Of a DNA stretch of 64,000 nt, positions 1 to 64,000 are shown piece by piece. The notes beneath the pieces are model-generated. The model was not told where the DNA came from. It saw nothing but the letters and a program-made list of their open reading frames with translations, and made no database searches. Each line of letters begins with the position of its first letter. The first letter of the stretch is position 1. A program made the translations under genes and the position numbers. The DNA is from an uncultured Pelagibacteraceae bacterium. Its GTDB lineage: Bacteria > Pseudomonadota > Alphaproteobacteria > Pelagibacterales > Pelagibacteraceae. The stretch lies in the NCBI GenBank assembly GCA_902634935.1, contig CACPMF010000007.1, positions 1 through 64,000 of the forward strand, given 5' to 3'.

Positions 1-1
1 G

Positions 2-1468
2 ACTGATCTAGAAAAACATGTAAATCAACCAGGTAGAGATAAACTTGTAAAGAAAGTTAGAGAAAAAATTAACGAGTTAGGAATAACATATATTTATTTT
101 CAATTTATTTCTGTAACAGGAAGAGTCGTAGGCAAAGGTATTCCAGCAGACCATTGGGAGAGAACTGCGGAAAGAGGTTTTCAATTAGTTTACGGAGCGA
201 CTGCAAACTTATTTTTAGATCGTCACAATAATTATATTGGATATGGACCAGAAGCTATGGAGTTAGTTGGTATTCCTGATCCTGAAACTTTTGTTCAATT
301 ACCTTGGGATAAAAGAGTTGGAAGAGTTTTTTGTACATGTTTTAGAAATAGAGAAGAAAGAAAAAATCCAGGTGGGCATTTAACTTCTGACTGCAGAGGA
401 AATTTAAGAATTTTCATGGATGAATTTAAGAAAAAACATGGTCTTGAACTAAGAGTTGGAACAGAGCCAGAAATGATGTGGTTAACGAAAAATCCTGATG
501 GCACGCCAACTGGAAAAGGTTTTTCAAAACCGTTCTGTTATCACATTGATCAATTTGAATCTTTAAGACCTGTTTTTATGAAAGTAATTGAATATTCAAA
601 AGCGATGGGTCTAGATATGATCCAAGGAGACCATGAAGATGCTCCAGGTCAATTAGAATTAAACTGGACGTTTGATAATGTTTTAAGAAACGCTGATAGG
701 CTCTCAACATACAGACAAATCTGTGCACAGGTAGCAAGAGAAAACGGATTGATTGCTTGTTTTATGACAAAACCATTTATGGGAGTTTCGGCGAGTGGAT
801 GTCATACAAATATGTCTTTGTGGAAAGGTGGAAAAATTTCAGTAAATAAACTTGGACATAAAAAATTACCAGGTGTTGAAGAAGTATTTAGTTATGTATC
901 AGGTGGAACAAATACATTTATGCCAGATACTAAAGATATGCAAATGCCAGGTAAAATTGGATTACAATCAATTGCTGGTATCATGAAACACTTGCCAGCA
1001 TTAACTGCTCTAGGGTCTTCAACTGTAAACTCTTATAGAAGATTATGGGATCAAGGTTTCTGGGCGCCAGTTTATGCTGACTGGGGATATCAAAATAGAA
1101 CTTGTGGATTAAGAGTTTCTGCTCCAGGAAGATTTGAGTACAGATCAGTTGATAGTATGCATAATCCTTATTTATTAGGTGCTGCATTACTTAAGGCTTG
1201 TGATGAAGGTATTTCTAAAAAAATGAAACCTGCAGCACCAGAGTCAAGAAATATTTATGAAGCTCAAAAAGCTGGTAAGGATGTTAAAAAACTTCCATTA
1301 AGTTTAGGAGAAGCTTTAGAAAGATTAGCGGAGGATGAAGTTATCAAATCTGCAATGCCAGATGAGATGTATAAAGTCTTTCATTGGTACAAAAACGATG
1401 AGTGGGAAAGATTCTTGGGTGCTACAACACAATGGGATCTAGACACTTATTTAGATTGTTTACCATAA
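2..1468 (+). CDS. glnT: Glutamine synthetase-like ligase (GlnT family), 5' end cut by window
   Basis: The frame is open from base 2, so the gene begins before the window and the ATG at 257 is internal: upstream codons read on as a normal synthetase beta-grasp region (TDLEKHVNQPGRDK...). The family makes an ATP-dependent amide bond between glutamate and ammonia or a small amine in the cytoplasm. Visible motifs, numbered from Met257, are the EPEMMW metal site, DHEDAPGQLELNW, SGCHTNMSLW and the NSYRRLW nucleotide/glutamate region. It lies 21 bp upstream of three split glutamate-synthase-like genes, so its product probably feeds them. It is clearly diverged from the second GS-like protein at 9967-11292. 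Substrate is not determinable: ammonia, methylamine or another amine are all possible. Family assignment is firm. Confidence 0.85.
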   Translation, partial: TDLEKHVNQPGRDKLVKKVREKINELGITYIYFQFISVTGRVVGKGIPADHWERTAERGFQLVYGATANLFLDRHNNYIGYGPEAMELVGIPDPETFVQLPWDKRVGRVFCTCFRNREERKNPGGHLTSDCRGNLRIFMDEFKKKHGLELRVGTEPEMMWLTKNPDGTPTGKGFSKPFCYHIDQFESLRPVFMKVIEYSKAMGLDMIQGDHEDAPGQLELNWTFDNVLRNADRLSTYRQICAQVARENGLIACFMTKPFMGVSASGCHTNMSLWKGGKISVNKLGHKKLPGVEEVFSYVSGGTNTFMPDTKDMQMPGKIGLQSIAGIMKHLPALTALGSSTVNSYRRLWDQGFWAPVYADWGYQNRTCGLRVSAPGRFEYRSVDSMHNPYLLGAALLKACDEGISKKMKPAAPESRNIYEAQKAGKDVKKLPLSLGEALERLAEDEVIKSAMPDEMYKVFHWYKNDEWERFLGATTQWDLDTYLDCLP

Positions 1469-1489
1469 TATAAATTACGAAAGGAAAAT

Positions 1490-2431
1490 ATGTGCGGGAT
1501 AGCTGGACTTATTCATAGAGGAAATACTTCTAAAGTTGGTTTTGAACTTCAGGGTATGCTTCAAGCCTTAAAACATAGAGGTGAAGACTCAACTGGATAT
1601 GCGTTGTACGGTAAGACTGATGGTCAAAACTTTATAATGCGATTTAAAGTTGGTGAAAATGTTGGTGAAGGTAGTACTTCTGTAATGGAAGATGTTTCTG
1701 TTTACGATGAAAGAAAAAAAATTGTAGATGGTTATTTAAAAGATTTGGGAGCTACAATTGTAAAAGAAGAAAGAACTCTTCCCTACTCTTTAAGATACGA
1801 AATTCAATATGATAAAGATCTAATGGAATTTTCTCAAAAAATTGAAAGTGTTCCTGGGGTTGAAATTTTATCAATGGGTAAATCATTAGAAGTTATTAAA
1901 GATTTAGGAAACGCTGAAGCAGTATGTAAAAGATACAGTTTAGATAAAGTGGAAGGAACGCACGCTATAGGTCATGCTAGAATGGCAACAGAGTCTGGTG
2001 TAGATATTAAGTCTGCTCACCCTTTTTGGGGATACCCATTTAGCGATGTATCAGTGGTGCATAATGGTCAATTAACTAATTATTGGAATAATAGAAGAGT
2101 TTTGGAAAATAAAGGCATGAGATTTATGTCAGAGTGTGACTCTGAATTAATTGCAGTTTATTTAGCTGAAAAAATGAGAAATGGTGCAACACTTGAAGAG
2201 GGTATGAAAGAGTCTTTAATGGGCTTAGATGGTGTATTTACTTACTTTGTAGCAACGAAAGATTCTTTAGGAATGGCAAAAGATACAATGGCGGCTAAAC
2301 CATTAGTCTTATATGAATCCGATGATTTAGTGGCAATGGGATCAGAAGAAATAGCAATCAGATCTATTCTTCCTCAAGAGATAGATACATATGATCCATT
2401 TGATGGGATGGTAAAAGTATGGCAAATCTAA
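1490..2431 (+). CDS. glxB: Class II glutamine amidotransferase subunit, glutamate-synthase-like (GlxB/MgsA type)
   Basis: This 313-aa protein starts MCGIAGLIHRG. Cys2 becomes the N-terminal nucleophile of an Ntn-type glutaminase after Met removal. HAIGHARMATES (about 160-170) and VVHNGQLTNY (about 190) are the expected substrate-binding motifs. It corresponds to the N-terminal amidotransferase domain of GltB, encoded here as a free-standing subunit. The family releases the amide nitrogen (or alkylamine) of a glutamine-type substrate for transfer to the FMN subunit. It overlaps the next gene by 13 bp, consistent with translational coupling. It is a paralogue of the 292-aa protein at 7055-7933. 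The symbol follows the rhizobial glx naming and is not evidence of substrate. Confidence 0.82.
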   Translation: MCGIAGLIHRGNTSKVGFELQGMLQALKHRGEDSTGYALYGKTDGQNFIMRFKVGENVGEGSTSVMEDVSVYDERKKIVDGYLKDLGATIVKEERTLPYSLRYEIQYDKDLMEFSQKIESVPGVEILSMGKSLEVIKDLGNAEAVCKRYSLDKVEGTHAIGHARMATESGVDIKSAHPFWGYPFSDVSVVHNGQLTNYWNNRRVLENKGMRFMSECDSELIAVYLAEKMRNGATLEEGMKESLMGLDGVFTYFVATKDSLGMAKDTMAAKPLVLYESDDLVAMGSEEIAIRSILPQEIDTYDPFDGMVKVWQI

Positions 2432-3273
2432 AAACTGGAGAAAAAAAAACAAAAGCCCAATCAATGGGTCTTCACACTGAGGTTCTAACAGGAAAAACCC
2501 AGCAAAAGTTTTTTAACCCAGATGAAGCTGAAAACTTCTACTACTTTGGAACATACGATGTTGATTTTAATAAAAGAACAGAGATTGATGTCAAAGATAT
2601 GGAGTGCAGAGAAGCAAATAAAAAAATTGATGATTTAATGAAAGAGGGTTATGGAACGATTGTTATAAAAAACCCTCAAGGTAAACACAGTCTAGGGGTT
2701 GGAATATTAAATAAATTGAATTTAATATTTGAAGGAAGTCTTGGATATTTTGGTGTTGGCTCGATGGATGGTCCAATTGTAAGAATTAATGGAAGAGTTG
2801 GATGGTCATGTGCTGAAAATATGATGGCAGGAAAAGTTGTAATTGAGAAAAATGCTGGATCATGTTTTGGTGCTGCTATTCGAGGTGGAGATTTAATCTG
2901 CAAAGGTAGCGTTGGTGCAAGAACTGGTATAGATCAAAAAGGTGGAACTATAATAATTGGTGGTGATGCTGGCGCTTTTACAGGTTTTATGATGCAAAGA
3001 GGAAGAATTATTATCCTTGGAGATGTAGGTATTAACCTGGGCGACAGTATGTACGATGGGACAATTTTTGTAGGTGGAAAAATTGGTTCATTTGGTAGTG
3101 ATGCTGTTGAGGCAGAGCTAACAGATTCAGATCAAGATTGGCTTAAAAGAAAATTAAAGGTTGCGGAGATCGGTGAAAACTTTGATGTTTCAAAAATGAC
3201 CAAAGTTGTTGCAGGTAAAAAACTTTGGAACTACGACGCTCTTGAACCTACAGAGAAAAAAGGAGCAATTTAA
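2419..3273 (+). CDS. glxC: GltB C-terminal (GXGXG) domain subunit, GlxC/MgsB type
   Basis: This 284-aa protein has regularly spaced glycine-rich turns (GVGSMDGPIVRINGRVGW, then ENMMAGKVVIEKNAGSC, then GAFTGFMMQRGRIIILGDV) that mark the right-handed beta-helix found at the C-terminus of glutamate synthase. The domain is structural and links the glutaminase and FMN domains. About 60 N-terminal residues (threonine/lysine-rich, then the NFYYFGTYDVDF segment) are absent from the 226-aa paralogue at 7936-8616, so this copy is extended. It starts inside the 3' end of the amidotransferase gene and its stop abuts the next start codon, so it belongs to a tight operon. Confidence 0.82.
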   Translation: MANLKTGEKKTKAQSMGLHTEVLTGKTQQKFFNPDEAENFYYFGTYDVDFNKRTEIDVKDMECREANKKIDDLMKEGYGTIVIKNPQGKHSLGVGILNKLNLIFEGSLGYFGVGSMDGPIVRINGRVGWSCAENMMAGKVVIEKNAGSCFGAAIRGGDLICKGSVGARTGIDQKGGTIIIGGDAGAFTGFMMQRGRIIILGDVGINLGDSMYDGTIFVGGKIGSFGSDAVEAELTDSDQDWLKRKLKVAEIGENFDVSKMTKVVAGKKLWNYDALEPTEKKGAI

Positions 3274-4665
3274 ATGGCAAAGAAAAAAAACGGTAACGGA
3301 AAATCTAACGGTCATTCAAATGGCAATGGTGTAGCGTCAAGAAATAAAAGTCTACTAGGTCATAATGCAATTTTTACTCCAGAGGTAATGGATGACATCC
3401 ACATAAAAGCAGAATTAGGAAGATATAGAATGCGTGGAATGGCATTAATGAAAAAAATTCCAACATTTGATGATTTAGTCTTTTTACCTGGAACGTTAAC
3501 AAGATTTGTAATTGAAGGTTACAGAGAAAAATGTGAAACAAAAACAATTATTGGACCAAGATGTGAAAATCCAATTGAATTAGATATACCTGTTTACATT
3601 ACAGGGATGAGTTTCGGTGCATTATCTTATGAAGCAAAAACTGCTTTAGCAAGAGGTGCTACAATGGCTGGAAGTGCTACTTGTTCTGGTGAAGGTGGAA
3701 TGATACCAGATGAAAGAAGATATTCTGAAAAATGGTTCTATCAATGTATTCAATCAAGATATGGTTTTAACCCACATCATGCTCAACTTGCAGATGGAAT
3801 TGAAGTTTTCATCGGACAAGGACAAAAAGTTGGAATGGGTGGTCACTTAATGGGTCAGAAGGTAACTGATCAGGTTGCAGAAATGAGATCCCTGCCAGCT
3901 GGTATTGATCAAAGATCTCCTGCAAGACACCCTGACTGGTTAGGTCCAGATGACCTTGCATTAAAAGTACAAGAACTAAGAGAATTAACTAAAAATAAAG
4001 TACCAATTCAATTAAAACTTGGTGCTGCTAAAGTTTACGATGATGTTCGTATGGCAGCAAAATGTGATCCAGACTCTATTTATTTAGATGGAATGGAAGG
4101 ATCAACTGGAGCAGGCCCGCACATCGCTGCAGCAAATACAGGTATTCCTGGAATCGCAGGTATTAGAGAAGCAAGAAGAGCTTTGGATGATGTTGGTAAA
4201 ACTGGAAAAGTTACTTTAATTTATGCAGGTGGAGTAAGAGATGGTGCTGACATGGCAAAAGCTTTAGCATTAGGTGCGGATGCAATTGCAATTGGAACAG
4301 GTGCTATGGTTGCTCTTAACTGTAACAAAGAAATTCCAGAATCTAATTTTGAAAAAGAGATGGGAGTTCCAGCAGGACATTGTTATCACTGCCATACAGG
4401 TAGATGTCCAGTTGGTGTTGCTACTCAAGATCCAAAATTAAGAAAAAGATTAAACCCAGATGATGCTGCATTAAGAGTTTATAATTATTTACATGCAATG
4501 ACTTTAGAGGCACAGCTTCTAGCAAGAGCATGTGGAAAAACAAATATCCACTCTTTAGAGCCAGAAGATATGGCCGCATTAACAATGGAAGCATCAGCTT
4601 TAGCAAAAGTTCCATTAGCAGGAACTAATCACACGGTTGGGGTTAAAGATTTCCATAAGATATAG
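3274..4665 (+). CDS. glxD: FMN/Fe-S glutamate-synthase-like subunit (GlxD/MgsC type)
   Basis: This 463-aa protein corresponds to the central FMN-binding alpha/beta barrel of GltB. After a low-complexity Lys/Asn/Gly/Ser start (residues 1-25), the barrel shows PVYITGMSFGALS, GEGGMIPDER, HPDWLGPDDLALK, LDGMEGSTGAGP and GGVRDGADMAKALALGADA. C370, C373 and C378 (CYHCHTGRC, then PVGVATQDP) are the presumed Fe-S ligands; their Cx2Cx4C spacing differs from the Cx5Cx4C of classical GltB. The reaction would be reductive transfer of nitrogen to an oxo-acid such as 2-oxoglutarate, in complex with the two upstream subunits. The paralogue at 8617-9936 shares all these motifs. The poly-basic N-terminal tail is unique to this copy. 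Confidence 0.85.
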   Translation: MAKKKNGNGKSNGHSNGNGVASRNKSLLGHNAIFTPEVMDDIHIKAELGRYRMRGMALMKKIPTFDDLVFLPGTLTRFVIEGYREKCETKTIIGPRCENPIELDIPVYITGMSFGALSYEAKTALARGATMAGSATCSGEGGMIPDERRYSEKWFYQCIQSRYGFNPHHAQLADGIEVFIGQGQKVGMGGHLMGQKVTDQVAEMRSLPAGIDQRSPARHPDWLGPDDLALKVQELRELTKNKVPIQLKLGAAKVYDDVRMAAKCDPDSIYLDGMEGSTGAGPHIAAANTGIPGIAGIREARRALDDVGKTGKVTLIYAGGVRDGADMAKALALGADAIAIGTGAMVALNCNKEIPESNFEKEMGVPAGHCYHCHTGRCPVGVATQDPKLRKRLNPDDAALRVYNYLHAMTLEAQLLARACGKTNIHSLEPEDMAALTMEASALAKVPLAGTNHTVGVKDFHKI

Positions 4666-4674
4666 GAATGATAA

Positions 4675-5076
4675 ATGGCTAAGAAAAACAAAAAAAAGTC
4701 AAAAGTTGTAAAAGGCCAATTGGGTAAAAAGAAAGAGACTGCCCGTGAAAAAATGATCGGTCAGACGATCGGTTATAGATATGACGTAAATCTATTACCA
4801 GATTACTCAAGATTAACACCATTTCTAAAAAAATATATTGAAGCAATGGGTTGGGATGATTTGAATTGGTTAGAAGATGTTCATATGGGGTATGAGGAAA
4901 ATAGACCAGCTGTTTTTGATAGAAATGCTAATGGTTGGGTAACTATTCCAAGCAAAATAAAACTACCTAACAATCAACAAGACAGAGACATGATTGCAAG
5001 AGAGCTACTTGTCAAATTTCAAATGTCACCGAATCATCCCCTGGTTGATTTAAAGAAAGCTTACTTAAAATTTTAA
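4675..5076 (+). CDS. Unknown 133-aa protein of the glutamate-synthase-like operon
   Basis: I do not recognise a named family. The first about 26 residues are very basic (MAKKNKKKSKVVKGQLGKKK). The remainder is a soluble, aromatic-rich segment (IGYRYDVNLLPDYSRLTPFLKKY, WDDLNWLEDVHMGYEENRP) with no membrane span, cysteine or obvious catalytic motif. It follows the FMN subunit by 9 bp and ends 117 bp before the ammonium transporter, so it is probably the last gene of the first module. The second module has no equivalent. A role as accessory subunit or adaptor is only an inference from position. Confidence 0.65.
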   Translation: MAKKNKKKSKVVKGQLGKKKETAREKMIGQTIGYRYDVNLLPDYSRLTPFLKKYIEAMGWDDLNWLEDVHMGYEENRPAVFDRNANGWVTIPSKIKLPNNQQDRDMIARELLVKFQMSPNHPLVDLKKAYLKF

Positions 5077-5090
5077 ATTTCAATTCTTAG

Positions 5091-5119
5091 TTGATAAAAT
5101 AATTATTAACATCTATTTT
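5091..5119 (+). promoter_or_regulatory. Candidate sigma-70-like promoter of amt
   Basis: TTGATA at 5091-5096 and TATTTT at 5114-5119 are separated by 17 bp, about 75 bp before the amt start, in the only sizeable gap (117 bp) between the first module and amt. A good ribosome binding site (AGGAGAGAG, from about 5181) precedes ATG 5194. In such AT-rich DNA this match could occur by chance. Confidence 0.35.
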
Positions 5120-5193
5120 TTATAACTAATTTAAAATTGTCAGTCTCTCTAAAATTTCATAAAGTTAATTAATTATTAATAGGAGAGAGAAAT

Positions 5194-6594
5194 ATGACTG
5201 ATCAATTAGGTGCTCTCACATCAATATTTACAGAGTTTTACTATTGGGTAACTGTGGTTCTTATGTTTTTGATCCACGTAGGATTTTGTATGTATGAAGT
5301 TGGGGCATCTCGATACAAACATCACCAACACACTCTTATGAAAAACACAATGCTTATACCTTTGGTTACAGTTACGTGGTTTTTCTTTGGTTGGTGGATA
5401 TACTGGGCATTTCCAACAGGACCAGGATTAGCACCTTCGATTATGACCGAGAGTACCGGTCTAGTTCTTGGAGGTGGATTTGGTGGAAATGATCTTGCTA
5501 ACCCTACTAATGCATTGATGGCAGTAAATCTTAACGATCATATAATGGGTGTCTTTTGGGCAGCCTTTTTATTATTTTCATGGACTGCAGCCTCAATAGT
5601 ATCAGGAGCGGTTATTGAAAGAATAACAACTTTTGCATTTGGAATTCTTGCAATTGCAATAGGATCTGTTTTTTGGACAATAGATGCTTCATGGGGATGG
5701 CATTTTGATGGATGGATGTTAAAAATATTAGGATACCATGATGCATACGCTTCAGGTGTAATTCACGCAATTGCAGGAGGTTTTGCTTTAGGTGTTCTTG
5801 TTGTTTTAGGACCAAGAATTGGAAAATTTTCTTCGAGCGGAGAACCTAGAAACATTGGACCAAGAAATCCTTGGTTAGTAACTGTTGGATTATTTTTAAT
5901 CTATACAGGTTTTTGGGGCTTTTACGCAGCTTGTAATGTTCCAATTTACGATCTTGGACCTGAGTATGGTATGGAAGGTGTAACATTCTTTACAGCAACT
6001 AACATCTACCTAACTCCAACAACGCTTAGTGGAATAACGATGAACTTTTTAATGTCGTTATCTGGAGGATTGTTGGCAGGATATGTAATATCAAAAGGAG
6101 ATCCTTTTTGGACTTATTCATCAGGACTTGCGGGTATAATCTGCGCATCTGCAGGTAATGATTTATATCATCCAATTCAATCAATGATAATCGGTATGAT
6201 AGGTGTGGTTATAGCTTACAAATTGCATTACTGGGTCGAGAGAAAATATAAAATCGACGATGCAGTTGGAGCAGTAGCTGTACATGGTTATGCGGGGTTT
6301 GTTGGTCTTGTAATTTGTGGTTTTGTTTTAAACGGTTATCCTTCATCTGGTTATGGTGTAGGAGAAATGTGGGATGGAACTACCTATGCAGCGATTAATC
6401 CTTTAGGAATGTTTATTGGTGCAATAATTATGTTTTTTGTACTTGGTATGCTTCCAGGTTATATAATTGCTAAAGTTCTAAATGGAATGGGTAAATTAAG
6501 AATTCCAAAAGAAGTAGAGCTTGCAGGACTTGATTACACAATTATGGAGGAGGCTAAAGATGACGAAAAAGCTGTGGCCTCAGCCAGTAGATAA
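5194..6594 (+). CDS. amt: Ammonium transporter (Amt/MEP/Rh family)
   Basis: This 466-aa polytopic inner-membrane protein has about 11 hydrophobic segments. Both members of the pore 'twin histidine' pair are visible: H191 (in ASGVIHAIAGG) and H364 (in VGAVAVHGYAGF). D183, eight residues before H191, matches the structurally essential Asp of Amt. The C-terminal tail after the last helix is short and acidic. It conducts ammonium and, in some members, methylammonium. It sits between two glutamine-synthetase/glutamate-synthase-like modules, which suggests the imported amine is handed directly to them. The usual downstream glnK (PII) gene is absent; a 73-aa membrane protein follows instead. Confidence 0.92.
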   Translation: MTDQLGALTSIFTEFYYWVTVVLMFLIHVGFCMYEVGASRYKHHQHTLMKNTMLIPLVTVTWFFFGWWIYWAFPTGPGLAPSIMTESTGLVLGGGFGGNDLANPTNALMAVNLNDHIMGVFWAAFLLFSWTAASIVSGAVIERITTFAFGILAIAIGSVFWTIDASWGWHFDGWMLKILGYHDAYASGVIHAIAGGFALGVLVVLGPRIGKFSSSGEPRNIGPRNPWLVTVGLFLIYTGFWGFYAACNVPIYDLGPEYGMEGVTFFTATNIYLTPTTLSGITMNFLMSLSGGLLAGYVISKGDPFWTYSSGLAGIICASAGNDLYHPIQSMIIGMIGVVIAYKLHYWVERKYKIDDAVGAVAVHGYAGFVGLVICGFVLNGYPSSGYGVGEMWDGTTYAAINPLGMFIGAIIMFFVLGMLPGYIIAKVLNGMGKLRIPKEVELAGLDYTIMEEAKDDEKAVASASR

Positions 6595-6607
6595 AGGAGG
6601 TATATAG

Positions 6608-6829
6608 ATGGCAACAGTATCTAATTGGATAGATCATTTAAGTGCCTCTGAGGTACAAGGATCTGTTTATCCAGGTGTTGGCTCGGAAGGAGTGCTAGTT
6701 ATTATAGCAATCATCATTTGGGTCGGCTGGCATGTAATTTCATCTAAACAAGAAGATGGTAAGATGAATGAAATTGCTAGAAAAAGGCCAGGTGCTAATG
6801 ACTGGAAAAGCAATATAACAGACGGCTAA
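6608..6829 (+). CDS. Small single-pass membrane protein downstream of amt
   Basis: A 73-aa protein translated from a strong site (AAAGGAGG, starting at the amt stop codon). Residues about 27-46 (GVLVIIAIIIWVGWHVISS) form one transmembrane helix, followed by a charged tail with Lys/Arg/Asn/Asp. I recognise no family. The position directly after amt, in the place normally taken by glnK, and co-transcription up to the terminator at 6837-6870 suggest a transporter-associated peptide. Function unknown. Confidence 0.7.
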   Translation: MATVSNWIDHLSASEVQGSVYPGVGSEGVLVIIAIIIWVGWHVISSKQEDGKMNEIARKRPGANDWKSNITDG

Positions 6830-6836
6830 AACTTTA

Positions 6837-6870
6837 AAGAGGGCACATAATTATGTGTGCCCTCTTTTTT
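6837..6870 (+). terminator. Rho-independent terminator after amt operon
   Basis: A perfect 11-bp stem (AAGAGGGCACA at 6837-6847 with TGTGCCCTCTT at 6856-6866), an 8-nt loop and a T-run to 6870. It closes the amt and 73-aa transcription unit on the + strand, 8 bp after the stop codon. Confidence 0.9.
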
Positions 6871-6875
6871 AAAGA

Positions 6876-7040
6876 ATGGAAAATCCTGAGAATAACAATC
6901 AACAAGAAAATAAAACTCCAAGTAAGATGGCAAGGTTAGCGTGGCCTAAAGCCAAATATGGCGCAATCATCGCTGTTATTATTATTGTAGTAGTAAACTT
7001 ATTATATTACAAAGACGCTTTATTAAATCTGTTAAAGTAA
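6876..7040 (+). CDS. Small 54-aa membrane protein between the amt terminator and mgsA
   Basis: ATG 6876 opens a 54-codon frame ending TAA 7038-7040. The product begins with a polar Asn/Gln/Glu-rich head (MENPENNNQQENKTPSKM), then KYGAIIAVIIIVVVNLLYY, a clear transmembrane helix at about residues 28-45. The pattern (polar head, one helix, short tail) is typical of real small membrane proteins. It fills most of the otherwise empty 225-bp gap. It starts only 6 bp after the terminator T-run, without a clear Shine-Dalgarno, so read-through or a weak start are open questions. No family recognised. Confidence 0.55.
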   Translation: MENPENNNQQENKTPSKMARLAWPKAKYGAIIAVIIIVVVNLLYYKDALLNLLK

Positions 7041-7054
7041 AATCACTTAAATTT

Positions 7055-7933
7055 ATGTGTGGAATAGTTGGAATATATTTAAAAACAAAAAAGTACGAAA
7101 AGTCTTTAGGTAAATTTTTATCTGGAATGTTAGATAATATGGCAACAAGGGGTCCTGATAGTGCAGGATTTGCAATTTACACAAAAGAAAATAAAAATAA
7201 TTTTAAATATTCAATTTGTTTAAACAATCTTTCTGTGCAAGATTTTAAAAAAAAAATATCCAAATATTTTAAGAAAATAAAAATTATCAAATACTCTGAT
7301 CACATAATAATGGAAACAAAAGATAAACCTAAAGAAGTAATAAAAGTAATAGATGAGAAAATTAAAGAAGTTTCAATAGTTGGATACGGTAAAAGTATTA
7401 ACATTTTTAAGCAAACTGGCAATCCTAAAGATGTAGTAAAAAAATTTAAATTATCATCATTTTCCGGAACTCATGGTATCGGTCATACAAGAATGGCAAC
7501 TGAAAGTGCTATCACAACTGAAGGGTCGCATCCCTACTCTACGGCTGAGGATGAATGTTTAGTTCACAATGGCTCATTATCTAATCATAATAATGTAAGA
7601 AGAGATTTGATTAAAAAAGGACAAGAATTTAAATCAGAAAATGATACTGAGGTTGCAGCTGGATATATTTCAAACAAAATTTCTGAAGGAAATAATTTAA
7701 AAAACACTTTAACAAGTAGTCTAAAAAACTTGGATGGCTTTTATACTTTTATTGCAGGTACTAAGGATGGTTTTGCCTTATTGAGAGATGAGATTGCATG
7801 TAAGCCAGCAGTTGTTGCTGAAACAAAAGACTATGTTGCTGTTGCTTCAGAATTTCAAGCAATGGCTCATTTGCCAAATGTAAATTCTGCTAAGATTTTT
7901 GAACCAAAACCTGGTGTTGTCTATAACTGGTAA
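7055..7933 (+). CDS. mgsA: N-methylglutamate synthase amidotransferase subunit (MgsA-like)
   Basis: A 292-aa class II glutamine amidotransferase with nucleophile Cys2 (MCGIVGIYL), GTHGIGHTRMATES (about 142-155) and LVHNGSLSNHNNVRRD (about 169-183). Length and gene order (292, 226, 439 aa, then a type III GS) match the known MgsABC-GmaS set. In that pathway gamma-glutamylmethylamide made by GmaS is the nitrogen donor: this subunit would release methylamine and the complex would form N-methylglutamate. Paralogous to 1490-2431. Substrate assignment rests on architecture; an ordinary glutamine-dependent reaction is the alternative. Confidence 0.72.
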   Translation: MCGIVGIYLKTKKYEKSLGKFLSGMLDNMATRGPDSAGFAIYTKENKNNFKYSICLNNLSVQDFKKKISKYFKKIKIIKYSDHIIMETKDKPKEVIKVIDEKIKEVSIVGYGKSINIFKQTGNPKDVVKKFKLSSFSGTHGIGHTRMATESAITTEGSHPYSTAEDECLVHNGSLSNHNNVRRDLIKKGQEFKSENDTEVAAGYISNKISEGNNLKNTLTSSLKNLDGFYTFIAGTKDGFALLRDEIACKPAVVAETKDYVAVASEFQAMAHLPNVNSAKIFEPKPGVVYNW

Positions 7934-7935
7934 TT

Positions 7936-8616
7936 ATGAATTTTGATTTAAGTAAAAAAAAACTAACTGACATTAATAAATATCTCCAAAATATAGATAG
8001 AAAAAGTAATGTTAGAAAATTTAAAATAGAGAATCCTTCGGGTCATCATGCGATATGTGCAGGTTTAAAAGATGATATTGATGTAACTATAAATGGGCAT
8101 ACTGGATATTATTGTGCTGGAATGAACCAAAAAGCATCTGTTACTGTTAACGGAAACGTTGGAACGGGTGTCGCTGAAAATATGATGTCTGGAAAAGTAT
8201 TTGTTAAAGGAAATGCTTCACAATCCGCTGGTGCTACTGGTCATGGTGGAAATCTTGTTATTGAAGGTGATGCGAGCTCAAGATGTGGAATTTCTATGAA
8301 AGGAATTAATATTATTGTTAAAGGGTCTGTTGGTCATATGTCAGCGTTTATGGCTCAAAAAGGAAACTTAATTATTTTTGGTGATGCAGATGAAGATTTG
8401 GGAGATAGTATTTATGAGGCAAAAATCTTTGTTAAGGGTAAAGTAAAGAGTTTAGGGGCAGATTGTGTTGAAAAAAAAATGGATGAAAAGAGTATTAATG
8501 AATTAAAAAAAATATTCAAAGAGTTAAATATTTCTGAAAATCCAAAAAATTTTAAAAGATATGGCTCCGCTAGAAAACTTTATAATTTTAAAATTGATAA
8601 TGCAGGAGCGTATTAA
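7936..8616 (+). CDS. mgsB: N-methylglutamate synthase GXGXG subunit (MgsB-like)
   Basis: A 226-aa beta-helix protein with repeated Gly turns (GHTGYYCAGMNQKASVTVNGNVG, ENMMSGKVFVKGNAS, MSAFMAQKGNLIIFGDAD). It is the equivalent of the GltB C-terminal domain, here free-standing, and likely holds the amidotransferase and FMN subunits together. It begins 3 bp after mgsA and its stop touches the next start. Shorter than the 284-aa paralogue at 2419-3273 because it lacks the N-terminal extension. Confidence 0.74.
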   Translation: MNFDLSKKKLTDINKYLQNIDRKSNVRKFKIENPSGHHAICAGLKDDIDVTINGHTGYYCAGMNQKASVTVNGNVGTGVAENMMSGKVFVKGNASQSAGATGHGGNLVIEGDASSRCGISMKGINIIVKGSVGHMSAFMAQKGNLIIFGDADEDLGDSIYEAKIFVKGKVKSLGADCVEKKMDEKSINELKKIFKELNISENPKNFKRYGSARKLYNFKIDNAGAY

Positions 8617-9936
8617 ATGAAAAAGAGAGGCTTAAAAGAATTTAAAACATTTCCTCAATCAACTATTAGTGAAATTCAAAGAGCAGCAAAAGAGGGAATT
8701 TATCAAATTCGAGGGTTAGGTGCTAAAAGAAAAGTTCCTGACTTTGATGATCTGGTTTTCTTAGGTGCTTCAATGTCTAGATATCCTTTGGAAGGATATA
8801 GGGAAAAATGTAAAACTTCAGTTGTAATTGGAGATAGATTTGCAAAGAAACCTTTAAAGTTAGATATACCTATTACTATAGCTGGAATGAGTTTTGGTGC
8901 TTTAGGCGCTAATGCTAAAGAAGCATTAGGAAGGGGTGCATCCTCAATGGGAACTTCAACAACAACAGGTGATGGAGGAATGACCAAAGAAGAAAGAGGT
9001 TCATCTAAGTATTTAGTTTACCAATTACTTCCTTCTAGATATGGCATGAATCCTGATGATTTAAGAAAAGCAGATGCAATTGAAGTTGTTGTTGGACAAG
9101 GCGCAAAACCAGGCGGCGGCGGTATGCTTTTAGGTCAAAAAATTAATAAAAGAGTTGCAGGAATGAGAACACTACCAGAGGGAATTGATCAAAGAAGTGC
9201 ATGTCGTCATCCTGATTGGACTGGACCAGATGATTTAGAGATCAAAATTCAAGAACTAAGAGAAATAACAAATTGGGAAAAACCTATTTATATTAAAGTA
9301 GGTGCTGCAAGATCTTATTATGATACTGCACTTGCAGTTAAAGCAGGTGCAGATGTCGTTGTATTAGATGGAATGCAAGGAGGCACTGCTGCAACACAAG
9401 ATGTTTTTATTGAACACGTTGGTATTCCAACTCTAGGAGCATTAAGACAGGCAGTTGATGCATTGAAAGAATTAAATATGCACCGTAAAGTTCAATTAAT
9501 TGTTTCGGGTGGAATTAGAACGGGAGCGGATGTTGCAAAAGCGCTTGCTATGGGAGCGGACGCAGTATCAATCGGTTCTGCTGCTATGATGGCATTGAAT
9601 TGCAATGCGGACTTATATAGAAAAGATTATGAAAAACTTGGAACAGAACCTGGTTACTGTCATCACTGTCATACAGGTAGATGTCCTGTAGGTGTTGCAA
9701 CACAAGATCCTAAACTTGAGAAAAGACTAGATCCAAAAGAAGGTGGAAGACAATTAAAAAACTATTTGACTACTTTAACGTTAGAGTTGCAGACTTTAGC
9801 AAGAGCAAATGGTAAGTCTGATGTAAGAAATTTAGAGCCTGAGGATTTGGTTGCTTTAACAGTTGAAGCAGCTGCTATGTCACGAGTTCCATTAGCTGGA
9901 ACTAATTGGATACCTGGATTTAAAGAAAAAGATTGA
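8617..9936 (+). CDS. mgsC: N-methylglutamate synthase FMN/Fe-S subunit (MgsC-like)
   Basis: A 439-aa GltB-type FMN barrel. Motifs are PITIAGMSFGALG, GDGGMTKEERG, HPDWTGPDDLEIK, LDGMQGGTAATQ and GGIRTGADVAKALAMGADA, then C348, C351 and C356 (CHHCHTGRC + PVGVATQDP) as Fe-S ligands. It would reduce the imine formed from the released amine and 2-oxoglutarate, giving N-methylglutamate in the methylamine pathway. Very similar to 3274-4665 but without its Lys/Asn-rich N-terminal tail. No mgdABCD (N-methylglutamate dehydrogenase) lies in this window, so the onward step would be encoded elsewhere. Confidence 0.74.
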   Translation: MKKRGLKEFKTFPQSTISEIQRAAKEGIYQIRGLGAKRKVPDFDDLVFLGASMSRYPLEGYREKCKTSVVIGDRFAKKPLKLDIPITIAGMSFGALGANAKEALGRGASSMGTSTTTGDGGMTKEERGSSKYLVYQLLPSRYGMNPDDLRKADAIEVVVGQGAKPGGGGMLLGQKINKRVAGMRTLPEGIDQRSACRHPDWTGPDDLEIKIQELREITNWEKPIYIKVGAARSYYDTALAVKAGADVVVLDGMQGGTAATQDVFIEHVGIPTLGALRQAVDALKELNMHRKVQLIVSGGIRTGADVAKALAMGADAVSIGSAAMMALNCNADLYRKDYEKLGTEPGYCHHCHTGRCPVGVATQDPKLEKRLDPKEGGRQLKNYLTTLTLELQTLARANGKSDVRNLEPEDLVALTVEAAAMSRVPLAGTNWIPGFKEKD

Positions 9937-9966
9937 TTAAGAATTTGAATTTTAATAGTTTTTAAT

Positions 9967-11292
9967 ATGCCAAAAAATCTTTCACAAATTGCTAAACAAA
10001 AAAAAATAAAATACTTTCTAATTAGTTTTGTTGATCTGTTTGGAGTATTAAGATCAAAATTAGTTCCTGCTCAAGCAATTGCTGAAATGCAAAAGAATGG
10101 TGCAGGATTTGCAGGATTTGCAACCTGGTTGGACATGACACCTGCTGATAGTGATATGTTTGCAATACCTGATCCAGATAGTTTAATTCAATTACCTTGG
10201 AATAAAGAAATTGGATGGCTTGCATCTGATTTGTATATGGATGGAAAACCAGTTGAAGCATCACCAAGAGTAATGCTTAAAAATCAAATTCAAAAATTAA
10301 AAGCCAAAAAACTTCAAATGAAGTCAGGTGTTGAATGTGAATATTTTTTAATTTCTGAAGATGGTTTATCTATAGCTGATCCAAGAGATATACAGTCAAA
10401 ACCTTGTTATGACCAATCTGCATTAATGAGAAGATATGATCTAATTAAAGAAATTTGTGACAGCATGATTGAGCTTGGTTGGAAACCATACCAAAACGAT
10501 CATGAAGATGCGAATGGTCAGTTTGAAATGAACTGGGATTACTCTGATAGTCTTGTTACTGCAGATAGACATGTGTTCTTTAAATTCATGGTAAAAAATC
10601 TTGCTGAGAAACATGGATTAAGAGCTACTTTCATGCCAAAACCTTTTAACAATTTGACCGGAAATGGTTGTCATGCTCATGTCTCTGTTTGGAGTGGTGG
10701 AGTAAATAAATTTTTAGATAAAAAAGATAAATTAGGACTTAGTAAATTAGCTTATAACTTTCTTGGTGGTTTAATTAAAAATGCTCAACCTTTATCAGCT
10801 TTTTTTAACCCAACTATCAACAGTTATAGAAGAATAAATGCACCGCCAACAAAATCAGGTGCAACCTGGTCTCCAAGTAGTATTTCTTATACAGGGAATA
10901 ATAGAACACACATGATTAGAGTTCCTGATCAAGGAAGATTTGAATTAAGATTAATGGATGGCTCAGCAAATCCATACTTATTACAAGCAGGGGTACTAGC
11001 AGCAGGAATAGAGGGAATTAATAAAAAAATTAACCCTGGTAAGCCTCTTCATTGTAATATGTATACAGATTATAAAAAATATCCAAACCTTGCAAAACTT
11101 CCAAATGATATAGGCCAAGCATTGGGTATGTTAGAAAAAAGTAAAATGTTAAATAACGCTTTTGGAAAAGATGCAATTAAAAGTTATTTAAAATTGAAAA
11201 AAACGGAATTATCAAATTTTAAAAGAAAAGAAGTATTTAATAAAAGAAAACCTATTACAAATTGGGAAAGAGCTAACACATTAGACTGTTAA
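9967..11292 (+). CDS. gmaS: Gamma-glutamylmethylamide synthetase / type III glutamine synthetase
   Basis: A complete 441-aa GS-fold ligase. The N-terminal part (KYFLISFVDLFGVLRSKLVP; GAGFAGFATWLDM) and the catalytic motifs ECEYFLI, NDHEDANGQFEMNW, NGCHAHVSVW and INSYRRINAPP are those of the GlnT/GmaS subfamily, which joins methylamine or ammonia to glutamate using ATP. Directly following an mgsABC-sized set, gmaS is the more economical reading: methylamine + glutamate gives gamma-glutamylmethylamide for MgsABC. It ends 1 bp before dpaL. GmaS and GlnT cannot be separated with certainty by eye. Confidence 0.75.
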   Translation: MPKNLSQIAKQKKIKYFLISFVDLFGVLRSKLVPAQAIAEMQKNGAGFAGFATWLDMTPADSDMFAIPDPDSLIQLPWNKEIGWLASDLYMDGKPVEASPRVMLKNQIQKLKAKKLQMKSGVECEYFLISEDGLSIADPRDIQSKPCYDQSALMRRYDLIKEICDSMIELGWKPYQNDHEDANGQFEMNWDYSDSLVTADRHVFFKFMVKNLAEKHGLRATFMPKPFNNLTGNGCHAHVSVWSGGVNKFLDKKDKLGLSKLAYNFLGGLIKNAQPLSAFFNPTINSYRRINAPPTKSGATWSPSSISYTGNNRTHMIRVPDQGRFELRLMDGSANPYLLQAGVLAAGIEGINKKINPGKPLHCNMYTDYKKYPNLAKLPNDIGQALGMLEKSKMLNNAFGKDAIKSYLKLKKTELSNFKRKEVFNKRKPITNWERANTLDC

Positions 11293-11293
11293 C

Positions 11294-12433
11294 ATGAAGG
11301 AATTGGGTAAAATTTCTTCTTGGAAATATTCAAAATTTTTATCTAACAAAAGATATAATTTTTCAAGAAAATTAGTACTAAAATATTTATCTAAACAATT
11401 TATAGATAAAGCTTATAAAAAAATATCAAAGTGGAAAGGTTACTCACCTACTCCACTGGTTAAATTAAATAAACTTAAAAAAAATCTTAAGCTTAAAAAT
11501 ATATTTTATAAAGACGAGTCTAAAAGATTTCATTTGAAATCTTTTAAAGCCTTGGGTGGTGCTTATGCAGTTGAAGATATCTCAAAAGGGAAAAAAAATA
11601 TTGTAATTTCATCAGCAACAGCAGGAAACCATGGAAGATCAGTTGCCTGGGGAGCTCAAAGGTTGGGTCTTGAATGTAGAATATTTGTTAGTCAGTACGT
11701 TAGCGAGACAAGAGTTAAAGAAATAGAAAAATTTGGAGCTGTTGTTACAAGAGTAAAAGGTGATTATGAAAGTTCTTTAAACGAATGCATAAGACAAACT
11801 AAAAAAAATAAGTGGCATATTGTTCAGGATGTCTCTAATAAAAATTATAAATATGTGCCTCAACTTACAATGGCAGGTTATTCAATAATGATTAAAGAAA
11901 TATCTAAACAAACAAATCAGTACATTACCCATGTTTTTCTCCAAGCAGGTGTTGGAGGGATGGCGGCTGGATCTGTGGCGGGTATTGCAAGATATTTTAA
12001 AAGAATTCCAAAGATAATTGTAGTTGAACCAAAAGATGCAGCCTGTGTTTTAAAAAGTATTGAAGCTAAAAAAATGAAAAAAATTAAAATTAAAAAAGAA
12101 AGTATTATGGGAGGAATGTCGTGTAACGAAATGTCCCTGGTACCTTGGAACATTTTAAATAAATCTGCAAATCATTGTATAACAATAGATGATTCAAAAG
12201 TATCAAATACAGTTGCAATGTTAGCTAAATCAAAGTTCAGTAATAAAAAAATTACAGGTGGTGAATGTGCAACACCTGGGATAATAAGTTTAATAGCTGC
12301 ATGTAACGACAAAAAAATTAAAAATCTTTTGGCGCTTAATGAAAAATCAAATGTACTCGTTATGGGATGTGAAGGTAATGCAGATGCTACATTGTATAAT
12401 AAGCTATTGTCTCAAGGTTTAAAGAAGATCTAA
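11294..12433 (+). CDS. dpaL: Diaminopropionate ammonia-lyase
   Basis: A 379-aa fold-type II PLP enzyme. K85 in the LKSFKALGGAYA motif is the expected Schiff-base lysine, SATAGNHGRSVAWGAQ binds the substrate/PLP phosphate, and QAGVGGMAAGSVAG is the second glycine loop. These match diaminopropionate ammonia-lyase (YgeX/DpaL) better than threonine dehydratase, which has a different lysine context and often an ACT domain. The reaction splits 2,3-diaminopropionate to pyruvate and two ammonia. It is coupled to gmaS (1-bp gap), so it likely serves nitrogen salvage. A related PLP lyase acting on another diamino acid cannot be excluded. Confidence 0.75.
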   Translation: MKELGKISSWKYSKFLSNKRYNFSRKLVLKYLSKQFIDKAYKKISKWKGYSPTPLVKLNKLKKNLKLKNIFYKDESKRFHLKSFKALGGAYAVEDISKGKKNIVISSATAGNHGRSVAWGAQRLGLECRIFVSQYVSETRVKEIEKFGAVVTRVKGDYESSLNECIRQTKKNKWHIVQDVSNKNYKYVPQLTMAGYSIMIKEISKQTNQYITHVFLQAGVGGMAAGSVAGIARYFKRIPKIIVVEPKDAACVLKSIEAKKMKKIKIKKESIMGGMSCNEMSLVPWNILNKSANHCITIDDSKVSNTVAMLAKSKFSNKKITGGECATPGIISLIAACNDKKIKNLLALNEKSNVLVMGCEGNADATLYNKLLSQGLKKI

Positions 12434-12435
12434 AT

Positions 12436-13854
12436 ATGTCTGATTGTGCTGTTGTTTGGATAAGGGATGATTTTAGAATTAGAAATAATCATGCTCTATC
12501 GTACGCTTGTAAAAATCATGATGCTGTAACTGCTATTTACATACATAATAAAGAGTATTTTGATGGAAAAAGAGAAGCTCAAAGATGGTGGATTAGTAAA
12601 TCACTGGAGAGTTTTTCAAATGATCTAGAAAAATTTAACATCAAGTTAGAGACAATTATTTCTGATGAAACTTCATTTTACTCAAAATTAAAGACAAAAG
12701 ATAAAATATCGATTTATTGGAATAAGGTTTATGAACCAGATCATTTAAAGTTAGATAAAGAAATAGAAAAAATTTTAGAAAAAAAAGATATTCCATTTAA
12801 ATTTTTCAAAGGAAATATTTTAAACGAATATCAATCAATTACTAAAAATGATGGAACACCCTTTAAGGTTTTCAGTCCCTTTTGGAGAAATGCGGAACAA
12901 GTATTTCTGGATGCAGTTCCACAAAAAACGTCAGAGATAAAAAAGTTAAAAAGTAAAAAAACTTTATTTAATTCTAAAGATAATTTTAAACAAATTATGC
13001 CTAAAAAAGATTGGTTTAAAAAGTTTGATCAATATTGGAAGCCATCTGAGGATGAAGCTCACAAAAACTTAAAAGAATTTATAAGTAACAGAATTTCAAA
13101 ATATGGTGTTGATAGAGATTATCCATCAATAAATGGATCTTCAAGATTATCTCCCTATATTAGAAACGGTCAAATACACGTAGCTGCAATATATGAAAAA
13201 AGCTCAAAGGATATTAAAAAAAATATAAGTATTAGAAAATATATTAATGAACTGGGATGGAGGGAATTTTCTCACAGTTTAATTAATTATTTCCCACAAA
13301 TGTTAAAAGGAAACTTAAGAAAGGAATTTGATAAATTTCCATGGGAAAAAAATTCTAAAAATCTTAAAGCATGGAAACAGGGTATGACCGGTTATCCAAT
13401 TGTTGATGCAGGAATGCGAGAACTTTATGAAACAGGTTGGATGCATAACAGAATTAGAATGGTAGTTGGATCATTTTTAGTTAAACATTTAAGAATTAAT
13501 TGGAAAGAAGGTGAAAAATATTTCAGAAATTGTTTACTAGATTTTAATGAGGCTAATAATGTTGCACAATGGCAATGGGTTGCAGGATGTGGTGCTGATG
13601 CAGCTCCTTACTTTAGAATTTTTAATCCAATTCTACAGGGAGAAAAATTTGATAAAGAGGGATTATATGTAAAAAAATGGGTACCAGAGTTAAGTAAAGT
13701 TCCATCAAAATTTATTCATAAGCCTTGGGAGATGGAATTAAAATATCAAGAGGCAATAAATACTATTATTGGAAAAGAATATCCTAAACCGATTGTTGTT
13801 CATGAAGAGGCACGAGCTGCAGCTTTAAATGCTTTTCAAAGTTTAAGGAAATAA
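12436..13854 (+). CDS. phrB: Deoxyribodipyrimidine photolyase (class I CPD photolyase)
   Basis: A 472-aa flavoprotein for light-driven repair of cyclobutane pyrimidine dimers. The N-terminal antenna domain (VVWIRDDFRIRNNHALSYA) is followed by the FAD domain with RLSPYIRNGQI, LGWREFSHSLINYFP, PIVDAGMRELYETGWMHNR and NNVAQWQWVAGCGADAAPYFR, all hallmark photolyase motifs. Length is normal. It begins 2 bp after dpaL and ends the long + strand run. A sunlit surface-ocean lifestyle fits. Confidence 0.93.
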   Translation: MSDCAVVWIRDDFRIRNNHALSYACKNHDAVTAIYIHNKEYFDGKREAQRWWISKSLESFSNDLEKFNIKLETIISDETSFYSKLKTKDKISIYWNKVYEPDHLKLDKEIEKILEKKDIPFKFFKGNILNEYQSITKNDGTPFKVFSPFWRNAEQVFLDAVPQKTSEIKKLKSKKTLFNSKDNFKQIMPKKDWFKKFDQYWKPSEDEAHKNLKEFISNRISKYGVDRDYPSINGSSRLSPYIRNGQIHVAAIYEKSSKDIKKNISIRKYINELGWREFSHSLINYFPQMLKGNLRKEFDKFPWEKNSKNLKAWKQGMTGYPIVDAGMRELYETGWMHNRIRMVVGSFLVKHLRINWKEGEKYFRNCLLDFNEANNVAQWQWVAGCGADAAPYFRIFNPILQGEKFDKEGLYVKKWVPELSKVPSKFIHKPWEMELKYQEAINTIIGKEYPKPIVVHEEARAAALNAFQSLRK

Positions 13855-13860
13855 ATTTTA

Positions 13861-14280
13861 CTATTTTCCTAAAAAGTGATGGATAATTTTTCTTTTTTGT
13901 GGGGTAAGCCTATGTTCAAATAAATATAAACCCTGCCATGTTCCAAGTAACAAATGACTATCTTTAATACTCAAAGAGATTTGATTATTTGTCAATGCTG
14001 ATTTTATGTGAGCAGGCATATCATCTTTTCCTTCGGTGGTGTGAACATATAATTTGTTATCCATAGGAGCTAATTTATCAAAATAATTAATTAAATCTGT
14101 TTGAACATCTGGATCTGCATTTTCTTGAACAATTAGGGATGCACTGGTGTGCTGAATACTTAAATTCAACATTCCATTTTTAAAATTATTTTTACTTATC
14201 CAATTAATTGTTTCATCGGTAAATTCATATAACTTTTGTCCATTTGTGTTTACTTGAAGATTAAAAAATTCCTGTTTCAT
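13861..14280 (-). CDS. yjbQ: YjbQ/UPF0047 family protein
   Basis: A 139-aa protein with the family signature HTSASLIVQENADPDVQTDL (about 44-63) and the C-terminal GTWQGLYLFEHR. Members are small soluble proteins; E. coli YjbQ shows weak thiamine-phosphate-synthase activity, but the physiological role is unsettled. It is the last gene of a minus-strand run ending 6 bp from the convergent photolyase gene. It follows the zapE-like gene by 5 bp. Confidence 0.85.
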   Translation of the reverse strand: MKQEFFNLQVNTNGQKLYEFTDETINWISKNNFKNGMLNLSIQHTSASLIVQENADPDVQTDLINYFDKLAPMDNKLYVHTTEGKDDMPAHIKSALTNNQISLSIKDSHLLLGTWQGLYLFEHRLTPQKRKIIHHFLGK

Positions 14281-14285
14281 AAATA

Positions 14286-15335
14286 TTATTCTCTAGATGT
14301 TAGTTCATATAAACGACTTATAGTACGTTTAAACGGTTTTTCTAATAATCTTGATGAAGTAAACTCATCTAAACTTTGATTACTTGTTACTGCAATTGAA
14401 ATATCTTTATCATAAATTACATCTATTAGAGTAATAAATCGCTGTTGTTGGTTTGAATTAGTATCATTAAATTGTGGAATTTGATCTATTACAATAAATT
14501 TGCAGTTTTTAATTATTTCTAAATAATCTTCTGCACCTAGATTTTGATCACAAAGACCGTTGAAATTAAATCTTACAATTCCTTCATAGAAATTTTCTAT
14601 TTTAAAATCTCTTCCCTTTACATTGACTGTAATTTTAGATTGATTTTTGTCTTTTGTAATTGTTCTAAAAAATTTATTAATCTTAAAGTTTGTCTCCTGG
14701 TTTAAAGGATAAAAATATCTTTGTTTTTGATTATCATTAGATTTTCTATAATCATCCTCAATTTTAAGTTCGTGTTCAATTGATTGATCTTCCATAATTT
14801 TTATGAAAGGTTTAAACTGATCTCGCTGAAGACCGTCTTTATATAATTCTGAGATTTTAGTATTTGAAGTTACAATAATTTTTATATCCTCTTTAAATAT
14901 TTGATCAAATAATTTACCTAAAATCATTGCATCTACAATATTAGTTACTTGAAACTCGTCAAAATAAATTAACGAAGCTTTTGATTTAAGGTTTTTAACA
15001 AATTGATTGATTACATTTTCTTCATTTTTATCTTTTCGTTCATGAACAAAATCATGAAAACTTAACATAAACTCATTAAAGTGTTGTCTTAATTTTTTTT
15101 GATCTACTTGATCAAAAAAAAAATTTAAAATCATTGTTTTTCCAACACCTACACCTCCAAATAAATAAAAACCTTTTTTGGAATTTTGTTTTGAAAATAA
15201 CTTTGAAAAAAAAGATTTAAAATTTGATTGATAATATTGCTCTAGTTTTTTTATAACCGCAATTTGATTAGGGTTAACCTCTAGTTCTTGATTATTACAG
15301 TAAGATATAAAATCTTTCTCAAATGTCTTTGGCAT
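14286..15335 (-). CDS. zapE: AFG1/ZapE family P-loop ATPase
   Basis: A 349-aa protein with Walker A GGVGVGKT at 60-67, Walker B LIYFDEF around 122-128, and the AFG1-type FVIDQIPQF and DVIYDKDISIAVTSN regions near the C-terminus. In gamma-proteobacteria ZapE modulates the Z-ring; mitochondrial AFG1 acts in protein quality control. It overlaps the cupin gene by 1 bp. Function in this lineage is inferred from family only. Confidence 0.85.
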   Translation of the reverse strand: MPKTFEKDFISYCNNQELEVNPNQIAVIKKLEQYYQSNFKSFFSKLFSKQNSKKGFYLFGGVGVGKTMILNFFFDQVDQKKLRQHFNEFMLSFHDFVHERKDKNEENVINQFVKNLKSKASLIYFDEFQVTNIVDAMILGKLFDQIFKEDIKIIVTSNTKISELYKDGLQRDQFKPFIKIMEDQSIEHELKIEDDYRKSNDNQKQRYFYPLNQETNFKINKFFRTITKDKNQSKITVNVKGRDFKIENFYEGIVRFNFNGLCDQNLGAEDYLEIIKNCKFIVIDQIPQFNDTNSNQQQRFITLIDVIYDKDISIAVTSNQSLDEFTSSRLLEKPFKRTISRLYELTSRE

Positions 15336-15766
15336 TAATTTTTTTTAGTTTTAAAATCAATACCATACTCTGATCTTGGACCTTTTCTTAAACCAAATGG
15401 ACCTGAAAAAAAAATTGTCATCGGTCTTGTTCCTGGTTTAAGGTCAACTCTGTGAAATGCATTAGCAGATCGAAAACCAATATAACCTGGTCTTCTCCAA
15501 AACTTTCCTTTAATTGTAGTTTCCCAATAACCCCCTCTAATAACAATTGTCATATAAGGAAATAAATGATTATGAACACCATCTCCATGATCATCATCTA
15601 GCATTTCATGAATTAAAATATTAAATGGAAACCATCTAGGTCTGTGTCTAAATAAAAGGTAATACCTGTTCATCCAGGGTTTTGCCTGATCGTAATTTGG
15701 GTGTGAGGGTCCTCTATCTAAAACAACTTTTTTTCGCCCTAACTTTTCAAGTAATTTTAAAAACAT
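15335..15766 (-). CDS. Small cupin-fold protein
   Basis: A 143-aa protein with a cupin pattern: H65-x-H67 (GVHNHLFPYMTIVIRGGYWE) in the first motif and H105 (ANAFHRVDL) in the second, which would hold one metal ion. The N-terminal part is rich in Trp, Arg and Pro (YYLLFRHRPRWFPFN). Substrate unknown. It overlaps both neighbours by one base (bamB upstream, zapE downstream), so it is co-transcribed with an outer-membrane assembly gene. A mono-domain cupin dioxygenase or a sugar/ligand-binding protein are both possible. Confidence 0.6.
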   Translation of the reverse strand: MFLKLLEKLGRKKVVLDRGPSHPNYDQAKPWMNRYYLLFRHRPRWFPFNILIHEMLDDDHGDGVHNHLFPYMTIVIRGGYWETTIKGKFWRRPGYIGFRSANAFHRVDLKPGTRPMTIFFSGPFGLRKGPRSEYGIDFKTKKN

Positions 15767-17043
15767 TATTCAACTTTAATAATAGCATTACTCTTTAAAA
15801 TGAACATGCCATCATCAAAAACGTTAGGTCTATTAATTCTTGATTTTCCTATTTTATAAAACCCTTCCTCATTTCCTGAAACAGCGTTCAACTTTATCAA
15901 TTTTCCATTATTTAAAGAGACATAAACCTTATTTTGCGCAAGGATAAATCCAGTAGGTTCAATTTGATTTTTCTTATTTTCGATATTTTTAAATATGTTT
16001 GTAATCCTTAAAACATTTCCAGTTTTATCATCGATTATAAATAAAAAACCTTCTTTTGAAATTGAAAAAACATAACTTTCAATAACGGTTGGTCTTAAAC
16101 TTGAATTGATGGTTTGTTTATATTTTAAAACACCTGATCTTGCATCAATTGCAAAAAACTCATTTCTATTATTTGAAAAGTAAATTGTATCATTTGCAAA
16201 AATAATATCTGAATTTTCTAACGTAAATGCATCTTGGAAAATTAATGTGCTTTGTGTGGGTGTTTGCCAAACTAAACTTCCATCATTAGCATTTAAAGCG
16301 GTTACATCGCCAATACTGTTTATAAAAAATACTACTTCTCCTTTTGTTATAAGAGATAATTTTTTTTGAGATTTAATAAATGGGTTATCAGTATCAAAAT
16401 TCCATAGCTCTTTTCCATCTTTTACTGAAAAGGCTCGTATTACATTATCAAAGTCTACAACGACTACACTATTTTTAATAATTTTTGCATTTGAATTAAA
16501 TCCAACTTTACTTTCTATGGTCCAGTTTAATTCTCCAGTTTCTAATTTTATAGAATAAACTTTTGAAAGATTATCAAGTACCAATATATCAGGTCCAGAT
16601 TGTGCAAAATATAAAATTGGTTTTAATTTTTTCTCTTTTTTAGAATAGTAATTTACTTTCCAATACTCTTCAAAATCTGTTGAGGTTTTAAAGATATCTC
16701 CTTTTCCTGTAAAAAACACTAAACCGTTATCTTCAGTAAATAATATTTCAGGTTGATTAAATTTAAATTGATCAATAGTTGAAAATTTATATGAAAAAAC
16801 TTTTTCAAAATTTGAGTTAAAATCTAAATTTCCACTGTTGTTTGAATTATTTGATAAAAAGGGCTCACCCTTTGTAATTGTTGATATTTTAATATTTAAA
16901 GCAGGATTTAATTCTTGTTTTATTGGTTTTGATTTTTCAAATAAAGTTATAGCATTTGGATTTTCTTCAACTTTTTTATCCTTAAAACCACAATTCGATA
17001 AAAATAAAAGTAAAACTAGATATAAAAAAAACTTACTCACCAA
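15766..17043 (-). CDS. bamB: BamB-like outer membrane assembly lipoprotein (PQQ-type beta-propeller)
   Basis: A 425-aa protein with a lipoprotein signal: a hydrophobic stretch ending LFLSNC, acylated at C18. The mature part shows repeated propeller blades with the WD-like PQQ pattern (LETGELNWTIES, VKDGKELWNFD, NANDGSLVWQT, DARSGVLKY, DDKTGNVLRI). BamB supports the BAM complex in folding outer-membrane proteins. The upstream YfgM-like gene overlaps by 11 bp, the usual pairing. The GTPase gene der, common downstream of bamB, is not here; a cupin gene takes its place. Confidence 0.82.
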   Translation of the reverse strand: MVSKFFLYLVLLLFLSNCGFKDKKVEENPNAITLFEKSKPIKQELNPALNIKISTITKGEPFLSNNSNNSGNLDFNSNFEKVFSYKFSTIDQFKFNQPEILFTEDNGLVFFTGKGDIFKTSTDFEEYWKVNYYSKKEKKLKPILYFAQSGPDILVLDNLSKVYSIKLETGELNWTIESKVGFNSNAKIIKNSVVVVDFDNVIRAFSVKDGKELWNFDTDNPFIKSQKKLSLITKGEVVFFINSIGDVTALNANDGSLVWQTPTQSTLIFQDAFTLENSDIIFANDTIYFSNNRNEFFAIDARSGVLKYKQTINSSLRPTVIESYVFSISKEGFLFIIDDKTGNVLRITNIFKNIENKKNQIEPTGFILAQNKVYVSLNNGKLIKLNAVSGNEEGFYKIGKSRINRPNVFDDGMFILKSNAIIKVE

Positions 17044-17674
17044 AGTCTACACGTAATCTTTTTAGCGCTTCTGTTTTAATTTTTTGACTTGCATTTTCTA
17101 GATTTGCTAACTGTTGGAAAAACTCTTTAGATTTTTGTTTTTGATTATTTGCAAAATAATATTCTGCCATTAAATATAAACCATGGGGCTTCCAAATACT
17201 TTCAGATTTAATTACAGGATTTAAAATATCTAAAAGCTCATTTTCATTTGCAAAATCTGAATTAAATAAACCTTTTTTAAATATATTTAGATTTTTCGTT
17301 TCTTTATCTAGTCCACTTTCATTAATTATAACATCAAAATATTGGTTTATTTCCTCATTTGAAGTTATGAGCTGATTATCAATTAAGAAATAAAAAGCTA
17401 AAGGTGAGTAAGTGCTATCTTTTTCATTAATAATTGTTTTTAATTCCTCAAGGACATCTGTTTGACCACTTTCATATTTTATTACTGCTAAATTATATTG
17501 ATCAGCAAGTTTTGCTTTTTTTCTTGTTTGAAGTTCTTCGTAAAGAAAATAGCCGCACAAAATCAAGATTAAAACAACAAAAACTGAGGTAAGAGATTTT
17601 CTATTATTAATAAAAAAATTCTTAATTCTTTCGTTACGAGTATTGGTATTTATAATATCTATTTCTTCGTCCAT
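17033..17674 (-). CDS. YfgM-like tetratricopeptide membrane protein
   Basis: A 213-aa protein: a charged cytoplasmic head (about 27 residues), one transmembrane helix at about 28-45 (SLTSVFVVLILILCGYFLY), then a helical repeat-rich periplasmic region ending in KIKTEALKRLRVDFGE. This is the architecture of the YfgM/DUF2133 family, which works with periplasmic chaperones and is usually next to bamB, as here. It overlaps the aconitase stop codon by one base and bamB by 11 bp. Confidence 0.72.
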   Translation of the reverse strand: MDEEIDIINTNTRNERIKNFFINNRKSLTSVFVVLILILCGYFLYEELQTRKKAKLADQYNLAVIKYESGQTDVLEELKTIINEKDSTYSPLAFYFLIDNQLITSNEEINQYFDVIINESGLDKETKNLNIFKKGLFNSDFANENELLDILNPVIKSESIWKPHGLYLMAEYYFANNQKQKSKEFFQQLANLENASQKIKTEALKRLRVDFGE

Positions 17675-20343
17675 TAAATCATGTTCCTTAAAACGTACTG
17701 TAAAATGCCACCATTTTTATAATATTCCAATTCATTTTTAGTGTCTATTCTACATAACATTTTGATCTTTTTAATATCTCCAGATTGATATTTAAATTCA
17801 ACTTCAACCTCATCTCTTGGGTTAATGCCTTTTTCAATATCAATAATTGAAATAAGTTCAGATCCTTTTAAGTTTAAATTCTCCCTATTCATCTCTCCAA
17901 CAAACTGTAAAGGTAAAACTCCCATTCCTATTAAATTTGATCTATGAATTCTTTCAAAGCTCTCAGCAAGAACTGCTTTAACACCTAAAAGTTTTGTGCC
18001 CTTAGCTGCCCAGTCTCTTGAAGATCCTGTGCCGTATTCTTTTCCACCAATAACAACTAAATCAGTTCCTCTTTTCTTATATTCAACCACAGCATCATAA
18101 ACAGGCATTACTTTTTCCTCTGGATATAATTTTGTAAATCCACCCTCAGTTCCTGGTGCCATTTCATTTCTAATTCTAATATTTGCAAAAGTTCCTCTCA
18201 TCATAACTTCATGATTGCCTCTTCTTGATCCATAAGAGTTATAATCTTTCGGTAAGATTTGGTGTTTCATAAAATATTCACCTGTTGGACTTTCTTTTTG
18301 AATAGAGCCTGCTGGAGAAATATGGTCTGTTGTGACACTATCTCCTAAAATTAAAAGAGGTCTTGCATCTTTTATTTCTTTAAATCCTTCTGGTTCATCA
18401 GAAAGATTATCAAAGAACGGAGGTTTCTTTACATATGTTGAAGTATCTTCCCAATTATAAATACTGCTTTCTTCTGTTTTAATTTTTTGCCATTGTTCAG
18501 GTCCTTCTGAAACATTTGAATATCTTTTAATAAACATTTCGGCATTTAAAGATTTTTGTAAAGTATCTTCTATCTCTTGGTTTGATGGCCAAATATCTTT
18601 TAAGAAAACATCATTGCCTTCTTTATCTTTTCCAAGTGGATCTTTGTATAAATCCTTATTCATCGATCCAGCAATTGCGTAAGCAACAACTAATGGGGGT
18701 GATGCTAAGTAATTTGCTTTAACTAAAGGCGAAATTCTTCCTTCAAAGTTTCTATTGCCAGATAAAACTGAAACTGCATAAATATTTTCATCTTTAATTG
18801 CATCAGAAATATTATCAGGTAATGGACCTGAATTTCCTATACAAGTAGTGCAACCATAACCTACTAAATTAAATCCAAGTTGATCGAGATAAGTATTTAA
18901 ACCTGCTTTTGCTAAGTAATCTGTTACAACTTGTGAGCCTGGCGCTAATGATGTTTTAACCCAAGGTTTTGTTGTAAGTCCTTTTTCAATCGCTTTTTTT
19001 GCAAGTAAACCTGCTCCAATTAAAACACTTGGATTTGATGTATTGGTACAAGATGTAATTGCTGCAATTACAATATTTCCATCTTCTAAATTATAATCTT
19101 CTCCACTAACTTTTGCAGAACTTGGTTCTTTCTTTTTAGTTATTTCCTCATAAACTTTTTTAAAGTTTGAAGATGCTTCGGTTAATAAAACTTTATCTTG
19201 CGGTCTCTTAGGTCCAGATATAGTTGGAACCACTTTTGACATATCTAAAGAAACTGTATCAGTAAATTCAATTCCATCACTCGCCCACAATCCCTGTTCT
19301 TTTGCATAAGCTTCAACAATATCTACTGTTTGTTTATCTCTTCCTGAAAAGTTTAAATATTTTAAAGTTTCATCATCAATCGGGAAAAATCCACAAGTTG
19401 CACCATATTCTGGCGCCATGTTTGCAATGGTTGCACGATCTGCAAGGGTAAGATTTTTTAAACCTTCCCCATAAAATTCAACAAACTTTCCGACAACTCC
19501 TTTATCTCTTAGCATTTTAACAACTGTTAAAACTAAATCTGTTGCAGTAGTTCCTTCTGGAAGTTTATTAGTTAATTCAAAACCAATTACTTCTGGAATA
19601 AGCATTGATATTGGCTGACCTAACATGCCCGCTTCTGCTTCAATTCCTCCTACTCCCCATCCTAAAACTGACAAGCCATTTACCATTGTAGTATGACTGT
19701 CTGTTCCAACTAGAGTATCTGGAAAGATATAATCCTCATCTTTATATTTTTCTGACCAAACAACTTTAGATAAATATTCTAAGTTTACCTGGTGACAAAT
19801 TCCTGTTCCTGGAGGAACTATTCTAAAATTGTTAAATGCTTGTTGTCCCCACTTTAAAAAAGAATATCTCTCAGAATTTCTATTGAATTCAATATCTACA
19901 TTTTCTTTTAAAGAATTTGCACTTGCAAATTTATCAACTTGAACTGAGTGATCTATTACAAGATCAACAGAAGATAAAGGGTTTATGGTATTTGGATCTT
20001 TATTTTTTTCTTTAACAGCTTCTCTCATTGCAGCAAGATCCGCAACTGCTGGAATACCAGTGTAATCTTGAAGTAAAACTCTTGCAGGTCTGTAAGCTAT
20101 TTCAGTTTTTGATTTTTTTGTTTTTAGCCATTCTTTAATAGCTTCAATTTGATTTTTAGTAACACTTAAATCATCTTCATATCTTAATAAATTTTCTAAT
20201 AATACTTTTAGAGATTTTGGAAGTTTGCTTACCCCATCAAGACCATTGTTTTCAGCAGCTTTAATTGAATAAAATTTATATTTTTTTCCACCGATTTCTA
20301 AATCAGATAAAGAGCTATATGAGTTTTTTGATCCTGGTTTCAT
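17674..20343 (-). CDS. acnA: Aconitate hydratase A
   Basis: An 889-aa cytoplasmic [4Fe-4S] enzyme interconverting citrate and isocitrate in the TCA cycle. Cluster ligands are C432 (ITSCTN) and C498/C501 (GCTTCIG). Other signatures are PDTLVGTDSHTTMVNGLSVLGWGVGGIEAE and the swivelling C-terminal domain with GKEYGTGSSRDWAAKG. Length is normal for AcnA. It heads the bamB run (1-bp overlap), placing core metabolism and envelope assembly in one likely transcript. Confidence 0.97.
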   Translation of the reverse strand: MKPGSKNSYSSLSDLEIGGKKYKFYSIKAAENNGLDGVSKLPKSLKVLLENLLRYEDDLSVTKNQIEAIKEWLKTKKSKTEIAYRPARVLLQDYTGIPAVADLAAMREAVKEKNKDPNTINPLSSVDLVIDHSVQVDKFASANSLKENVDIEFNRNSERYSFLKWGQQAFNNFRIVPPGTGICHQVNLEYLSKVVWSEKYKDEDYIFPDTLVGTDSHTTMVNGLSVLGWGVGGIEAEAGMLGQPISMLIPEVIGFELTNKLPEGTTATDLVLTVVKMLRDKGVVGKFVEFYGEGLKNLTLADRATIANMAPEYGATCGFFPIDDETLKYLNFSGRDKQTVDIVEAYAKEQGLWASDGIEFTDTVSLDMSKVVPTISGPKRPQDKVLLTEASSNFKKVYEEITKKKEPSSAKVSGEDYNLEDGNIVIAAITSCTNTSNPSVLIGAGLLAKKAIEKGLTTKPWVKTSLAPGSQVVTDYLAKAGLNTYLDQLGFNLVGYGCTTCIGNSGPLPDNISDAIKDENIYAVSVLSGNRNFEGRISPLVKANYLASPPLVVAYAIAGSMNKDLYKDPLGKDKEGNDVFLKDIWPSNQEIEDTLQKSLNAEMFIKRYSNVSEGPEQWQKIKTEESSIYNWEDTSTYVKKPPFFDNLSDEPEGFKEIKDARPLLILGDSVTTDHISPAGSIQKESPTGEYFMKHQILPKDYNSYGSRRGNHEVMMRGTFANIRIRNEMAPGTEGGFTKLYPEEKVMPVYDAVVEYKKRGTDLVVIGGKEYGTGSSRDWAAKGTKLLGVKAVLAESFERIHRSNLIGMGVLPLQFVGEMNRENLNLKGSELISIIDIEKGINPRDEVEVEFKYQSGDIKKIKMLCRIDTKNELEYYKNGGILQYVLRNMI

Positions 20344-20345
20344 GT

Positions 20346-20936
20346 TTATATATAAATAGTTACAATGCTTAGCAAAAGAAGCAGTGACATAGCATAATTA
20401 AAGTAATTTATAAATTTATCATTTGTCGCGAATTTCCTTAAAAATTTACCTATAAATGTCCATAAAGTAATACTCGTACTTGAGAAAATAAAGGCAAGTA
20501 AAACGATTTGTATCGCATAACTTAAATAGTTTTCTCCAAGTTCTAAATAAGTTGAAACAATAATTATTCCAAACAAAACTCCTTTTGGATTTAAAAATTG
20601 AAAGAAATAAGTATCAAAAAAGGTAACCGGATTTTTTTTTTCCTCTTCTTTCGAACTTTTAGAAAAAGAGATCTTATAAGCTAAATATAGCAAAAATAAG
20701 GTTCCAAGATATTTTAGAATATTTTGTAGAATAGGGAAAATCTTAAAAACATTTATCAGACCAATGGTTAGAAAAAATATTAATGAAGTAAATCCAAGGG
20801 TAACACCTAAGATAAGAGGAATTGTTTTTGTAATTCCAAAATTAAATCCAGAATATGATGCAACTACGTTATTTGGACCTGGTGTAAAGGCGGCAACAAA
20901 CCAAAAAAGAGCTATTGATAATATTTCTGGATGCAT
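20346..20936 (-). CDS. LysE family amino-acid exporter
   Basis: A 196-aa inner-membrane protein with about six hydrophobic segments and the LysE/RhtB signature FTPGPNNVVASYSG near residue 17-30. The family exports amino acids such as lysine, threonine or homoserine. It lies 2 bp before acnA and 5 bp after the CsaA-like gene in the same direction. Substrate unknown. Confidence 0.85.
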   Translation of the reverse strand: MHPEILSIALFWFVAAFTPGPNNVVASYSGFNFGITKTIPLILGVTLGFTSLIFFLTIGLINVFKIFPILQNILKYLGTLFLLYLAYKISFSKSSKEEEKKNPVTFFDTYFFQFLNPKGVLFGIIIVSTYLELGENYLSYAIQIVLLAFIFSSTSITLWTFIGKFLRKFATNDKFINYFNYAMSLLLLLSIVTIYI

Positions 20937-20941
20937 AATTA

Positions 20942-21286
20942 TTATGCAATCGGTAGACCATTTTCAGCTTTTTGAGAAGGATGAACTAAAGTTACTTTTC
21001 CATCAGCATCAATTGCTCCTAAAACTAAAACTTGCGAAACTACTCCAGCTATATTTTTTTCTGGAAAATTACAAACCGCAATTACTTGTTTGCCTTTTAA
21101 ATTTTCTTCATTGTAATAGTGAGTTATCTGTGCAGAGGACTGTTTAATGCCGATTTCATTACCAAAATCAACCTCAATCACTAATGATGGTTTTCTTGCT
21201 TTTTCATTTTTCTTTACAGATATAACTGTTCCAATTCTAATATCGACTTTGTCAAATATGTCGTAGGTTATTTGTTCTTTAATCAT
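20942..21286 (-). CDS. csaA: CsaA-like tRNA-binding domain protein
   Basis: A 114-aa stand-alone OB-fold tRNA-binding domain, the type at the C-terminus of some methionyl-tRNA synthetases. Motifs are VDIRIGTVISVKKNEKARKP, GIKQSSAQIT and AVCNFPEKNIAGVVSQVLVLG. Bacillus CsaA of this size has been linked to protein export/chaperone activity; other members bind tRNA. Its start is 24 bp from the divergent argE-like start, so promoters must overlap the coding sequences or be very compact. Confidence 0.85.
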   Translation of the reverse strand: MIKEQITYDIFDKVDIRIGTVISVKKNEKARKPSLVIEVDFGNEIGIKQSSAQITHYYNEENLKGKQVIAVCNFPEKNIAGVVSQVLVLGAIDADGKVTLVHPSQKAENGLPIA

Positions 21287-21310
21287 TATAAAATATGTTA
21301 AGTTAAAAGT

Positions 21311-22489
21311 ATGAGTATAGAAAACAATTTATACGAAAAATCAATCAAGATTTTAACTGATCTAATTGGATTTAAAACTGTATCAGGTCAAGATAACAGC
21401 GAATTAATCAGTTACTGTGAAAAAATTCTAAATGGCATTGGGGCTACAACTTTTAAAGTGTTCGATGATGATAATAAAAGAGTAAATTTATTTGGAACGT
21501 TAAAAGCAAAAAAAACAAACGGCAAAAAACCAATAATTCTCTCTGGTCATACTGATGTTGTTCCAGTTTCAAAAGGTTGGTCCAGCGATCCATTTGTTGC
21601 AACTATTAAAGAGGATAAGCTTTTTGGAAGAGGTTCGTGTGATATGAAAGGTTTTATTGCATGCACACTTGCTTATGCACCCATTTTTAAAGACAGTAAT
21701 TTAGATAGAGATATTCATTTTTGTTATACATTTGATGAAGAGACTGCTTGTATTGGTGCGCCTTTATTAATTAAAGAATTAAAAAAGAGAGATATTAAAG
21801 ATGGCATTTGTATTATTGGTGAACCCACAAATATGAAAATCATTGATGCTCATAAAGGTATGAATGAATATACGGTTCATTTTGGAGGACTTGCTGGTCA
21901 TAGTTCTAAACCTCACTTAGGAGTAAGTGCAGTTGAATACGCATCAAGATATGTAAATAAACTTTTAGAAATTAGAGAAAGCTTAAAACAAAGAGGACCA
22001 AAAGATTGCATCTTTGATCCACCACATTCAACTTTATCTGTTGGAGGGATTAAAGGAGGTATAGCTCACAATGTTATTGCAGATAAGTGCAGTGTTGAAT
22101 GGGAAACAAGACCAGTTGTAAAAAAAGATGCAGATTTTGTAACTCAAGAAATTGATAAATATGCTAATGAAATTTTATTGCCTGAAATGAAAAAAGTATT
22201 TCCAAATTCATTTATCAAAAAAGAAGTAATTGGTGAAGTTATTGGGTTTGATAGATTAGATCAGTCTGAAGCTTGTGAGTTTGTATCAAGTATTACAGGA
22301 GATAATTCAAGACAAGTTGTATCCTTTGGAACTGAAGCTGGTTTATTTCAAGAGGTAGGTATTAGTACTGTCGTTTGTGGACCAGGTTCAATTGAACAAG
22401 CACATAAAATTGATGAATTTATAGAACTGAATGAATTAAAAAAGTGTCTTAAGTTTTTAGAGGGTGTAAAAAATAAATCTATTAATTAG
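21311..22489 (+). CDS. argE: ArgE-like M20 deacetylase (acetylornithine deacetylase family)
   Basis: A 392-aa M20 metallohydrolase. Metal and catalytic residues are in LSGHTDVVP (H80, D82), RGSCDMKG (D111) and DEETACIG (E143/E144), with GEPTNMK and the AHKGMNEYTVHFGGLAGHSS dimerisation-domain start following. The best reading is N-acetylornithine deacetylase for arginine synthesis. The family also contains N-acyl amino acid hydrolases, and the neighbouring aldehyde dehydrogenase and ureohydrolase suggest arginine-related catabolism is possible. It overlaps the convergent aldehyde dehydrogenase gene by 4 bp. Confidence 0.78.
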   Translation: MSIENNLYEKSIKILTDLIGFKTVSGQDNSELISYCEKILNGIGATTFKVFDDDNKRVNLFGTLKAKKTNGKKPIILSGHTDVVPVSKGWSSDPFVATIKEDKLFGRGSCDMKGFIACTLAYAPIFKDSNLDRDIHFCYTFDEETACIGAPLLIKELKKRDIKDGICIIGEPTNMKIIDAHKGMNEYTVHFGGLAGHSSKPHLGVSAVEYASRYVNKLLEIRESLKQRGPKDCIFDPPHSTLSVGGIKGGIAHNVIADKCSVEWETRPVVKKDADFVTQEIDKYANEILLPEMKKVFPNSFIKKEVIGEVIGFDRLDQSEACEFVSSITGDNSRQVVSFGTEAGLFQEVGISTVVCGPGSIEQAHKIDEFIELNELKKCLKFLEGVKNKSIN

Positions 22490-23919
22490 TTCCAACCACC
22501 AACCGATTTAACTTCCAAAAATTCAAGCAAACCCTCTTTACCTGCTTCTCGACCAATACCAGAATGCTTAAAGCCACCAAATGGAGCATCAACTGCAATA
22601 CCAGCTCCGTTAACATCTACCATTCCTGATCTAAGTTTTCTTGCAACTCTTTGAACTTTATCATTGTCTTGGGTTTGAATATAATTTGTTAACCCATAAT
22701 CGGTATCATTTGCAATCTGAATAGCTTCTTCCTCAGTTTCAAATGGAATAACAGATAAAACTGGACCAAATATTTCAGTCCTTGCAATTTCCATATCATT
22801 ATTAACATCTGCAAATACTGTAGGTTTTACATAGTAACCATCATTTAATCCATCCGGTTTTCCAGGTCCACCAGCAACTAATTTTGCTCCCTCATCAATT
22901 CCTTTTTGGATAAGTCCTTGGATTTTATTAAATTGTGTTTCTGAAATAACTGGACCTATGTGTTCGCCTTCTTTATTTGGATCGTCTACTTTAAATTCAC
23001 TTGCATACTTTCTTAATCTTTCAACAGCTTCATCATATATTGGTTTTTCAACCAACATTCTTGTTGGAGCATTACAAGATTGTCCTGAGTTTCTAAAACA
23101 TCTTAAAGCACCTCTTTCAATAGCCTCTGCATCTGCATCTTTAAATATAATGTTTGCACCTTTTCCACCTAATTCTAAACTTACTCTTTTAAAATCTTTT
23201 GCTGCATTTTGTGAAATTAAGGCCCCTGCTCTTGTTGAGCCTGTAAATGAAATCATATTGACGTCAGGGTGACTTGTTAAGGCATCACCTGTAGTTGCGC
23301 CGTCTCCATTTACTAAATTAAATACACCTTTTGGAAATTTTGCTTCATCTATTAATTCTGCAATAATCATAGCAGATAAGGGTGCTAACTCTGATGGTTT
23401 TAAAACCATTGTACATCCAGAGGCCAAAGCTGGAATAACTTTCAATGTAACTTGGTTAATTGGCCAATTCCATGGTGTAATTAATGCACAAACACCTTTT
23501 GGTTCATATATCAATCTTTGATTTTTTGCGTGTTCTCCTAGTGGTTTTTCAAACTCAAATTCTTTTAAATAACGAATGAATGATTTTGTGTGACTAGCAC
23601 CAGTTCCTGTCTGAAGTTTTAATGCAAAATCTTTTGGTGCTCCCATTTCCTGAATAATTGCATCAGTAATATCGTTCCATCTTTTTTTATAAAGTGTGTA
23701 AAAGTTTTCTAATAAACTTAATCGCTCCTCTTTTGAAGAAAATCCCCATGTTTTAAAAGCTTCTTTAGCAGCTAACACTGCATCATTAACATCTTCTTTT
23801 CCACCTAAGGAAATAACTGCACAACTTTTTTCAGTTGCAGGATTTATAACTTGAATATCTTTTGGATTTTTTGGTGCAACCCACGAACCATTAATATAAA
23901 AATTTTTCTTTTCAATCAT
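22486..23919 (-). CDS. NAD(P)-dependent aldehyde dehydrogenase
   Basis: A 477-aa ALDH superfamily enzyme with N151 (TPWNWP), E249 (SLELGGKGAN) and the catalytic C282 (NSGQSCNAPTR). It oxidises an aldehyde to the acid in the cytoplasm. Downstream, 20 bp from the stop of this unit's neighbour, is the agmatinase-family gene in the same direction, so aminobutyraldehyde or guanidinobutyraldehyde-type substrates are plausible. Exact substrate cannot be told from sequence. Confidence 0.88.
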   Translation of the reverse strand: MIEKKNFYINGSWVAPKNPKDIQVINPATEKSCAVISLGGKEDVNDAVLAAKEAFKTWGFSSKEERLSLLENFYTLYKKRWNDITDAIIQEMGAPKDFALKLQTGTGASHTKSFIRYLKEFEFEKPLGEHAKNQRLIYEPKGVCALITPWNWPINQVTLKVIPALASGCTMVLKPSELAPLSAMIIAELIDEAKFPKGVFNLVNGDGATTGDALTSHPDVNMISFTGSTRAGALISQNAAKDFKRVSLELGGKGANIIFKDADAEAIERGALRCFRNSGQSCNAPTRMLVEKPIYDEAVERLRKYASEFKVDDPNKEGEHIGPVISETQFNKIQGLIQKGIDEGAKLVAGGPGKPDGLNDGYYVKPTVFADVNNDMEIARTEIFGPVLSVIPFETEEEAIQIANDTDYGLTNYIQTQDNDKVQRVARKLRSGMVDVNGAGIAVDAPFGGFKHSGIGREAGKEGLLEFLEVKSVGGWN

Positions 23920-23939
23920 GCGCGCAAATTATCCTTTCT

Positions 23940-24899
23940 TTATGATTTTGCAAATAAATTTGTTAATTCGTAAACAATTGTAGCAGCAGCAAGAGAAGTA
24001 ACTTCAGCATGATCATATGCAGGTGCAACTTCTACGACATCTGCCGAGATCAAATTTAAACCTGACAATCCTCTTAGGACATTAACCATTTCTCTAGTGG
24101 TCATACCTGCTATTTCAGGTGTTCCTGTTCCTGGTGCAAAGGCTGGATCAAGCACGTCAATATCAATAGATAAGTACAAAGCATTATCTCCAACTCTTTT
24201 TTTAATTCTTTCTGCAATTTTATCTGTTCCCTCTGTTTGAAATTCATCACAATGAATAATTTTAAATCCAAAACTTTCATCGTTTTTTATGTCATCTCTG
24301 CTGTATAAAGGTCCTCTTATACCAACATGCATAGAGGCATCATCTAGAAATAAATTTTCTTCACGAGCTCTTCTAAAAGGAGTTCCATGTGTATAGGGTG
24401 CACCAAAATATGTATCCCAAGTATCTAAATGAGCATCAAAATGGACCAAAGATACTGGGCCGTTATTCTTTTTATTTGCAGCTCTTAATAGTGGCACTGC
24501 AATTGTATGATCACCGCCAAGACTAATAATTCCACCTACTTTATTCAATAAATCTGTTGCGCCTACCTCAATTTGTTTAATGGCTTCATCAATATTAAAT
24601 GGGTTACATGCTATATCCCCTGCATCTGCAACTTGTTGAACCTTAAACGGCTCAACATCATAACTTGGATGATAATTAGTTCTTAAATGTCTTGAGGCTT
24701 GTCTAATACTTTGAGGTCCAAATCTTGCACCAGGCCTGTAACTTGTTCCACTATCAAATGGAATTCCAACAATTGCAACATCACAACTTTCAACATCTCT
24801 TAATTCTGGCAATCTTGCAAATGTACTTGGTCCTGCATATCTTGGAACTTTTGTTCCACTAACTGGTTGAACTGGATTTTTATTTCTTTCTTTTTTCAT
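23940..24899 (-). CDS. speB: Agmatinase/guanidinobutyrase-family ureohydrolase
   Basis: A 319-aa binuclear-manganese ureohydrolase. Ligands are H131 (GGDHT), D155, H157 and D159 (HFDAHLD), and D246 and D248 (SIDIDVLDPAFAPGTGTPE). The family removes urea from agmatine, 4-guanidinobutyrate, proclavaminate or, in some members, guanidine. The gene precedes the aldehyde dehydrogenase on the same strand by 20 bp, fitting a guanidino-compound degradation pair. The symbol denotes the family; specificity is unproven. Confidence 0.8.
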   Translation of the reverse strand: MKKERNKNPVQPVSGTKVPRYAGPSTFARLPELRDVESCDVAIVGIPFDSGTSYRPGARFGPQSIRQASRHLRTNYHPSYDVEPFKVQQVADAGDIACNPFNIDEAIKQIEVGATDLLNKVGGIISLGGDHTIAVPLLRAANKKNNGPVSLVHFDAHLDTWDTYFGAPYTHGTPFRRAREENLFLDDASMHVGIRGPLYSRDDIKNDESFGFKIIHCDEFQTEGTDKIAERIKKRVGDNALYLSIDIDVLDPAFAPGTGTPEIAGMTTREMVNVLRGLSGLNLISADVVEVAPAYDHAEVTSLAAATIVYELTNLFAKS

Positions 24900-24952
24900 T
24901 TTATAAAAATCTAAGATAATATTATCTTACCTAATTCGTCTATAATTAATTA

Positions 24953-25681
24953 ATGAGAATTTTAATATTATTGTTATTTTTCATAAATATTGCTTACGTA
25001 AATGCTGATGAAATTTATAACTTACTTAAGATACCAAATTTAGAAATTTTTAAATTAAAAAGTAAAAATAATATTCGATATTTAAATGCAAATAATGATT
25101 TTAAAATAGGTGTAGATGACAATATTACTTGTAAAAAAACAAAAAAAATTAATTTAGATAAAAAATTTCCAGTTATTGAAAAGAATCTTAGTTTATATAA
25201 TTCAAATTTTCTAAAAAAAATTCAGCTAAAATATATAGTTTTATGTGAGGATCTATTTATTTCAGAGATAAATACTGGTGGAATACCTGATACTCAGAAA
25301 AGAACACTTATATTGGATATTAATTTTAATCAAAAGTATTTTGAAAGAATGATCCACCATGAAATTTTTCATATGATCCAAAGCAGTCACCAAAATTACT
25401 TTGATGAAGAATTATTTTCAAATTTAAATGAACCAAATTTCACTTATGCTGAATGCTCTACTTGTTCCGATAGACTTAATTTAGATTTATATGAAAATAC
25501 AAAGGGATTTTTAAATGAATATTCAAAATCAATTCCATCTGAGGATATGGCAGAAATTTTTTCTTTTTTAATGATTAATAAATCTAAGATGAATGAAATA
25601 ATTCAGGAGGACAATATTTTAAAAAATAAAGTTGATTTAATTAAGTCTGGATTATCAAAAATTGATAACAATATTTTATGA
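24953..25681 (+). CDS. Putative secreted HExxH metallopeptidase-like protein
   Basis: A 242-aa protein with a signal peptide (MRILILLLFFINIAYVNADE, cleavage likely after residue 18). H136-E137-x-x-H140 (IHHEIFHMIQ) is a zinc-site helix, and E197-D198-M-A-E201 (SEDMAEIFSFL) about 57 residues later is the kind of second motif that supplies a third ligand in several metallopeptidase clans. A CSTC pair lies between them. I recognise no named family. It overlaps the cyclophilin gene by 4 bp (ATGA), so the two envelope proteins are translationally coupled. Substrate unknown. Confidence 0.6.
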   Translation: MRILILLLFFINIAYVNADEIYNLLKIPNLEIFKLKSKNNIRYLNANNDFKIGVDDNITCKKTKKINLDKKFPVIEKNLSLYNSNFLKKIQLKYIVLCEDLFISEINTGGIPDTQKRTLILDINFNQKYFERMIHHEIFHMIQSSHQNYFDEELFSNLNEPNFTYAECSTCSDRLNLDLYENTKGFLNEYSKSIPSEDMAEIFSFLMINKSKMNEIIQEDNILKNKVDLIKSGLSKIDNNIL

Positions 25682-26328
25682 TCAAAGCAGTTAGGGCATC
25701 ACTATCAGAAAAAATATTATTTATATTTTTAATTTGTCTTGGAATTTTTGCTTTTACATTTTTTTTTTTACTTAAAAATAAATGCCTATCAGTTAAAGAA
25801 GTAAATTTAGAAAAAGTAAATTTTCCTGATCCTGAAAATATAGCAATTATGAATGTTGAGTGTGGAAATGTGGTGATTGAATTATATCCTGAAATTTCAC
25901 CTAACTCTGTTGAAAGATTTAAAACTTTAATTGACAAAGGCCTATATGATGGATCAGCTTTTTATAAAGTTATTGAAAATACTTTAGTGCAGGCAGGAGA
26001 TTTACAATATGGAAAAAAAGAATATTTGGATTATTCAAAAATAGGAAGTGGTAAATCAAAACTTGGAACCCTTAAATCGGAACTGAATGATGATTTTGAG
26101 TTTACGGAAGGTAGTGTTGGATTTGCAAGATCAACAGAATATAATACAGAGGATAGCGAGTTTTTTATTACACTAAAAGAAATACCTATTTATCAAGGTG
26201 AGTATACTCCACTTGGTAAAGTGATATATGGTTTAGATATTTTAGAGAAAATAAAAACAGGCAATAAAGCAATATACGTGCTTAGGCCTGATTTTATTAA
26301 CTCTTTTAAAATGTTAAATGCTAATTAA
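25678..26328 (+). CDS. Membrane-anchored cyclophilin-type peptidyl-prolyl isomerase
   Basis: A 216-aa protein with an N-terminal transmembrane anchor (about 13-32, ILFIFLICLGIFAFTFFFLL) and a cyclophilin domain from about residue 55. Compared with the family, the catalytic FHRVI...FMIQGGD motif reads FYKVIENTLVQAGD, so the key Arg is Lys, and SQFFI is SEFFITL; activity may be reduced or altered. It would act on periplasmic proteins. Co-expressed with the HExxH protein upstream, suggesting a folding/degradation pair. It overlaps the convergent FadN-like gene by 8 bp. Confidence 0.78.
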   Translation: MIKAVRASLSEKILFIFLICLGIFAFTFFFLLKNKCLSVKEVNLEKVNFPDPENIAIMNVECGNVVIELYPEISPNSVERFKTLIDKGLYDGSAFYKVIENTLVQAGDLQYGKKEYLDYSKIGSGKSKLGTLKSELNDDFEFTEGSVGFARSTEYNTEDSEFFITLKEIPIYQGEYTPLGKVIYGLDILEKIKTGNKAIYVLRPDFINSFKMLNAN

Positions 26329-28543
26329 CTAAAGGTTTTCCAGTTAGAAGAGTATGTTTAATTCTATCCTGAGTTTGTTTTGTTTCAATCAACCTCATAA
26401 AAGACTCTAATTCTAATTTATAAAGATCATCCTCTGATAAAGTCTTATCTAAATTTGTATCACCACCACTCAAAACATTAGCAAGTTCTGTTCCAACATA
26501 TATTCCATGATCTAGAATAATTTTTTCATTATATAATTTCTCTAAAATTTTAATCATCTTCTCTTTAAGAGGTTTTCCTGATAATTTAAATTTGCACTCT
26601 TCTGGTGGAATAAAATCGTTATTTTGGTTTATAAGTTTTCTTGCCTCTTCAAAAAGACTATTTCTATTCATGATTTTTTTATCTTCGGGTTTTAAATATT
26701 TTAAAGGTTCTGCCTCAACAGGTGACGTTGCAGTTTTTGCGTAGCCAATGATATCAAATACCTTTAGAGGGGCATAATCAGGGTCTAATTTTGCTTCATC
26801 AGTTTTTGACCATCTCCACAACATCTCTTTACATCCACCACCGGCTGGAACTAATCCAACAATTGTTTCTACAAGACCAACTACAATATTTGTATGAGAT
26901 GCAACGAAGTTACTTTGAACTAAAACTTCAAAACCTCCACCTAAAGTAAGTCCAGATGGTGCCGATACTACCGGATGTTTTGAGTATTTCAAAGTTTTGC
27001 AAGTATCTTGGAAATATTTTATAAATTTTTCTATAGATTTAAAATCACCTTTGTCAGCAAAATTCATAGTGTAACTTAAATTTACACCTGCAGAAAATTG
27101 CATACTCTCATTCATAACAATTAAAGGTTTATCGGTTGCATTTTTTAGCGCATCCATAGAATCATAATCTAATGCACAAGCTTTTGTTGTAAATTCAACA
27201 ATATTAAAATCTTTAAATCGGTGGATTTCTGCTGATTTATTTTTATCTACCTTTATTGCTGATGGTCTAATTTTTCCAAGTGTTTCAATATCAGTATAAA
27301 GCTGTCTTTCTCCATAAAAGTTCTCGTTTTTTGATTTTGACAAATTTTCTAAAAAATCATTATTTTCAAAATTATCAATCCTTGAAAAAAAGTTTTCTAC
27401 ACCAATAGATTTTAACATTTCGAAAGGACCCATAGCCCAATTGAAACCAAGTCTCATTGCTTCATCTATATCGTTAAACTTATCTGTTATTCCTGGGACA
27501 AGAGATGATGCATATTTAATTATTTTAGAAATTACTTTCCACGCATATTCCCCATATTTATCTTTTCGGTTAATTAAATTATTTATATCTACAGTTTCAA
27601 TTCCTAAGTCTATTTTTTTTGAGGATGTATATTCACCTGTTTCTAAATTAATAGCCTCTAGCACTTTTTGGTTATCGTTTTTATTCATTCTATAAAAACC
27701 ACCTTTTCCTTTTCGACCTGTGTAACCAGTATCAATTAATTTTTTTACCAATGGAATTTCTTTTGCGACAATTTGAAATTCATCTTTATCTGAAAGCTCT
27801 TTTATAAAACTTTTTAAAACATCAGCCATTAAATCGATTCCAATTAGGTCATATAAACCAAAAACACCAGTTTTAGGGATACCCATTGGTCTACCAAAAA
27901 CTGCATCTGCTTCTTCAATGGATAATTTCATTCTAAACGCTTCTGTCATTGCTACTTGCATTGCATAAACGCCGATTCTATTTCCTAAGAAACCAGGAGT
28001 ATCGTTGCAGACAATAGCTCCTTTGCCTAACTCAATTTCGCAAAATTTTTTAAGTGAATTTATTTTTTTTAAATCATTATTCTCATTTTTAACAATTTCT
28101 AATAGTCCCATGTATCTAACTGGGTTAAAGAAATGTGTTATACAAAAATCTTTTTTTTCCTCTTCAGTTAATTTTTCTGACAAAACTTTTATTGGAATTG
28201 AAGAAGTGTTAGATGAGACGATTGCACCCTGTTTTCTATTCTTAAAAATTTTTTCATAAATATTGTGCTTGATATCAATTCTTTCGACAACTGCCTCAAC
28301 AACCCAGTCAGCTTCTTTTACTACATCAAAATTTTCATTGATGTTTCCAACTTTAATATTTTCAATTTTTGTTTTATCCAATAGTAAGGGTGGCCTCGAT
28401 TTATGAATTCTATCCCTTGCTTTTTTAGATATTTCTGTTGTTAAATCTAAAAGAGTTACAGGTATATTGGCATTGCAAAGATGTGCCGCAATTCCACTAC
28501 CCATTGTGCCAGATCCAATAACGACTACTTTTTTAATATCCAT
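26321..28543 (-). CDS. fadN: 3-hydroxyacyl-CoA dehydrogenase / enoyl-CoA hydratase bifunctional protein (FadN type)
   Basis: A 740-aa protein. The order is dehydrogenase first: NAD site GSGTMGSGIA at 10-19, HFFNPVRYMGLLEIV, then the C-terminal dehydrogenase domain. The crotonase domain comes after (about 430-640), with the oxyanion loop GLTLGGGFEV and LVPAGGG. This is the FadN arrangement, reversed relative to E. coli FadB/FadJ. It catalyses hydration and NAD-dependent oxidation steps of beta-oxidation. The divergent thiolase gene 105 bp away supplies the last step. No acyl-CoA dehydrogenase is in the window. Confidence 0.85.
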   Translation of the reverse strand: MDIKKVVVIGSGTMGSGIAAHLCNANIPVTLLDLTTEISKKARDRIHKSRPPLLLDKTKIENIKVGNINENFDVVKEADWVVEAVVERIDIKHNIYEKIFKNRKQGAIVSSNTSSIPIKVLSEKLTEEEKKDFCITHFFNPVRYMGLLEIVKNENNDLKKINSLKKFCEIELGKGAIVCNDTPGFLGNRIGVYAMQVAMTEAFRMKLSIEEADAVFGRPMGIPKTGVFGLYDLIGIDLMADVLKSFIKELSDKDEFQIVAKEIPLVKKLIDTGYTGRKGKGGFYRMNKNDNQKVLEAINLETGEYTSSKKIDLGIETVDINNLINRKDKYGEYAWKVISKIIKYASSLVPGITDKFNDIDEAMRLGFNWAMGPFEMLKSIGVENFFSRIDNFENNDFLENLSKSKNENFYGERQLYTDIETLGKIRPSAIKVDKNKSAEIHRFKDFNIVEFTTKACALDYDSMDALKNATDKPLIVMNESMQFSAGVNLSYTMNFADKGDFKSIEKFIKYFQDTCKTLKYSKHPVVSAPSGLTLGGGFEVLVQSNFVASHTNIVVGLVETIVGLVPAGGGCKEMLWRWSKTDEAKLDPDYAPLKVFDIIGYAKTATSPVEAEPLKYLKPEDKKIMNRNSLFEEARKLINQNNDFIPPEECKFKLSGKPLKEKMIKILEKLYNEKIILDHGIYVGTELANVLSGGDTNLDKTLSEDDLYKLELESFMRLIETKQTQDRIKHTLLTGKPLVN

Positions 28544-28586
28544 AATTAGAGAACTTGTATTGAATTAACCAAAAACTTGAAATAAG

Positions 28587-28613
28587 ACAAATTTCCTGAT
28601 TAATTAAATTTGT
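28587..28613. promoter_or_regulatory. Inverted repeat between fadN-like and thiolase genes
   Basis: ACAAATTT (28587-28594) and AAATTTGT (28606-28613) are perfect 8-bp inverted arms with an 11-bp spacer, centred in the 105-bp divergent gap of two beta-oxidation genes. A dimeric repressor site is plausible; low-complexity AT makes chance occurrence possible. Confidence 0.3.
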
Positions 28614-28648
28614 AAGCTATATAAATTAACACAATAATAAAGAGAAAA

Positions 28649-29776
28649 ATGTATAATTCAGTAATCGCTGGTTACTCTAGGTCTCCTTTTACGATGGCTA
28701 GTAAAGGAAACTTAATACATGTGAAACCTGTTAATCTTCTAGCTGAGGTAATCAAAAACCTAGTTTCTAAATCAAAAATTGATCCTAACGACATTGAAGA
28801 TGTAGTAATAGGGTGTGCTTTTCAAGTTGGAGAACAGTGTTTTAATATTGGAAGATTGGTAACTTTTTTATCAGATTTTGATATTAGAGTACCAGGAATG
28901 ACTGTAGATAGATGGTGTGGTTCTTCAATGGAATCAATTCACATTGCCGCTGGAAAAATAGCAATGGGATCAGGTAAAGCGTTTATATGTGGTGGAGTAG
29001 AAAGTATGACAAGAGTTAAAACTGGTTTTGATCCTTTACCCTATCCTTATTCAGATAAAGAAAAACAAAACCCAAATTTATATTTATCAATGGGAATTAC
29101 TGCAGAAAATGTTGCAAAAAAATATAATATTTCAAGAACTGAGCAGCAAGAATTTGCTTTGGAAAGTCACAGAAAAGCAAACGAAGCACAACAAAAAGAG
29201 AAATTTGTTGGTGAGATTACTAAAATAGATAATTGTGAAAAAGATGAGAATATTAGACCTAATAGCACAATGGAAAAATTAGATAGTTTAAAATTAGCGT
29301 TTGATCAAAATGGAACTGTAACTGCTGCAACTTCATCTCCTTTGACTGATGGGGCTGCTGCAACACTCATATGTGAAGAAAACTTTGCTAAAGAAAATGG
29401 ATTAGAAATTTTTGGAAGAATAAAATCTATTGCTGTTGAAGGTTGCGATCCAAAATTTATGGGATTGGGTCCAATTTCTGCTTCCAAAAAAGCTTTGAAT
29501 AGAGCAAAACTTAGAATTGAGGATATAGATATTATTGAGTTAAATGAGGCTTTTGCTTCTCAGTCACTTGCTTGCATTAAAGATTTAAAAATTAATACTA
29601 AAAAAGTAAATTTAGATGGTGGAGCTATTGCTTTGGGACATCCTTTGGGAGCAACTGGTGCAAGAATTACTGGTAAAGCTGCACAATTATTAAAAAGAGA
29701 GAATAAAAAATATGCTCTATCTACTCAATGTATTGGTTTAGGGATGGGAATTGCAACTATAATTGAGTCTATTTAA
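28649..29776 (+). CDS. fadA: Thiolase (acetyl-CoA acyltransferase)
   Basis: A 375-aa thiolase. C90 in VDRWCGSSMESIHIAAG is the acyl-accepting Cys, GGAIALGHPLGATGARI carries the catalytic His, and C-terminal STQCIGLGMGIATII carries the second Cys. It cleaves 3-ketoacyl-CoA to acetyl-CoA, or condenses acetyl-CoA. It is divergent from the FadN-like gene with a shared 105-bp control region. It could also handle the acetoacetyl-CoA expected from carnitine degradation (region 44-47 kb), but that is inference. Confidence 0.87.
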   Translation: MYNSVIAGYSRSPFTMASKGNLIHVKPVNLLAEVIKNLVSKSKIDPNDIEDVVIGCAFQVGEQCFNIGRLVTFLSDFDIRVPGMTVDRWCGSSMESIHIAAGKIAMGSGKAFICGGVESMTRVKTGFDPLPYPYSDKEKQNPNLYLSMGITAENVAKKYNISRTEQQEFALESHRKANEAQQKEKFVGEITKIDNCEKDENIRPNSTMEKLDSLKLAFDQNGTVTAATSSPLTDGAAATLICEENFAKENGLEIFGRIKSIAVEGCDPKFMGLGPISASKKALNRAKLRIEDIDIIELNEAFASQSLACIKDLKINTKKVNLDGGAIALGHPLGATGARITGKAAQLLKRENKKYALSTQCIGLGMGIATIIESI

Positions 29777-29779
29777 GTT

Positions 29780-30634
29780 TTATCTATTTATTCCTCTTAA
29801 TCTCTCAGATCTTCGTCTTAAAAGTTCAGCGCTAACAAGAATTAAAGTTGATAGAATAATTAAACAAGTTGCAACAGCCAAAATCGTTGGACTTAATTGT
29901 TCTCTAAGTCCAGTCCACATCTGAATTGGAATTGTCGTGTTTTCTAAACCTGCAAGGAACAACACAACCACCACTTCATCAAATGATGTTACAAATGCAA
30001 ATAACCCACCTGAGATTACACCTGGTAGAATAAGTGGAAGTGTAATTTTCATAAAAGTATTTATAGGATTACTTCCAAGACTCGAGGCTGCTCTTGTAAC
30101 GCTGTGATCAAAACCTGTAAGAGTTGCAGTGACTGTTATAACTACAAATGGTGTTCCCAAAATAATATGTGCGAGTACAATTCCAGTGTGTGTTGCGGCT
30201 AAACCAGCTTTTGCCATAAAGAAAAATATTGCAACACCAGAAATAATTAATGGAACGATCATCGGTGAAATTAAAGTTGCCATGATAATTCCTTTATAAG
30301 GCATGTATCTACTGCTTAAACCTAATGCAGCTAGAGTTCCTAATATGATTGATCCTATCGTTGCAAAAATTGCAATGATGAAACTATTTTTTGCAGCTAA
30401 ACCCCAGGGATTTTTAGTTCCATAGATCATGTCTTTATACCATCTTAATGAAAATGCATCTGGATCTAGATTTTTCATACCCTCAGAGAAAACTAAAAAT
30501 TCTTCTGCATTAAAAGATAATGGAAAAATTACAAATAATGGTGCTATTAAAAATATAAAAACACACGCACAAATAAATAAATAGGAATAATGCCAAACTC
30601 TGTAACGTGTTTCTGTATATTTTGGTAAAGCCAT
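29780..30634 (-). CDS. potC: Spermidine/putrescine-type ABC transporter permease (PotC-like)
   Basis: A 284-aa inner-membrane protein with about six transmembrane helices and the EAA loop SLGSNPINTFMKITLPLILPGVISG. It is the second permease of the importer encoded at 29780-34275 and starts 2 bp from the PotB-like gene stop. Family members move polyamines or other small organic cations and compatible solutes. Confidence 0.87.
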   Translation of the reverse strand: MALPKYTETRYRVWHYSYLFICACVFIFLIAPLFVIFPLSFNAEEFLVFSEGMKNLDPDAFSLRWYKDMIYGTKNPWGLAAKNSFIIAIFATIGSIILGTLAALGLSSRYMPYKGIIMATLISPMIVPLIISGVAIFFFMAKAGLAATHTGIVLAHIILGTPFVVITVTATLTGFDHSVTRAASSLGSNPINTFMKITLPLILPGVISGGLFAFVTSFDEVVVVLFLAGLENTTIPIQMWTGLREQLSPTILAVATCLIILSTLILVSAELLRRRSERLRGINR

Positions 30635-30636
30635 AT

Positions 30637-31899
30637 TTATCCTAATTTAATGTTATCAACTCCAACTAATTTATTATAAACCCAGTAAACAACTAAAACA
30701 CCTGTTAGCAACATTAGTCCCATTGCAGATGCAAAACTCCAATCTAATGTTGTCTTCATGTGATAAGCAATTTGGTTACTAATCAATGTTCCAGAGGCTC
30801 CTCCAACTAATGCAGGAGTTATGTAATACCCAATTGCAAGAATAAATACTAACAAGCAACCTGCTCCAATTCCTGGAATAGTTAATGGAAAGTATATTTT
30901 CCAAAAAGCAACGAACGGGGTTCCACCTAAAGATTTACCAGCTCTCATTAAGCTTGGTGAAATTGTTTTCATAACGCTATAAAGAGGAAGCACCATAAAT
31001 GGCAATAAAATCTGGGTCATTGCAACGTAGGTACCTACTTTATTATACATCATCTCCGGCCTGTTATCGTCCGCAACAAGTCCTATCATTACAAAGAAAT
31101 CATTAACTATCCCCTGCTGTTGCAATAAAATCATCCAACTTGCAGTTCTTACCAGCAATGATGTCCAGAACGGCAACAAAACACAAATCATCAAAAGGTT
31201 GCTGTACTTCATAGGAAGTGTTGCAAGCAGATGTGCAATTGGATAGCCCATTAAAAAACTGAATAAAGTAACAAAGAAAGCAATTTCTAAAGTCCTTAAC
31301 CATAAAATTCGATGAATTCTTCTGTCCTCCTCAACCTGCATGATATTTCCATCAGGACCATAATACATATCCATTCCTTTCAGATATTTTGCAGTTGTGT
31401 AAGGGGGTGCTGTTCTTTTTATCGCCTGCCAATATTCAACGTCTCTCCATCTTTTGTGAACTTTCATTATTTGTTCTTTAATACTTTGCCCCTCGTCAAT
31501 TTTATTTCTTTGAACTTGTCTAAATAGTTTTTTAATAATCGAATTAAATCCATTTTTTTCTTTATTTAATCTTTGGGCTAACTTTCCATGTTCTTTATTT
31601 TGAACTAAGATTTTAAAGTCTGAGTAAAATCCTGCGAAAACTTCCTCTGGAGGCATTTCTTTACCATCCCATTTTTCCATTGCAGTAAATGTTTTAGGTA
31701 ACATGTTTGTTACCATCTTATCGTCTATGCTTCTCATAAACATATCACCAATGGGAAGTATGTAAGTAATAATTAAAAATAGTAATAAAGGTACGACTAG
31801 TAAAAAAGCTTTTATTTTATTTTTTCTTTCAGCTTTTTTCAAACTTACTGAAAGAGGTATACCATCTGTCGTTAAAATTTGTTGCGTTTCGCTGCTCAT
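30637..31899 (-). CDS. potB: Spermidine/putrescine-type ABC transporter permease (PotB-like)
   Basis: A 420-aa permease, longer than the usual about 300 aa: after the first helix (about 30-53) there is a large hydrophilic insert (about 55-200, KTFTAMEKWDGKEMPPEEV...) facing the periplasm, seen in a subset of this family. The EAA loop is SLGGTPFVAFWKIYFPLTIPGIGAG. The start ATG (31897-31899) directly abuts the T-run of a terminator-like hairpin and has no Shine-Dalgarno sequence, implying reduced or regulated expression relative to the binding protein. Confidence 0.86.
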   Translation of the reverse strand: MSSETQQILTTDGIPLSVSLKKAERKNKIKAFLLVVPLLLFLIITYILPIGDMFMRSIDDKMVTNMLPKTFTAMEKWDGKEMPPEEVFAGFYSDFKILVQNKEHGKLAQRLNKEKNGFNSIIKKLFRQVQRNKIDEGQSIKEQIMKVHKRWRDVEYWQAIKRTAPPYTTAKYLKGMDMYYGPDGNIMQVEEDRRIHRILWLRTLEIAFFVTLFSFLMGYPIAHLLATLPMKYSNLLMICVLLPFWTSLLVRTASWMILLQQQGIVNDFFVMIGLVADDNRPEMMYNKVGTYVAMTQILLPFMVLPLYSVMKTISPSLMRAGKSLGGTPFVAFWKIYFPLTIPGIGAGCLLVFILAIGYYITPALVGGASGTLISNQIAYHMKTTLDWSFASAMGLMLLTGVLVVYWVYNKLVGVDNIKLG

Positions 31900-31928
31900 A
31901 AAAAAAGGGCGGCTATTAAACCGCCCTT
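31900..31928 (-). terminator. Terminator-like hairpin between binding-protein and permease genes
   Basis: Read on the minus strand: AAGGGCGG (31921-31928), an 8-nt loop, CCGCCCTT (31905-31912), then T's to 31900, next to the permease ATG. It lies 35 bp after the binding-protein stop. It would end most transcripts after the binding protein, allowing it to be made in excess over permeases, or protect the 3' end of that mRNA. Confidence 0.85.
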
Positions 31929-31962
31929 AAATATATATCTTATTTTTCTTTAAATTAAATTT

Positions 31963-33081
31963 TTAATTTAAAGTTGCTTTCATTGCTTCCCATTTTTCAC
32001 CAATCTCAGTGCCATTATCAGCCCAATAGAAAGGGTCAACTAGGAAGTAATTTTTAGTGTTAGAAGGAGCTGTTGGCATTTGAGGCATCATTTCTGTTTT
32101 GCCATCTTTGTACCAAGGCTCACCAGCTTTAATTATTTCAAGTGATGATTTTCTCCAAGGAGCATATGCAATATACTTAGCACTTCCAGCTAACATTTCA
32201 GTGTTAGTCATCATTGCTAAAGCTTTCTTAGCATTCGCTTCATCTGGACCACCTTTAACAAGTGCGAAATATTCATAGTCAAGACCTTGACCATCCCATA
32301 CTTGTTTGATCGGTGCACCTTCACCTATTTCAGCATTAAAGAATCTTCCGTTCCAGCCAGTTGCCATTACTACTTCACCTGAAACCAATAATTCTGGTGG
32401 TTGAGCACCAGCAGACCAAAATACACATCCTCCGTTTGGATCTGTGCAAAGTTTTTTGATCTTATTCATTGCTCTTTCAACTCCACCATCTTGCTCAAGT
32501 CTTTTGTAGATTAGCTCTCCACCTTTACCCATTTTTACACCATCAGCAGCTAAAGCAATCTCTAAATTTGTTAAAGCGCTTGTGTAAATAGCTCTTTTGC
32601 CTGGGAATTTTTTTGTATTAAAGAAATCTTTAATAGTCTTTGGAGTACCTTTAACATTCTCAGTGTTATAAGCATAGTTCCACGAATATAAAATATTTCC
32701 TACAGCACATTTACTAGGCATGCCTGTGAAGAAATCTTCACTTGCAGGTGTTCCATCTGGAGCAGCTGGGAAATCTTTGTCAAAATCGAATTCAACAAAT
32801 AAACCTTCGTCACATCCGTTAATAGTATCGAACGCAAATAAGTCTATAATATCCCAAGTAATTGCTCCTGCTTCTTTTTGGGCTTTAATTTCAGATAATC
32901 CACCTGAGTAGTCTACCCAGTTAATATCAATGCCCAATTTTTTAGCAGTAGGATCACCATACCCTAACTTTTGAGACTCAGTATAAGCTCCACCCCATGA
33001 TGCAACCGTTACTGCATAAGAAGATGTAGTTACTGATAGAACAAAAGAAAGTGCAAGTAATAATTTACTTAGTTTTTTCAT
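31963..33081 (-). CDS. potD: Extracellular polyamine-type substrate-binding protein (PotD/PotF-like)
   Basis: A 372-aa periplasmic protein with a Sec signal (MKKLSKLLLALSFVLSVTTSSYA, cleavage about residue 23). The mature part opens VTVASWGGAYTESQ and has the type-2 binding fold (WDIIDLFAFDTING; WNYAYNTENVKGTPKTIKDFF; MATGWNGRFFNA). It delivers substrate to the PotB/PotC pair. It has its own promoter and good ribosome site (GGAGG). The substrate may be a polyamine, or an ectoine- or betaine-like solute, given the M24 hydrolase upstream. Confidence 0.87.
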   Translation of the reverse strand: MKKLSKLLLALSFVLSVTTSSYAVTVASWGGAYTESQKLGYGDPTAKKLGIDINWVDYSGGLSEIKAQKEAGAITWDIIDLFAFDTINGCDEGLFVEFDFDKDFPAAPDGTPASEDFFTGMPSKCAVGNILYSWNYAYNTENVKGTPKTIKDFFNTKKFPGKRAIYTSALTNLEIALAADGVKMGKGGELIYKRLEQDGGVERAMNKIKKLCTDPNGGCVFWSAGAQPPELLVSGEVVMATGWNGRFFNAEIGEGAPIKQVWDGQGLDYEYFALVKGGPDEANAKKALAMMTNTEMLAGSAKYIAYAPWRKSSLEIIKAGEPWYKDGKTEMMPQMPTAPSNTKNYFLVDPFYWADNGTEIGEKWEAMKATLN

Positions 33082-33103
33082 TTTTCCTCCGTTTAAACGT
33101 TAA

Positions 33104-33119
33104 TATAAATTAATTTATA
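33104..33119. promoter_or_regulatory. Perfect 16-bp palindrome in the potD-like leader
   Basis: TATAAATTAATTTATA is a perfect palindrome between the proposed -10 box and the start of the binding-protein gene. A second small palindrome, CGTTTAAACG, sits at 33090-33099. AT richness lowers the weight of this evidence, but two together with the 18-bp one at 33143 suggest a regulated leader. Confidence 0.3.
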
Positions 33120-33127
33120 TAACCAAA

Positions 33128-33156
33128 AGTACAACAAATAGGGCTGTTGAAGTCAA
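33128..33156 (-). promoter_or_regulatory. Sigma-70-like promoter of the potD-like gene
   Basis: On the minus strand, TTGACT (33151-33156) and TGTACT (33128-33133) are separated by exactly 17 bp, placing a start about 40 nt before the binding-protein ATG at 33081. This is the best -35/-10 match I saw in the window. Confidence 0.5.
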
Positions 33157-33160
33157 CAGC
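33143..33160. promoter_or_regulatory. 18-bp palindromic operator candidate over the -35 box
   Basis: GCTGTTGA (33143-33150) and TCAACAGC (33153-33160) are perfect inverted 8-bp arms around a 2-bp centre. The palindrome contains the TTGACT -35 hexamer of the potD-like promoter. No T-run follows on the minus strand, so a repressor site is more likely than a terminator for the upstream ATPase gene. Confidence 0.45.
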
Positions 33161-33189
33161 TCATTTTTACAATATATATAAAGTGAAAG

Positions 33190-34275
33190 TTATTTTGGAT
33201 CTAATGCTCTAGCATCTTGGCTATTCCAGCCAATATTAATTTTATTACCAAGTTTAATATCTAAATTTTTTGAACTGTTTGGAACTTTTAAAATAAATTC
33301 AGAATTACCTAATAAATTTAATCTTACTCTTGTGTGGTCACCATGATAAATTACTTCTTCAATAGTTCCAGCATGATTATTATCCATTTTATTTTCAGGA
33401 TTTATTAAAGCTCTCTCTGGTCTTATTGAAACTGTTGTTCTATCACCTTTTGATTTTACTGAAATTGGATTTGCAAGTATTTCTCCATGGCTTAATTTTA
33501 CTTTACATGATCCATTTGATAGATCGACAACTTCTCCACCAAATGTATTATTTTCTCCTATAAATTCTGCGACAAAAGAATTTACTGGTTCTTCATATAA
33601 CTTATCTGGTGATGATAATTGCTGAACTTTTCCATCATTAAAAACTGCAATTCGATTTGACATTGTTAAAGCTTCACTTTGATCATGTGTAACATATACA
33701 ACTGTTACGCCTATACTTTCATGAATATGCTTAATTTCATATTGCATACTTTCTCTCAAATTTTTATCTAACGCACCTAATGGTTCATCCATTAAAACAA
33801 CAGCTGGATCAAAAACTAATGCTCTTGCAACAGCAACTCTTTGTTGCTGACCTCCTGAGAGCTGTGCAGGCATTCTATTTTCAAATCCAGATAGCGAAAC
33901 CATTGATAAAGCTTTGTCGACTTTTTTATCTATATCGTCTTTAGAAATTTTTCTAACCTTTAGTGGGAATGCTAAATTTTCATAAACCGTCATATGCGGA
34001 AATAATGCATAATTTTGAAATACCATTCCTATACCTCTTTTATGTGGAGGAATATTAGAAATTGGATTAGCGTCTAAATAAATTTCACCATTAGTAGGAG
34101 TTTCAAATCCTGCTAACATCATCAGACATGTAGTTTTACCTGAACCAGAAGGCCCAAGCATCGTAATAAATTCTCCTTCAGCAATATCTAAATTAAGATC
34201 TTTGACAACTAAAACTTTACCATCATAACTTTTATCTACTTTATCGAACTTAACGAATTCTTGGTTTTTAGACAT
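33190..34275 (-). CDS. potA: Spermidine/putrescine-type ABC transporter ATPase (PotA-like)
   Basis: A 361-aa ATPase with Walker A GPSGSGKTT at 41-49, Q-loop MVFQNYALFPHMT, signature LSGGQQQRVAVARAL, Walker B VVLMDEPLGALD and H-loop VTHDQSEAL. A TOBE domain occupies about 270-361. It energises the PotB/PotC pair. It is separated from the binding-protein gene by 108 bp holding the palindromic promoter, and follows the M24 hydrolase gene by 44 bp. Confidence 0.92.
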   Translation of the reverse strand: MSKNQEFVKFDKVDKSYDGKVLVVKDLNLDIAEGEFITMLGPSGSGKTTCLMMLAGFETPTNGEIYLDANPISNIPPHKRGIGMVFQNYALFPHMTVYENLAFPLKVRKISKDDIDKKVDKALSMVSLSGFENRMPAQLSGGQQQRVAVARALVFDPAVVLMDEPLGALDKNLRESMQYEIKHIHESIGVTVVYVTHDQSEALTMSNRIAVFNDGKVQQLSSPDKLYEEPVNSFVAEFIGENNTFGGEVVDLSNGSCKVKLSHGEILANPISVKSKGDRTTVSIRPERALINPENKMDNNHAGTIEEVIYHGDHTRVRLNLLGNSEFILKVPNSSKNLDIKLGNKINIGWNSQDARALDPK

Positions 34276-34319
34276 GAGCAGGATTTAAAACACTTGTAGG
34301 TATGATTTTCAATAGCTAA

Positions 34320-35489
34320 TTAACTCTTTATATGTAGCTCTTTTGGAAAATTGCAGAATAATTCAGAACCATTCTCCGTTACTCTTATTGACTCTGATGC
34401 TTCAACACCCCAATCACCAAACTGCATTACAGCAATCATGTGAAAACAAACATTAGGTTCAAGAACTGTCATATCACCTTTGTATATATTTAAAGTATGT
34501 TCTCCCCAATCAGGTGGATAACCAATTCCAATTGAGTAACCAGTTCTAGATTTTTTCTCTATTCCATATTTATCTAATACTTTCCAAAATTCTTGTGCAA
34601 CATCATCTGCGGTGTTTCCTGGTTTGATAACACTAATACCTGCATTCAACGCCTCTATTGTTTTATTCATTGTATCAATTTTTAATTGATTGGGTTTTCC
34701 AAGTAATACAGTTCTAGCCATTGGAGCATGGTATCTTTTATAAACACCAGATAATTCAACGATTGTTGCTTCCCCTTCTACAAATTTATCTTGAGTTGCA
34801 GTCAAATGTGAAGCTGAAGTTCCTTTTCCAGTTGGAAGTAAAGTTGCAATACTTGAGTATTCTCCACCAAACTCCTTTGTTCCGTAAAATAAAGTTTTTT
34901 GTATTTCACCAACAGCATCACATTGCCTTACTCCTGGTTTTATAACTTCCATTGCTGTTTTCATACCGAGTTCTGATATTTTAGCAGCTGATTTCATAAA
35001 ATTAATTTCGGTATCAGATTTTACTAACCTTGCCCAATTTACTAATCTATCGCTGTCTTTAATTTTAGCGTTGGGTAATCCTTGTTTTAATTTTTCATAA
35101 CAGAACGCTGTGAAATAGTGGGCATCCATTTCAACTCCAATGGAAAGTTTATCCCAATTTTTCTCTTTAATTATTTCAACTAAATAATCGTAAGGATGTT
35201 TTGGCCATTTATGAATATAATTTTCATCATAAACTAATACACTTTCATTTTTTAAATATGTCTTTATGTAAGCTCCTCCAGCATCCTGGGCTCTAACAAA
35301 ACACAGTGGTTCTTCTGCATCTATGTGCACGATTGCGCATTGGGCATAGTAAAAAGACCAAGCATCATAACCTGTTAAATAATTCATATTGTTGGTGTCA
35401 TGAGAAATTAAAAGATCGATACCTTTTTCTTGCATCATCTTTTTAACTTTATCTAATCTTTGTTTGTATTCTTCTTTTGAAAAGAGCAT
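34320..35489 (-). CDS. doeA: M24-family creatinase/ectoine-hydrolase-like protein (DoeA/EutD type)
   Basis: A 389-aa 'pita-bread' protein. The N-terminal segment (LISHDTNNMNYLTGYDAWSFYYAQ) and the C-terminal fold match ectoine hydrolase DoeA. Metal-ligand positions of true aminopeptidases are lost: the usual Asp pair motifs read VELSGVYKRYHAPMARTV, as in metal-independent creatinase and DoeA. DoeA opens the ectoine ring to N-acetyl-diaminobutyrate. It abuts an EutA-like gene and an ABC importer, the known neighbourhood of ectoine utilisation genes. The deacetylase DoeB and EutB/EutC are not visible, so another amide substrate is possible. Confidence 0.65.
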   Translation of the reverse strand: MLFSKEEYKQRLDKVKKMMQEKGIDLLISHDTNNMNYLTGYDAWSFYYAQCAIVHIDAEEPLCFVRAQDAGGAYIKTYLKNESVLVYDENYIHKWPKHPYDYLVEIIKEKNWDKLSIGVEMDAHYFTAFCYEKLKQGLPNAKIKDSDRLVNWARLVKSDTEINFMKSAAKISELGMKTAMEVIKPGVRQCDAVGEIQKTLFYGTKEFGGEYSSIATLLPTGKGTSASHLTATQDKFVEGEATIVELSGVYKRYHAPMARTVLLGKPNQLKIDTMNKTIEALNAGISVIKPGNTADDVAQEFWKVLDKYGIEKKSRTGYSIGIGYPPDWGEHTLNIYKGDMTVLEPNVCFHMIAVMQFGDWGVEASESIRVTENGSELFCNFPKELHIKS

Positions 35490-36236
35490 CTAATTAGTTT
35501 GAAATAATTTTCCAAACCCCTCTACTGAATTATTTTTTTTGATTTGAACTAAGGTGTCCCAAATCAAAGCCTGGTTGCTTGATAACACAGTGGTTTGTAA
35601 ATTTTTTTCTAATTTATCAATTATTGGTAAAACAGGTAAGGCGGTGCAAGACACAAATAATGCATCTGCTCCATTAAGATTTAATTTAGATAAAACATCA
35701 TAGAGATAATTTTGATCAACTTTGCCTATGTCATAATCTGCTTCAATATCAAAATAAGAGTTTGAAGTAATTTCAAATCCTTCAGATTTAAAATATTCCA
35801 CAACCTCATTGTTAAGTTTTTTGCTATAGGGTGTAAAAATACAAAGTTTTTTAATATTTAATTTTTTTAATGCTTTAATAGCTGCAGTACTAGGTGTTGT
35901 AACTTCAGCCATTGGTTTTGCAGCCTTTACCTTTTGCTTTATAGAATTGTACCCTGCTGCAATAGTACCAGAAGTGCACCCATAAACTACACAATCGATA
36001 TCTTGTTCAGGTAAAATATCCTTCGTAACCTCGGTTACTTTATTAGACATTTTAATTAGATTTTCTTTTGTAAGTGGATTGTAACATTCAATACGATTAA
36101 CAAAGAAATCAATTTCTCGATCTTTAATTACATTTATGAAATCTCTCTCAATCATAAAATCACTTGCAAGCGCAATTAGACCAACTCTTGGGTTTGATTT
36201 GGTAATGTACTTTGGTTCTATTTTTGTTGAATTCAT
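35490..36236 (-). CDS. Asp/Glu racemase-superfamily protein (EutA/maleate isomerase-like)
   Basis: A 248-aa protein with paired active-site cysteines in VVYGCTSGTIAAGYN and ALFVSCTALPVLP, the pattern of the Asp/Glu racemase, maleate isomerase and arylmalonate decarboxylase superfamily. EutA, found in ectoine utilisation clusters, is in this group. It ends directly at the start of the DoeA-like gene, supporting an EutA-like assignment. Reaction unknown; isomerisation or racemisation of a diacid or amino acid is the family norm. Confidence 0.65.
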   Translation of the reverse strand: MNSTKIEPKYITKSNPRVGLIALASDFMIERDFINVIKDREIDFFVNRIECYNPLTKENLIKMSNKVTEVTKDILPEQDIDCVVYGCTSGTIAAGYNSIKQKVKAAKPMAEVTTPSTAAIKALKKLNIKKLCIFTPYSKKLNNEVVEYFKSEGFEITSNSYFDIEADYDIGKVDQNYLYDVLSKLNLNGADALFVSCTALPVLPIIDKLEKNLQTTVLSSNQALIWDTLVQIKKNNSVEGFGKLFQTN

Positions 36237-36293
36237 ATTTTAAAAGGTGAATATACCATAAGTTCTTTAATTATCATTAATATTAAAAACTCT

Positions 36294-37154
36294 ATGAATT
36301 TAAAAGATACTCTAGTTGCATCTCTAGTACCAATTTTTTTAGGCTTTGGTTTTGTAATTGCTAAACCAGCATTTGAATCTTTTCCCCCAATATTATTAAT
36401 GGGAATAAGATTTATATTTGCAGCTTCGATTTTAATTTGGTGGTTTCCAATACCAAAAGGATATTTAAAAAAAATATTTATAGCTTCTTTTATCGCTAAT
36501 ACTTTGCAATACAGTATCACTTATACTGGTCTTAATTATATTGATGCATCTGCTGCTGTGCTGTTGGTTCAAACAGAAGTCCCATTTGGTGTTATTTTTG
36601 CTTATTTTATGCTCAAAGAAAAACCAACTGTTAGAGCAATAGTCGGAATTGGAATTGCGTTTATTGGGGTTTACATTTTAACAGGATCTCCAAATCTAGA
36701 TGGAAAATATTTTGGTATAGGATTAACAATTTTAGGTTCAGCAATATGGGCATTGGGTCAAGTTATTGTCAAACCATTAAGTAAAGAAATTAATCCATTA
36801 GCACTAGTAGCCTGGCTTGCATTATTTTCGGGCCCGACTTTAATTTTTTTATCAACAATAATTGAGGGGAATACTATCGATCATTTAACAACAGCTAAAT
36901 TTAATCATTGGATGATTGCATTTTATATTGGTTTTATCATGCAACCAGTAACTTATGGTTGTTTCTATTACGTATTAAAAAACAATCCGTTGTACAAAGT
37001 TCTTCCAATTGTGACTATGGGTATTCCACCAACTGGTTTGCTTGCAGCAATTTTTCTGCTTGGTGAAAAGCCAACAACAGAACTATTTATAGGCGGAACT
37101 GTTATAATTTTTGGAGTAATAATGATTTTATATAAAAAGAAAGGTGAGGTTTAA
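36294..37154 (+). CDS. EamA/DMT-family transporter
   Basis: A 286-aa protein with ten hydrophobic segments in two homologous halves (first EamA repeat about 8-130, second about 145-280). Members export or import metabolites such as amino acids. It is divergent from the EutA-like gene (57-bp gap) and 2 bp upstream of the dehydrogenase gene. Substrate unknown. Confidence 0.85.
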   Translation: MNLKDTLVASLVPIFLGFGFVIAKPAFESFPPILLMGIRFIFAASILIWWFPIPKGYLKKIFIASFIANTLQYSITYTGLNYIDASAAVLLVQTEVPFGVIFAYFMLKEKPTVRAIVGIGIAFIGVYILTGSPNLDGKYFGIGLTILGSAIWALGQVIVKPLSKEINPLALVAWLALFSGPTLIFLSTIIEGNTIDHLTTAKFNHWMIAFYIGFIMQPVTYGCFYYVLKNNPLYKVLPIVTMGIPPTGLLAAIFLLGEKPTTELFIGGTVIIFGVIMILYKKKGEV

Positions 37155-37156
37155 TT

Positions 37157-38098
37157 ATGAAGTTAGGTTTTATTGGTTTAGGAAATGTTGGGGGGAAACT
37201 TGCTGGAAGTTTGTTAAGAAATAAATTCGATTTAACAGTTAGAGATTTAGACGAAAATTTAACAAAACCTTTTGTTGAGCAAGGAGCTAAGTTTGCAAAT
37301 ACCGCTAAAGAACTAGCAGAAAAAGTTGATTTAATTATAACTTGTTTGCCATCACCAGAAATATGCTCAGAAGTTATGGAGGGAAGTGATGGGATTTTAA
37401 ATGGATTATCTGAAAATAAAATTTGGCTAGAAATGAGCACCACTGATGAGGCTGAAGTAAAAAGATTAGGACAAAAAGTAATTGAGAAAAAAGCTATTCC
37501 TTTAGATGGTCCTGTAAGTGGTGGATGTCATAGAGCTGCAACTGGAAATATTGCTATATTTGTTGGGGGAGAAAGAGAAGCTTTTAATAAAATATTACCT
37601 GCCTTAACTGTAATGGGTAGAAAAATTTTACATACCGGCGAACTTGGCAGTGCATCTGTTTTAAAAGTAATTACAAATTATTTGGCATCTGTCCATTTAG
37701 TTGCGTTAGGTGAGGCATGGACTGTTGCTAAAAAATCAAATTTAGATTTAACAAAAGCATATAAAGGTATAGCAGTTTCATCTGGCAATTCTTTTGTTCA
37801 TGAAACTGAAAGCCAGGTAATTTTAAATGGCTCTTATAATATAAATTTTACAATGGATCTTGTTTTAAAAGATACGGGTTTATTTGATGAGTTGGCAAAA
37901 AAACTAAATGCTTCTTTAGAAATTTCTCCAAAGATAGTTGATATATTTAAAGATGGGCAAAAAAAATATGGTTCTAGAGCTTGGTCATCTATGATTGTGA
38001 AAAGAATGGAAGATATAAATCAAATAAACTTTAGAGCTGAGGGGTTTCCAAAAGAATTGGTGGATAATGAGCCTGAGAAAAGAGGTCATGAAATATAA
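37157..38098 (+). CDS. 3-hydroxyisobutyrate dehydrogenase-family oxidoreductase
   Basis: A 313-aa beta-hydroxyacid dehydrogenase: N-terminal NAD(P) motif MKLGFIGLGNVGGKLAG, substrate loop DGPVSGGCHRAATGNIAIFVGG and the catalytic-lysine helix SVLKVITNYLASVH. It would oxidise a 3-hydroxy acid or reduce a semialdehyde. The HRAATG variant of the usual GVxGAxxG region departs from classical 3-hydroxyisobutyrate dehydrogenase, so the substrate may differ. Coupled to the EamA gene upstream. Confidence 0.82.
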   Translation: MKLGFIGLGNVGGKLAGSLLRNKFDLTVRDLDENLTKPFVEQGAKFANTAKELAEKVDLIITCLPSPEICSEVMEGSDGILNGLSENKIWLEMSTTDEAEVKRLGQKVIEKKAIPLDGPVSGGCHRAATGNIAIFVGGEREAFNKILPALTVMGRKILHTGELGSASVLKVITNYLASVHLVALGEAWTVAKKSNLDLTKAYKGIAVSSGNSFVHETESQVILNGSYNINFTMDLVLKDTGLFDELAKKLNASLEISPKIVDIFKDGQKKYGSRAWSSMIVKRMEDINQINFRAEGFPKELVDNEPEKRGHEI

Positions 38099-38116
38099 AT
38101 TCTTTATATTTGATTT

Positions 38117-38758
38117 ATGCATTTAATTCATAGAGGAATTGTCAGTAAAAAATATCACGAAAACCTTCTCAAATCTTTTGAACAATCTTTTAAAAAAGGT
38201 TTTGGAATTGAAACAGACATTCATGCAACAAAAGATAATGAGTTTATTTGTTTTCATGATTTTACTCTAAGAAGGATATTTAAAAGAAAAGAAAGTGTAA
38301 AAAGCTTAAGCTATTTGCAGATAAAAAATATCAGCGAAAAACAAAGAAAACCTGTTCCAACTCTTAAAGACCTCTTAAAAAGCTCTAAAAATAAATACTT
38401 TTTATTCATTGAGATAAAACCAACTTTTTCGATTAAGCAAATAAAGAAACTATTAAATGAAACTAAAAAATATAAAAAATGTGTATTCATTTCATTCAAA
38501 CATAAAAATATTTTTAATATTTTAAAATTAAATAAAAAAACTAAAGTAGGTTTATCATTTTCTCCACCAAATAGTGTTCGATCAATAATTCAAAAATCAA
38601 AAAACAAGAAAATTGATTGCTTAATTTTAGATAAATTCTATTTGAAAAATAAAAAAATAAATGAAATTAAATTAAATAAATATTTCTATACTGTAAAGAA
38701 ACGTTCGGAATTTAAAAAGTACTCTAAAGAAAATAATCTTATATTTGAAAATCTTTAA
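38117..38758 (+). CDS. Glycerophosphodiester phosphodiesterase-family protein
   Basis: A 213-aa TIM-barrel protein with the GDPD signature: HRG at 4-6, GIETDIHATKD (metal-binding Glu/Asp) and FICFHDFTLRR. No signal peptide, so cytoplasmic. It hydrolyses glycerophosphodiesters to glycerol-3-phosphate and an alcohol such as choline. It is short for the family and lysine-rich in the second half. Overlaps the convergent dioxygenase gene by 4 bp. Confidence 0.8.
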   Translation: MHLIHRGIVSKKYHENLLKSFEQSFKKGFGIETDIHATKDNEFICFHDFTLRRIFKRKESVKSLSYLQIKNISEKQRKPVPTLKDLLKSSKNKYFLFIEIKPTFSIKQIKKLLNETKKYKKCVFISFKHKNIFNILKLNKKTKVGLSFSPPNSVRSIIQKSKNKKIDCLILDKFYLKNKKINEIKLNKYFYTVKKRSEFKKYSKENNLIFENL

Positions 38759-39882
38759 TTTTGTTTTAGGTATTTTAATCGTCCAATAATTTCATCTCTA
38801 TCCATATAATAACCTTGAAGATGTCTATGTCCTGAATTTGGATCAAATTCAGTTCTTCCATGAAGCAATCTTCTATTATTAAATGAAAAAATATCACCTG
38901 GTTCTAACCTAAAATTAATTTGGAATTTAGGATCGTGCAATAAATTACCAAATCTGTGATGAGCTTTATAAACAGAATCCATTTGGTCTGGATGACAATC
39001 TAAAGCGTCTAAAGTTGCAATACTATATCTGATATCATTATAATCTCCATCTTTAGTAAGAGATATTGCAGTACCATGAACACTTCTAATTGCTTCTTGG
39101 GTATAATCTTTGTCTCTAAATTTTAATGGTGTGTTAACTAAAATATCAAATACATCTTTCTCGTTATTTCTTAAATAATCTGCAACTGCAAAAGCATCTA
39201 CAGCAGATGAGTCTCCGCCTTTAGCAGAATTAACCAAACAATGTAAAAATTGGTAACCTGGTGGATTTTCAAACCAAGGTAAATCCATATGATTTCTTAG
39301 AGCATGCGCTGTATAAGCTGAATTATTAGGTTTTGGAATATTGATAACTTCAAACGGTGTTTTAAAAAAAGTTTCTCTAGTATGACTAATTCGATTTAAA
39401 ACTTTCAAACCTGAATTTTTTTCTACAGGTGCATTTTTAACTATTGCAATTCCAGTGTAATGCAAAAGTTCTAGCCATTTTATTAATCCAGCTTCTGAAT
39501 TAATTATTTCATCATGCTCTATTTGAATTGTTTCTAAATTTTTTTCTAATGAACTATCCCAAAGTTTGTACGGTGAGATATATTTTTTTTTATTTTTAAT
39601 TGTATAACAATTTTCTCTAAGCCATTTTGGATCATAGTAACTAGTATGATCACCCTCGCTCCATTCGATTTTAAGTTTTCCATCTGAGTTTACATTATAA
39701 TTTTTTGGATTAATATTTTGTGATACTTTAAGAATGTTAAACATTCTATGGTTTGAGTCTTTATCGTGTGCAGTTGGACAATTGTCTCTTAACCATAAAT
39801 AATTAAATTTACTCTCCTCTCCATCGCTCCAAATAACTTTTAAATAAGTTGAATTTTTTTCTAATTTAGAAATTGACTGCAT
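38755..39882 (-). CDS. Gamma-butyrobetaine dioxygenase-like 2OG-Fe(II) oxygenase
   Basis: A 375-aa protein: an N-terminal DUF971-type domain (1-95, LWLRDNC at 29-35) and a TauD-fold domain with iron ligands H198-x-D200 (RNHMDLPW) and H341 (RLLHGRTEF). The family hydroxylates gamma-butyrobetaine to L-carnitine using O2 and 2-oxoglutarate. The Cys cluster that binds Zn in the eukaryotic enzyme is mostly missing here (NCPTAHDKD). The TmpA enzyme of trimethyl-aminoethylphosphonate degradation is a near relative and a real alternative, given the HD-domain oxygenase at 48250. Carnitine-degrading genes at 44-47 kb favour the betaine reading. Confidence 0.75.
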   Translation of the reverse strand: MQSISKLEKNSTYLKVIWSDGEESKFNYLWLRDNCPTAHDKDSNHRMFNILKVSQNINPKNYNVNSDGKLKIEWSEGDHTSYYDPKWLRENCYTIKNKKKYISPYKLWDSSLEKNLETIQIEHDEIINSEAGLIKWLELLHYTGIAIVKNAPVEKNSGLKVLNRISHTRETFFKTPFEVINIPKPNNSAYTAHALRNHMDLPWFENPPGYQFLHCLVNSAKGGDSSAVDAFAVADYLRNNEKDVFDILVNTPLKFRDKDYTQEAIRSVHGTAISLTKDGDYNDIRYSIATLDALDCHPDQMDSVYKAHHRFGNLLHDPKFQINFRLEPGDIFSFNNRRLLHGRTEFDPNSGHRHLQGYYMDRDEIIGRLKYLKQN

Positions 39883-40061
39883 AGCTGAATTTTTAACTAA
39901 ACTTATAATGTTTTCAATTCAATTAATAGTTGAAATTTGACTTAGGAATTTATTAACAAGATTTTGGAAAAAATTAATTAATAATTGTGTTTAAATATCT
40001 ACCTACAATTTAAAGAAACTTTACAAAGGAGATCTCAAGCTGTTAAAAATATCTTTTAATA

Positions 40062-41087
40062 ATGTCAAAAATAGAAATTAATAACGTTTATAAAATATTT
40101 GGACCAAAACCAAATCAGGTCTTAGAAATGGTTAAAGGTGGTTCAGGAAAAGATGAAATTCTAGAAAAAACAGGACATACAGTTGGATTAGATAATGTTT
40201 CATTAAAAATTGAAGAGGGTGAAACCTTTGTTTGTATGGGTTTATCAGGTTCGGGAAAATCAACTCTTATTAGACATTTAAATAGATTAATCGATCCAAC
40301 CGATGGTGAAATATTAGTCGAAGGCACAAATGTTATGAGCCTAAATAAAGAAAAATTAATTGAATTTAGAAGACACAAAATGAGTATGGTGTTTCAAAGA
40401 TTTGGTTTGTTCCCACATAAAACTGTTTTACAAAATGTTGGTTATGGACTTGAAATGCAGGGTATTGATCCTGAAAAAAGAAATTCTGTTGCAATGGAAA
40501 AAATAGAGGCTGTAGGATTAAGTGGATTTGAAAACCAATATCCAAATCAATTGTCAGGTGGTATGCAACAACGAGTTGGTTTAGCACGAGCTTTAGCAAC
40601 TGATACAGACATAATGTTAATGGATGAAGCATTTTCTGCATTAGATCCTTTAATTAGAAGTGATATGCAAAAACAATTATTAGATCTTCAAGCTCAATTA
40701 AAAAAAACAATAGTTTTTATTACTCACGATTTAGACGAGTCTTTAAGATTAGGAGATCATATCGGTATTTTAAATGCTGGAAAACTTGTTCAAGTAGGAA
40801 CTCCTGTCGAAATTGTGATGAACCCAGCTGATGATTATGTTGAAGCATTTGTTAAAGATGTAAATAGAGCAAAAGTTCTTAAAGCAAAAATAATCATGAA
40901 AAGCGCCAATGAAGTAAATGGAATTGATAAAAATAATCTTATTAAAGTTGGTGAAGATCAATTTATTGAGGAGTTTTTACCTCAAGTAGTTTGTACCAAT
41001 GCAAATTGTGAAGTAGTAGATAAACAAGGAAATATTAAAGGATATATAACAAATAAAGAATTGCAAAAATCTTTAACTAGATCATAA
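40062..41087 (+). CDS. proV: Glycine betaine/proline/choline ABC transporter ATPase (ProV/OpuAA-like), orphan
   Basis: A 341-aa ATPase with the ProV-type N-terminal insert (GPKPNQVLEMVKGGSGKDEI), Walker A GLSGSGKST at 60-68, QRFGLFPHKTV, signature LSGGMQQRVGLARAL, DEAFSALDP and THDLDESL. The C-terminal regulatory (CBS-like) part is short. It would power uptake of a quaternary amine. No permease or binding-protein gene lies beside it. The only Shine-Dalgarno-like AAAGGAG (40025-40031) is about 30 nt before the ATG and no upstream in-frame start exists, so initiation may be unusual. Confidence 0.85.
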   Translation: MSKIEINNVYKIFGPKPNQVLEMVKGGSGKDEILEKTGHTVGLDNVSLKIEEGETFVCMGLSGSGKSTLIRHLNRLIDPTDGEILVEGTNVMSLNKEKLIEFRRHKMSMVFQRFGLFPHKTVLQNVGYGLEMQGIDPEKRNSVAMEKIEAVGLSGFENQYPNQLSGGMQQRVGLARALATDTDIMLMDEAFSALDPLIRSDMQKQLLDLQAQLKKTIVFITHDLDESLRLGDHIGILNAGKLVQVGTPVEIVMNPADDYVEAFVKDVNRAKVLKAKIIMKSANEVNGIDKNNLIKVGEDQFIEEFLPQVVCTNANCEVVDKQGNIKGYITNKELQKSLTRS

Positions 41088-41096
41088 TATTCTTGT

Positions 41097-41948
41097 ATGT
41101 CTAAAAATTTAAAAGACATTATTGATTTAAATAAGTACCCTATCCACGATTTAAATTCTCCAAAAATTAAAAGTATTATAGAAAAATGTAAAAGTGATTT
41201 AGAGCAAGATAGTTGCTCTACTCTGCCTGACTTTATTTTGCCTAACTCATTAAAAATAATGAATAATGAATTAGAGCAACAGTTAAATGAAGTTTATATG
41301 TCCAAAGAAAGTATCAATGCTTATCTTTATGCAAAAGATGATCCATCTTTACCAAATGATCATCCAAAAAGAACTTTTATGAATAGATATAATGGATATT
41401 TAAATTCTGACTGTTTTTCAGAAAATTCTGAGATGAAATTTTTATATGAAACTGAAGAATTATTAAATTTTGTATCTGCTTGTTTAGGCGTTTCACCTAT
41501 TTATAGATGGGCAGATCCTTTAGCATGTCATGCTTATAATGTGATGAAGCCCGAAGGTATTTTGCCTTGGCATTTTGATAGTTGTGAATTTACTTTAAGT
41601 TTAATGATACAAAAATCAGAGAAAGGCGGCATCTTCGAATACTGTCCAAATATAAGAGAACCTGGAAATGAAAATTTTGAAGAGGTTAAAAAAGTATTAA
41701 ATGGAGATCGGTCAAGAGTGAAACAGCTTAAGCTTGAGCCTGGAGATTTACAAATTTTTAAAGGCAGATTTACATTGCATAGAGTGACCAAAATTGAGGG
41801 AAATTCATCGAGATATATGTGTATCCCTGCTTATGTTTTGGACCCCCACAGAGTAAATACACCTGAACATTCAAAAGCAATTTATGGAAAAGCACTTCCA
41901 ATACATTATGAGAGAAATACAGCAAGATCAGATGGTCTTACAGATTAA
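41097..41948 (+). CDS. 2OG-Fe(II)-type oxygenase, phytanoyl-CoA dioxygenase-like
   Basis: A 283-aa protein. A double-stranded beta-helix core is visible, with H159-F-D161 (LPWHFDSCEF) and H228 (FKGRFTLHRV) as iron ligands and R239 (SSRYMCIP) as a likely 2-oxoglutarate ligand; LEPGDLQIFKG is typical of the fold. An N-terminal helical part (1-90) is not recognised. Substrate unknown. The stop overlaps the next gene's ATG by one base, so the product acts with the FrhB-like flavoprotein and SDR. Confidence 0.7.
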   Translation: MSKNLKDIIDLNKYPIHDLNSPKIKSIIEKCKSDLEQDSCSTLPDFILPNSLKIMNNELEQQLNEVYMSKESINAYLYAKDDPSLPNDHPKRTFMNRYNGYLNSDCFSENSEMKFLYETEELLNFVSACLGVSPIYRWADPLACHAYNVMKPEGILPWHFDSCEFTLSLMIQKSEKGGIFEYCPNIREPGNENFEEVKKVLNGDRSRVKQLKLEPGDLQIFKGRFTLHRVTKIEGNSSRYMCIPAYVLDPHRVNTPEHSKAIYGKALPIHYERNTARSDGLTD

Positions 41949-43168
41949 TGTCTCAAATAAATAGCCTATCAGATATTACAAACAATGGTTTGTGCATTGG
42001 CTGTGGAATATGTCAAAGCCTTGTTGGAACAGATAAAATTTCTATCTCCATGTCTGAAAAAGGAAGACTAGAGCCAGAAGCAATCAAACCCTTATCTAAT
42101 TTAGAATTTGAAAAAATAAAAAAAACATGTCCAGGAGTTATTGTTGAAGGGTTGCCACAAACAGAAGTAAATAATAATTCAAAGCATGATTTAATCTGGG
42201 GATATTACAATTCTTTATTTTATGCATGGTCTACTGATAAAGATATCCGGTTTCAAAGCTCCACTGGAGGTTTATTAAATGGTTTATCTTTATATTTACT
42301 AGAGACAAATAAGGTTGATTTTGTTCTTCACACCGCAGGAGATCCTGATAACCCAATGAGAAGTCTTCCTAAGTTTAGTTATACTAAAAAAGATTTATTA
42401 AATTGTGAAAGTCGATCGAGATATGGGCCTGCTTCACCTTTAAGTAGGTTTAATGAAGCTTTAGATACAAATAAGAAATTTGTATTTGTTGGAAAGCCAT
42501 GTGATATCTCTGCTATAAGACAACTCTCTAAAATAGATGAAAGAGTAAATAAACAATGTCTGTATTTGTTAACACTCGTGTGTGGTGGATCAACCGAATT
42601 TACTAAATCTCAAGATTTTATAAACAGCTTTAACGTTAAAGAAGAGGAATTAGATATATTTAGATATAGAGGATATGGAAATCCTGGGCTTATGTATATT
42701 AAAACAAAAAATGGTAGAGAGCATGATAAAGAATATAATTCCTTTTGGGGTGATGAAAGCAATTGGAGAGTTCATTTTAGATGTAAAATCTGTCCAGACG
42801 CAATAGGAGAATGTTCAGATTTAGCAGCTCTTGATACATGGAGCGGTGGATCACCAGCTGGAGAAGATGAGGGCTTTAATGCTGTAATTGCTAGAACAGA
42901 AAAAGGAATAAATTTATTAAATGATGCAATTAAAGCTGGCTATATTGAAAAAGGTGATGATTTAAACATTGATGATATTAATGATTTTCAGCCTCACCAG
43001 CTAAATAAGAAGAAAGCTGTTTATGCAAGACATCTTGGATTAAAGAAAAATAACTTACCAACTCCCCAAACTCAAAGATTAAGAATAAAAGAAATATATG
43101 ATAATAATGATAAAAAATTTAACAGTATTGAAGAAGAAGGCATAACTAGCAGAGTTGAGAAAATTTAA
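41948..43168 (+). CDS. FrhB/F420-dehydrogenase beta-subunit family flavo-iron-sulfur protein
   Basis: A 406-aa protein. C16, C19 and C22 (GLCIGCGICQSLVG) and the later KTCPG Cys form a ferredoxin-like Fe-S site. The FrhB core includes VFVGKPCDISAIRQL and, near the C-terminus, C279-x2-C282-x6-C289 (CKICPDAIGECSDL) followed by DTWSGG. Family members move electrons between flavin/F420-type carriers and substrates; related proteins modify polysaccharides or reduce organic acids. This organism type is not known to make F420, so a flavin or ferredoxin partner is likely. Coupled on both sides to an oxygenase and an SDR. Confidence 0.75.
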   Translation: MSQINSLSDITNNGLCIGCGICQSLVGTDKISISMSEKGRLEPEAIKPLSNLEFEKIKKTCPGVIVEGLPQTEVNNNSKHDLIWGYYNSLFYAWSTDKDIRFQSSTGGLLNGLSLYLLETNKVDFVLHTAGDPDNPMRSLPKFSYTKKDLLNCESRSRYGPASPLSRFNEALDTNKKFVFVGKPCDISAIRQLSKIDERVNKQCLYLLTLVCGGSTEFTKSQDFINSFNVKEEELDIFRYRGYGNPGLMYIKTKNGREHDKEYNSFWGDESNWRVHFRCKICPDAIGECSDLAALDTWSGGSPAGEDEGFNAVIARTEKGINLLNDAIKAGYIEKGDDLNIDDINDFQPHQLNKKKAVYARHLGLKKNNLPTPQTQRLRIKEIYDNNDKKFNSIEEEGITSRVEKI

Positions 43169-43951
43169 ATGTCATCGTTAAAAAATAAAAAAGTAATTAT
43201 TTCAGCAGGTGCCTCAGGAATAGGATGGGCAACTGCAAAAGTATGCTTAGAAAAAGGTGCTATAGTTTTTATTTGTGACATTGATAAAAAATATTTATCA
43301 AAAGCAAAAAAACATAAACAAAATAATAAAAAACTTTTTGTGTATGAGTGTGATGCCTCAAATGAAAAAGAAGTAAAAGATTTATTTTTAAAAATAAATA
43401 AAAAAACAAAAAAGATTGATTGTTTAATTAATAATGTAGGCATTGCTGGACCTACAGGTACAATTGAAAAACTATCATTAAATGATTGGGAAAGAACTTT
43501 AAAAGTAAATGTGATAAGTCATTTTCATTTCACTAAGCTTTCAATCCCAATGCTTAAGAAAAATAAAGGTGGCTCCATAATAAATTTATCTTCTGGGGCT
43601 GGAATCATGGGATTTCCGCTAAGATCACCTTACGCAGCAAGTAAGTGGGCTATTGTAGGAATAACTAAAACATTAGCTATGGAACTTGGTAAGTTTAAAA
43701 TAAGAGTGAATGCTATCTGCCCAGGTACAATTAAGGGTGATCGAATGGTGAGAGTTATTAGAGATAAGTCTAAATTTTTAAAAATTTCAAAAAAGAAAAT
43801 CGAAAAAGAATTCATCTCTATGGCATCCATGAATTGCTGGATTTACGAGGAAGATATTGGAAAAACTTGTAGTTTTCTAATGTCTGATGATGCTGCAAGG
43901 TTATCTGGTCAAATTATTGCAGTAGATGGAAACGCAATAAGGCTAGATTAA
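43169..43951 (+). CDS. Short-chain dehydrogenase/reductase
   Basis: A 260-aa classical SDR: cofactor motif SAGASGIG near the N-terminus, NNVG, catalytic Ser in INLSSGAG, YAASK (Tyr/Lys) and CPGTIKGDR. It oxidises an alcohol or reduces a ketone with NAD(P). Starts on the base after the FrhB-like stop, completing a three-gene cassette. Substrate unknown. Confidence 0.88.
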   Translation: MSSLKNKKVIISAGASGIGWATAKVCLEKGAIVFICDIDKKYLSKAKKHKQNNKKLFVYECDASNEKEVKDLFLKINKKTKKIDCLINNVGIAGPTGTIEKLSLNDWERTLKVNVISHFHFTKLSIPMLKKNKGGSIINLSSGAGIMGFPLRSPYAASKWAIVGITKTLAMELGKFKIRVNAICPGTIKGDRMVRVIRDKSKFLKISKKKIEKEFISMASMNCWIYEEDIGKTCSFLMSDDAARLSGQIIAVDGNAIRLD

Positions 43952-44355
43952 GTTTTTAATTCTTTTTCACTTATTTCCATAAATGGAAAATGAGAATCTT
44001 CATAAAAAATATTATATGCAGACTTTAGTATACTAACATCATCTAGCATACCTGCGTATAAATAGAATTTATCCCACTTAGATACATAAGTTAAAATAGG
44101 TGCTGCACATTTTTTACAAAAAAACTTTTTAATTTTATTACCACTTCCACCACTGTGTTCATAAGTTCCAAGTTTGCTTTTATCAATATCAACAGCGTTT
44201 TCTCTTAGTTGTATAATTGAGATAATTCCTCCAATTTTTTTTCTACAGTCTATACAATGACAATTAAAAACTCTTGGTTTTTCGTCTAATAAAACATTGA
44301 ATTTGTGTTCACCACAAAAGCATCCAGCAGTTTTACTGATCATTTTTTTTTCCAT
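43948..44355 (-). CDS. GFA/CENP-V family zinc protein
   Basis: A 135-aa protein with the full cysteine set of the GFA family: C12-x-C14 (GCFCGEH), C32-x-C34-x2-C37 (NCHCIDCRK) and C80-x2-C83 (FFCKKCAAPI). Named after a glutathione-dependent formaldehyde-activating enzyme, though most members are uncharacterised. Demethylation of betaines releases formaldehyde, so co-location with carnitine genes is suggestive. It follows the carnitine dehydrogenase start-to-stop with no gap and overlaps the convergent SDR gene by 4 bp. Confidence 0.8.
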   Translation of the reverse strand: MEKKMISKTAGCFCGEHKFNVLLDEKPRVFNCHCIDCRKKIGGIISIIQLRENAVDIDKSKLGTYEHSGGSGNKIKKFFCKKCAAPILTYVSKWDKFYLYAGMLDDVSILKSAYNIFYEDSHFPFMEISEKELKT

Positions 44356-45297
44356 TTATCTTAATTTTTTTTCGTATTTTTTTCTCATCATTTGTAGCTC
44401 AACTAAATATTCGTCTCTAATATTTGAAATCATTGAAACAGATTTTCCCTTTGATTGATTTTTTGTTCCACTAATTATTCTTAAAGATAAATTTTTAGTA
44501 AGTTTAGGAGCTTTTAGTTTGGTCCATGGAAGTTTAAGAGCTGGGCCAAATTGTTCGAGCATATGTTTCATGCCAGCCTTTCCTCCTGCTAAGTGAAAAG
44601 TTAAAAAGGTACCCATTAAAGACCATCTTAATCCTGGTCCATCTTCAATAGCTCTATCTAAATCTTCAGTGGTAGCATATCCTTCATTAATTATATGAAG
44701 CCCCTCTCTCCACAAAGCTTCCTGCAACCTATCAGATAAATACCCTGGTAATTCTTTTTTAACCATTATTGGGTTCATTGAGATTGATTTATAAAATTTT
44801 TTAGCTTGATTGAGATATTTAGTACTCGTTTTTTTTCCAGGTACAATTTCAACTGCAGGCAAAAGATAAACGGGATTAAAGGGATGTCCTATAAGTGATC
44901 TTTGAGGATTTTTACATTTTGAATAAATTCTAGTAGGCAAAAGTCCAGATGAACTTGAAGATATAATCGCATTTGGTTTTGCATAATTTCCAATTGTGCT
45001 CATTAATTTTGTTTTAAGAGCATAATTTTCTGTTGCACATTCTTGAATAAATTCAGCATCCTTTAAAGTTTTCTCTAAGGACGTAAAATAATAAAAATTT
45101 TTTAAATTGAGTTTATTTTTTTTAAATAGTTTTTTTACAAATGGCCAAGTTCTCTTAATTTCCTTTATTAAACTATTTTTAAGTTTTAGATCTTTATCAA
45201 ATGCATAAACAATTTTGTTATGAGCAAGGCATCTAATGATCCAGCCCGTTCCAATTACTCCAGTTCCTATAACTGCAACCTTTTTAATTGAGGACAT
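44356..45297 (-). CDS. lcdH: L-carnitine dehydrogenase
   Basis: A 313-aa 3-hydroxyacyl-CoA-dehydrogenase-fold protein. NAD motif GTGVIGTGW at 11-19, catalytic H137 (LIGHPFNPVYLLPAVEIV) and E149. The segments RLQEALWREGLHIINEGYATTEDLD and GPGLRWSLMGTFLTFHLAGG are characteristic of L-carnitine dehydrogenase, giving 3-dehydrocarnitine and NADH. The fused thioesterase domain present in many homologues is absent; a separate hotdog thioesterase is at 46947. It overlaps the BKACE gene by one base, so both are co-translated. Confidence 0.8.
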   Translation of the reverse strand: MSSIKKVAVIGTGVIGTGWIIRCLAHNKIVYAFDKDLKLKNSLIKEIKRTWPFVKKLFKKNKLNLKNFYYFTSLEKTLKDAEFIQECATENYALKTKLMSTIGNYAKPNAIISSSSSGLLPTRIYSKCKNPQRSLIGHPFNPVYLLPAVEIVPGKKTSTKYLNQAKKFYKSISMNPIMVKKELPGYLSDRLQEALWREGLHIINEGYATTEDLDRAIEDGPGLRWSLMGTFLTFHLAGGKAGMKHMLEQFGPALKLPWTKLKAPKLTKNLSLRIISGTKNQSKGKSVSMISNIRDEYLVELQMMRKKYEKKLR

Positions 45298-46184
45298 TAC
45301 TTGTGTTTAACAAGTTTTAACTTTTCTCTTGTTTCAGCTGGCGTCATGATTGAGGCACCTAAATCTTCAACGATACGAACTGCTTTTTCAACCAACTGAG
45401 AATTTGTTGCTAATTTTCCTTTTGATAAATATAAATTATCTTCCAATCCAACTCTTGGATTTCCGCCCATAACAACTGTTTGAGCTACATAAGGCATTTC
45501 ATTTCTAGAGATTGCAAAACCAGACCAAACTGCCTCTTTAGGCATTGTGTCTTTCATTGCTTGCATTGCTAAAGGTGTAGCAGGTGCTCCCCAAGGAATT
45601 CCTAAACACATTTGAAACATTGGAGGATCACTTAATAATCCCTCTTTATATAATTGAGATCCAAACCACATATTTCCCAAATCAAATGCTTCTATTTCTG
45701 GTTTTACTTTTATTTCTTGTAATTTTTTTGCAGCTTTTCTTAAATCATTTGGAGTGTTTACTGTTATTACAGATCCATCACCAAAATTTAATGTTCCAGC
45801 ATCAAGTGTGCAAATTTCTGGTAAAAACTGTTCTGCATTTGCAATTCGTTCCATAACGTTTGCCATATCTGTCATGGGTCCAAAGTCTAAAGGATTTTCA
45901 CCTTGTCCAATATCTAAATCACCACCCATTCCTGTTGTTAAATTTAAAATGACATCTGTTTCACTTGATCTAATTCTATCAACAACTTCTTTATATAATT
46001 CTAATCTTCGACTTGGGGTACCGTCTTCTTCCCTTACATGAATATGTGCTATTGCAGCTCCAGCTTTTGCAGCTTCAATTGCTGATTTAGCAATTTGTTC
46101 AGGAGTTTTAGGTAAATCTGGATGTTTACTAGCTGTATCACCTGAACCAGTCACAGCACAGGATACAAAAACTTTATTGTTCAT
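45297..46184 (-). CDS. Beta-keto acid cleavage enzyme (BKACE/DUF849), probable dehydrocarnitine cleavage
   Basis: A 295-aa TIM-barrel zinc enzyme with metal-binding H47-x-H49 (IAHIHVREEDG), NLTTGMGGD, CTLDAGTLNFGD and EAFDLGNMWF motifs of the 3-keto-5-aminohexanoate cleavage family. These enzymes combine a beta-keto acid with acetyl-CoA to give acetoacetate and a new CoA ester. Co-translated with carnitine dehydrogenase, the likely substrate is 3-dehydrocarnitine, giving acetoacetate and betainyl-CoA. It is the first gene of the minus-strand unit, divergent from the aldolase by 35 bp. Confidence 0.82.
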   Translation of the reverse strand: MNNKVFVSCAVTGSGDTASKHPDLPKTPEQIAKSAIEAAKAGAAIAHIHVREEDGTPSRRLELYKEVVDRIRSSETDVILNLTTGMGGDLDIGQGENPLDFGPMTDMANVMERIANAEQFLPEICTLDAGTLNFGDGSVITVNTPNDLRKAAKKLQEIKVKPEIEAFDLGNMWFGSQLYKEGLLSDPPMFQMCLGIPWGAPATPLAMQAMKDTMPKEAVWSGFAISRNEMPYVAQTVVMGGNPRVGLEDNLYLSKGKLATNSQLVEKAVRIVEDLGASIMTPAETREKLKLVKHK

Positions 46185-46219
46185 AATTTATAATTCACTT
46201 ATAGTTTAAAAAAGCAAAA

Positions 46220-46945
46220 ATGGAAATAACTGAGTTACAAAAAGATTTAGCTGCAACATTTAGGTGGACAGCAAGACTAAATATGCATGAAGCGGTTGCA
46301 AATCACTTTAGTGCTTGTGTTCCTGGATCCTCAGATTTTTACGTAAATAAAGCTGGTATTCATTTCAGTCAAATTAAAGCTAGTGATTTAATTTTAATAA
46401 CAAAAGAAAATATTGAAGAACTTAGAAATAAACCTGAAGTAGTAGATTCAACAGCATTAAATATACATGGAACTATTCATGAAAAAGCTCCACACGCAAA
46501 ATGTATTTTTCATCTTCACTCAAAATATGCAACTGTTCTCTCGACCTTAAAAGATCCAACGCTTAAACCAATAGATCAAAATACTATGTTTTTTTATAAC
46601 AGAGTTGCTGTTTACAATGATTATGGAGGGTTGGGATTTGAGGAAGAGTCTATCAAAATGGCAAATGCTCTTGGAAATAAACAGCATATGATTTTAGCAA
46701 ATCATGGCATCATAACAACTGGAGAGACAGTTGCTGAAGGTTTTAATTCTTTATACTATTTTGAAAAAGCCGCGGAAACATACATTACAGCTCTATCAAC
46801 AAATAAAAATTTAAATATTGTTAGTCATGAGGTTGCAGAAAAAACTTGTGAGGAAGCTGCAAACTATCCTGTTGATACGGCAAAGCAATTCTTATCGCAA
46901 ATTAGACTAATCTTAGATAAAGAAGAGCCAGAATATGTAAATTAA
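46220..46945 (+). CDS. Class II aldolase/adducin-family protein
   Basis: A 241-aa protein with the family zinc site: HLHSKYAT (about 96-103) and MILANHGIITTG (about 155-166). Members cleave or epimerise phosphorylated and free sugars or act as decarboxylases. It begins the + strand unit 46220-50366 and is followed after 1 bp by the thioesterase. No sugar gene is nearby, so the substrate may be a small hydroxy-keto compound of the betaine pathway; unproven. Confidence 0.82.
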   Translation: MEITELQKDLAATFRWTARLNMHEAVANHFSACVPGSSDFYVNKAGIHFSQIKASDLILITKENIEELRNKPEVVDSTALNIHGTIHEKAPHAKCIFHLHSKYATVLSTLKDPTLKPIDQNTMFFYNRVAVYNDYGGLGFEEESIKMANALGNKQHMILANHGIITTGETVAEGFNSLYYFEKAAETYITALSTNKNLNIVSHEVAEKTCEEAANYPVDTAKQFLSQIRLILDKEEPEYVN

Positions 46946-46946
46946 T

Positions 46947-47414
46947 ATGAGTATATTTCTTAAAAGCCAAAAAATTATTAAAGATTGGATTGATTATAAT
47001 GGCCATATGAATGTTGCCTACTATGTATTGATTTTTGATGAAGCATCTGAGGGCATGCTTAATAAATTTAAAATGGGTGCAATTGATGCAAAAGCAAATA
47101 ATAGAAGTACAATGGTCGTTGAGTCGAGAATTACATACAATAACGAGGTAAAAGAAAATGAGGAAGTAGACGTTTATTGTAATTTCTTCGATCATGACAA
47201 GAAAAGGCTTATTGTTAGATATGAAATGTACGAGAAAGAGACCAAAAAATTAGCGGCTACTTTAGAATCTATGTCACTTTATATAGACCTTGAAAAAAGA
47301 AAAGTTACAGAATTTGAGCAAGAAAAATTGGATATTATGGATAAATTTATAAACGAAAATAAGGAAAAATTTAATTCAGAAAATTTAGTATTATCTGGTA
47401 AACTGAAAAAATAG
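46947..47414 (+). CDS. Hotdog-fold acyl-CoA thioesterase, candidate betainyl-CoA thioesterase
   Basis: A 155-aa 4-hydroxybenzoyl-CoA-thioesterase-like protein: DYNGHMNVAYYVLIFDEASEG (active-site Asp/Asn-His region at about 14-35) and VVESRITYNNEVKENEEVDV. In carnitine catabolism betainyl-CoA is hydrolysed by this type, often fused to carnitine dehydrogenase; here the dehydrogenase lacks that domain, so this free protein is the natural candidate. It sits between the aldolase and TauD-like genes with 1-2 bp gaps. Confidence 0.75.
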   Translation: MSIFLKSQKIIKDWIDYNGHMNVAYYVLIFDEASEGMLNKFKMGAIDAKANNRSTMVVESRITYNNEVKENEEVDVYCNFFDHDKKRLIVRYEMYEKETKKLAATLESMSLYIDLEKRKVTEFEQEKLDIMDKFINENKEKFNSENLVLSGKLKK

Positions 47415-47416
47415 AT

Positions 47417-48244
47417 ATGGAAGTAAAATTATTATCAGGCGCATTAGGTGCGGAAGTTTCTGGGATTGATTTAACAGACAGTTCTGATGAAAACTTTAAT
47501 AAAATTAATGAATTATTATTAGAGCACAAAGTAATATTTTTTAGAGATCAACCTTTAACCTCTAAACAACAAATTCTACTCGCAAAAAAATTTGGTCCTC
47601 TTGAGACACATGCCTATGTAAAAGGTTTAGAAAATTTTCCAGAAATAGTGAGAATTAAAAAAGCACCTGAAGAAAAACATCAGTGGGGAGAAACGTGGCA
47701 TACAGATGTAAGTTATAATCCAAAACCTACAAAAGTTATTATTTTAAAATCAGTAAAAATTCCACCAGTTGGTGGGGATACAATGTTTTCAAATATGGAA
47801 ACCGCCTATGATACCTTACCAGATGAGATGAAAGAAAAAATCAAAGATAAAAAAGCTGTTCATAGTTCTCTTGGTGCTGAAGCGTTTGTTAAAAAATATA
47901 AAGAGATGGAGGGTAACGGAAATTTAGATGAATATTCAAATATCCATCCAATAGTTAGAATTCACCCAGAAACAGGTAAAAAAATACTTTATGTAAACTC
48001 GATGTACACAAAACAAATAATTGATATGGATAAAGACGAAAGTGATAAAATTTTAAAAGAATTATTCCTCCATCAAGAAAGATTAGATTTTACATGTAGG
48101 TTTAAATGGACTGAAAATGCTGTTGCAATTTGGGATAATAGAAGCACGCAACATCAGGGTCTAACAGATTTTTTTCCAAACAGAGGTCTTGGATTTGAAA
48201 GAGTAATGGATCGTATAGCTATTGAGGGTGATCATCCTCAATAA
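47417..48244 (+). CDS. TauD/TfdA-family 2OG-Fe(II) dioxygenase
   Basis: A 275-aa protein. Iron ligands are H95-x-D97 (ETWHTDVSY) and H246 (NRSTQHQGL), with R262/R266 near the C-terminus for 2-oxoglutarate. GAEVSGIDLTD and VIFFRDQPL are N-terminal TauD hallmarks. True TauD hydroxylates taurine to release sulfite and aminoacetaldehyde. The gene 5 bp downstream encodes a PhnZ/TmpB-type oxygenase, whose known partners are 2OG dioxygenases that first hydroxylate a phosphonate, so this protein may be the hydroxylase of such a pair. Confidence 0.82.
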   Translation: MEVKLLSGALGAEVSGIDLTDSSDENFNKINELLLEHKVIFFRDQPLTSKQQILLAKKFGPLETHAYVKGLENFPEIVRIKKAPEEKHQWGETWHTDVSYNPKPTKVIILKSVKIPPVGGDTMFSNMETAYDTLPDEMKEKIKDKKAVHSSLGAEAFVKKYKEMEGNGNLDEYSNIHPIVRIHPETGKKILYVNSMYTKQIIDMDKDESDKILKELFLHQERLDFTCRFKWTENAVAIWDNRSTQHQGLTDFFPNRGLGFERVMDRIAIEGDHPQ

Positions 48245-48249
48245 TCTAG

Positions 48250-48786
48250 ATGCAGATTATCGAAAAAATCATTTCAAATTTTTCTAATAATGATTCTTTA
48301 TACATTGGGGAAAAACTTACAATGTCAGAGCACATGATCCAATCTGCGATGCTTGCTGAAAAATCTAAATGTAATGATGATTTAATATGTTCCTGTTTGC
48401 TGCATGATTATGGACATTTTTTAATAGATAACCCAGATGAACTTGTAAAAAATAAATTAGATGGTGGGCACGAGTTTATTGGATATGAATATTTAAAAAA
48501 GTTCTTTAATAAACAAATAGTAGAGCCAATTAGATATCATGTATTAGCTAAAAGATATCTTGCAAGAAACAAAACATATTTTGAAAAACTATCGAAAGCA
48601 TCAAAAGTAAGCTTAGAACTTCAAGGTGGTATATTAAATGATAAAGATACCGAGAGTTTTAAAAGGAAATCTTATTTCAAATCATCAATTTTACTGAGAA
48701 AATTTGATGAGGCTGCAAAAAAAACATATGTCAAAATGAAAACTATCCATGATTATAAAAAATTGCTAATTTCAAAAATAATATGA
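48250..48786 (+). CDS. PhnZ/TmpB-type HD-domain mixed-valent di-iron oxygenase
   Basis: A 178-aa HD-fold protein. The residues that define PhnZ are all here with near-identical spacing: Y18 and E21 (LYIGEKLT), H28, H52-D53 (LLHDYGH) with H56, H74 (GGHEFIG), H97 with K101 (RYHVLAKRYL), and D153. PhnZ-like enzymes cleave the C-P bond of alpha-hydroxyphosphonates with O2 to release phosphate. Directly after a 2OG dioxygenase gene and overlapping the GMC oxidoreductase by 4 bp. Motif-based assignment is strong; substrate (2-aminoethyl-, methylated-aminoethyl- or methylphosphonate) is unknown. Confidence 0.78.
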   Translation: MQIIEKIISNFSNNDSLYIGEKLTMSEHMIQSAMLAEKSKCNDDLICSCLLHDYGHFLIDNPDELVKNKLDGGHEFIGYEYLKKFFNKQIVEPIRYHVLAKRYLARNKTYFEKLSKASKVSLELQGGILNDKDTESFKRKSYFKSSILLRKFDEAAKKTYVKMKTIHDYKKLLISKII

Positions 48787-50366
48787 ATTTCGATTATTTA
48801 ATAGTTGGAGCTGGTTCGGCTGGATGTGTGGTTGCAAACAGATTATCGGAAGATACAAATAATACTGTTGCAATTTTTGAGGCAGGTGGATCTAGTGATA
48901 TTTGGAAAGTTAAGATGCCATTGGCGCTATTGTATACAATGCATGATCCAAAATATAATTGGAAGTATTATTCAGAACCTGAGCCATACTTAAATAATAG
49001 ACGTGTTTTTTGTCCAAGAGGAAAGATGATTGGTGGATGTTCGTCACATAATGGAATGGTTTTTGTTAGAGGTAATAGAGATGATTACACAAGATGGGAA
49101 AATTTTGGTTTAAATAATTGGTCTTACGATAAAGTACTCCCGTATTTTAAAAAAATAGAGACTTGGTCTGGTGGAGAAAATCAATTTAGAGGCTCTTTAG
49201 GTCCTCTTCCAGTAAATCTATCTGAAAATTCAAATCCATTATTTAAAGCATTTATTGATGCAGCAGCTGAGGCAGGCCACAGAACAAATATAGATATGAA
49301 TGGTGAAGAGCAAGAAGGATTTGGAATGTTTGATACTACAATGCATGAAGGCGAAAGAGCCGGCGTTGCAAAATATTATTTAAATCCTGTTAAAAATAGA
49401 AAAAATTTAAATATTTTAAAAAATTCTTTTGTTGAGAAAATATTATTTGAAGGAAAAAAGGCAGTCGGTCTTCAAGTAAAAATTAAAAATAAAGTTCAAA
49501 AAATCTATGCAAATAAAGAGGTAATATTGAGTGGAGGATCTATAAATTCTCCTCAATTGTTAATGTTATCAGGTATTGGTGATGAAGCGCACTTAAGAGA
49601 TAATGGCATTGAAGTTGTACATAACTCAAAAGGTGTTGGAAAAAATTTACAAGACCATCTTGAAACTTACATTCAACAAAAATGTAAGACACCCAACACT
49701 CTTTATACATACACAAAATTAATACCTAAAGTTTTAGCAGGTATACAATGGTTTATGTTTAAATCAGGACCTTGTTCAAAATCATTTTTGGAGGCTGGTG
49801 GTTTTGCAAAATCTTCACCAGAGAGAAAAGTTGCTAACATTCAATTTCATTTCTTTCCATCTTTTGTAATAAATCATGGATTAGAAGATCCAGACTCGCA
49901 CGGTTATCAATTGCACGCGAGTCCAAATCATCCAAAAAGTAGAGGTGAGATAACTCTAAATTCATCAGATCCATATGATTACCCTAAAATTTTATTTAAT
50001 TATTTGAAAGAAGAGGAAGATCTAAAACAAACTAGAGAATGTATTCATGTTGCAAGAAAAATTCTATCTCAACCAGCTCTTGCAGAACACGCTGGAGATG
50101 AAGTTGGACCAGGTTTCAACGCTCAGTCAGATGATGAATTGAATGAATATATAAGATCTAAAGCTGATACCGCTTATCACCCTTGTGGAACTTGCAAAAT
50201 GGGAGTGGATGACATGGCAGTTGTAGATCAAGATTTAAAAGTAAATGGAATTGGAAATTTAAGGGTAATTGATGCATCAGTTATACCTGAAATACCAAGT
50301 GCTAATTTAAATGCACCTACCCTAATGATTGCTGAAAAAGGTTCTGAGGCTATTCTTAATAATTAA
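48783..50366 (+). CDS. GMC-family FAD oxidoreductase (choline-dehydrogenase-like)
   Basis: A 527-aa flavoprotein: FAD-binding DYLIVGAGSAGCVVANRLSED near the N-terminus, the GMC signature PRGKMIGGCSSHNGMVFVRG and the C-terminal catalytic segment DTAYHPCGTCKMG ... RVIDASVIPEIPSANLNAPT. It oxidises an alcohol to an aldehyde or further. BetA-like choline oxidation is possible in this betaine-rich region, but the family is broad. Overlaps the HD-domain gene by 4 bp, so it may oxidise a product of the oxygenase pair. Confidence 0.87.
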   Translation: MNFDYLIVGAGSAGCVVANRLSEDTNNTVAIFEAGGSSDIWKVKMPLALLYTMHDPKYNWKYYSEPEPYLNNRRVFCPRGKMIGGCSSHNGMVFVRGNRDDYTRWENFGLNNWSYDKVLPYFKKIETWSGGENQFRGSLGPLPVNLSENSNPLFKAFIDAAAEAGHRTNIDMNGEEQEGFGMFDTTMHEGERAGVAKYYLNPVKNRKNLNILKNSFVEKILFEGKKAVGLQVKIKNKVQKIYANKEVILSGGSINSPQLLMLSGIGDEAHLRDNGIEVVHNSKGVGKNLQDHLETYIQQKCKTPNTLYTYTKLIPKVLAGIQWFMFKSGPCSKSFLEAGGFAKSSPERKVANIQFHFFPSFVINHGLEDPDSHGYQLHASPNHPKSRGEITLNSSDPYDYPKILFNYLKEEEDLKQTRECIHVARKILSQPALAEHAGDEVGPGFNAQSDDELNEYIRSKADTAYHPCGTCKMGVDDMAVVDQDLKVNGIGNLRVIDASVIPEIPSANLNAPTLMIAEKGSEAILNN

Positions 50367-50401
50367 TATTATAATCATTCTCGATTTGATATAGGTGTCT
50401 G

Positions 50402-51352
50402 ATGGACACAAACCAAAATACCAAAGGCATTTTTTTTATAATGACTGGTATGGCATTTTTTTCAATTCAGGACGGTTTAATAAAATTTATTTTTGAGGAT
50501 ATAGCGTTATTTGAACTTTATTTTGGAAGAACACTTATCCAAGCAATATTTTTGTTATGTTTTATTATTATAACAAAAAAATCAATCTCATTAAAAACAC
50601 ACTATCCTATATTGACTTTAATAAGAGTTGTTTGTTTTTTCTTTGGATTTAGTTTTTTTTATATTTCTTTAACATTCATGACACTTGCTATGACGAGTGC
50701 GTTATTCTTCTCCTGTCCATTTTTTATGTCCATGTTTGCAAAGTTTTTTTTAAAAGAAAAAATCGGTATTAGAAGATGGAGTGCGATTGTTGTTGGTTTT
50801 ATTGGTGTATTAATTGTTTTAAATCCAACATTGGAAGATTTTAATTTTTTCAAATTAGCGCCAGTTGCTTGTGCGCTCTGCTATTCAATATCTATGACAA
50901 TAACAAAATATACATCTGATAAAGATAGCATTTATACACAAATGACATGGCTTTATATTTTTGCATTACTTGCAAGTTTATTAATATTTGCTGTGAGTGG
51001 GGATGGTAAATTTAATACTTTCACTGATCCAACATTACAATTTATTGTAAGAGAATGGTTCACAAATCCATCTAATGCTTGGCCTTATGTTTTAATAATG
51101 GGAACAGTTGCATCAATTTCATTTTTTTGTGTATTTACTGCTTATAGTATTGCATCACCTTCGGTTGTATCATTGTTTGAATATTCTTACATAATCTGGG
51201 CGATATTAGCTGGTTATATCTTATTTGAAACTATTCCAGTGCCGAGAACTTTGTTTGGAGCATGTATAATTATTGGAGCTGGTGTTTATATTTACTTCAG
51301 AGAGAAAGTTAGAGGTCAAATGATTGCAACTGATACACCACCTAATAAATAA
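50402..51352 (+). CDS. EamA/DMT-family transporter
   Basis: A 316-aa, ten-helix inner-membrane protein with two EamA repeats (about 8-140 and 150-300) and a polar C-terminal tail. Metabolite exporter or importer of unknown substrate. It follows the GMC gene by 35 bp and its stop shares one base with the next start codon. Only distantly similar to the EamA protein at 36294-37154. Confidence 0.85.
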   Translation: MDTNQNTKGIFFIMTGMAFFSIQDGLIKFIFEDIALFELYFGRTLIQAIFLLCFIIITKKSISLKTHYPILTLIRVVCFFFGFSFFYISLTFMTLAMTSALFFSCPFFMSMFAKFFLKEKIGIRRWSAIVVGFIGVLIVLNPTLEDFNFFKLAPVACALCYSISMTITKYTSDKDSIYTQMTWLYIFALLASLLIFAVSGDGKFNTFTDPTLQFIVREWFTNPSNAWPYVLIMGTVASISFFCVFTAYSIASPSVVSLFEYSYIIWAILAGYILFETIPVPRTLFGACIIIGAGVYIYFREKVRGQMIATDTPPNK

Positions 51353-52317
51353 TGAAATCCTATATCCCTACAATTGACATATCTTCTCTGTTAGATGGTA
51401 AATTCGTTTCAAAGAAAGCAAAAAAAACTATTCAATCAATTAAAAAAGCATGTGTAGAAGTTGGTTTTTTTCAAGTAATTGGTCATGGTTTAAAAAATGA
51501 AGAAATTAAAAACATTTGTGCTGTAGGAAATAAATTTTTCAATATGGAAGATAAATACAAAAGAAAATTATCTCCTAAAAAATGGAATAAACAAAATAAA
51601 AATATTTATAGAGGCTATTTTCCCAATGATGTTAATGGAAAAGAAGGTTTAGACTTAGGAGACTTAAAAGTCTCTTCTAAATACTCAAATAATTTAAAAA
51701 ACCAATATATTGAATATTTAAATCTTCAAAAATGTTTTAATTCAAAAGCAGTTAAAAAATTAAATAATTACTTTGATAATATTTTTTGTTTAAGCGAAAT
51801 ACTTTTTAAAAGTATTATTGTTTATTACAAAAAAGATCCGAAAATTTCAAATCAAGCGTTTTCAAGACTAAAAACACTAAGCACATTAAGGTTCAATAAT
51901 TATCCAAATCAAAAAAAGCCTGTTGAGATATCAAGGCAAGACGGTGTTGCATTGGGGTGTGAAACACATGTTGATAGTGGTATTTTCACGGTGCTTTATC
52001 AAGATAAAAAAGGTGGATTGCAAGTTCAAAATCGAAAGAATAAAAAATGGTATGATGTGCCATTTAATAAAAAGGCATTTGTGGTCAACACTGGTAGAGC
52101 TTTAGAATACTTGACCAAAGGAAAATTTAAGGCAACAAATCATCGTGTGCTTTGGAATAGATCAAAGAGAATGTCTATCCCATTTTTTTTTGAGCCGTCT
52201 TTTGATTTTAAAATGCATCCTTCATATTTGTTGGGCAAAAAAACTATAAATAAAGGTCAAATTTACGAAAAGTTTTTAAAAAGCTCCTTAAAGAAATTTG
52301 TTGAATATCAACGATAG
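51352..52317 (+). CDS. Isopenicillin-N-synthase-like 2OG-Fe(II) oxygenase
   Basis: A 321-aa protein with an N-terminal DIOX_N-like segment (PTIDISSLLDG...EVGFFQVIGHGL) and a C-terminal core with H206-x-D208 (CETHVDSGIFTVLYQD), H264 (ATNHRVLW) and R273-x-S275 (KRMSIPFF), the family 2-oxoglutarate site. Members oxidise small nitrogenous metabolites. Translationally coupled to the EamA transporter. Substrate unknown. Confidence 0.85.
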   Translation: MKSYIPTIDISSLLDGKFVSKKAKKTIQSIKKACVEVGFFQVIGHGLKNEEIKNICAVGNKFFNMEDKYKRKLSPKKWNKQNKNIYRGYFPNDVNGKEGLDLGDLKVSSKYSNNLKNQYIEYLNLQKCFNSKAVKKLNNYFDNIFCLSEILFKSIIVYYKKDPKISNQAFSRLKTLSTLRFNNYPNQKKPVEISRQDGVALGCETHVDSGIFTVLYQDKKGGLQVQNRKNKKWYDVPFNKKAFVVNTGRALEYLTKGKFKATNHRVLWNRSKRMSIPFFFEPSFDFKMHPSYLLGKKTINKGQIYEKFLKSSLKKFVEYQR

Positions 52318-52412
52318 TAATAATAAAGTTAACAAATAAAGCGATACATAACTCGTCGTAACATATCCAAAAGTTAACGAAAGTGGGATCGGTCGTCTTT
52401 AAATTAAATTTT

Positions 52413-52420
52413 AAAGGAGG
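52413..52420 (+). promoter_or_regulatory. Shine-Dalgarno site that fixes the LLM monooxygenase start
   Basis: AAAGGAGG lies 4 nt before ATG 52425. The longer in-frame GTG at 52383 has no such site and would add 14 residues unlike the family, so 52425 is preferred. Confidence 0.75.
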
Positions 52421-52424
52421 CTTT

Positions 52425-53594
52425 ATGAAGTTTGGTTATTTTTGTAACACAACCAATTGGACACACAAACCATATCATCAATTACTAGATGAAACCAAAG
52501 AGATCACTGAATATTGTGATAAACATAAATGGAATTCAATATGGTTTACAGAACATCATTTTAATCATGAGGGAATGGAGTCATGCACTAACCCTTTAAT
52601 GTTAGGAGCAGATGCAGCAGCAAGAACAAAAAATATCAGAATAGGACAAGCTGCAAACGTAATTACATTCCATAACCCAATTAGATTAGCAGAAGATATT
52701 GCAACGCTTGATCAACTTTCCAAAGGAAGAGTAGAAGTAGGTGTGGCCAGAGGTGTTTATGGACGAGAAGCTATAAATTTAAATAAAGAGGCTGATTTAA
52801 AAGATCAAGCAAAAAATTTTAGATTATTTGCTGAGACACTAGAAATTTTAAAAAAAGCTTGGTCCGAAAAATTTTTTAATCACGATGGAGAATTTTATAC
52901 TTATCCCTCTCCTAACTATGTATGGCAACATGATATGAGTCCGCCAAGTGAAGAATTTATGAATATGGAAGACAGCACCATGAAAAAAATAAGTGTTGTA
53001 CCAAAGCCTTATCAGAACCCACACCCGCCTATTCATCAAGTTGTAGATGGAATAAGATCTATTGAGTGGGCAGCAGAAAATAATATTAATGTAATTATGT
53101 GGATTCCTACAGTAAAGGCCCTGAAAATAAGATTTGAGGCATACAAAAATAAAAGATCAGAAGTTACCAAAAAAAATGTTCCTTTAGGAGAAGGAGTTAC
53201 TCTTGTTCGAGACATGTTTGTTGCTGATACAATGGAAGAGGCAAAAGAAATGGCAGGAGAACATATGGTTAATTACATGAAATGGGTTTGTCATTGGAGA
53301 GGTCTTGGTAATCATATGGATCCAGGTGAAGAGCTTCCAGAAACTAAAGGTAAATTAGATTTATTAAATTACGAATTCCTTCATCAAAGAAATATGCTTT
53401 TTGGTACGCCAGAGTATGTAATTGATAAAATTCATGAATTAAAATCAGAATTAAATTTACAAAATCTTCAGGTTTGGTCTAATTTTCCAGGTGTAAAACA
53501 TAAAGATTGTATGAAAAGTATAAAGTTATTCACTGAAAAAGTAATGCCACATTTTAAAGATGATCTAGACACTGAAGTCAAAAAAGTTTCGTGA
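52425..53594 (+). CDS. Luciferase-like (LLM class) flavin-dependent monooxygenase
   Basis: A 389-aa TIM-barrel protein from ATG 52425. MKFGYFCNTTNW start, SIWFTEHHF (about 43-51), IRIGQAANVITFHNPIRLAEDIATLDQLSKGRVEVGVARGV region and the C-terminal GTPEYVIDKIHEL are family features. These enzymes use reduced flavin and O2 to oxygenate or split C-S, C-N or C-C bonds. A histidine- and tryptophan-rich middle insert (VNYMKWVCHWRGLG) is unusual. First gene of the run to 59750; it overlaps the ThDP enzyme by 4 bp (GTGA). Substrate unknown. Confidence 0.83.
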   Translation: MKFGYFCNTTNWTHKPYHQLLDETKEITEYCDKHKWNSIWFTEHHFNHEGMESCTNPLMLGADAAARTKNIRIGQAANVITFHNPIRLAEDIATLDQLSKGRVEVGVARGVYGREAINLNKEADLKDQAKNFRLFAETLEILKKAWSEKFFNHDGEFYTYPSPNYVWQHDMSPPSEEFMNMEDSTMKKISVVPKPYQNPHPPIHQVVDGIRSIEWAAENNINVIMWIPTVKALKIRFEAYKNKRSEVTKKNVPLGEGVTLVRDMFVADTMEEAKEMAGEHMVNYMKWVCHWRGLGNHMDPGEELPETKGKLDLLNYEFLHQRNMLFGTPEYVIDKIHELKSELNLQNLQVWSNFPGVKHKDCMKSIKLFTEKVMPHFKDDLDTEVKKVS

Positions 53595-55294
53595 AGCTAA
53601 AGTCAAGAAAGCTTACAGGTGGTCAAGCCGCTGTAAAGTCTTTAAGAAAAGAACAAGTTAAACATGTTTTTGGTTTAATTGGATCAGCTACCATGGAAAT
53701 GTTTGATGCTCTTTATCATGAAAAACAAATTAAATTTATTGATGTAAGAGATGAAAGAACAGGGACTCATATGGCTGATGGATATGCAAGAGCGTCTAAT
53801 CAACCAGGTGTGATTATTGCAGGGCAAAATGGTCCTGGTGCAACAAATTTAGTAACAGGACTTGCTCAAGCAAAAGCTGCTTTTTCACCAGTCATATCCT
53901 TGGCTGGACTATATTCTACAAAAGATAAAATGGAGGATGCATTTCAAGGACTTGATCAGCAATCCTTGTTTGAACCTGTGACTAAAAAAACAATTACATT
54001 AAAGAACAGTAAAAATATTCCAAATGCGATATCAGATGGATTTAATGTTGCGATGTCACCAAGAAGAGGCCCGGTTTGTATAAATTTACCAAGAAACCTA
54101 CTAGCTGAAAAAAATAATTATAAAATAAATGAAAAAATAAAATCATTTAAAAATAAAAATAATACTCCTTCGAAACCTGTTTCAATTAAAAGAGCTGCAA
54201 AATTAATTAGTAATTCATCTAAAGGAATAATTATTGTTGGAGGTGGAATTAAATATACTTCAGGATTTAAAACAATAATTAAACTTGCAGAATATTTAAA
54301 TATTCCAATTGTTACAGCTGCTGGTCATGGCGATGCAATTCCTTTTAATCATAAATTAAATGCAGGACAAATGGGTCCAAGAGGAAATCCTGTTGCAACA
54401 AAATTGACTAAAGAGGCAGATATTATTTTAGCAATTGGAACAAGATTGGGGTTCAATTCAACTTTTCTATCTTATGAGTATATCAATAAAAAAGCAAAAA
54501 TAATTCAAATTGAATTAGAAAAAAAGATGCTTGGTAAATACTTTCCAATTCAAATTGGTATAAATGCAGATGCAGAAACGTCAGCCAATCAAATATTAAA
54601 TGAATTAAAAAAACAGAAAATTAAATTAGAGGTAAAAAACTGGACTAAACAATTTTTAAAAGATCGATCGGATTTTTTATTAAATAGAGATAAAATTAAA
54701 TATAAGAATTACCCGATACAGCCATTCGGTTTATTTAAAGAGCTTAGAAAAGTATTACCAAAAAACTCAGCTGTAACATTAGACGCTGGTACTTTATGTT
54801 TACAGGCAACCGATGCATTAAAATATTACAATCCTCCAAGTTTATTTACTCCATTAGATTTTGGCCTTGTTGGTTTTTCTTTTGCATGCGGCTTAGGTGT
54901 AAAATTAGCTAAACCAAAAAAAACTGTAGTTAGTCTTATGGGAGATGGTGGTTTTGGTATGACACTTTCTGAATTAAGCACTGCTGTTGAACACGGTATA
55001 AATACAATTACTATTGTAATGAATAATAAAAGTTGGGGAGCTGAAAAAGCTTATCAAAAGGACTTTTTTGGGAAAAGATATTTAGGAGCTGATATTTCTA
55101 GTCCACCTTTTGATAAAGTTGCAGAGTTATATGGTGCAAAAGGTTATAAAGTTAAAAAATTATCTGAAATAAATGATTCACTTAAAAGTGCTCTTAAAGT
55201 AAACAAACCAGTGGTAATTGAAATAGATGTTGATCCAAAAGCATTGTACAGTTTTAGAAAAGATAGTTTTAAAAATAAATTAAATGCCAATTAA
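53591..55294 (+). CDS. ThDP-dependent enzyme, acetolactate synthase / sulfoacetaldehyde acetyltransferase-like
   Basis: A 567-aa protein starting with GTG (overlapping the previous TGA). The catalytic Glu is in VRDERTGTHMADGYAR, and the ThDP/Mg site is SLMGDGGFGMTLSE ... IVMNNKSWGAEK. The NNxxWGAEKxxQxDF(F/Y) region resembles Xsc (sulfoacetaldehyde acetyltransferase) more than anabolic acetolactate synthase. No small regulatory subunit gene is near. It may act on the aldehyde or keto acid made by the upstream monooxygenase. Xsc-like and acetolactate-synthase-like readings remain open. Confidence 0.8.
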   Translation: MKLKSRKLTGGQAAVKSLRKEQVKHVFGLIGSATMEMFDALYHEKQIKFIDVRDERTGTHMADGYARASNQPGVIIAGQNGPGATNLVTGLAQAKAAFSPVISLAGLYSTKDKMEDAFQGLDQQSLFEPVTKKTITLKNSKNIPNAISDGFNVAMSPRRGPVCINLPRNLLAEKNNYKINEKIKSFKNKNNTPSKPVSIKRAAKLISNSSKGIIIVGGGIKYTSGFKTIIKLAEYLNIPIVTAAGHGDAIPFNHKLNAGQMGPRGNPVATKLTKEADIILAIGTRLGFNSTFLSYEYINKKAKIIQIELEKKMLGKYFPIQIGINADAETSANQILNELKKQKIKLEVKNWTKQFLKDRSDFLLNRDKIKYKNYPIQPFGLFKELRKVLPKNSAVTLDAGTLCLQATDALKYYNPPSLFTPLDFGLVGFSFACGLGVKLAKPKKTVVSLMGDGGFGMTLSELSTAVEHGINTITIVMNNKSWGAEKAYQKDFFGKRYLGADISSPPFDKVAELYGAKGYKVKKLSEINDSLKSALKVNKPVVIEIDVDPKALYSFRKDSFKNKLNAN

Positions 55295-55595
55295 ATTAAC
55301 AATGTTAGTTGCGTTAGTTGTTTCGTCGATAGTGTATTGGTCATTATCTAATATATGTAGATTTAATTATTCAATTGATAAAAAAACTAAAATTTTAAAT
55401 GAGATTGCAAAAGAAGCTGATATTGATTTTGGTTCTGCAAAAGTTTATTACTTCAAAGAATTAAACTGCCTTCCGGCAGATACTGAATTTGAATTTCAAA
55501 GGTTAATGAGTAATTTAAGTCATGTTAGTATCTTAGTTATGCAGCAATTAACTACAGATATAAGGGGAATTAGGGTTGAGGAATTAAAAAAATAA
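55284..55595 (+). CDS. Small membrane-anchored protein of unknown function
   Basis: A 103-aa protein with one N-terminal transmembrane or signal segment (about 5-24, LTMLVALVVSSIVYWSLSNI), then a mixed soluble domain with two cysteines. No family recognised. It overlaps the ThDP gene by 11 bp and ends 1 bp before the DUF1185 gene, so it is certainly inside the operon. It may tether the pathway at the membrane; that is inference. Confidence 0.6.
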   Translation: MPIKLTMLVALVVSSIVYWSLSNICRFNYSIDKKTKILNEIAKEADIDFGSAKVYYFKELNCLPADTEFEFQRLMSNLSHVSILVMQQLTTDIRGIRVEELKK

Positions 55596-55596
55596 A

Positions 55597-56181
55597 ATGG
55601 AACTTAAACTTAGAAAATTTGCCAAATTTTTAGATAAAACATTTATCGAAGGAGGTAAAGAAGCTAAAGAACCGGTTCTTTTAGTTTCAGTTGCTGCTGT
55701 AATACAAAATCCTTGGGCGGGAAAAGGTTTTGTTGAAGATATTAAGCCAGAAATTCTTGATCTAGCACCAAAGCTTGGAGATATTTTAGTTCCAGAACTT
55801 ATTAAAGAGATAGGCTCAGGAGATAAAATTCAAGCATATGGTAAAGCTGCAATAGTTGGTCTTAATGGAGAAATAGAACATGCATCTGCTTTTATACATA
55901 CCTTAAGATTTGGAAATAAGTTTAGAGATGCAGTCGGTGGAACTGCTTATTTAAGTTTCACAAATACAAGGGGACCCGCTGGATCAAAGATTTCTATTCC
56001 AATGATGCACAAAACAGATCCAGGATTAAGGCCATTTTATTTAACACATGAATTTACAATTAATGACGCTCCAAATGAAGATGAGATAGTTGTTGCAATA
56101 GGTGGTGCTCCATTTGGAAGAGCACATGCAAGAACTGGAGACAGATATCAAGATATGAAAGAAATGGGCATTGAACAATAA
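55597..56181 (+). CDS. DUF1185 ('amino acid synthesis' family) protein
   Basis: A 194-aa protein matching the DUF1185/AA_synth family: VSVAAVIQNPWAGKGFVEDI near residue 30-49, GKAAIVGLNGEIEHASAFIH, and the C-terminal GGAPFGRAHARTGDRYQDM. The family was named for presumed amino acid synthesis but has no established reaction. Repeated occurrence beside hydrolases and flavin monooxygenases, as here, suggests a catabolic lyase or isomerase. It is 3 bp upstream of the alpha/beta hydrolase. Confidence 0.75.
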   Translation: MELKLRKFAKFLDKTFIEGGKEAKEPVLLVSVAAVIQNPWAGKGFVEDIKPEILDLAPKLGDILVPELIKEIGSGDKIQAYGKAAIVGLNGEIEHASAFIHTLRFGNKFRDAVGGTAYLSFTNTRGPAGSKISIPMMHKTDPGLRPFYLTHEFTINDAPNEDEIVVAIGGAPFGRAHARTGDRYQDMKEMGIEQ

Positions 56182-56184
56182 ATA

Positions 56185-56958
56185 ATGATCAATGCAAAAG
56201 ATTCCTACAATACTTTTTATTCTTTAAATCAAAAATCTGGAATTCCTTTGGTATTTATCCATGGTGTAGGTTTGAATAATACAATTTGGGAACCTCAAGT
56301 AAACGCATTTGAGAATAGTGTATTAACATATGATATTCTAGGACATGGAAAAACTCCTCTCAGTAAAGATGAAATTTCATTTGATATTTTTTCAGACCAA
56401 TTATTAAATTTAATTAATGAACTTAATATTGAAAAAATCCACTTAATTGGTTTCTCAATTGGATCATTAATAGCAAGAAATTTTGCTTGCAAATTTAATG
56501 AAAGACTTCAGTCTTTAACATTGCTCTGTTCAATATTTAAAAGAAGTACAGAACAACAAAAATTAGTAAATGATAGGTTTGAACTTGCCAAAAAAAGTAA
56601 GAAATTATCTAAACAAGCTTTGAAGAGATGGTTTACAGATGATTACTTAAAAAAAAATCCTGATACATATCAAAAAATAAGTAACTTATTGGACACAAAT
56701 AACATTTATAATTTTTTAAAAGTATATTCGCTTTTTGTAAATCATAAAGATCAAGAGGATTTTTCAAAAATAAAAGTAAAAACCTTAATAATGACTGGAG
56801 AGGGTGATGCAGGTTCTACACCTCAAATGACTGAGGAATTAAGTAAAAAAATTGAGAATTCTTACTTTAAAATAATTCCTGAAGGAAAACATCTATGTAG
56901 TATTGAATGTTCTGATAAGGTAAATTTAGAAATTAAAAAACATATAGAAAATGCCTGA
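56185..56958 (+). CDS. Alpha/beta-fold hydrolase
   Basis: A 257-aa hydrolase. The oxyanion strand is PLVFIHGVGLNNTIWEPQ, the nucleophile elbow GFSIGS (Ser at about 93), the acid is probably in TGEGDAGSTP, and the final His is in EGKHLCSIE. Similar to PcaD-type enol-lactonases and esterases. It overlaps the aldehyde dehydrogenase by 8 bp. It likely opens a lactone, ester or thioester intermediate of the same pathway. Confidence 0.85.
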   Translation: MINAKDSYNTFYSLNQKSGIPLVFIHGVGLNNTIWEPQVNAFENSVLTYDILGHGKTPLSKDEISFDIFSDQLLNLINELNIEKIHLIGFSIGSLIARNFACKFNERLQSLTLLCSIFKRSTEQQKLVNDRFELAKKSKKLSKQALKRWFTDDYLKKNPDTYQKISNLLDTNNIYNFLKVYSLFVNHKDQEDFSKIKVKTLIMTGEGDAGSTPQMTEELSKKIENSYFKIIPEGKHLCSIECSDKVNLEIKKHIENA

Positions 56959-58432
56959 GTTAAAAAAATATAAAATGTTTATAAATGGTGAGTGGGTTAA
57001 CTCAGATACTGAAAAGATTTTTGAAACACTTAATCCTGAAAATAATAAACCTTGGGCTGCAGTTCCAGAGGCAAGTGCAAGCGATGTTGACAGAGCTGTC
57101 AAAGCTGCACAAAATGCATTTGAAGGTGAGTGGCCAAAATTATTACCAAAAGAAAGAGCAAGATATCTGAGGATGATAGGAGATAAACTTAGAGAAAATG
57201 CTGAACATTTAGGAAAAATAGAAACAATTGATACTGGAAAACTTTATAGAGAAACATATAAACAGGCTAATTACATAGCTGAATATTATGATTATTATGC
57301 AGGTCTTGCTGATAAGGTTGAAGGAACCGTTCTTCCAATAGACAAACCAAACATTCAAGCAATAACGACAAGAATACCAATCGGTGTAATTGCTGCAATT
57401 GTTCCATGGAACTCGCAAATGTTTTTAACAGCTACAAAACTTGCACCGGCATTAGCAATGGGTAACACTGTTGTTATTAAATGCTCTGAGTTAGCGCCTG
57501 CAACAATGTTTGAATTTGCAAAGTTAATTCAAGAAACTGGTATTCCAAAAGGAGTTGTAAATGTTATTTCTGGTTTTGGAGAACCTTGTGGTAAAGCTCT
57601 TACATCACATAATCTAGTTGAAAAAATTGCATTCACTGGTGGGCCAGAAACAGCACGTCATATCATTAGAAATTCTGCAGAAAATTTATCTGAAGTAAGT
57701 TTAGAACTTGGAGGAAAAAGTCCTGTTGCAGTATTTAATGATGCAAACCAAGAAAATGCTATTAATGGAATTACTGCAGGAATTTTTGGTGCCAGTGGAC
57801 AAAGCTGTATTGCTGGATCTAGGCTTTATTTGCAGGAAGGAATTTATGATGAATTTTTAGACAAACTATCAAAAAGAGCTGAGAAAATAAGAATTGGAGC
57901 TCCAATGGATCCTGAAACCGAGATGGGTCCGATTAGTAACTATAAACAATTAGAGGTCATTGAAAAAAATATCAAACTAACTCTTGAACAAGGTGGAAGA
58001 TTAAAATGTGGTGGACAAAGACATTCATTTTCTAATGAAGGTTATTATTTTCCAGCAACAATTATAGAATGTGATAACCATAATTTACCAGTTGCTGAGA
58101 ATGAATTGTTTGGACCTGTTTTATCAGTGATGAAATTTAAAACTGAAGAAGAAGTTGTTTCAAAAATGAATGATAACCAGTATGGATTATCATCGGGTGT
58201 ATACACGTCCGACCTTGCAAGAGGCATGAGGGTTTCAAAAGCAATTAGAGCTGGAATTACTTTTGTTAATACTTATAGATTAATTTCGCCAACTGCTCCA
58301 TTTGGTGGCATAAAGGATAGTGGATATGGAAAAGAGGCTGGACTAGAATCTATTAAAGATTACACTCGAGTAAAGACTACATGGTTTTATACTTCTGACG
58401 AACCTACCCTGGATCCATTTTCAATTAGATAA
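56951..58432 (+). CDS. Aldehyde dehydrogenase
   Basis: A 493-aa ALDH with N154 (VPWNSQ), E252 (LELGGKS) and catalytic C286 (SGQSCIAGS). The usual IKPSE and GSTxxG motifs read IKCSE and TGGPETAR, small departures from the norm in the cofactor region. It oxidises an aldehyde, probably the end product of the operon. Distinct from the ALDH at 22486. It is the last enzyme gene before the 85-bp gap and the livK-like gene. Confidence 0.88.
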   Translation: MPELKKYKMFINGEWVNSDTEKIFETLNPENNKPWAAVPEASASDVDRAVKAAQNAFEGEWPKLLPKERARYLRMIGDKLRENAEHLGKIETIDTGKLYRETYKQANYIAEYYDYYAGLADKVEGTVLPIDKPNIQAITTRIPIGVIAAIVPWNSQMFLTATKLAPALAMGNTVVIKCSELAPATMFEFAKLIQETGIPKGVVNVISGFGEPCGKALTSHNLVEKIAFTGGPETARHIIRNSAENLSEVSLELGGKSPVAVFNDANQENAINGITAGIFGASGQSCIAGSRLYLQEGIYDEFLDKLSKRAEKIRIGAPMDPETEMGPISNYKQLEVIEKNIKLTLEQGGRLKCGGQRHSFSNEGYYFPATIIECDNHNLPVAENELFGPVLSVMKFKTEEEVVSKMNDNQYGLSSGVYTSDLARGMRVSKAIRAGITFVNTYRLISPTAPFGGIKDSGYGKEAGLESIKDYTRVKTTWFYTSDEPTLDPFSIR

Positions 58433-58463
58433 AACTTAATTTAATTAAAATAATTATTGAAAA

Positions 58464-58490
58464 TTGACGACAATAATATTTAATTAATAT
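58464..58490 (+). promoter_or_regulatory. Candidate promoter of the livK-like gene
   Basis: TTGACG at 58464-58469 and TAATAT at 58485-58490 are separated by 15 bp (16-18 bp for overlapping alternatives) in the 85-bp gap before the binding-protein start. It may give the binding protein its own, higher expression. Confidence 0.35.
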
Positions 58491-58517
58491 TTAAAAATAA
58501 ACTATTAGAGGTAACAA

Positions 58518-59750
58518 ATGGCAGATGCTAAAAATAAAAATTATGGAGTATTAATAATTGGGGCAATAATTGTAATTGCTGCAATATTTTATTTTACTCA
58601 GCAGAAAACTTCAATAATTGGAAAAAAACAAGATATAAAAGTTGGAATTATTCTTGGGTTTACTGGTCCAATAGAATCTCTTACTCCTGCAATGGCTGCT
58701 TCAGCAGAACTTGCTTTTAAAGAAGCTTCAGACTCTGGCTCACTTTTGGGAGGTTCAATTATTAACATAGAGAGAGCAGACTCAACATGTGTAGATTCTG
58801 CGGCTGCAACAACTGCGGCAGAAGGATTAATTTCTGGAGGTGTAAACGCTATAATGGGAGCTGATTGTTCGGGCGTTACTGGAGCAATAGCAACTAATGC
58901 TGCTGTACCCAATGGAGTTGTGATGATATCGCCTTCCGCAACTTCTCCAGGATTGACAGATTTAAATGACAATGGTTTCTTTTTTAGAACAGCGCCATCA
59001 GATGCAAGAGGAGGCCAAGTATTAGCTGATATAACAAAAGACAGGGGTGTTAGAAGCATAGCAATAACTTATACTAATAATGATTACGGAAAAGGTCTTG
59101 CAGATGTTTATGAAGCTGCTGTTAAAGCTCATGGAATAAATGTTACGGTAGTAACATCTCATGAGGAAGGTAAAGCAGACTATGGTGCTGAAGTAGCAAC
59201 TCTTGCTGCAGCTGGTGGAGATGCGGTTGCAGTCTTAGGTTATCTTGATCAGGGTGGTGGTATGATCATCCAGGGTTCAATAGATTCAGGAGCATTTGAT
59301 GTTTTTGTTTTATCCGATGGAATGATAGGAGACTCCTTAACAGATAGGTTTGGGAGTGAGCTTAACAAGTCATTTGGTTCTTTACCTGGTTCTACTGGAA
59401 AAGGTGCAGGATTATTTGCAGAAGTAGCTAAAGCAGGTGGTATTGATTCATCTGGACCATATACAGGAGAATCATACGATGCAGCTGCATTAATTACTTT
59501 AGCCATGCAAGCAGGTGGATCTGCAGATAGATCTTCAATTCAAAGTAATGTTATGAGTGTAGCAAACTCTCCGGGTACAAAAATCTATCCTGGTGAATTA
59601 AAAAAAGCACTTGACTTATTAGCTGAAGGAAAAAAAGTTAATTATGAAGGTGCTACTGGGGTTGAATTTACGGATGTAGGAGAAGCTTTTGGATCTTTTT
59701 TAGAAAAAGAGATAAATAACGGTAAGTTTGAAACAAAGAAACAGAGATAA
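58518..59750 (+). CDS. livK: Branched-chain amino acid-type ABC substrate-binding protein (LivK-like)
   Basis: A 410-aa type-1 periplasmic binding protein (IKVGIILGFTGPIESLTPAMAASAELAFKEA; MGADCSGVTGAIATNAAVPNGVVMISPSAT; FFRTAPSDARGGQVLADI). The N-terminus is MADAKNKNYGVLIIGAIIVI...FTQQK: a short charged head and a helix at about 9-26 with neither lipobox Cys nor an obvious cleavage site, so it may stay anchored. It follows the catabolic operon and is closed by a terminator. The likely partner permeases and ATPases are convergent on the other strand. Substrate unknown. Confidence 0.85.
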   Translation: MADAKNKNYGVLIIGAIIVIAAIFYFTQQKTSIIGKKQDIKVGIILGFTGPIESLTPAMAASAELAFKEASDSGSLLGGSIINIERADSTCVDSAAATTAAEGLISGGVNAIMGADCSGVTGAIATNAAVPNGVVMISPSATSPGLTDLNDNGFFFRTAPSDARGGQVLADITKDRGVRSIAITYTNNDYGKGLADVYEAAVKAHGINVTVVTSHEEGKADYGAEVATLAAAGGDAVAVLGYLDQGGGMIIQGSIDSGAFDVFVLSDGMIGDSLTDRFGSELNKSFGSLPGSTGKGAGLFAEVAKAGGIDSSGPYTGESYDAAALITLAMQAGGSADRSSIQSNVMSVANSPGTKIYPGELKKALDLLAEGKKVNYEGATGVEFTDVGEAFGSFLEKEINNGKFETKKQR

Positions 59751-59759
59751 AATAAGATT

Positions 59760-59791
59760 AAACCCCAACAAATTTTTGTTGGGGTTTTTTT
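59760..59791 (+). terminator. Rho-independent terminator after livK-like gene
   Basis: A stem of AAACCCCAACA (59760-59770) with TGTTGGGGTTT (59777-59787), 6-nt loop and T's to 59791. It lies 10 bp after the stop. It also faces the convergent liv operon, where the T-run is weaker. Confidence 0.9.
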
Positions 59792-59795
59792 ATTT

Positions 59796-59864
59796 TTAAA
59801 AAATATATTTATCAGATAAATACAAAAAAATTGCCAGTGCGGCCCCTAAAAGAATATATTTCAT
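59796..59864 (-). CDS. Possible 22-aa membrane microprotein after livM
   Basis: ATG at 59862-59864 shares one base with the livM stop (TAATG) and opens 22 codons (MKYILLGAALAIFLYLSDKY + IF) ending TAA 59796-59798. It is almost all hydrophobic, one possible helix. The stop-start overlap is typical of coupled genes, but the length makes chance likely. Confidence 0.3.
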   Translation of the reverse strand: MKYILLGAALAIFLYLSDKYIF

Positions 59865-61234
59865 TATTGTTTAATAATTTTTTCTGGTATTATTCCTTGT
59901 GGTCTATAACGCATAATCATTAATAAACCAATACCAATTAAAAGAAATCTAAAATATGGAGCACTTTCGATTAAATGAACTTTTAAACCATGCGTCGCTG
60001 GTAAATGCGCAGTGAATATATTTATTAAAAATAATGCAATAGGTGCAGCCTCAACCCATAAAAACCAAACTACAAAACCACCTAGTATTGCTCCAAAATT
60101 GTTTCCTGTTCCTCCAACTATAACCATTACCCAAATTACAAAAGTATATCTCATTGGTCTATAGCTACCAGGAGTGAACAATCCATCATTTGTTACCATC
60201 ATTGCTCCTGCCAAGCCTACTATTGCTGATCCGAGCACAAAAATTAATAAATGTTCTTTAACAATATTTTTGCCCATAGCGCTTGCTGCCTCTTCATTAT
60301 CTCTGATAGCTCTCATTTTTCTTCCCCAAGGAGAATAAAGTGCTTTTTGTGTTATAATTAACAGAATAATGACGACTGACAAAAATAAACCAGTAAAACA
60401 AAGTTTTACATAAATTGAGGATGCATCAATTACCATTTGTTTTAAAGCATCTTGTCTATCCGATATAGACTGAATTAAATTTAATTTTCCAAGATTAATT
60501 TTTTCTACTATTTTTATAAACCACTCAGATCTCTGCAGATCTATTTCATAGGGTGCTGGTCTTTTTAAGCCAATTACATTTTTTACACCCCTAGCTAACC
60601 ATTCTTCATGTTTGATTATTGATACAACTATTTCTGCAATTAATAATGTTGCTATAGCGAGATAATCTGCTCTTAACCCTAAAGCAATTTTTCCAACTAT
60701 AAGTGCGAGACCAGCTGCGAAAAATGCGCCAACTATCCAAGAAAGCAACACTGGCAAACCTAAGCCACCTAAAAATCCATATCTTGCTGGATCTACAGCC
60801 TCAATTGCCTCTATACCCGGTGTTGCAGTACTCCTTATGAGATAAATTCCAAATATTAAAATTGATAGAATTCCTAAAGATCTAGTTTTTGTTTTATTAA
60901 ATTTTTTAAGAATAAACCTAATAGAGATTACCATAATTATAATTACCCACATAGAAAGTAAAATATTTAAGCCTCCGGCCTGCCAGGCTTTTTTAACAGG
61001 TTCTACAGAGACCAATACAACTGCCAATCCTCCAAGAGCTGTGTAACCCATGATCCCAAAATTAATTAATCCCGCATATCCCCATTGCATATTAGCTCCA
61101 ATAGTCATTACAGCAGAAATCAAACAATAATTTAAAATAGTAAGTGCTATTGACCAGGATTGAAATAATCCAACACATATGATTAATAACAACATAATTA
61201 TATAAGCAGTTATTACATTCTCATAATTTCTCAT
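59864..61234 (-). CDS. livM: Branched-chain amino acid-type ABC permease (LivM-like)
   Basis: A 456-aa inner-membrane protein with about ten hydrophobic segments. The LivM signature region WGYAGLINFGIMGYTALGG is near 50-68 and the EAA-like loop GRKMRAIRDNEEAASAMGKN near 310-330. A hydrophilic insert of about 50 residues (about 215-265, with RSEWFIKIVEKINLGKLNL) is longer than in typical LivM. It pairs with LivH (4-bp overlap) to form the membrane channel. Confidence 0.88.
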   Translation of the reverse strand: MRNYENVITAYIIMLLLIICVGLFQSWSIALTILNYCLISAVMTIGANMQWGYAGLINFGIMGYTALGGLAVVLVSVEPVKKAWQAGGLNILLSMWVIIIMVISIRFILKKFNKTKTRSLGILSILIFGIYLIRSTATPGIEAIEAVDPARYGFLGGLGLPVLLSWIVGAFFAAGLALIVGKIALGLRADYLAIATLLIAEIVVSIIKHEEWLARGVKNVIGLKRPAPYEIDLQRSEWFIKIVEKINLGKLNLIQSISDRQDALKQMVIDASSIYVKLCFTGLFLSVVIILLIITQKALYSPWGRKMRAIRDNEEAASAMGKNIVKEHLLIFVLGSAIVGLAGAMMVTNDGLFTPGSYRPMRYTFVIWVMVIVGGTGNNFGAILGGFVVWFLWVEAAPIALFLINIFTAHLPATHGLKVHLIESAPYFRFLLIGIGLLMIMRYRPQGIIPEKIIKQ

Positions 61235-62244
61235 ATGGTTTTCCCTTTAAAAATACCTGAGGGACGAATTAATAAAACAATTACCAATATAGAAAATGAA
61301 ACGGCAAACTTATAGTCTGTTGATATTGCTTGAACCATTGTGTCTGGTGCAAAAGCTTCAGGAAGAACGTACATTATAAATTTTTTATATGAGTATGTTA
61401 AAAATATTTCTGCAAATGCAATTACATATCCTCCAAGGAATGCGCCAAAAGGATTGCCTATACCTCCAACAATTGCAGCTGCAAAAATTGGAAGCATATT
61501 GTTAAAATAAACAAATGGCCTATAGCTTTTATCTAAACCATACAAAACTCCGCCGATTGTTGCTAAAATTCCAGCTATAATCCAGGTAATCATTACAACC
61601 TTCTTAGGATCTATACCTGATAATAAAGCTAAATCCTCATTATCAGAATAAGCTCTCATACTTTTTCCTGTTTTAGTCTTATTTAAAAACCAAAACATAA
61701 TTGAAACTATAATTAGAGTTAAAATAACAGTAATTGCTTGCGAGGATTTTAAAGTTATACCCTCATTTAATCCTGTAATTTCTTTAAATTCATTTGCTTT
61801 TAAAATAAATTTTTCTCCATCAATAAATCTTCTATCAGATGGTCCTATAATAATTCTTATTATTGCTTGAGTTACAAACATAACTCCAACACTAACCATA
61901 GCAAACTGGACGGGAGGACTTTTTTTTATTCTATAATAACTAAAAACAAATTTATCAATCAAAAGCATATAAATAATCATTGCAATTATTGCAAAAGGAA
62001 TTGTCAGCAATGCTGTTGGTAAAAAACCAAAATTAATTCCTGTAGTTTGAAAATAATAAGTCAGCAAAACAGCAAACATGGTTCCAAAGGACATCATGTC
62101 TCCAGTTGCAAAATTAGCAAACCTTAAAACTGCGTAAATTAATGTTACAAATATTGCACCTAACGCAAGTTGAGATCCATAAGTCAAGGCAGGTATAACT
62201 GTGAAATTTATTAAAACTGTTAAAGCGTTTAATATATCCATCAT
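61231..62244 (-). CDS. livH: Branched-chain amino acid-type ABC permease (LivH-like)
   Basis: A 337-aa permease with about eight hydrophobic segments, LRFANFATGDMMSFG near the N-terminus and GKSMRAYSDNEDLALLSGIDPKKV as the ATPase-contact loop. A polar periplasmic stretch (about 133-170, IIGPSDRRFIDGEKF) lies in the middle. It overlaps livM and livF by 4 bp each, so the four genes are a tightly coupled operon. Confidence 0.88.
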   Translation of the reverse strand: MMDILNALTVLINFTVIPALTYGSQLALGAIFVTLIYAVLRFANFATGDMMSFGTMFAVLLTYYFQTTGINFGFLPTALLTIPFAIIAMIIYMLLIDKFVFSYYRIKKSPPVQFAMVSVGVMFVTQAIIRIIIGPSDRRFIDGEKFILKANEFKEITGLNEGITLKSSQAITVILTLIIVSIMFWFLNKTKTGKSMRAYSDNEDLALLSGIDPKKVVMITWIIAGILATIGGVLYGLDKSYRPFVYFNNMLPIFAAAIVGGIGNPFGAFLGGYVIAFAEIFLTYSYKKFIMYVLPEAFAPDTMVQAISTDYKFAVSFSILVIVLLIRPSGIFKGKTI

Positions 62245-62948
62245 CCACCTAAGAAAGACCTTCTCACCTCAGGGTCTGTAAGAAGTTGGTTGCCTGACCC
62301 CTCAAATTTATTTTTTCCAGTAACAAGTACATATCCCCTATCCGAGATATTAAGTGCTTGTTTTGCATTCTGTTCAACCATAATTATGGCAACATTAGTT
62401 TTTTTTACTTTTATAATATGCTCAAATAATTCATCCATTACTATAGGCGAAACTCCAGCTGTTGGTTCATCTAACATCAACACAGATGGCTCACTCATCA
62501 AAGCTCTTCCAAGTGCCACTTGTTGTCTTTGGCCACCTGATAATTGACCAACAATTTGTGATTGTTTTTCATTTAATATTGGAAACAGCTCATAGATATT
62601 TTTAATCATTCCTTCTAACCCATCTTCTCTAAGAAAGCCTCCGATTTCTAAATTTTCTCTTACTGTTAGCTCTGCAAAAACATTTCTTGTTTGAGGCACA
62701 AAAGAAATTCCTTTCTTTACTCTATCTTGAGGAGATGTTTTTGAAATATCCTCACCATCTAAACAAACACTTCCTGATTTCAAAGTAATAAGACCTAACA
62801 TAGCCTTCATTGCTGTAGTTTTTCCTGCTCCGTTTGGGCCAAGTATGGCTACTATCTCTCCTCTATTAACATTTATATTGCAAGAGCTAATAATATCTGG
62901 TCCATCTCCATAACCAGCTGTCATTTTTATTCCCTCAAAAAAAGCCAT
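62241..62948 (-). CDS. livF: Branched-chain amino acid-type ABC ATPase (LivF-like)
   Basis: A 235-aa ATPase: Walker A GPNGAGKTT at 38-46, QTRNVFAELTVRENLEIGGF, signature LSGGQRQQVALGRAL, Walker B VLMLDEPTAGVSP and a C-terminal EQNAKQAL H-loop-like segment. Short length without regulatory domain is normal. It overlaps livH by 4 bp and livG by one base. Confidence 0.9.
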   Translation of the reverse strand: MAFFEGIKMTAGYGDGPDIISSCNINVNRGEIVAILGPNGAGKTTAMKAMLGLITLKSGSVCLDGEDISKTSPQDRVKKGISFVPQTRNVFAELTVRENLEIGGFLREDGLEGMIKNIYELFPILNEKQSQIVGQLSGGQRQQVALGRALMSEPSVLMLDEPTAGVSPIVMDELFEHIIKVKKTNVAIIMVEQNAKQALNISDRGYVLVTGKNKFEGSGNQLLTDPEVRRSFLGG

Positions 62949-63733
62949 TAATTCCCATTTGAAATTTTAGAATTTCCAAGATAACTCTCTATTACCTTAT
63001 CATTTTTTTTTACTTCTTCAGATTTACCTTCAAATAGCACTGAGCCTTCTGCCATCACGATAACTGGATCGCACATTCTGCTTATAAAATCCATATCATG
63101 TTCAATCATACAAAAAGTATAATTTTTTTCTTTATTCAGTTTTATAATTGCAGTTCCTAAATCTTTGAGTAGTGACCTGTTTACTCCAGCTCCAACTTCA
63201 TCTAATAAAACCAGCTTTGCGTCTACCATCATTGTTCTGCCTAATTCGAGAAGTTTTTTTTGACCTCCAGAAAGATTTCCTGCTCTCTCATTTGCTAAAT
63301 GTTTTAAATTTAAAAATTCAATAACTTCATATGCTTTTGATCTATTAACTTTCTCTTCTTGTTTTACTCGACCAGGTTTTAAAAGTGCATTCAATAGATT
63401 TTCACCAGATTGATCAGGAGGAACCATCATCAAATTTTCAAGAACACTTAAATTCGAAAATTCATGTGCAATTTGAAAAGTTCTTAAAAGTCCTTTTGAA
63501 AATAATTCATGCGATGGCATGTCAGTAATATTTTCGTTATCAAAAATAACACTACCCTGAGAAGATTTTAAATTTCCTGCAATTAAATTAAAAAGAGTGG
63601 TTTTTCCTGAGCCATTTGGACCAATTATTCCAGTTATAGAACCTTTTTTAATTTTAAGAGAACAATTAGATACGGCCGCCAATCCGCCAAAATATTTCGA
63701 TAGATTTTCTACCTGTAAAATACTTTCAGACAT
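62948..63733 (-). CDS. livG: Branched-chain amino acid-type ABC ATPase (LivG-like)
   Basis: A 261-aa ATPase: Walker A GPNGSGKTT at 38-46, LLRTFQIAHEFSNLSVLENLM, signature LSGGQKKLLELGRTM, VLLDEVGAGVN and MIEHDMDFI. It is the first liv gene of the minus-strand unit, 5 bp downstream of the proC-like stop. The DEVGAGVN motif replaces the more usual DEPxAGLN (Pro to Val), a small oddity in Walker B. Confidence 0.9.
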   Translation of the reverse strand: MSESILQVENLSKYFGGLAAVSNCSLKIKKGSITGIIGPNGSGKTTLFNLIAGNLKSSQGSVIFDNENITDMPSHELFSKGLLRTFQIAHEFSNLSVLENLMMVPPDQSGENLLNALLKPGRVKQEEKVNRSKAYEVIEFLNLKHLANERAGNLSGGQKKLLELGRTMMVDAKLVLLDEVGAGVNRSLLKDLGTAIIKLNKEKNYTFCMIEHDMDFISRMCDPVIVMAEGSVLFEGKSEEVKKNDKVIESYLGNSKISNGN

Positions 63734-63738
63734 TAAAT

Positions 63739-64000
63739 TTATTTCTTAAGACGCTTAAGAATACTATTTGTAGTTCTGTTTAAAGATTTATAAAAACCAG
63801 ATTTTCTTAGCTCATTAACAGCTTGCTCATTTAAACCTTTTGGAGTTTGTGAGTTTTGGACCAACAATTTTAAATCATTTTTTGAATTAATTTTTGCATC
63901 CTCAGAAAGGGCTATAAAAAGTGAAGTAATATATTTTTGAGAATCTGATTTATTAATTCCTTTTTGATTAAGCCATATCGATAATGTATTTAATAACTCA
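63739..64000 (-). CDS. proC: Pyrroline-5-carboxylate reductase-like protein, C-terminal part, cut by window
   Basis: The minus-strand frame is open from base 63999 to a TAA at 63739-63741 (86 codons visible). It reads ...KLLVQNSQTPKGLNEQAVNELRKSGFYKSL..., the ProC dimerisation-domain ending in which (T/S)PxG precedes a helix with a final short tail. ProC makes proline from pyrroline-5-carboxylate with NAD(P)H. It is too short to be sure of the full-length identity. The 5-bp gap to livG suggests one transcript. Confidence 0.6.
   Translation of the reverse strand, partial: ELLNTLSIWLNQKGINKSDSQKYITSLFIALSEDAKINSKNDLKLLVQNSQTPKGLNEQAVNELRKSGFYKSLNRTTNSILKRLKK

Follow-up and report, generated by a model that had tools for sequence, protein, structure and literature searches.

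Genes at positions 52425-59750 and their occurrence in SAR11

Within the window (the whole 64,000-nucleotide stretch analysed), which comes from a Pelagibacter-type genome of SAR11, among the most abundant bacterial groups of the ocean, five enzyme genes and one orphan open reading frame (ORF) were found between 52425 and 58432 with adjacent ends that touch or overlap, and a livK-like gene followed after a gap of 85 bp (Table 1). The overlaps were 4 nt between the genes for the LLM monooxygenase (LLM) and the ThDP-dependent enzyme (ThDP) and 8 nt between those for the alpha/beta hydrolase (ABH) and the aldehyde dehydrogenase (ALDH); the start of the 103-aa ORF also overlapped the end of the ThDP gene. 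The Pfam families of the enzyme genes and of livK were scored far above the cut-off, and together with the ORF coordinates they bear out the original prediction of a packed catabolic operon followed by a livK-like gene. The 103-aa ORF had no match in the Pfam/NCBIfam profile search and was confined to the window and two closely related loci (L034 and L036), other ThDP-bearing loci being without it; it probably lies outside the pathway.

Table 1. Features of the locus in the window
Feature	Position	Strand	Family or remark
LLM (bacterial-luciferase-like) flavin monooxygenase	52425..53594	+	PF00296, 1.4e-44
ThDP-dependent enzyme	53591..55294	+	three TPP domains (Pfam)
103-aa ORF, hydrophobic N-terminus	55284..55595	+	orphan insertion
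DUF1185 / AA_synth	55597..56181	+	PF06684, 218 bits
Alpha/beta hydrolase	56185..56958	+	PF00561, 83 bits
Aldehyde dehydrogenase	56951..58432	+	PF00171, 533 bits
livK-like solute-binding protein	58518..59750	+	PF13458

The order LLM-(ThDP)-DUF1185-hydrolase-ALDH-livK was near invariant in SAR11 loci anchored on DUF1185, wherever the contig reached; the cultured Pelagibacter strain HTCC9565 is one of the carriers of the operon (locus L112). This was the neighbourhood check that had been suggested at the outset, and the objection that the gene order might be unconserved falls with it. DUF1185 was seen in about one third of the sampled genomes of the order to which SAR11 belongs, and the LLM occurred in all 15 SAR11 genomes with DUF1185 and in none of the 15 without it. 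The ThDP gene was optional; only a minority of the SAR11 operon copies carried it, and most copies kept the other genes without it.

The livK gene was present in 29 of the 30 SAR11 genomes tested, including 14 of the 15 without the operon, and its tree did not follow the operon variant. Because livK of the operon-free genomes marks it as a core SAR11 gene, it gives no evidence of dedicated uptake, and its assignment as an operon-specific importer, which had been part of the original prediction, was dropped. In the livK alignment, the carboxylate-site Ser and Thr were kept, and the acidic residue of the amine site was Asp, which 3ip5 also has, whereas LBP has Glu. The predicted gene set thus stands as regards layout, but not as regards livK (independent of the operon), the ThDP gene (a minority of SAR11 copies) or the 103-aa ORF (three loci).

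Likeness to trigonelline operons and a proposed route

The trigonelline (tgn) pathway is reportedly described in a study by Perchat (2018). The gene order on the Acinetobacter plasmid is DUF1185-ABH-tgnA-tgnB-tgnC, in which tgnA encodes a reductase, tgnB an LLM and tgnC an ALDH. The same order was found on pSymA of Sinorhizobium meliloti, with 72% identity in the LLM, ALDH and DUF1185; a strain without pSymA did not grow on trigonelline (PMC4207669), and genes for trigonelline, stachydrine and carnitine were placed on pSym (Goldmann 1991, as given in PMC12489286). According to PMC7913881, TgnF is a DUF1185 homologue and TgnE is stimulated by TgnF.

The window ALDH was 51% identical to Acinetobacter TgnC, versus 31% to a rhizobial succinate-semialdehyde dehydrogenase (SSADH), and the window DUF1185 was 54% identical to that of Acinetobacter (54-59% to trigonelline-type copies; the other DUF1185 subfamily gave 31-40%). 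Judged by these identities, the ALDH belongs to the TgnC-like enzymes and the DUF1185 protein to the tgn subfamily, as a TgnF-like accessory protein. Of 13 tgn-subfamily DUF1185 loci in other Alphaproteobacteria, 10 had the hydrolase and 7 had LLM, ABH and ALDH together; none of the 27 loci of the other subfamily had all three. The hydrolase itself agreed in fold and position with the Acinetobacter tgn hydrolase and was 27% identical to it, its sequence being poorly conserved among all tgn-like operons; it was RutD/PcaD-like with scores below the cut-offs, the residues of a Ser-Asp-His triad were visible in the alignment, and we propose it as a putative N-formyl amide hydrolase with a TgnD-like role. 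All of the enzyme genes in the operon except that for ThDP match the tgn-type set, and the set therefore has a precedent, contrary to the earlier statement that no described pathway containing it was known.

The nearest solved structures to the LLM, in a structure database search, were bacterial luciferase alpha chains. Since the LLM was only 27% identical to Acinetobacter TgnB and formed a separate clade in the LLM tree, the operon is not tgn proper. It was 53% identical to the LLM of genome G505, in which the locus order is flavin reductase-LLM-DUF1185-ABH-ALDH, and we propose the window LLM as a candidate ring-cleaving oxygenase, the functional counterpart of TgnB in another clade. The locus had neither a TgnA-type flavin reductase nor a TgnE-type SSADH (there is a single ALDH), and a search for PF01613 flavin reductases was negative both in the genome that holds the window and in nine near-complete genomes from its genus. 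A non-orthologous LLM, no PF01613 reductase, no SSADH in the locus and no ThDP in tgn are the points against a tgn-like reading; to our knowledge, the tgn pathway needs no ThDP step.

With these points taken into account, we give a probability of about 0.6 to the reading that the operon is the SAR11 version of a tgn-like ring cleavage of a pyridinium betaine, the substrate probably being homarine (N-methylpicolinate) and less likely trigonelline (N-methylnicotinate). From the gene content, order, subfamilies, linkage and variant structure observed, we infer the substrate, every reaction step and the role of ThDP as follows. The LLM, supplied with FMNH2 by a reductase encoded elsewhere, would add oxygen and open the ring between C5 and C6 to give an N-formyl-N-methyl enamine aldehyde, which the TgnC-like ALDH would convert to the acid; the hydrolase would take off the formyl group as formate; and DUF1185 (TgnF-like, with a chorismate-mutase-like fold) would aid the breakdown of the enamine/imine, with methylamine and a C4-C5 acid as products. 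Where ThDP is present, this Xsc-like enzyme would take the carbonyl fragment freed after the hydrolase. The earlier idea that a small organic acid is oxygenated, cleaved and oxidised survives in its logic of oxygenation, hydrolysis and oxidation, and with an N-heterocycle among the candidates, but not in its sulfonate or its import by livK. Elsewhere in the window, carnitine-pathway-like genes lie at 38755-47414 (a betaine context), and type III glutamine synthetase and GltB-like genes, which may be of the methylamine type, lie at 1-11292.

Homarine is favoured over trigonelline because of its abundance in seawater; it was the top measured metabolite in Pacific particles, with trigonelline far lower (PMC8269262), and these homarine values were later revised downward (PMC10134881). 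Trigonelline itself as the substrate, with a non-orthologous LLM having taken the place of TgnB, appears unlikely: the ALDH and DUF1185 do fit the tgn subfamilies, and trigonelline supported better growth of Ruegeria pomeroyi than homarine did (PMC8269262), but a TgnB-type LLM is missing, the distinct LLM clade fits the other isomer, and trigonelline is much the scarcer compound in seawater (PMC8269262). If either betaine is consumed in this manner, a specific sink for a large marine organic nitrogen pool becomes testable by gene.

The ThDP enzyme and the remaining alternatives

The ThDP enzyme scored below three curated cut-offs, with 396.5 bits with the Xsc profile (cut-off 676.4), 409.8 with PRK07525 (cut-off 620) and 393.7 with the acetolactate synthase (ALS) profile (cut-off 538). 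The Xsc-like NNxxWGAEK segment that had been pointed out originally is present and is conserved in Xsc proteins; in the alignment, the WGAEK and GQNGPG motifs were common to Xsc, the window protein and its relatives. In the tree, the enzyme was placed on the Xsc side, away from IlvB (support 100/99), and BbmA/CsmA were among the best non-ALS matches in the structure search. On this evidence from profiles and tree the enzyme is a member of a sister family of Xsc, and an ordinary acetolactate synthase, part of the outcome that would have counted against the original prediction, was rejected. No pta gene was found in the window locus, although one is present in the Xsc loci L162-L164. The PTA/PTB family PF01515 occurred in 24 of 24 SAR11 genomes tested, with or without ThDP, so it is uninformative as a partner of ThDP, and the idea of PTA/PTB as an acyl phosphate outlet of the enzyme was dropped.

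In the trees, the presence of ThDP tracked the contiguous LLM-DUF1185-ABH block, with particular LLM and hydrolase alleles, and not the ALDH or livK. Recombination of the block would by itself account for this pattern if the ThDP gene were a passenger with no part in the pathway, but ThDP orthologues (58-62%) occur beside ALDH-LLM-ABH in three other alphaproteobacterial genomes (G507, G471 and G875), one of these loci adding a flavin reductase, DUF1185 and LysR, and we regard a passenger as quite unlikely. We suggest tentatively, at somewhat less than even odds, that a single chromosomal site in SAR11 populations is occupied by either of two interchangeable operon forms, one that includes ThDP and one that lacks it, and that this enzyme performs an undescribed step in the bacterial breakdown of pyridinium betaines. 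Close SAR11 strains would then use different chemistries, on one substrate or on different ones. The ThDP variant points to a definite orphan enzyme family whose genomic context recurs.

The Rut pathway for pyrimidines uses the LLM RutA, the hydrolase RutD and the small trimeric protein RutC. An opening of some other N-heterocycle (a pyrimidine, a hydantoin or another N-alkyl ring) in the Rut style would agree with the way in which the LLM, the hydrolase and a small protein with a chorismate-mutase-like fold have matching roles in the two systems, and with the 69.6 bits of the hydrolase against the RutD profile; this score is, however, below the cut-off of 238.5, RutB, RutC and RutE are absent from the locus, and the ALDH and DUF1185 point to tgn, which makes it improbable.

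Sulfonate catabolism, the substrate class originally put forward, in which the LLM would oxygenate or desulfonate a sulfonate and ThDP would act as Xsc to yield acetyl phosphate and sulfite, was rejected as very improbable, since the true-Xsc motifs, the sister position and a relative in Ruegeria pomeroyi beside an MttB-type methyltransferase, a class III aminotransferase and two FAD-dependent oxidoreductases (a trimethyltaurine route might look so) are outweighed by scores below the two Xsc cut-offs, the lack of an adjoining pta, the uniform presence of PF01515, an LLM that is not SsuD-like (29.2 bits with the alkanesulfonate monooxygenase profile, cut-off 518.2) and the fact that most SAR11 copies keep the rest without ThDP.

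Comparison with known systems

The window ThDP enzyme shares with Xsc the ThDP fold, the two motifs and a sister place in the tree; it differs in its separate clade, its scores below the curated cut-offs, its lack of a pta neighbour and its operon of LLM, ABH and ALDH. The likeness to the Rut pathway is an LLM oxygenase, an alpha/beta hydrolase and a small accessory protein in turn, whereas the window operon has DUF1185 and ALDH instead of RutB, RutC and RutE, and sequence similarity is low. The likeness to tgn is an LLM, a TgnC-like ALDH, an alpha/beta hydrolase and a tgn-subfamily DUF1185 in one operon with betaine genes in the surroundings; the window operon differs in having an LLM of another clade, an added ThDP and another gene order, and its locus lacks both a flavin reductase and an SSADH. 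A pathway of homarine catabolism has reportedly been described by Ferrer-Gonzalez et al. 2026 (Nat Microbiol 11:1531). N-methylglutamate dehydrogenase is reported in homarine catabolism, as quoted in PMC13390433. The likeness to the homarine pathway is that a marine N-methylpyridine carboxylate is also the proposed substrate of the window operon, which may be the same as the published homarine operon.

Layout and conservation of the operon

The SAR11 genome bearing the window (1.06 Mb, 35 contigs, 79% complete) has Pelagibacteraceae single-cell genomes as its nearest named relatives (DUF1185 identity up to 96%). The tightly packed enzyme genes and livK-like gene of the original prediction were confirmed by gene coordinates and Pfam families (bacterial-luciferase-like monooxygenase (LLM), three-domain ThDP enzyme, AA_synth (DUF1185; PF06684), alpha/beta hydrolase, aldehyde dehydrogenase (ALDH), and periplasmic binding protein): the five enzyme genes, together with an orphan ORF, are overlapping or near-contiguous, and livK begins 85 bp past the operon end. 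Family matches were sought for the 103-aa ORF, and none was found.

Features of the window discussed in the text
Feature	Position	Location	Remarks
Probable methylamine-type genes	1-11292	two neighbouring sets flanking an ammonium transporter	type III glutamine synthetase-like, class II amidotransferase, GltB C-terminal-like, FMN-domain
Carnitine/gamma-butyrobetaine-type genes	38755-47414	upstream of the operon	dioxygenase, carnitine dehydrogenase, keto-acid cleavage enzyme, thioesterase
Operon	52425-58432		+ strand
103-aa orphan ORF	55284-55595	between ThDP and DUF1185	hydrophobic start; only in the window and very close loci L034, L036

The operon is real and conserved. PF06684 occurred in a third (99) of the 297 genomes drawn from the order. 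With DUF1185 as the anchor, the gene order LLM-(ThDP)-DUF1185-hydrolase-ALDH-livK was near invariant wherever contigs extended (80 named SAR11 loci retrieved through DUF1185, with 29 additional loci). Among 30 SAR11 genomes, LLM was found in 15/15 DUF1185-bearing and 0/15 DUF1185-free genomes. Since 29 of these genomes carried livK, 14 of the 15 operon-free ones among them (identity up to 89% in such genomes), livK was regarded as a core gene adjoining the operon and uninformative on the substrate.

The ThDP enzyme

The Xsc-like segment predicted in the ThDP protein was borne out: the WGAEK and GQNGPG motifs are common to this enzyme and Xsc (sulfoacetaldehyde acetyltransferase), and the tree placed it on the Xsc side. 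An ordinary acetolactate synthase (ALS) was rejected, because the enzyme scored far below the ALS cut-off (and the Xsc cut-off) and was grouped away from IlvB (support 100/99). The gene is optional in SAR11 copies of the operon. On trees of 46 loci, its presence required one change for LLM and hydrolase (clade support 100) and for DUF1185 (support 83) versus five for ALDH and livK, for which a single ThDP-bearing clade was rejected (AU test, p = 3.6e-5 and 6e-70, respectively); it therefore seems that LLM, ThDP, DUF1185, and hydrolase were exchanged together, as one block, between resident ALDH and livK genes.

The ThDP gene might be a passenger in the operon. This reading is disfavoured because orthologues (58-62% identity) recur outside SAR11 in FlavRed-ALDH-LLM-DUF1185-hydrolase-ThDP with LysR (genome G875), ALDH-LLM-hydrolase-ThDP-CMD (G507), and ALDH-LLM-hydrolase-ThDP (G471, in which a DMGDH-like flavoprotein comes next and an MttB gene is near). 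In Ruegeria, more distant relatives adjoin genes for MttB and FAD-dependent oxidoreductases. As a pathway member, the ThDP enzyme would act after the hydrolase; its reaction could be either decarboxylation of a 2-oxo acid or formation of an acyl phosphate. Two Ruegeria loci (L144, 354-9674; L145, 353-9662) encode an MttB-type methyltransferase, a class III aminotransferase, two FAD-dependent oxidoreductases, and a window-related ThDP enzyme; this operon looks like a trimethylated-amine pathway, possibly for trimethyltaurine.

Proposed pathway and candidate substrate

The operon is mostly explained as a tgn-like ring-cleavage set for a putative pyridinium betaine substrate. The trigonelline (tgn) pathway provides the model chemistry: LLM with FMNH2 and O2 would break the C5-C6 bond of the ring, yielding an N-formyl-N-methyl enamine aldehyde, which ALDH would convert to the acid; the hydrolase would remove formate, and DUF1185 would help enamine hydrolysis, the end products being methylamine and a C4-C5 acid. 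The reductase that would supply FMNH2 is missing: no PF01613 (Flavin_Reduct) protein was found in the window's genome or in nine near-complete congeneric genomes, despite the two-component-type LLM. SAR11 type III glutamine synthetase and GltB-like pieces usually serve methylamine, and the two sets in the window are probably duplicate methylamine/N-methylglutamate genes; together with the carnitine-type genes (gamma-butyrobetaine dioxygenase, carnitine dehydrogenase, and cleavage-enzyme family matches below curated cut-offs), they form a fitting context. Many SAR11 relatives carry similar carnitine-type genes in this upstream position as well.

An oxygenase other than TgnB, paired with the partner enzymes of tgn, would fit a ring isomeric with, or closely similar to, that of trigonelline. 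Homarine is the obvious marine candidate, and a 2026 homarine study reportedly described an operon in SAR11, among others. The candidacy follows from Pacific particles, in which homarine was the most abundant metabolite measured and trigonelline far scarcer, and from a steric argument against TgnA/B acting on homarine (PMC8269262); homarine concentrations were later revised downward (PMC10134881). As cited in PMC13390433, a homarine pathway was published in Nat Microbiol in 2026.

Comparison with the trigonelline operon

The claim that no described pathway has this gene set held for the ThDP gene only, the other genes being matched by the tgn operon. An Acinetobacter plasmid carries genes for DUF1185 and an alpha/beta hydrolase, then tgnA, tgnB, and tgnC (NCBI names: trigonelline monooxygenase reductase component, oxygenase component, and methylformamido-methylene-hydroxybutyrolactone dehydrogenase). 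S. meliloti pSymA has the identical five-gene order, flanked by nod/noe genes and an ABC transporter (72% identity to Acinetobacter for each of LLM, ALDH, and DUF1185), as do Leisingera, Marivivens, and Pantoea plasmids. S. meliloti free of pSymA did not grow on trigonelline (PMC4207669), and pSym is the mapped site of trigonelline, stachydrine, and carnitine catabolism (Goldmann et al. 1991, as cited in PMC12489286). DUF1185 has a chorismate-mutase-like fold (PMC2954203), and its homologue TgnF reportedly stimulates TgnE (PMC7913881).

Other Alphaproteobacteria supplied 40 DUF1185 loci, of which 13 belonged to the tgn-like subfamily and 27 did not (31-40% identity); the hydrolase accompanied 10 of the 13, and the full LLM, hydrolase, and ALDH set was found in 7/13 and 0/27, respectively. 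Tgn-subfamily DUF1185 adjoins amidohydrolase-like genes at two loci where LLM was not found (L207, 1645-7781, also with RidA-like genes; L212, 7279-8752); DUF1185 may also serve other enamine-forming pathways. The closest relative of the SAR11 LLM with known context (53% identity, genome G505) lies in the order flavin reductase-LLM-DUF1185-hydrolase-ALDH; next to its LLM-DUF1185-hydrolase-ALDH operon, this genome has a Rieske oxygenase, a DAO-type flavoprotein, and a flavin reductase (L132, 10504-15019).

Between Acinetobacter and the window, identity was 51% for ALDH and 54% for DUF1185, and 27% for both LLM and hydrolase. The SAR11 LLM formed a clade apart from TgnB, and neither a flavin reductase (TgnA) nor a succinate-semialdehyde dehydrogenase (TgnE) lies in the locus. 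By these comparisons, the SAR11 operon is tgn-like in logic, without a TgnB, TgnA, or TgnE match; what would be new is the ThDP-bearing form, the remaining gene set being already known from tgn.
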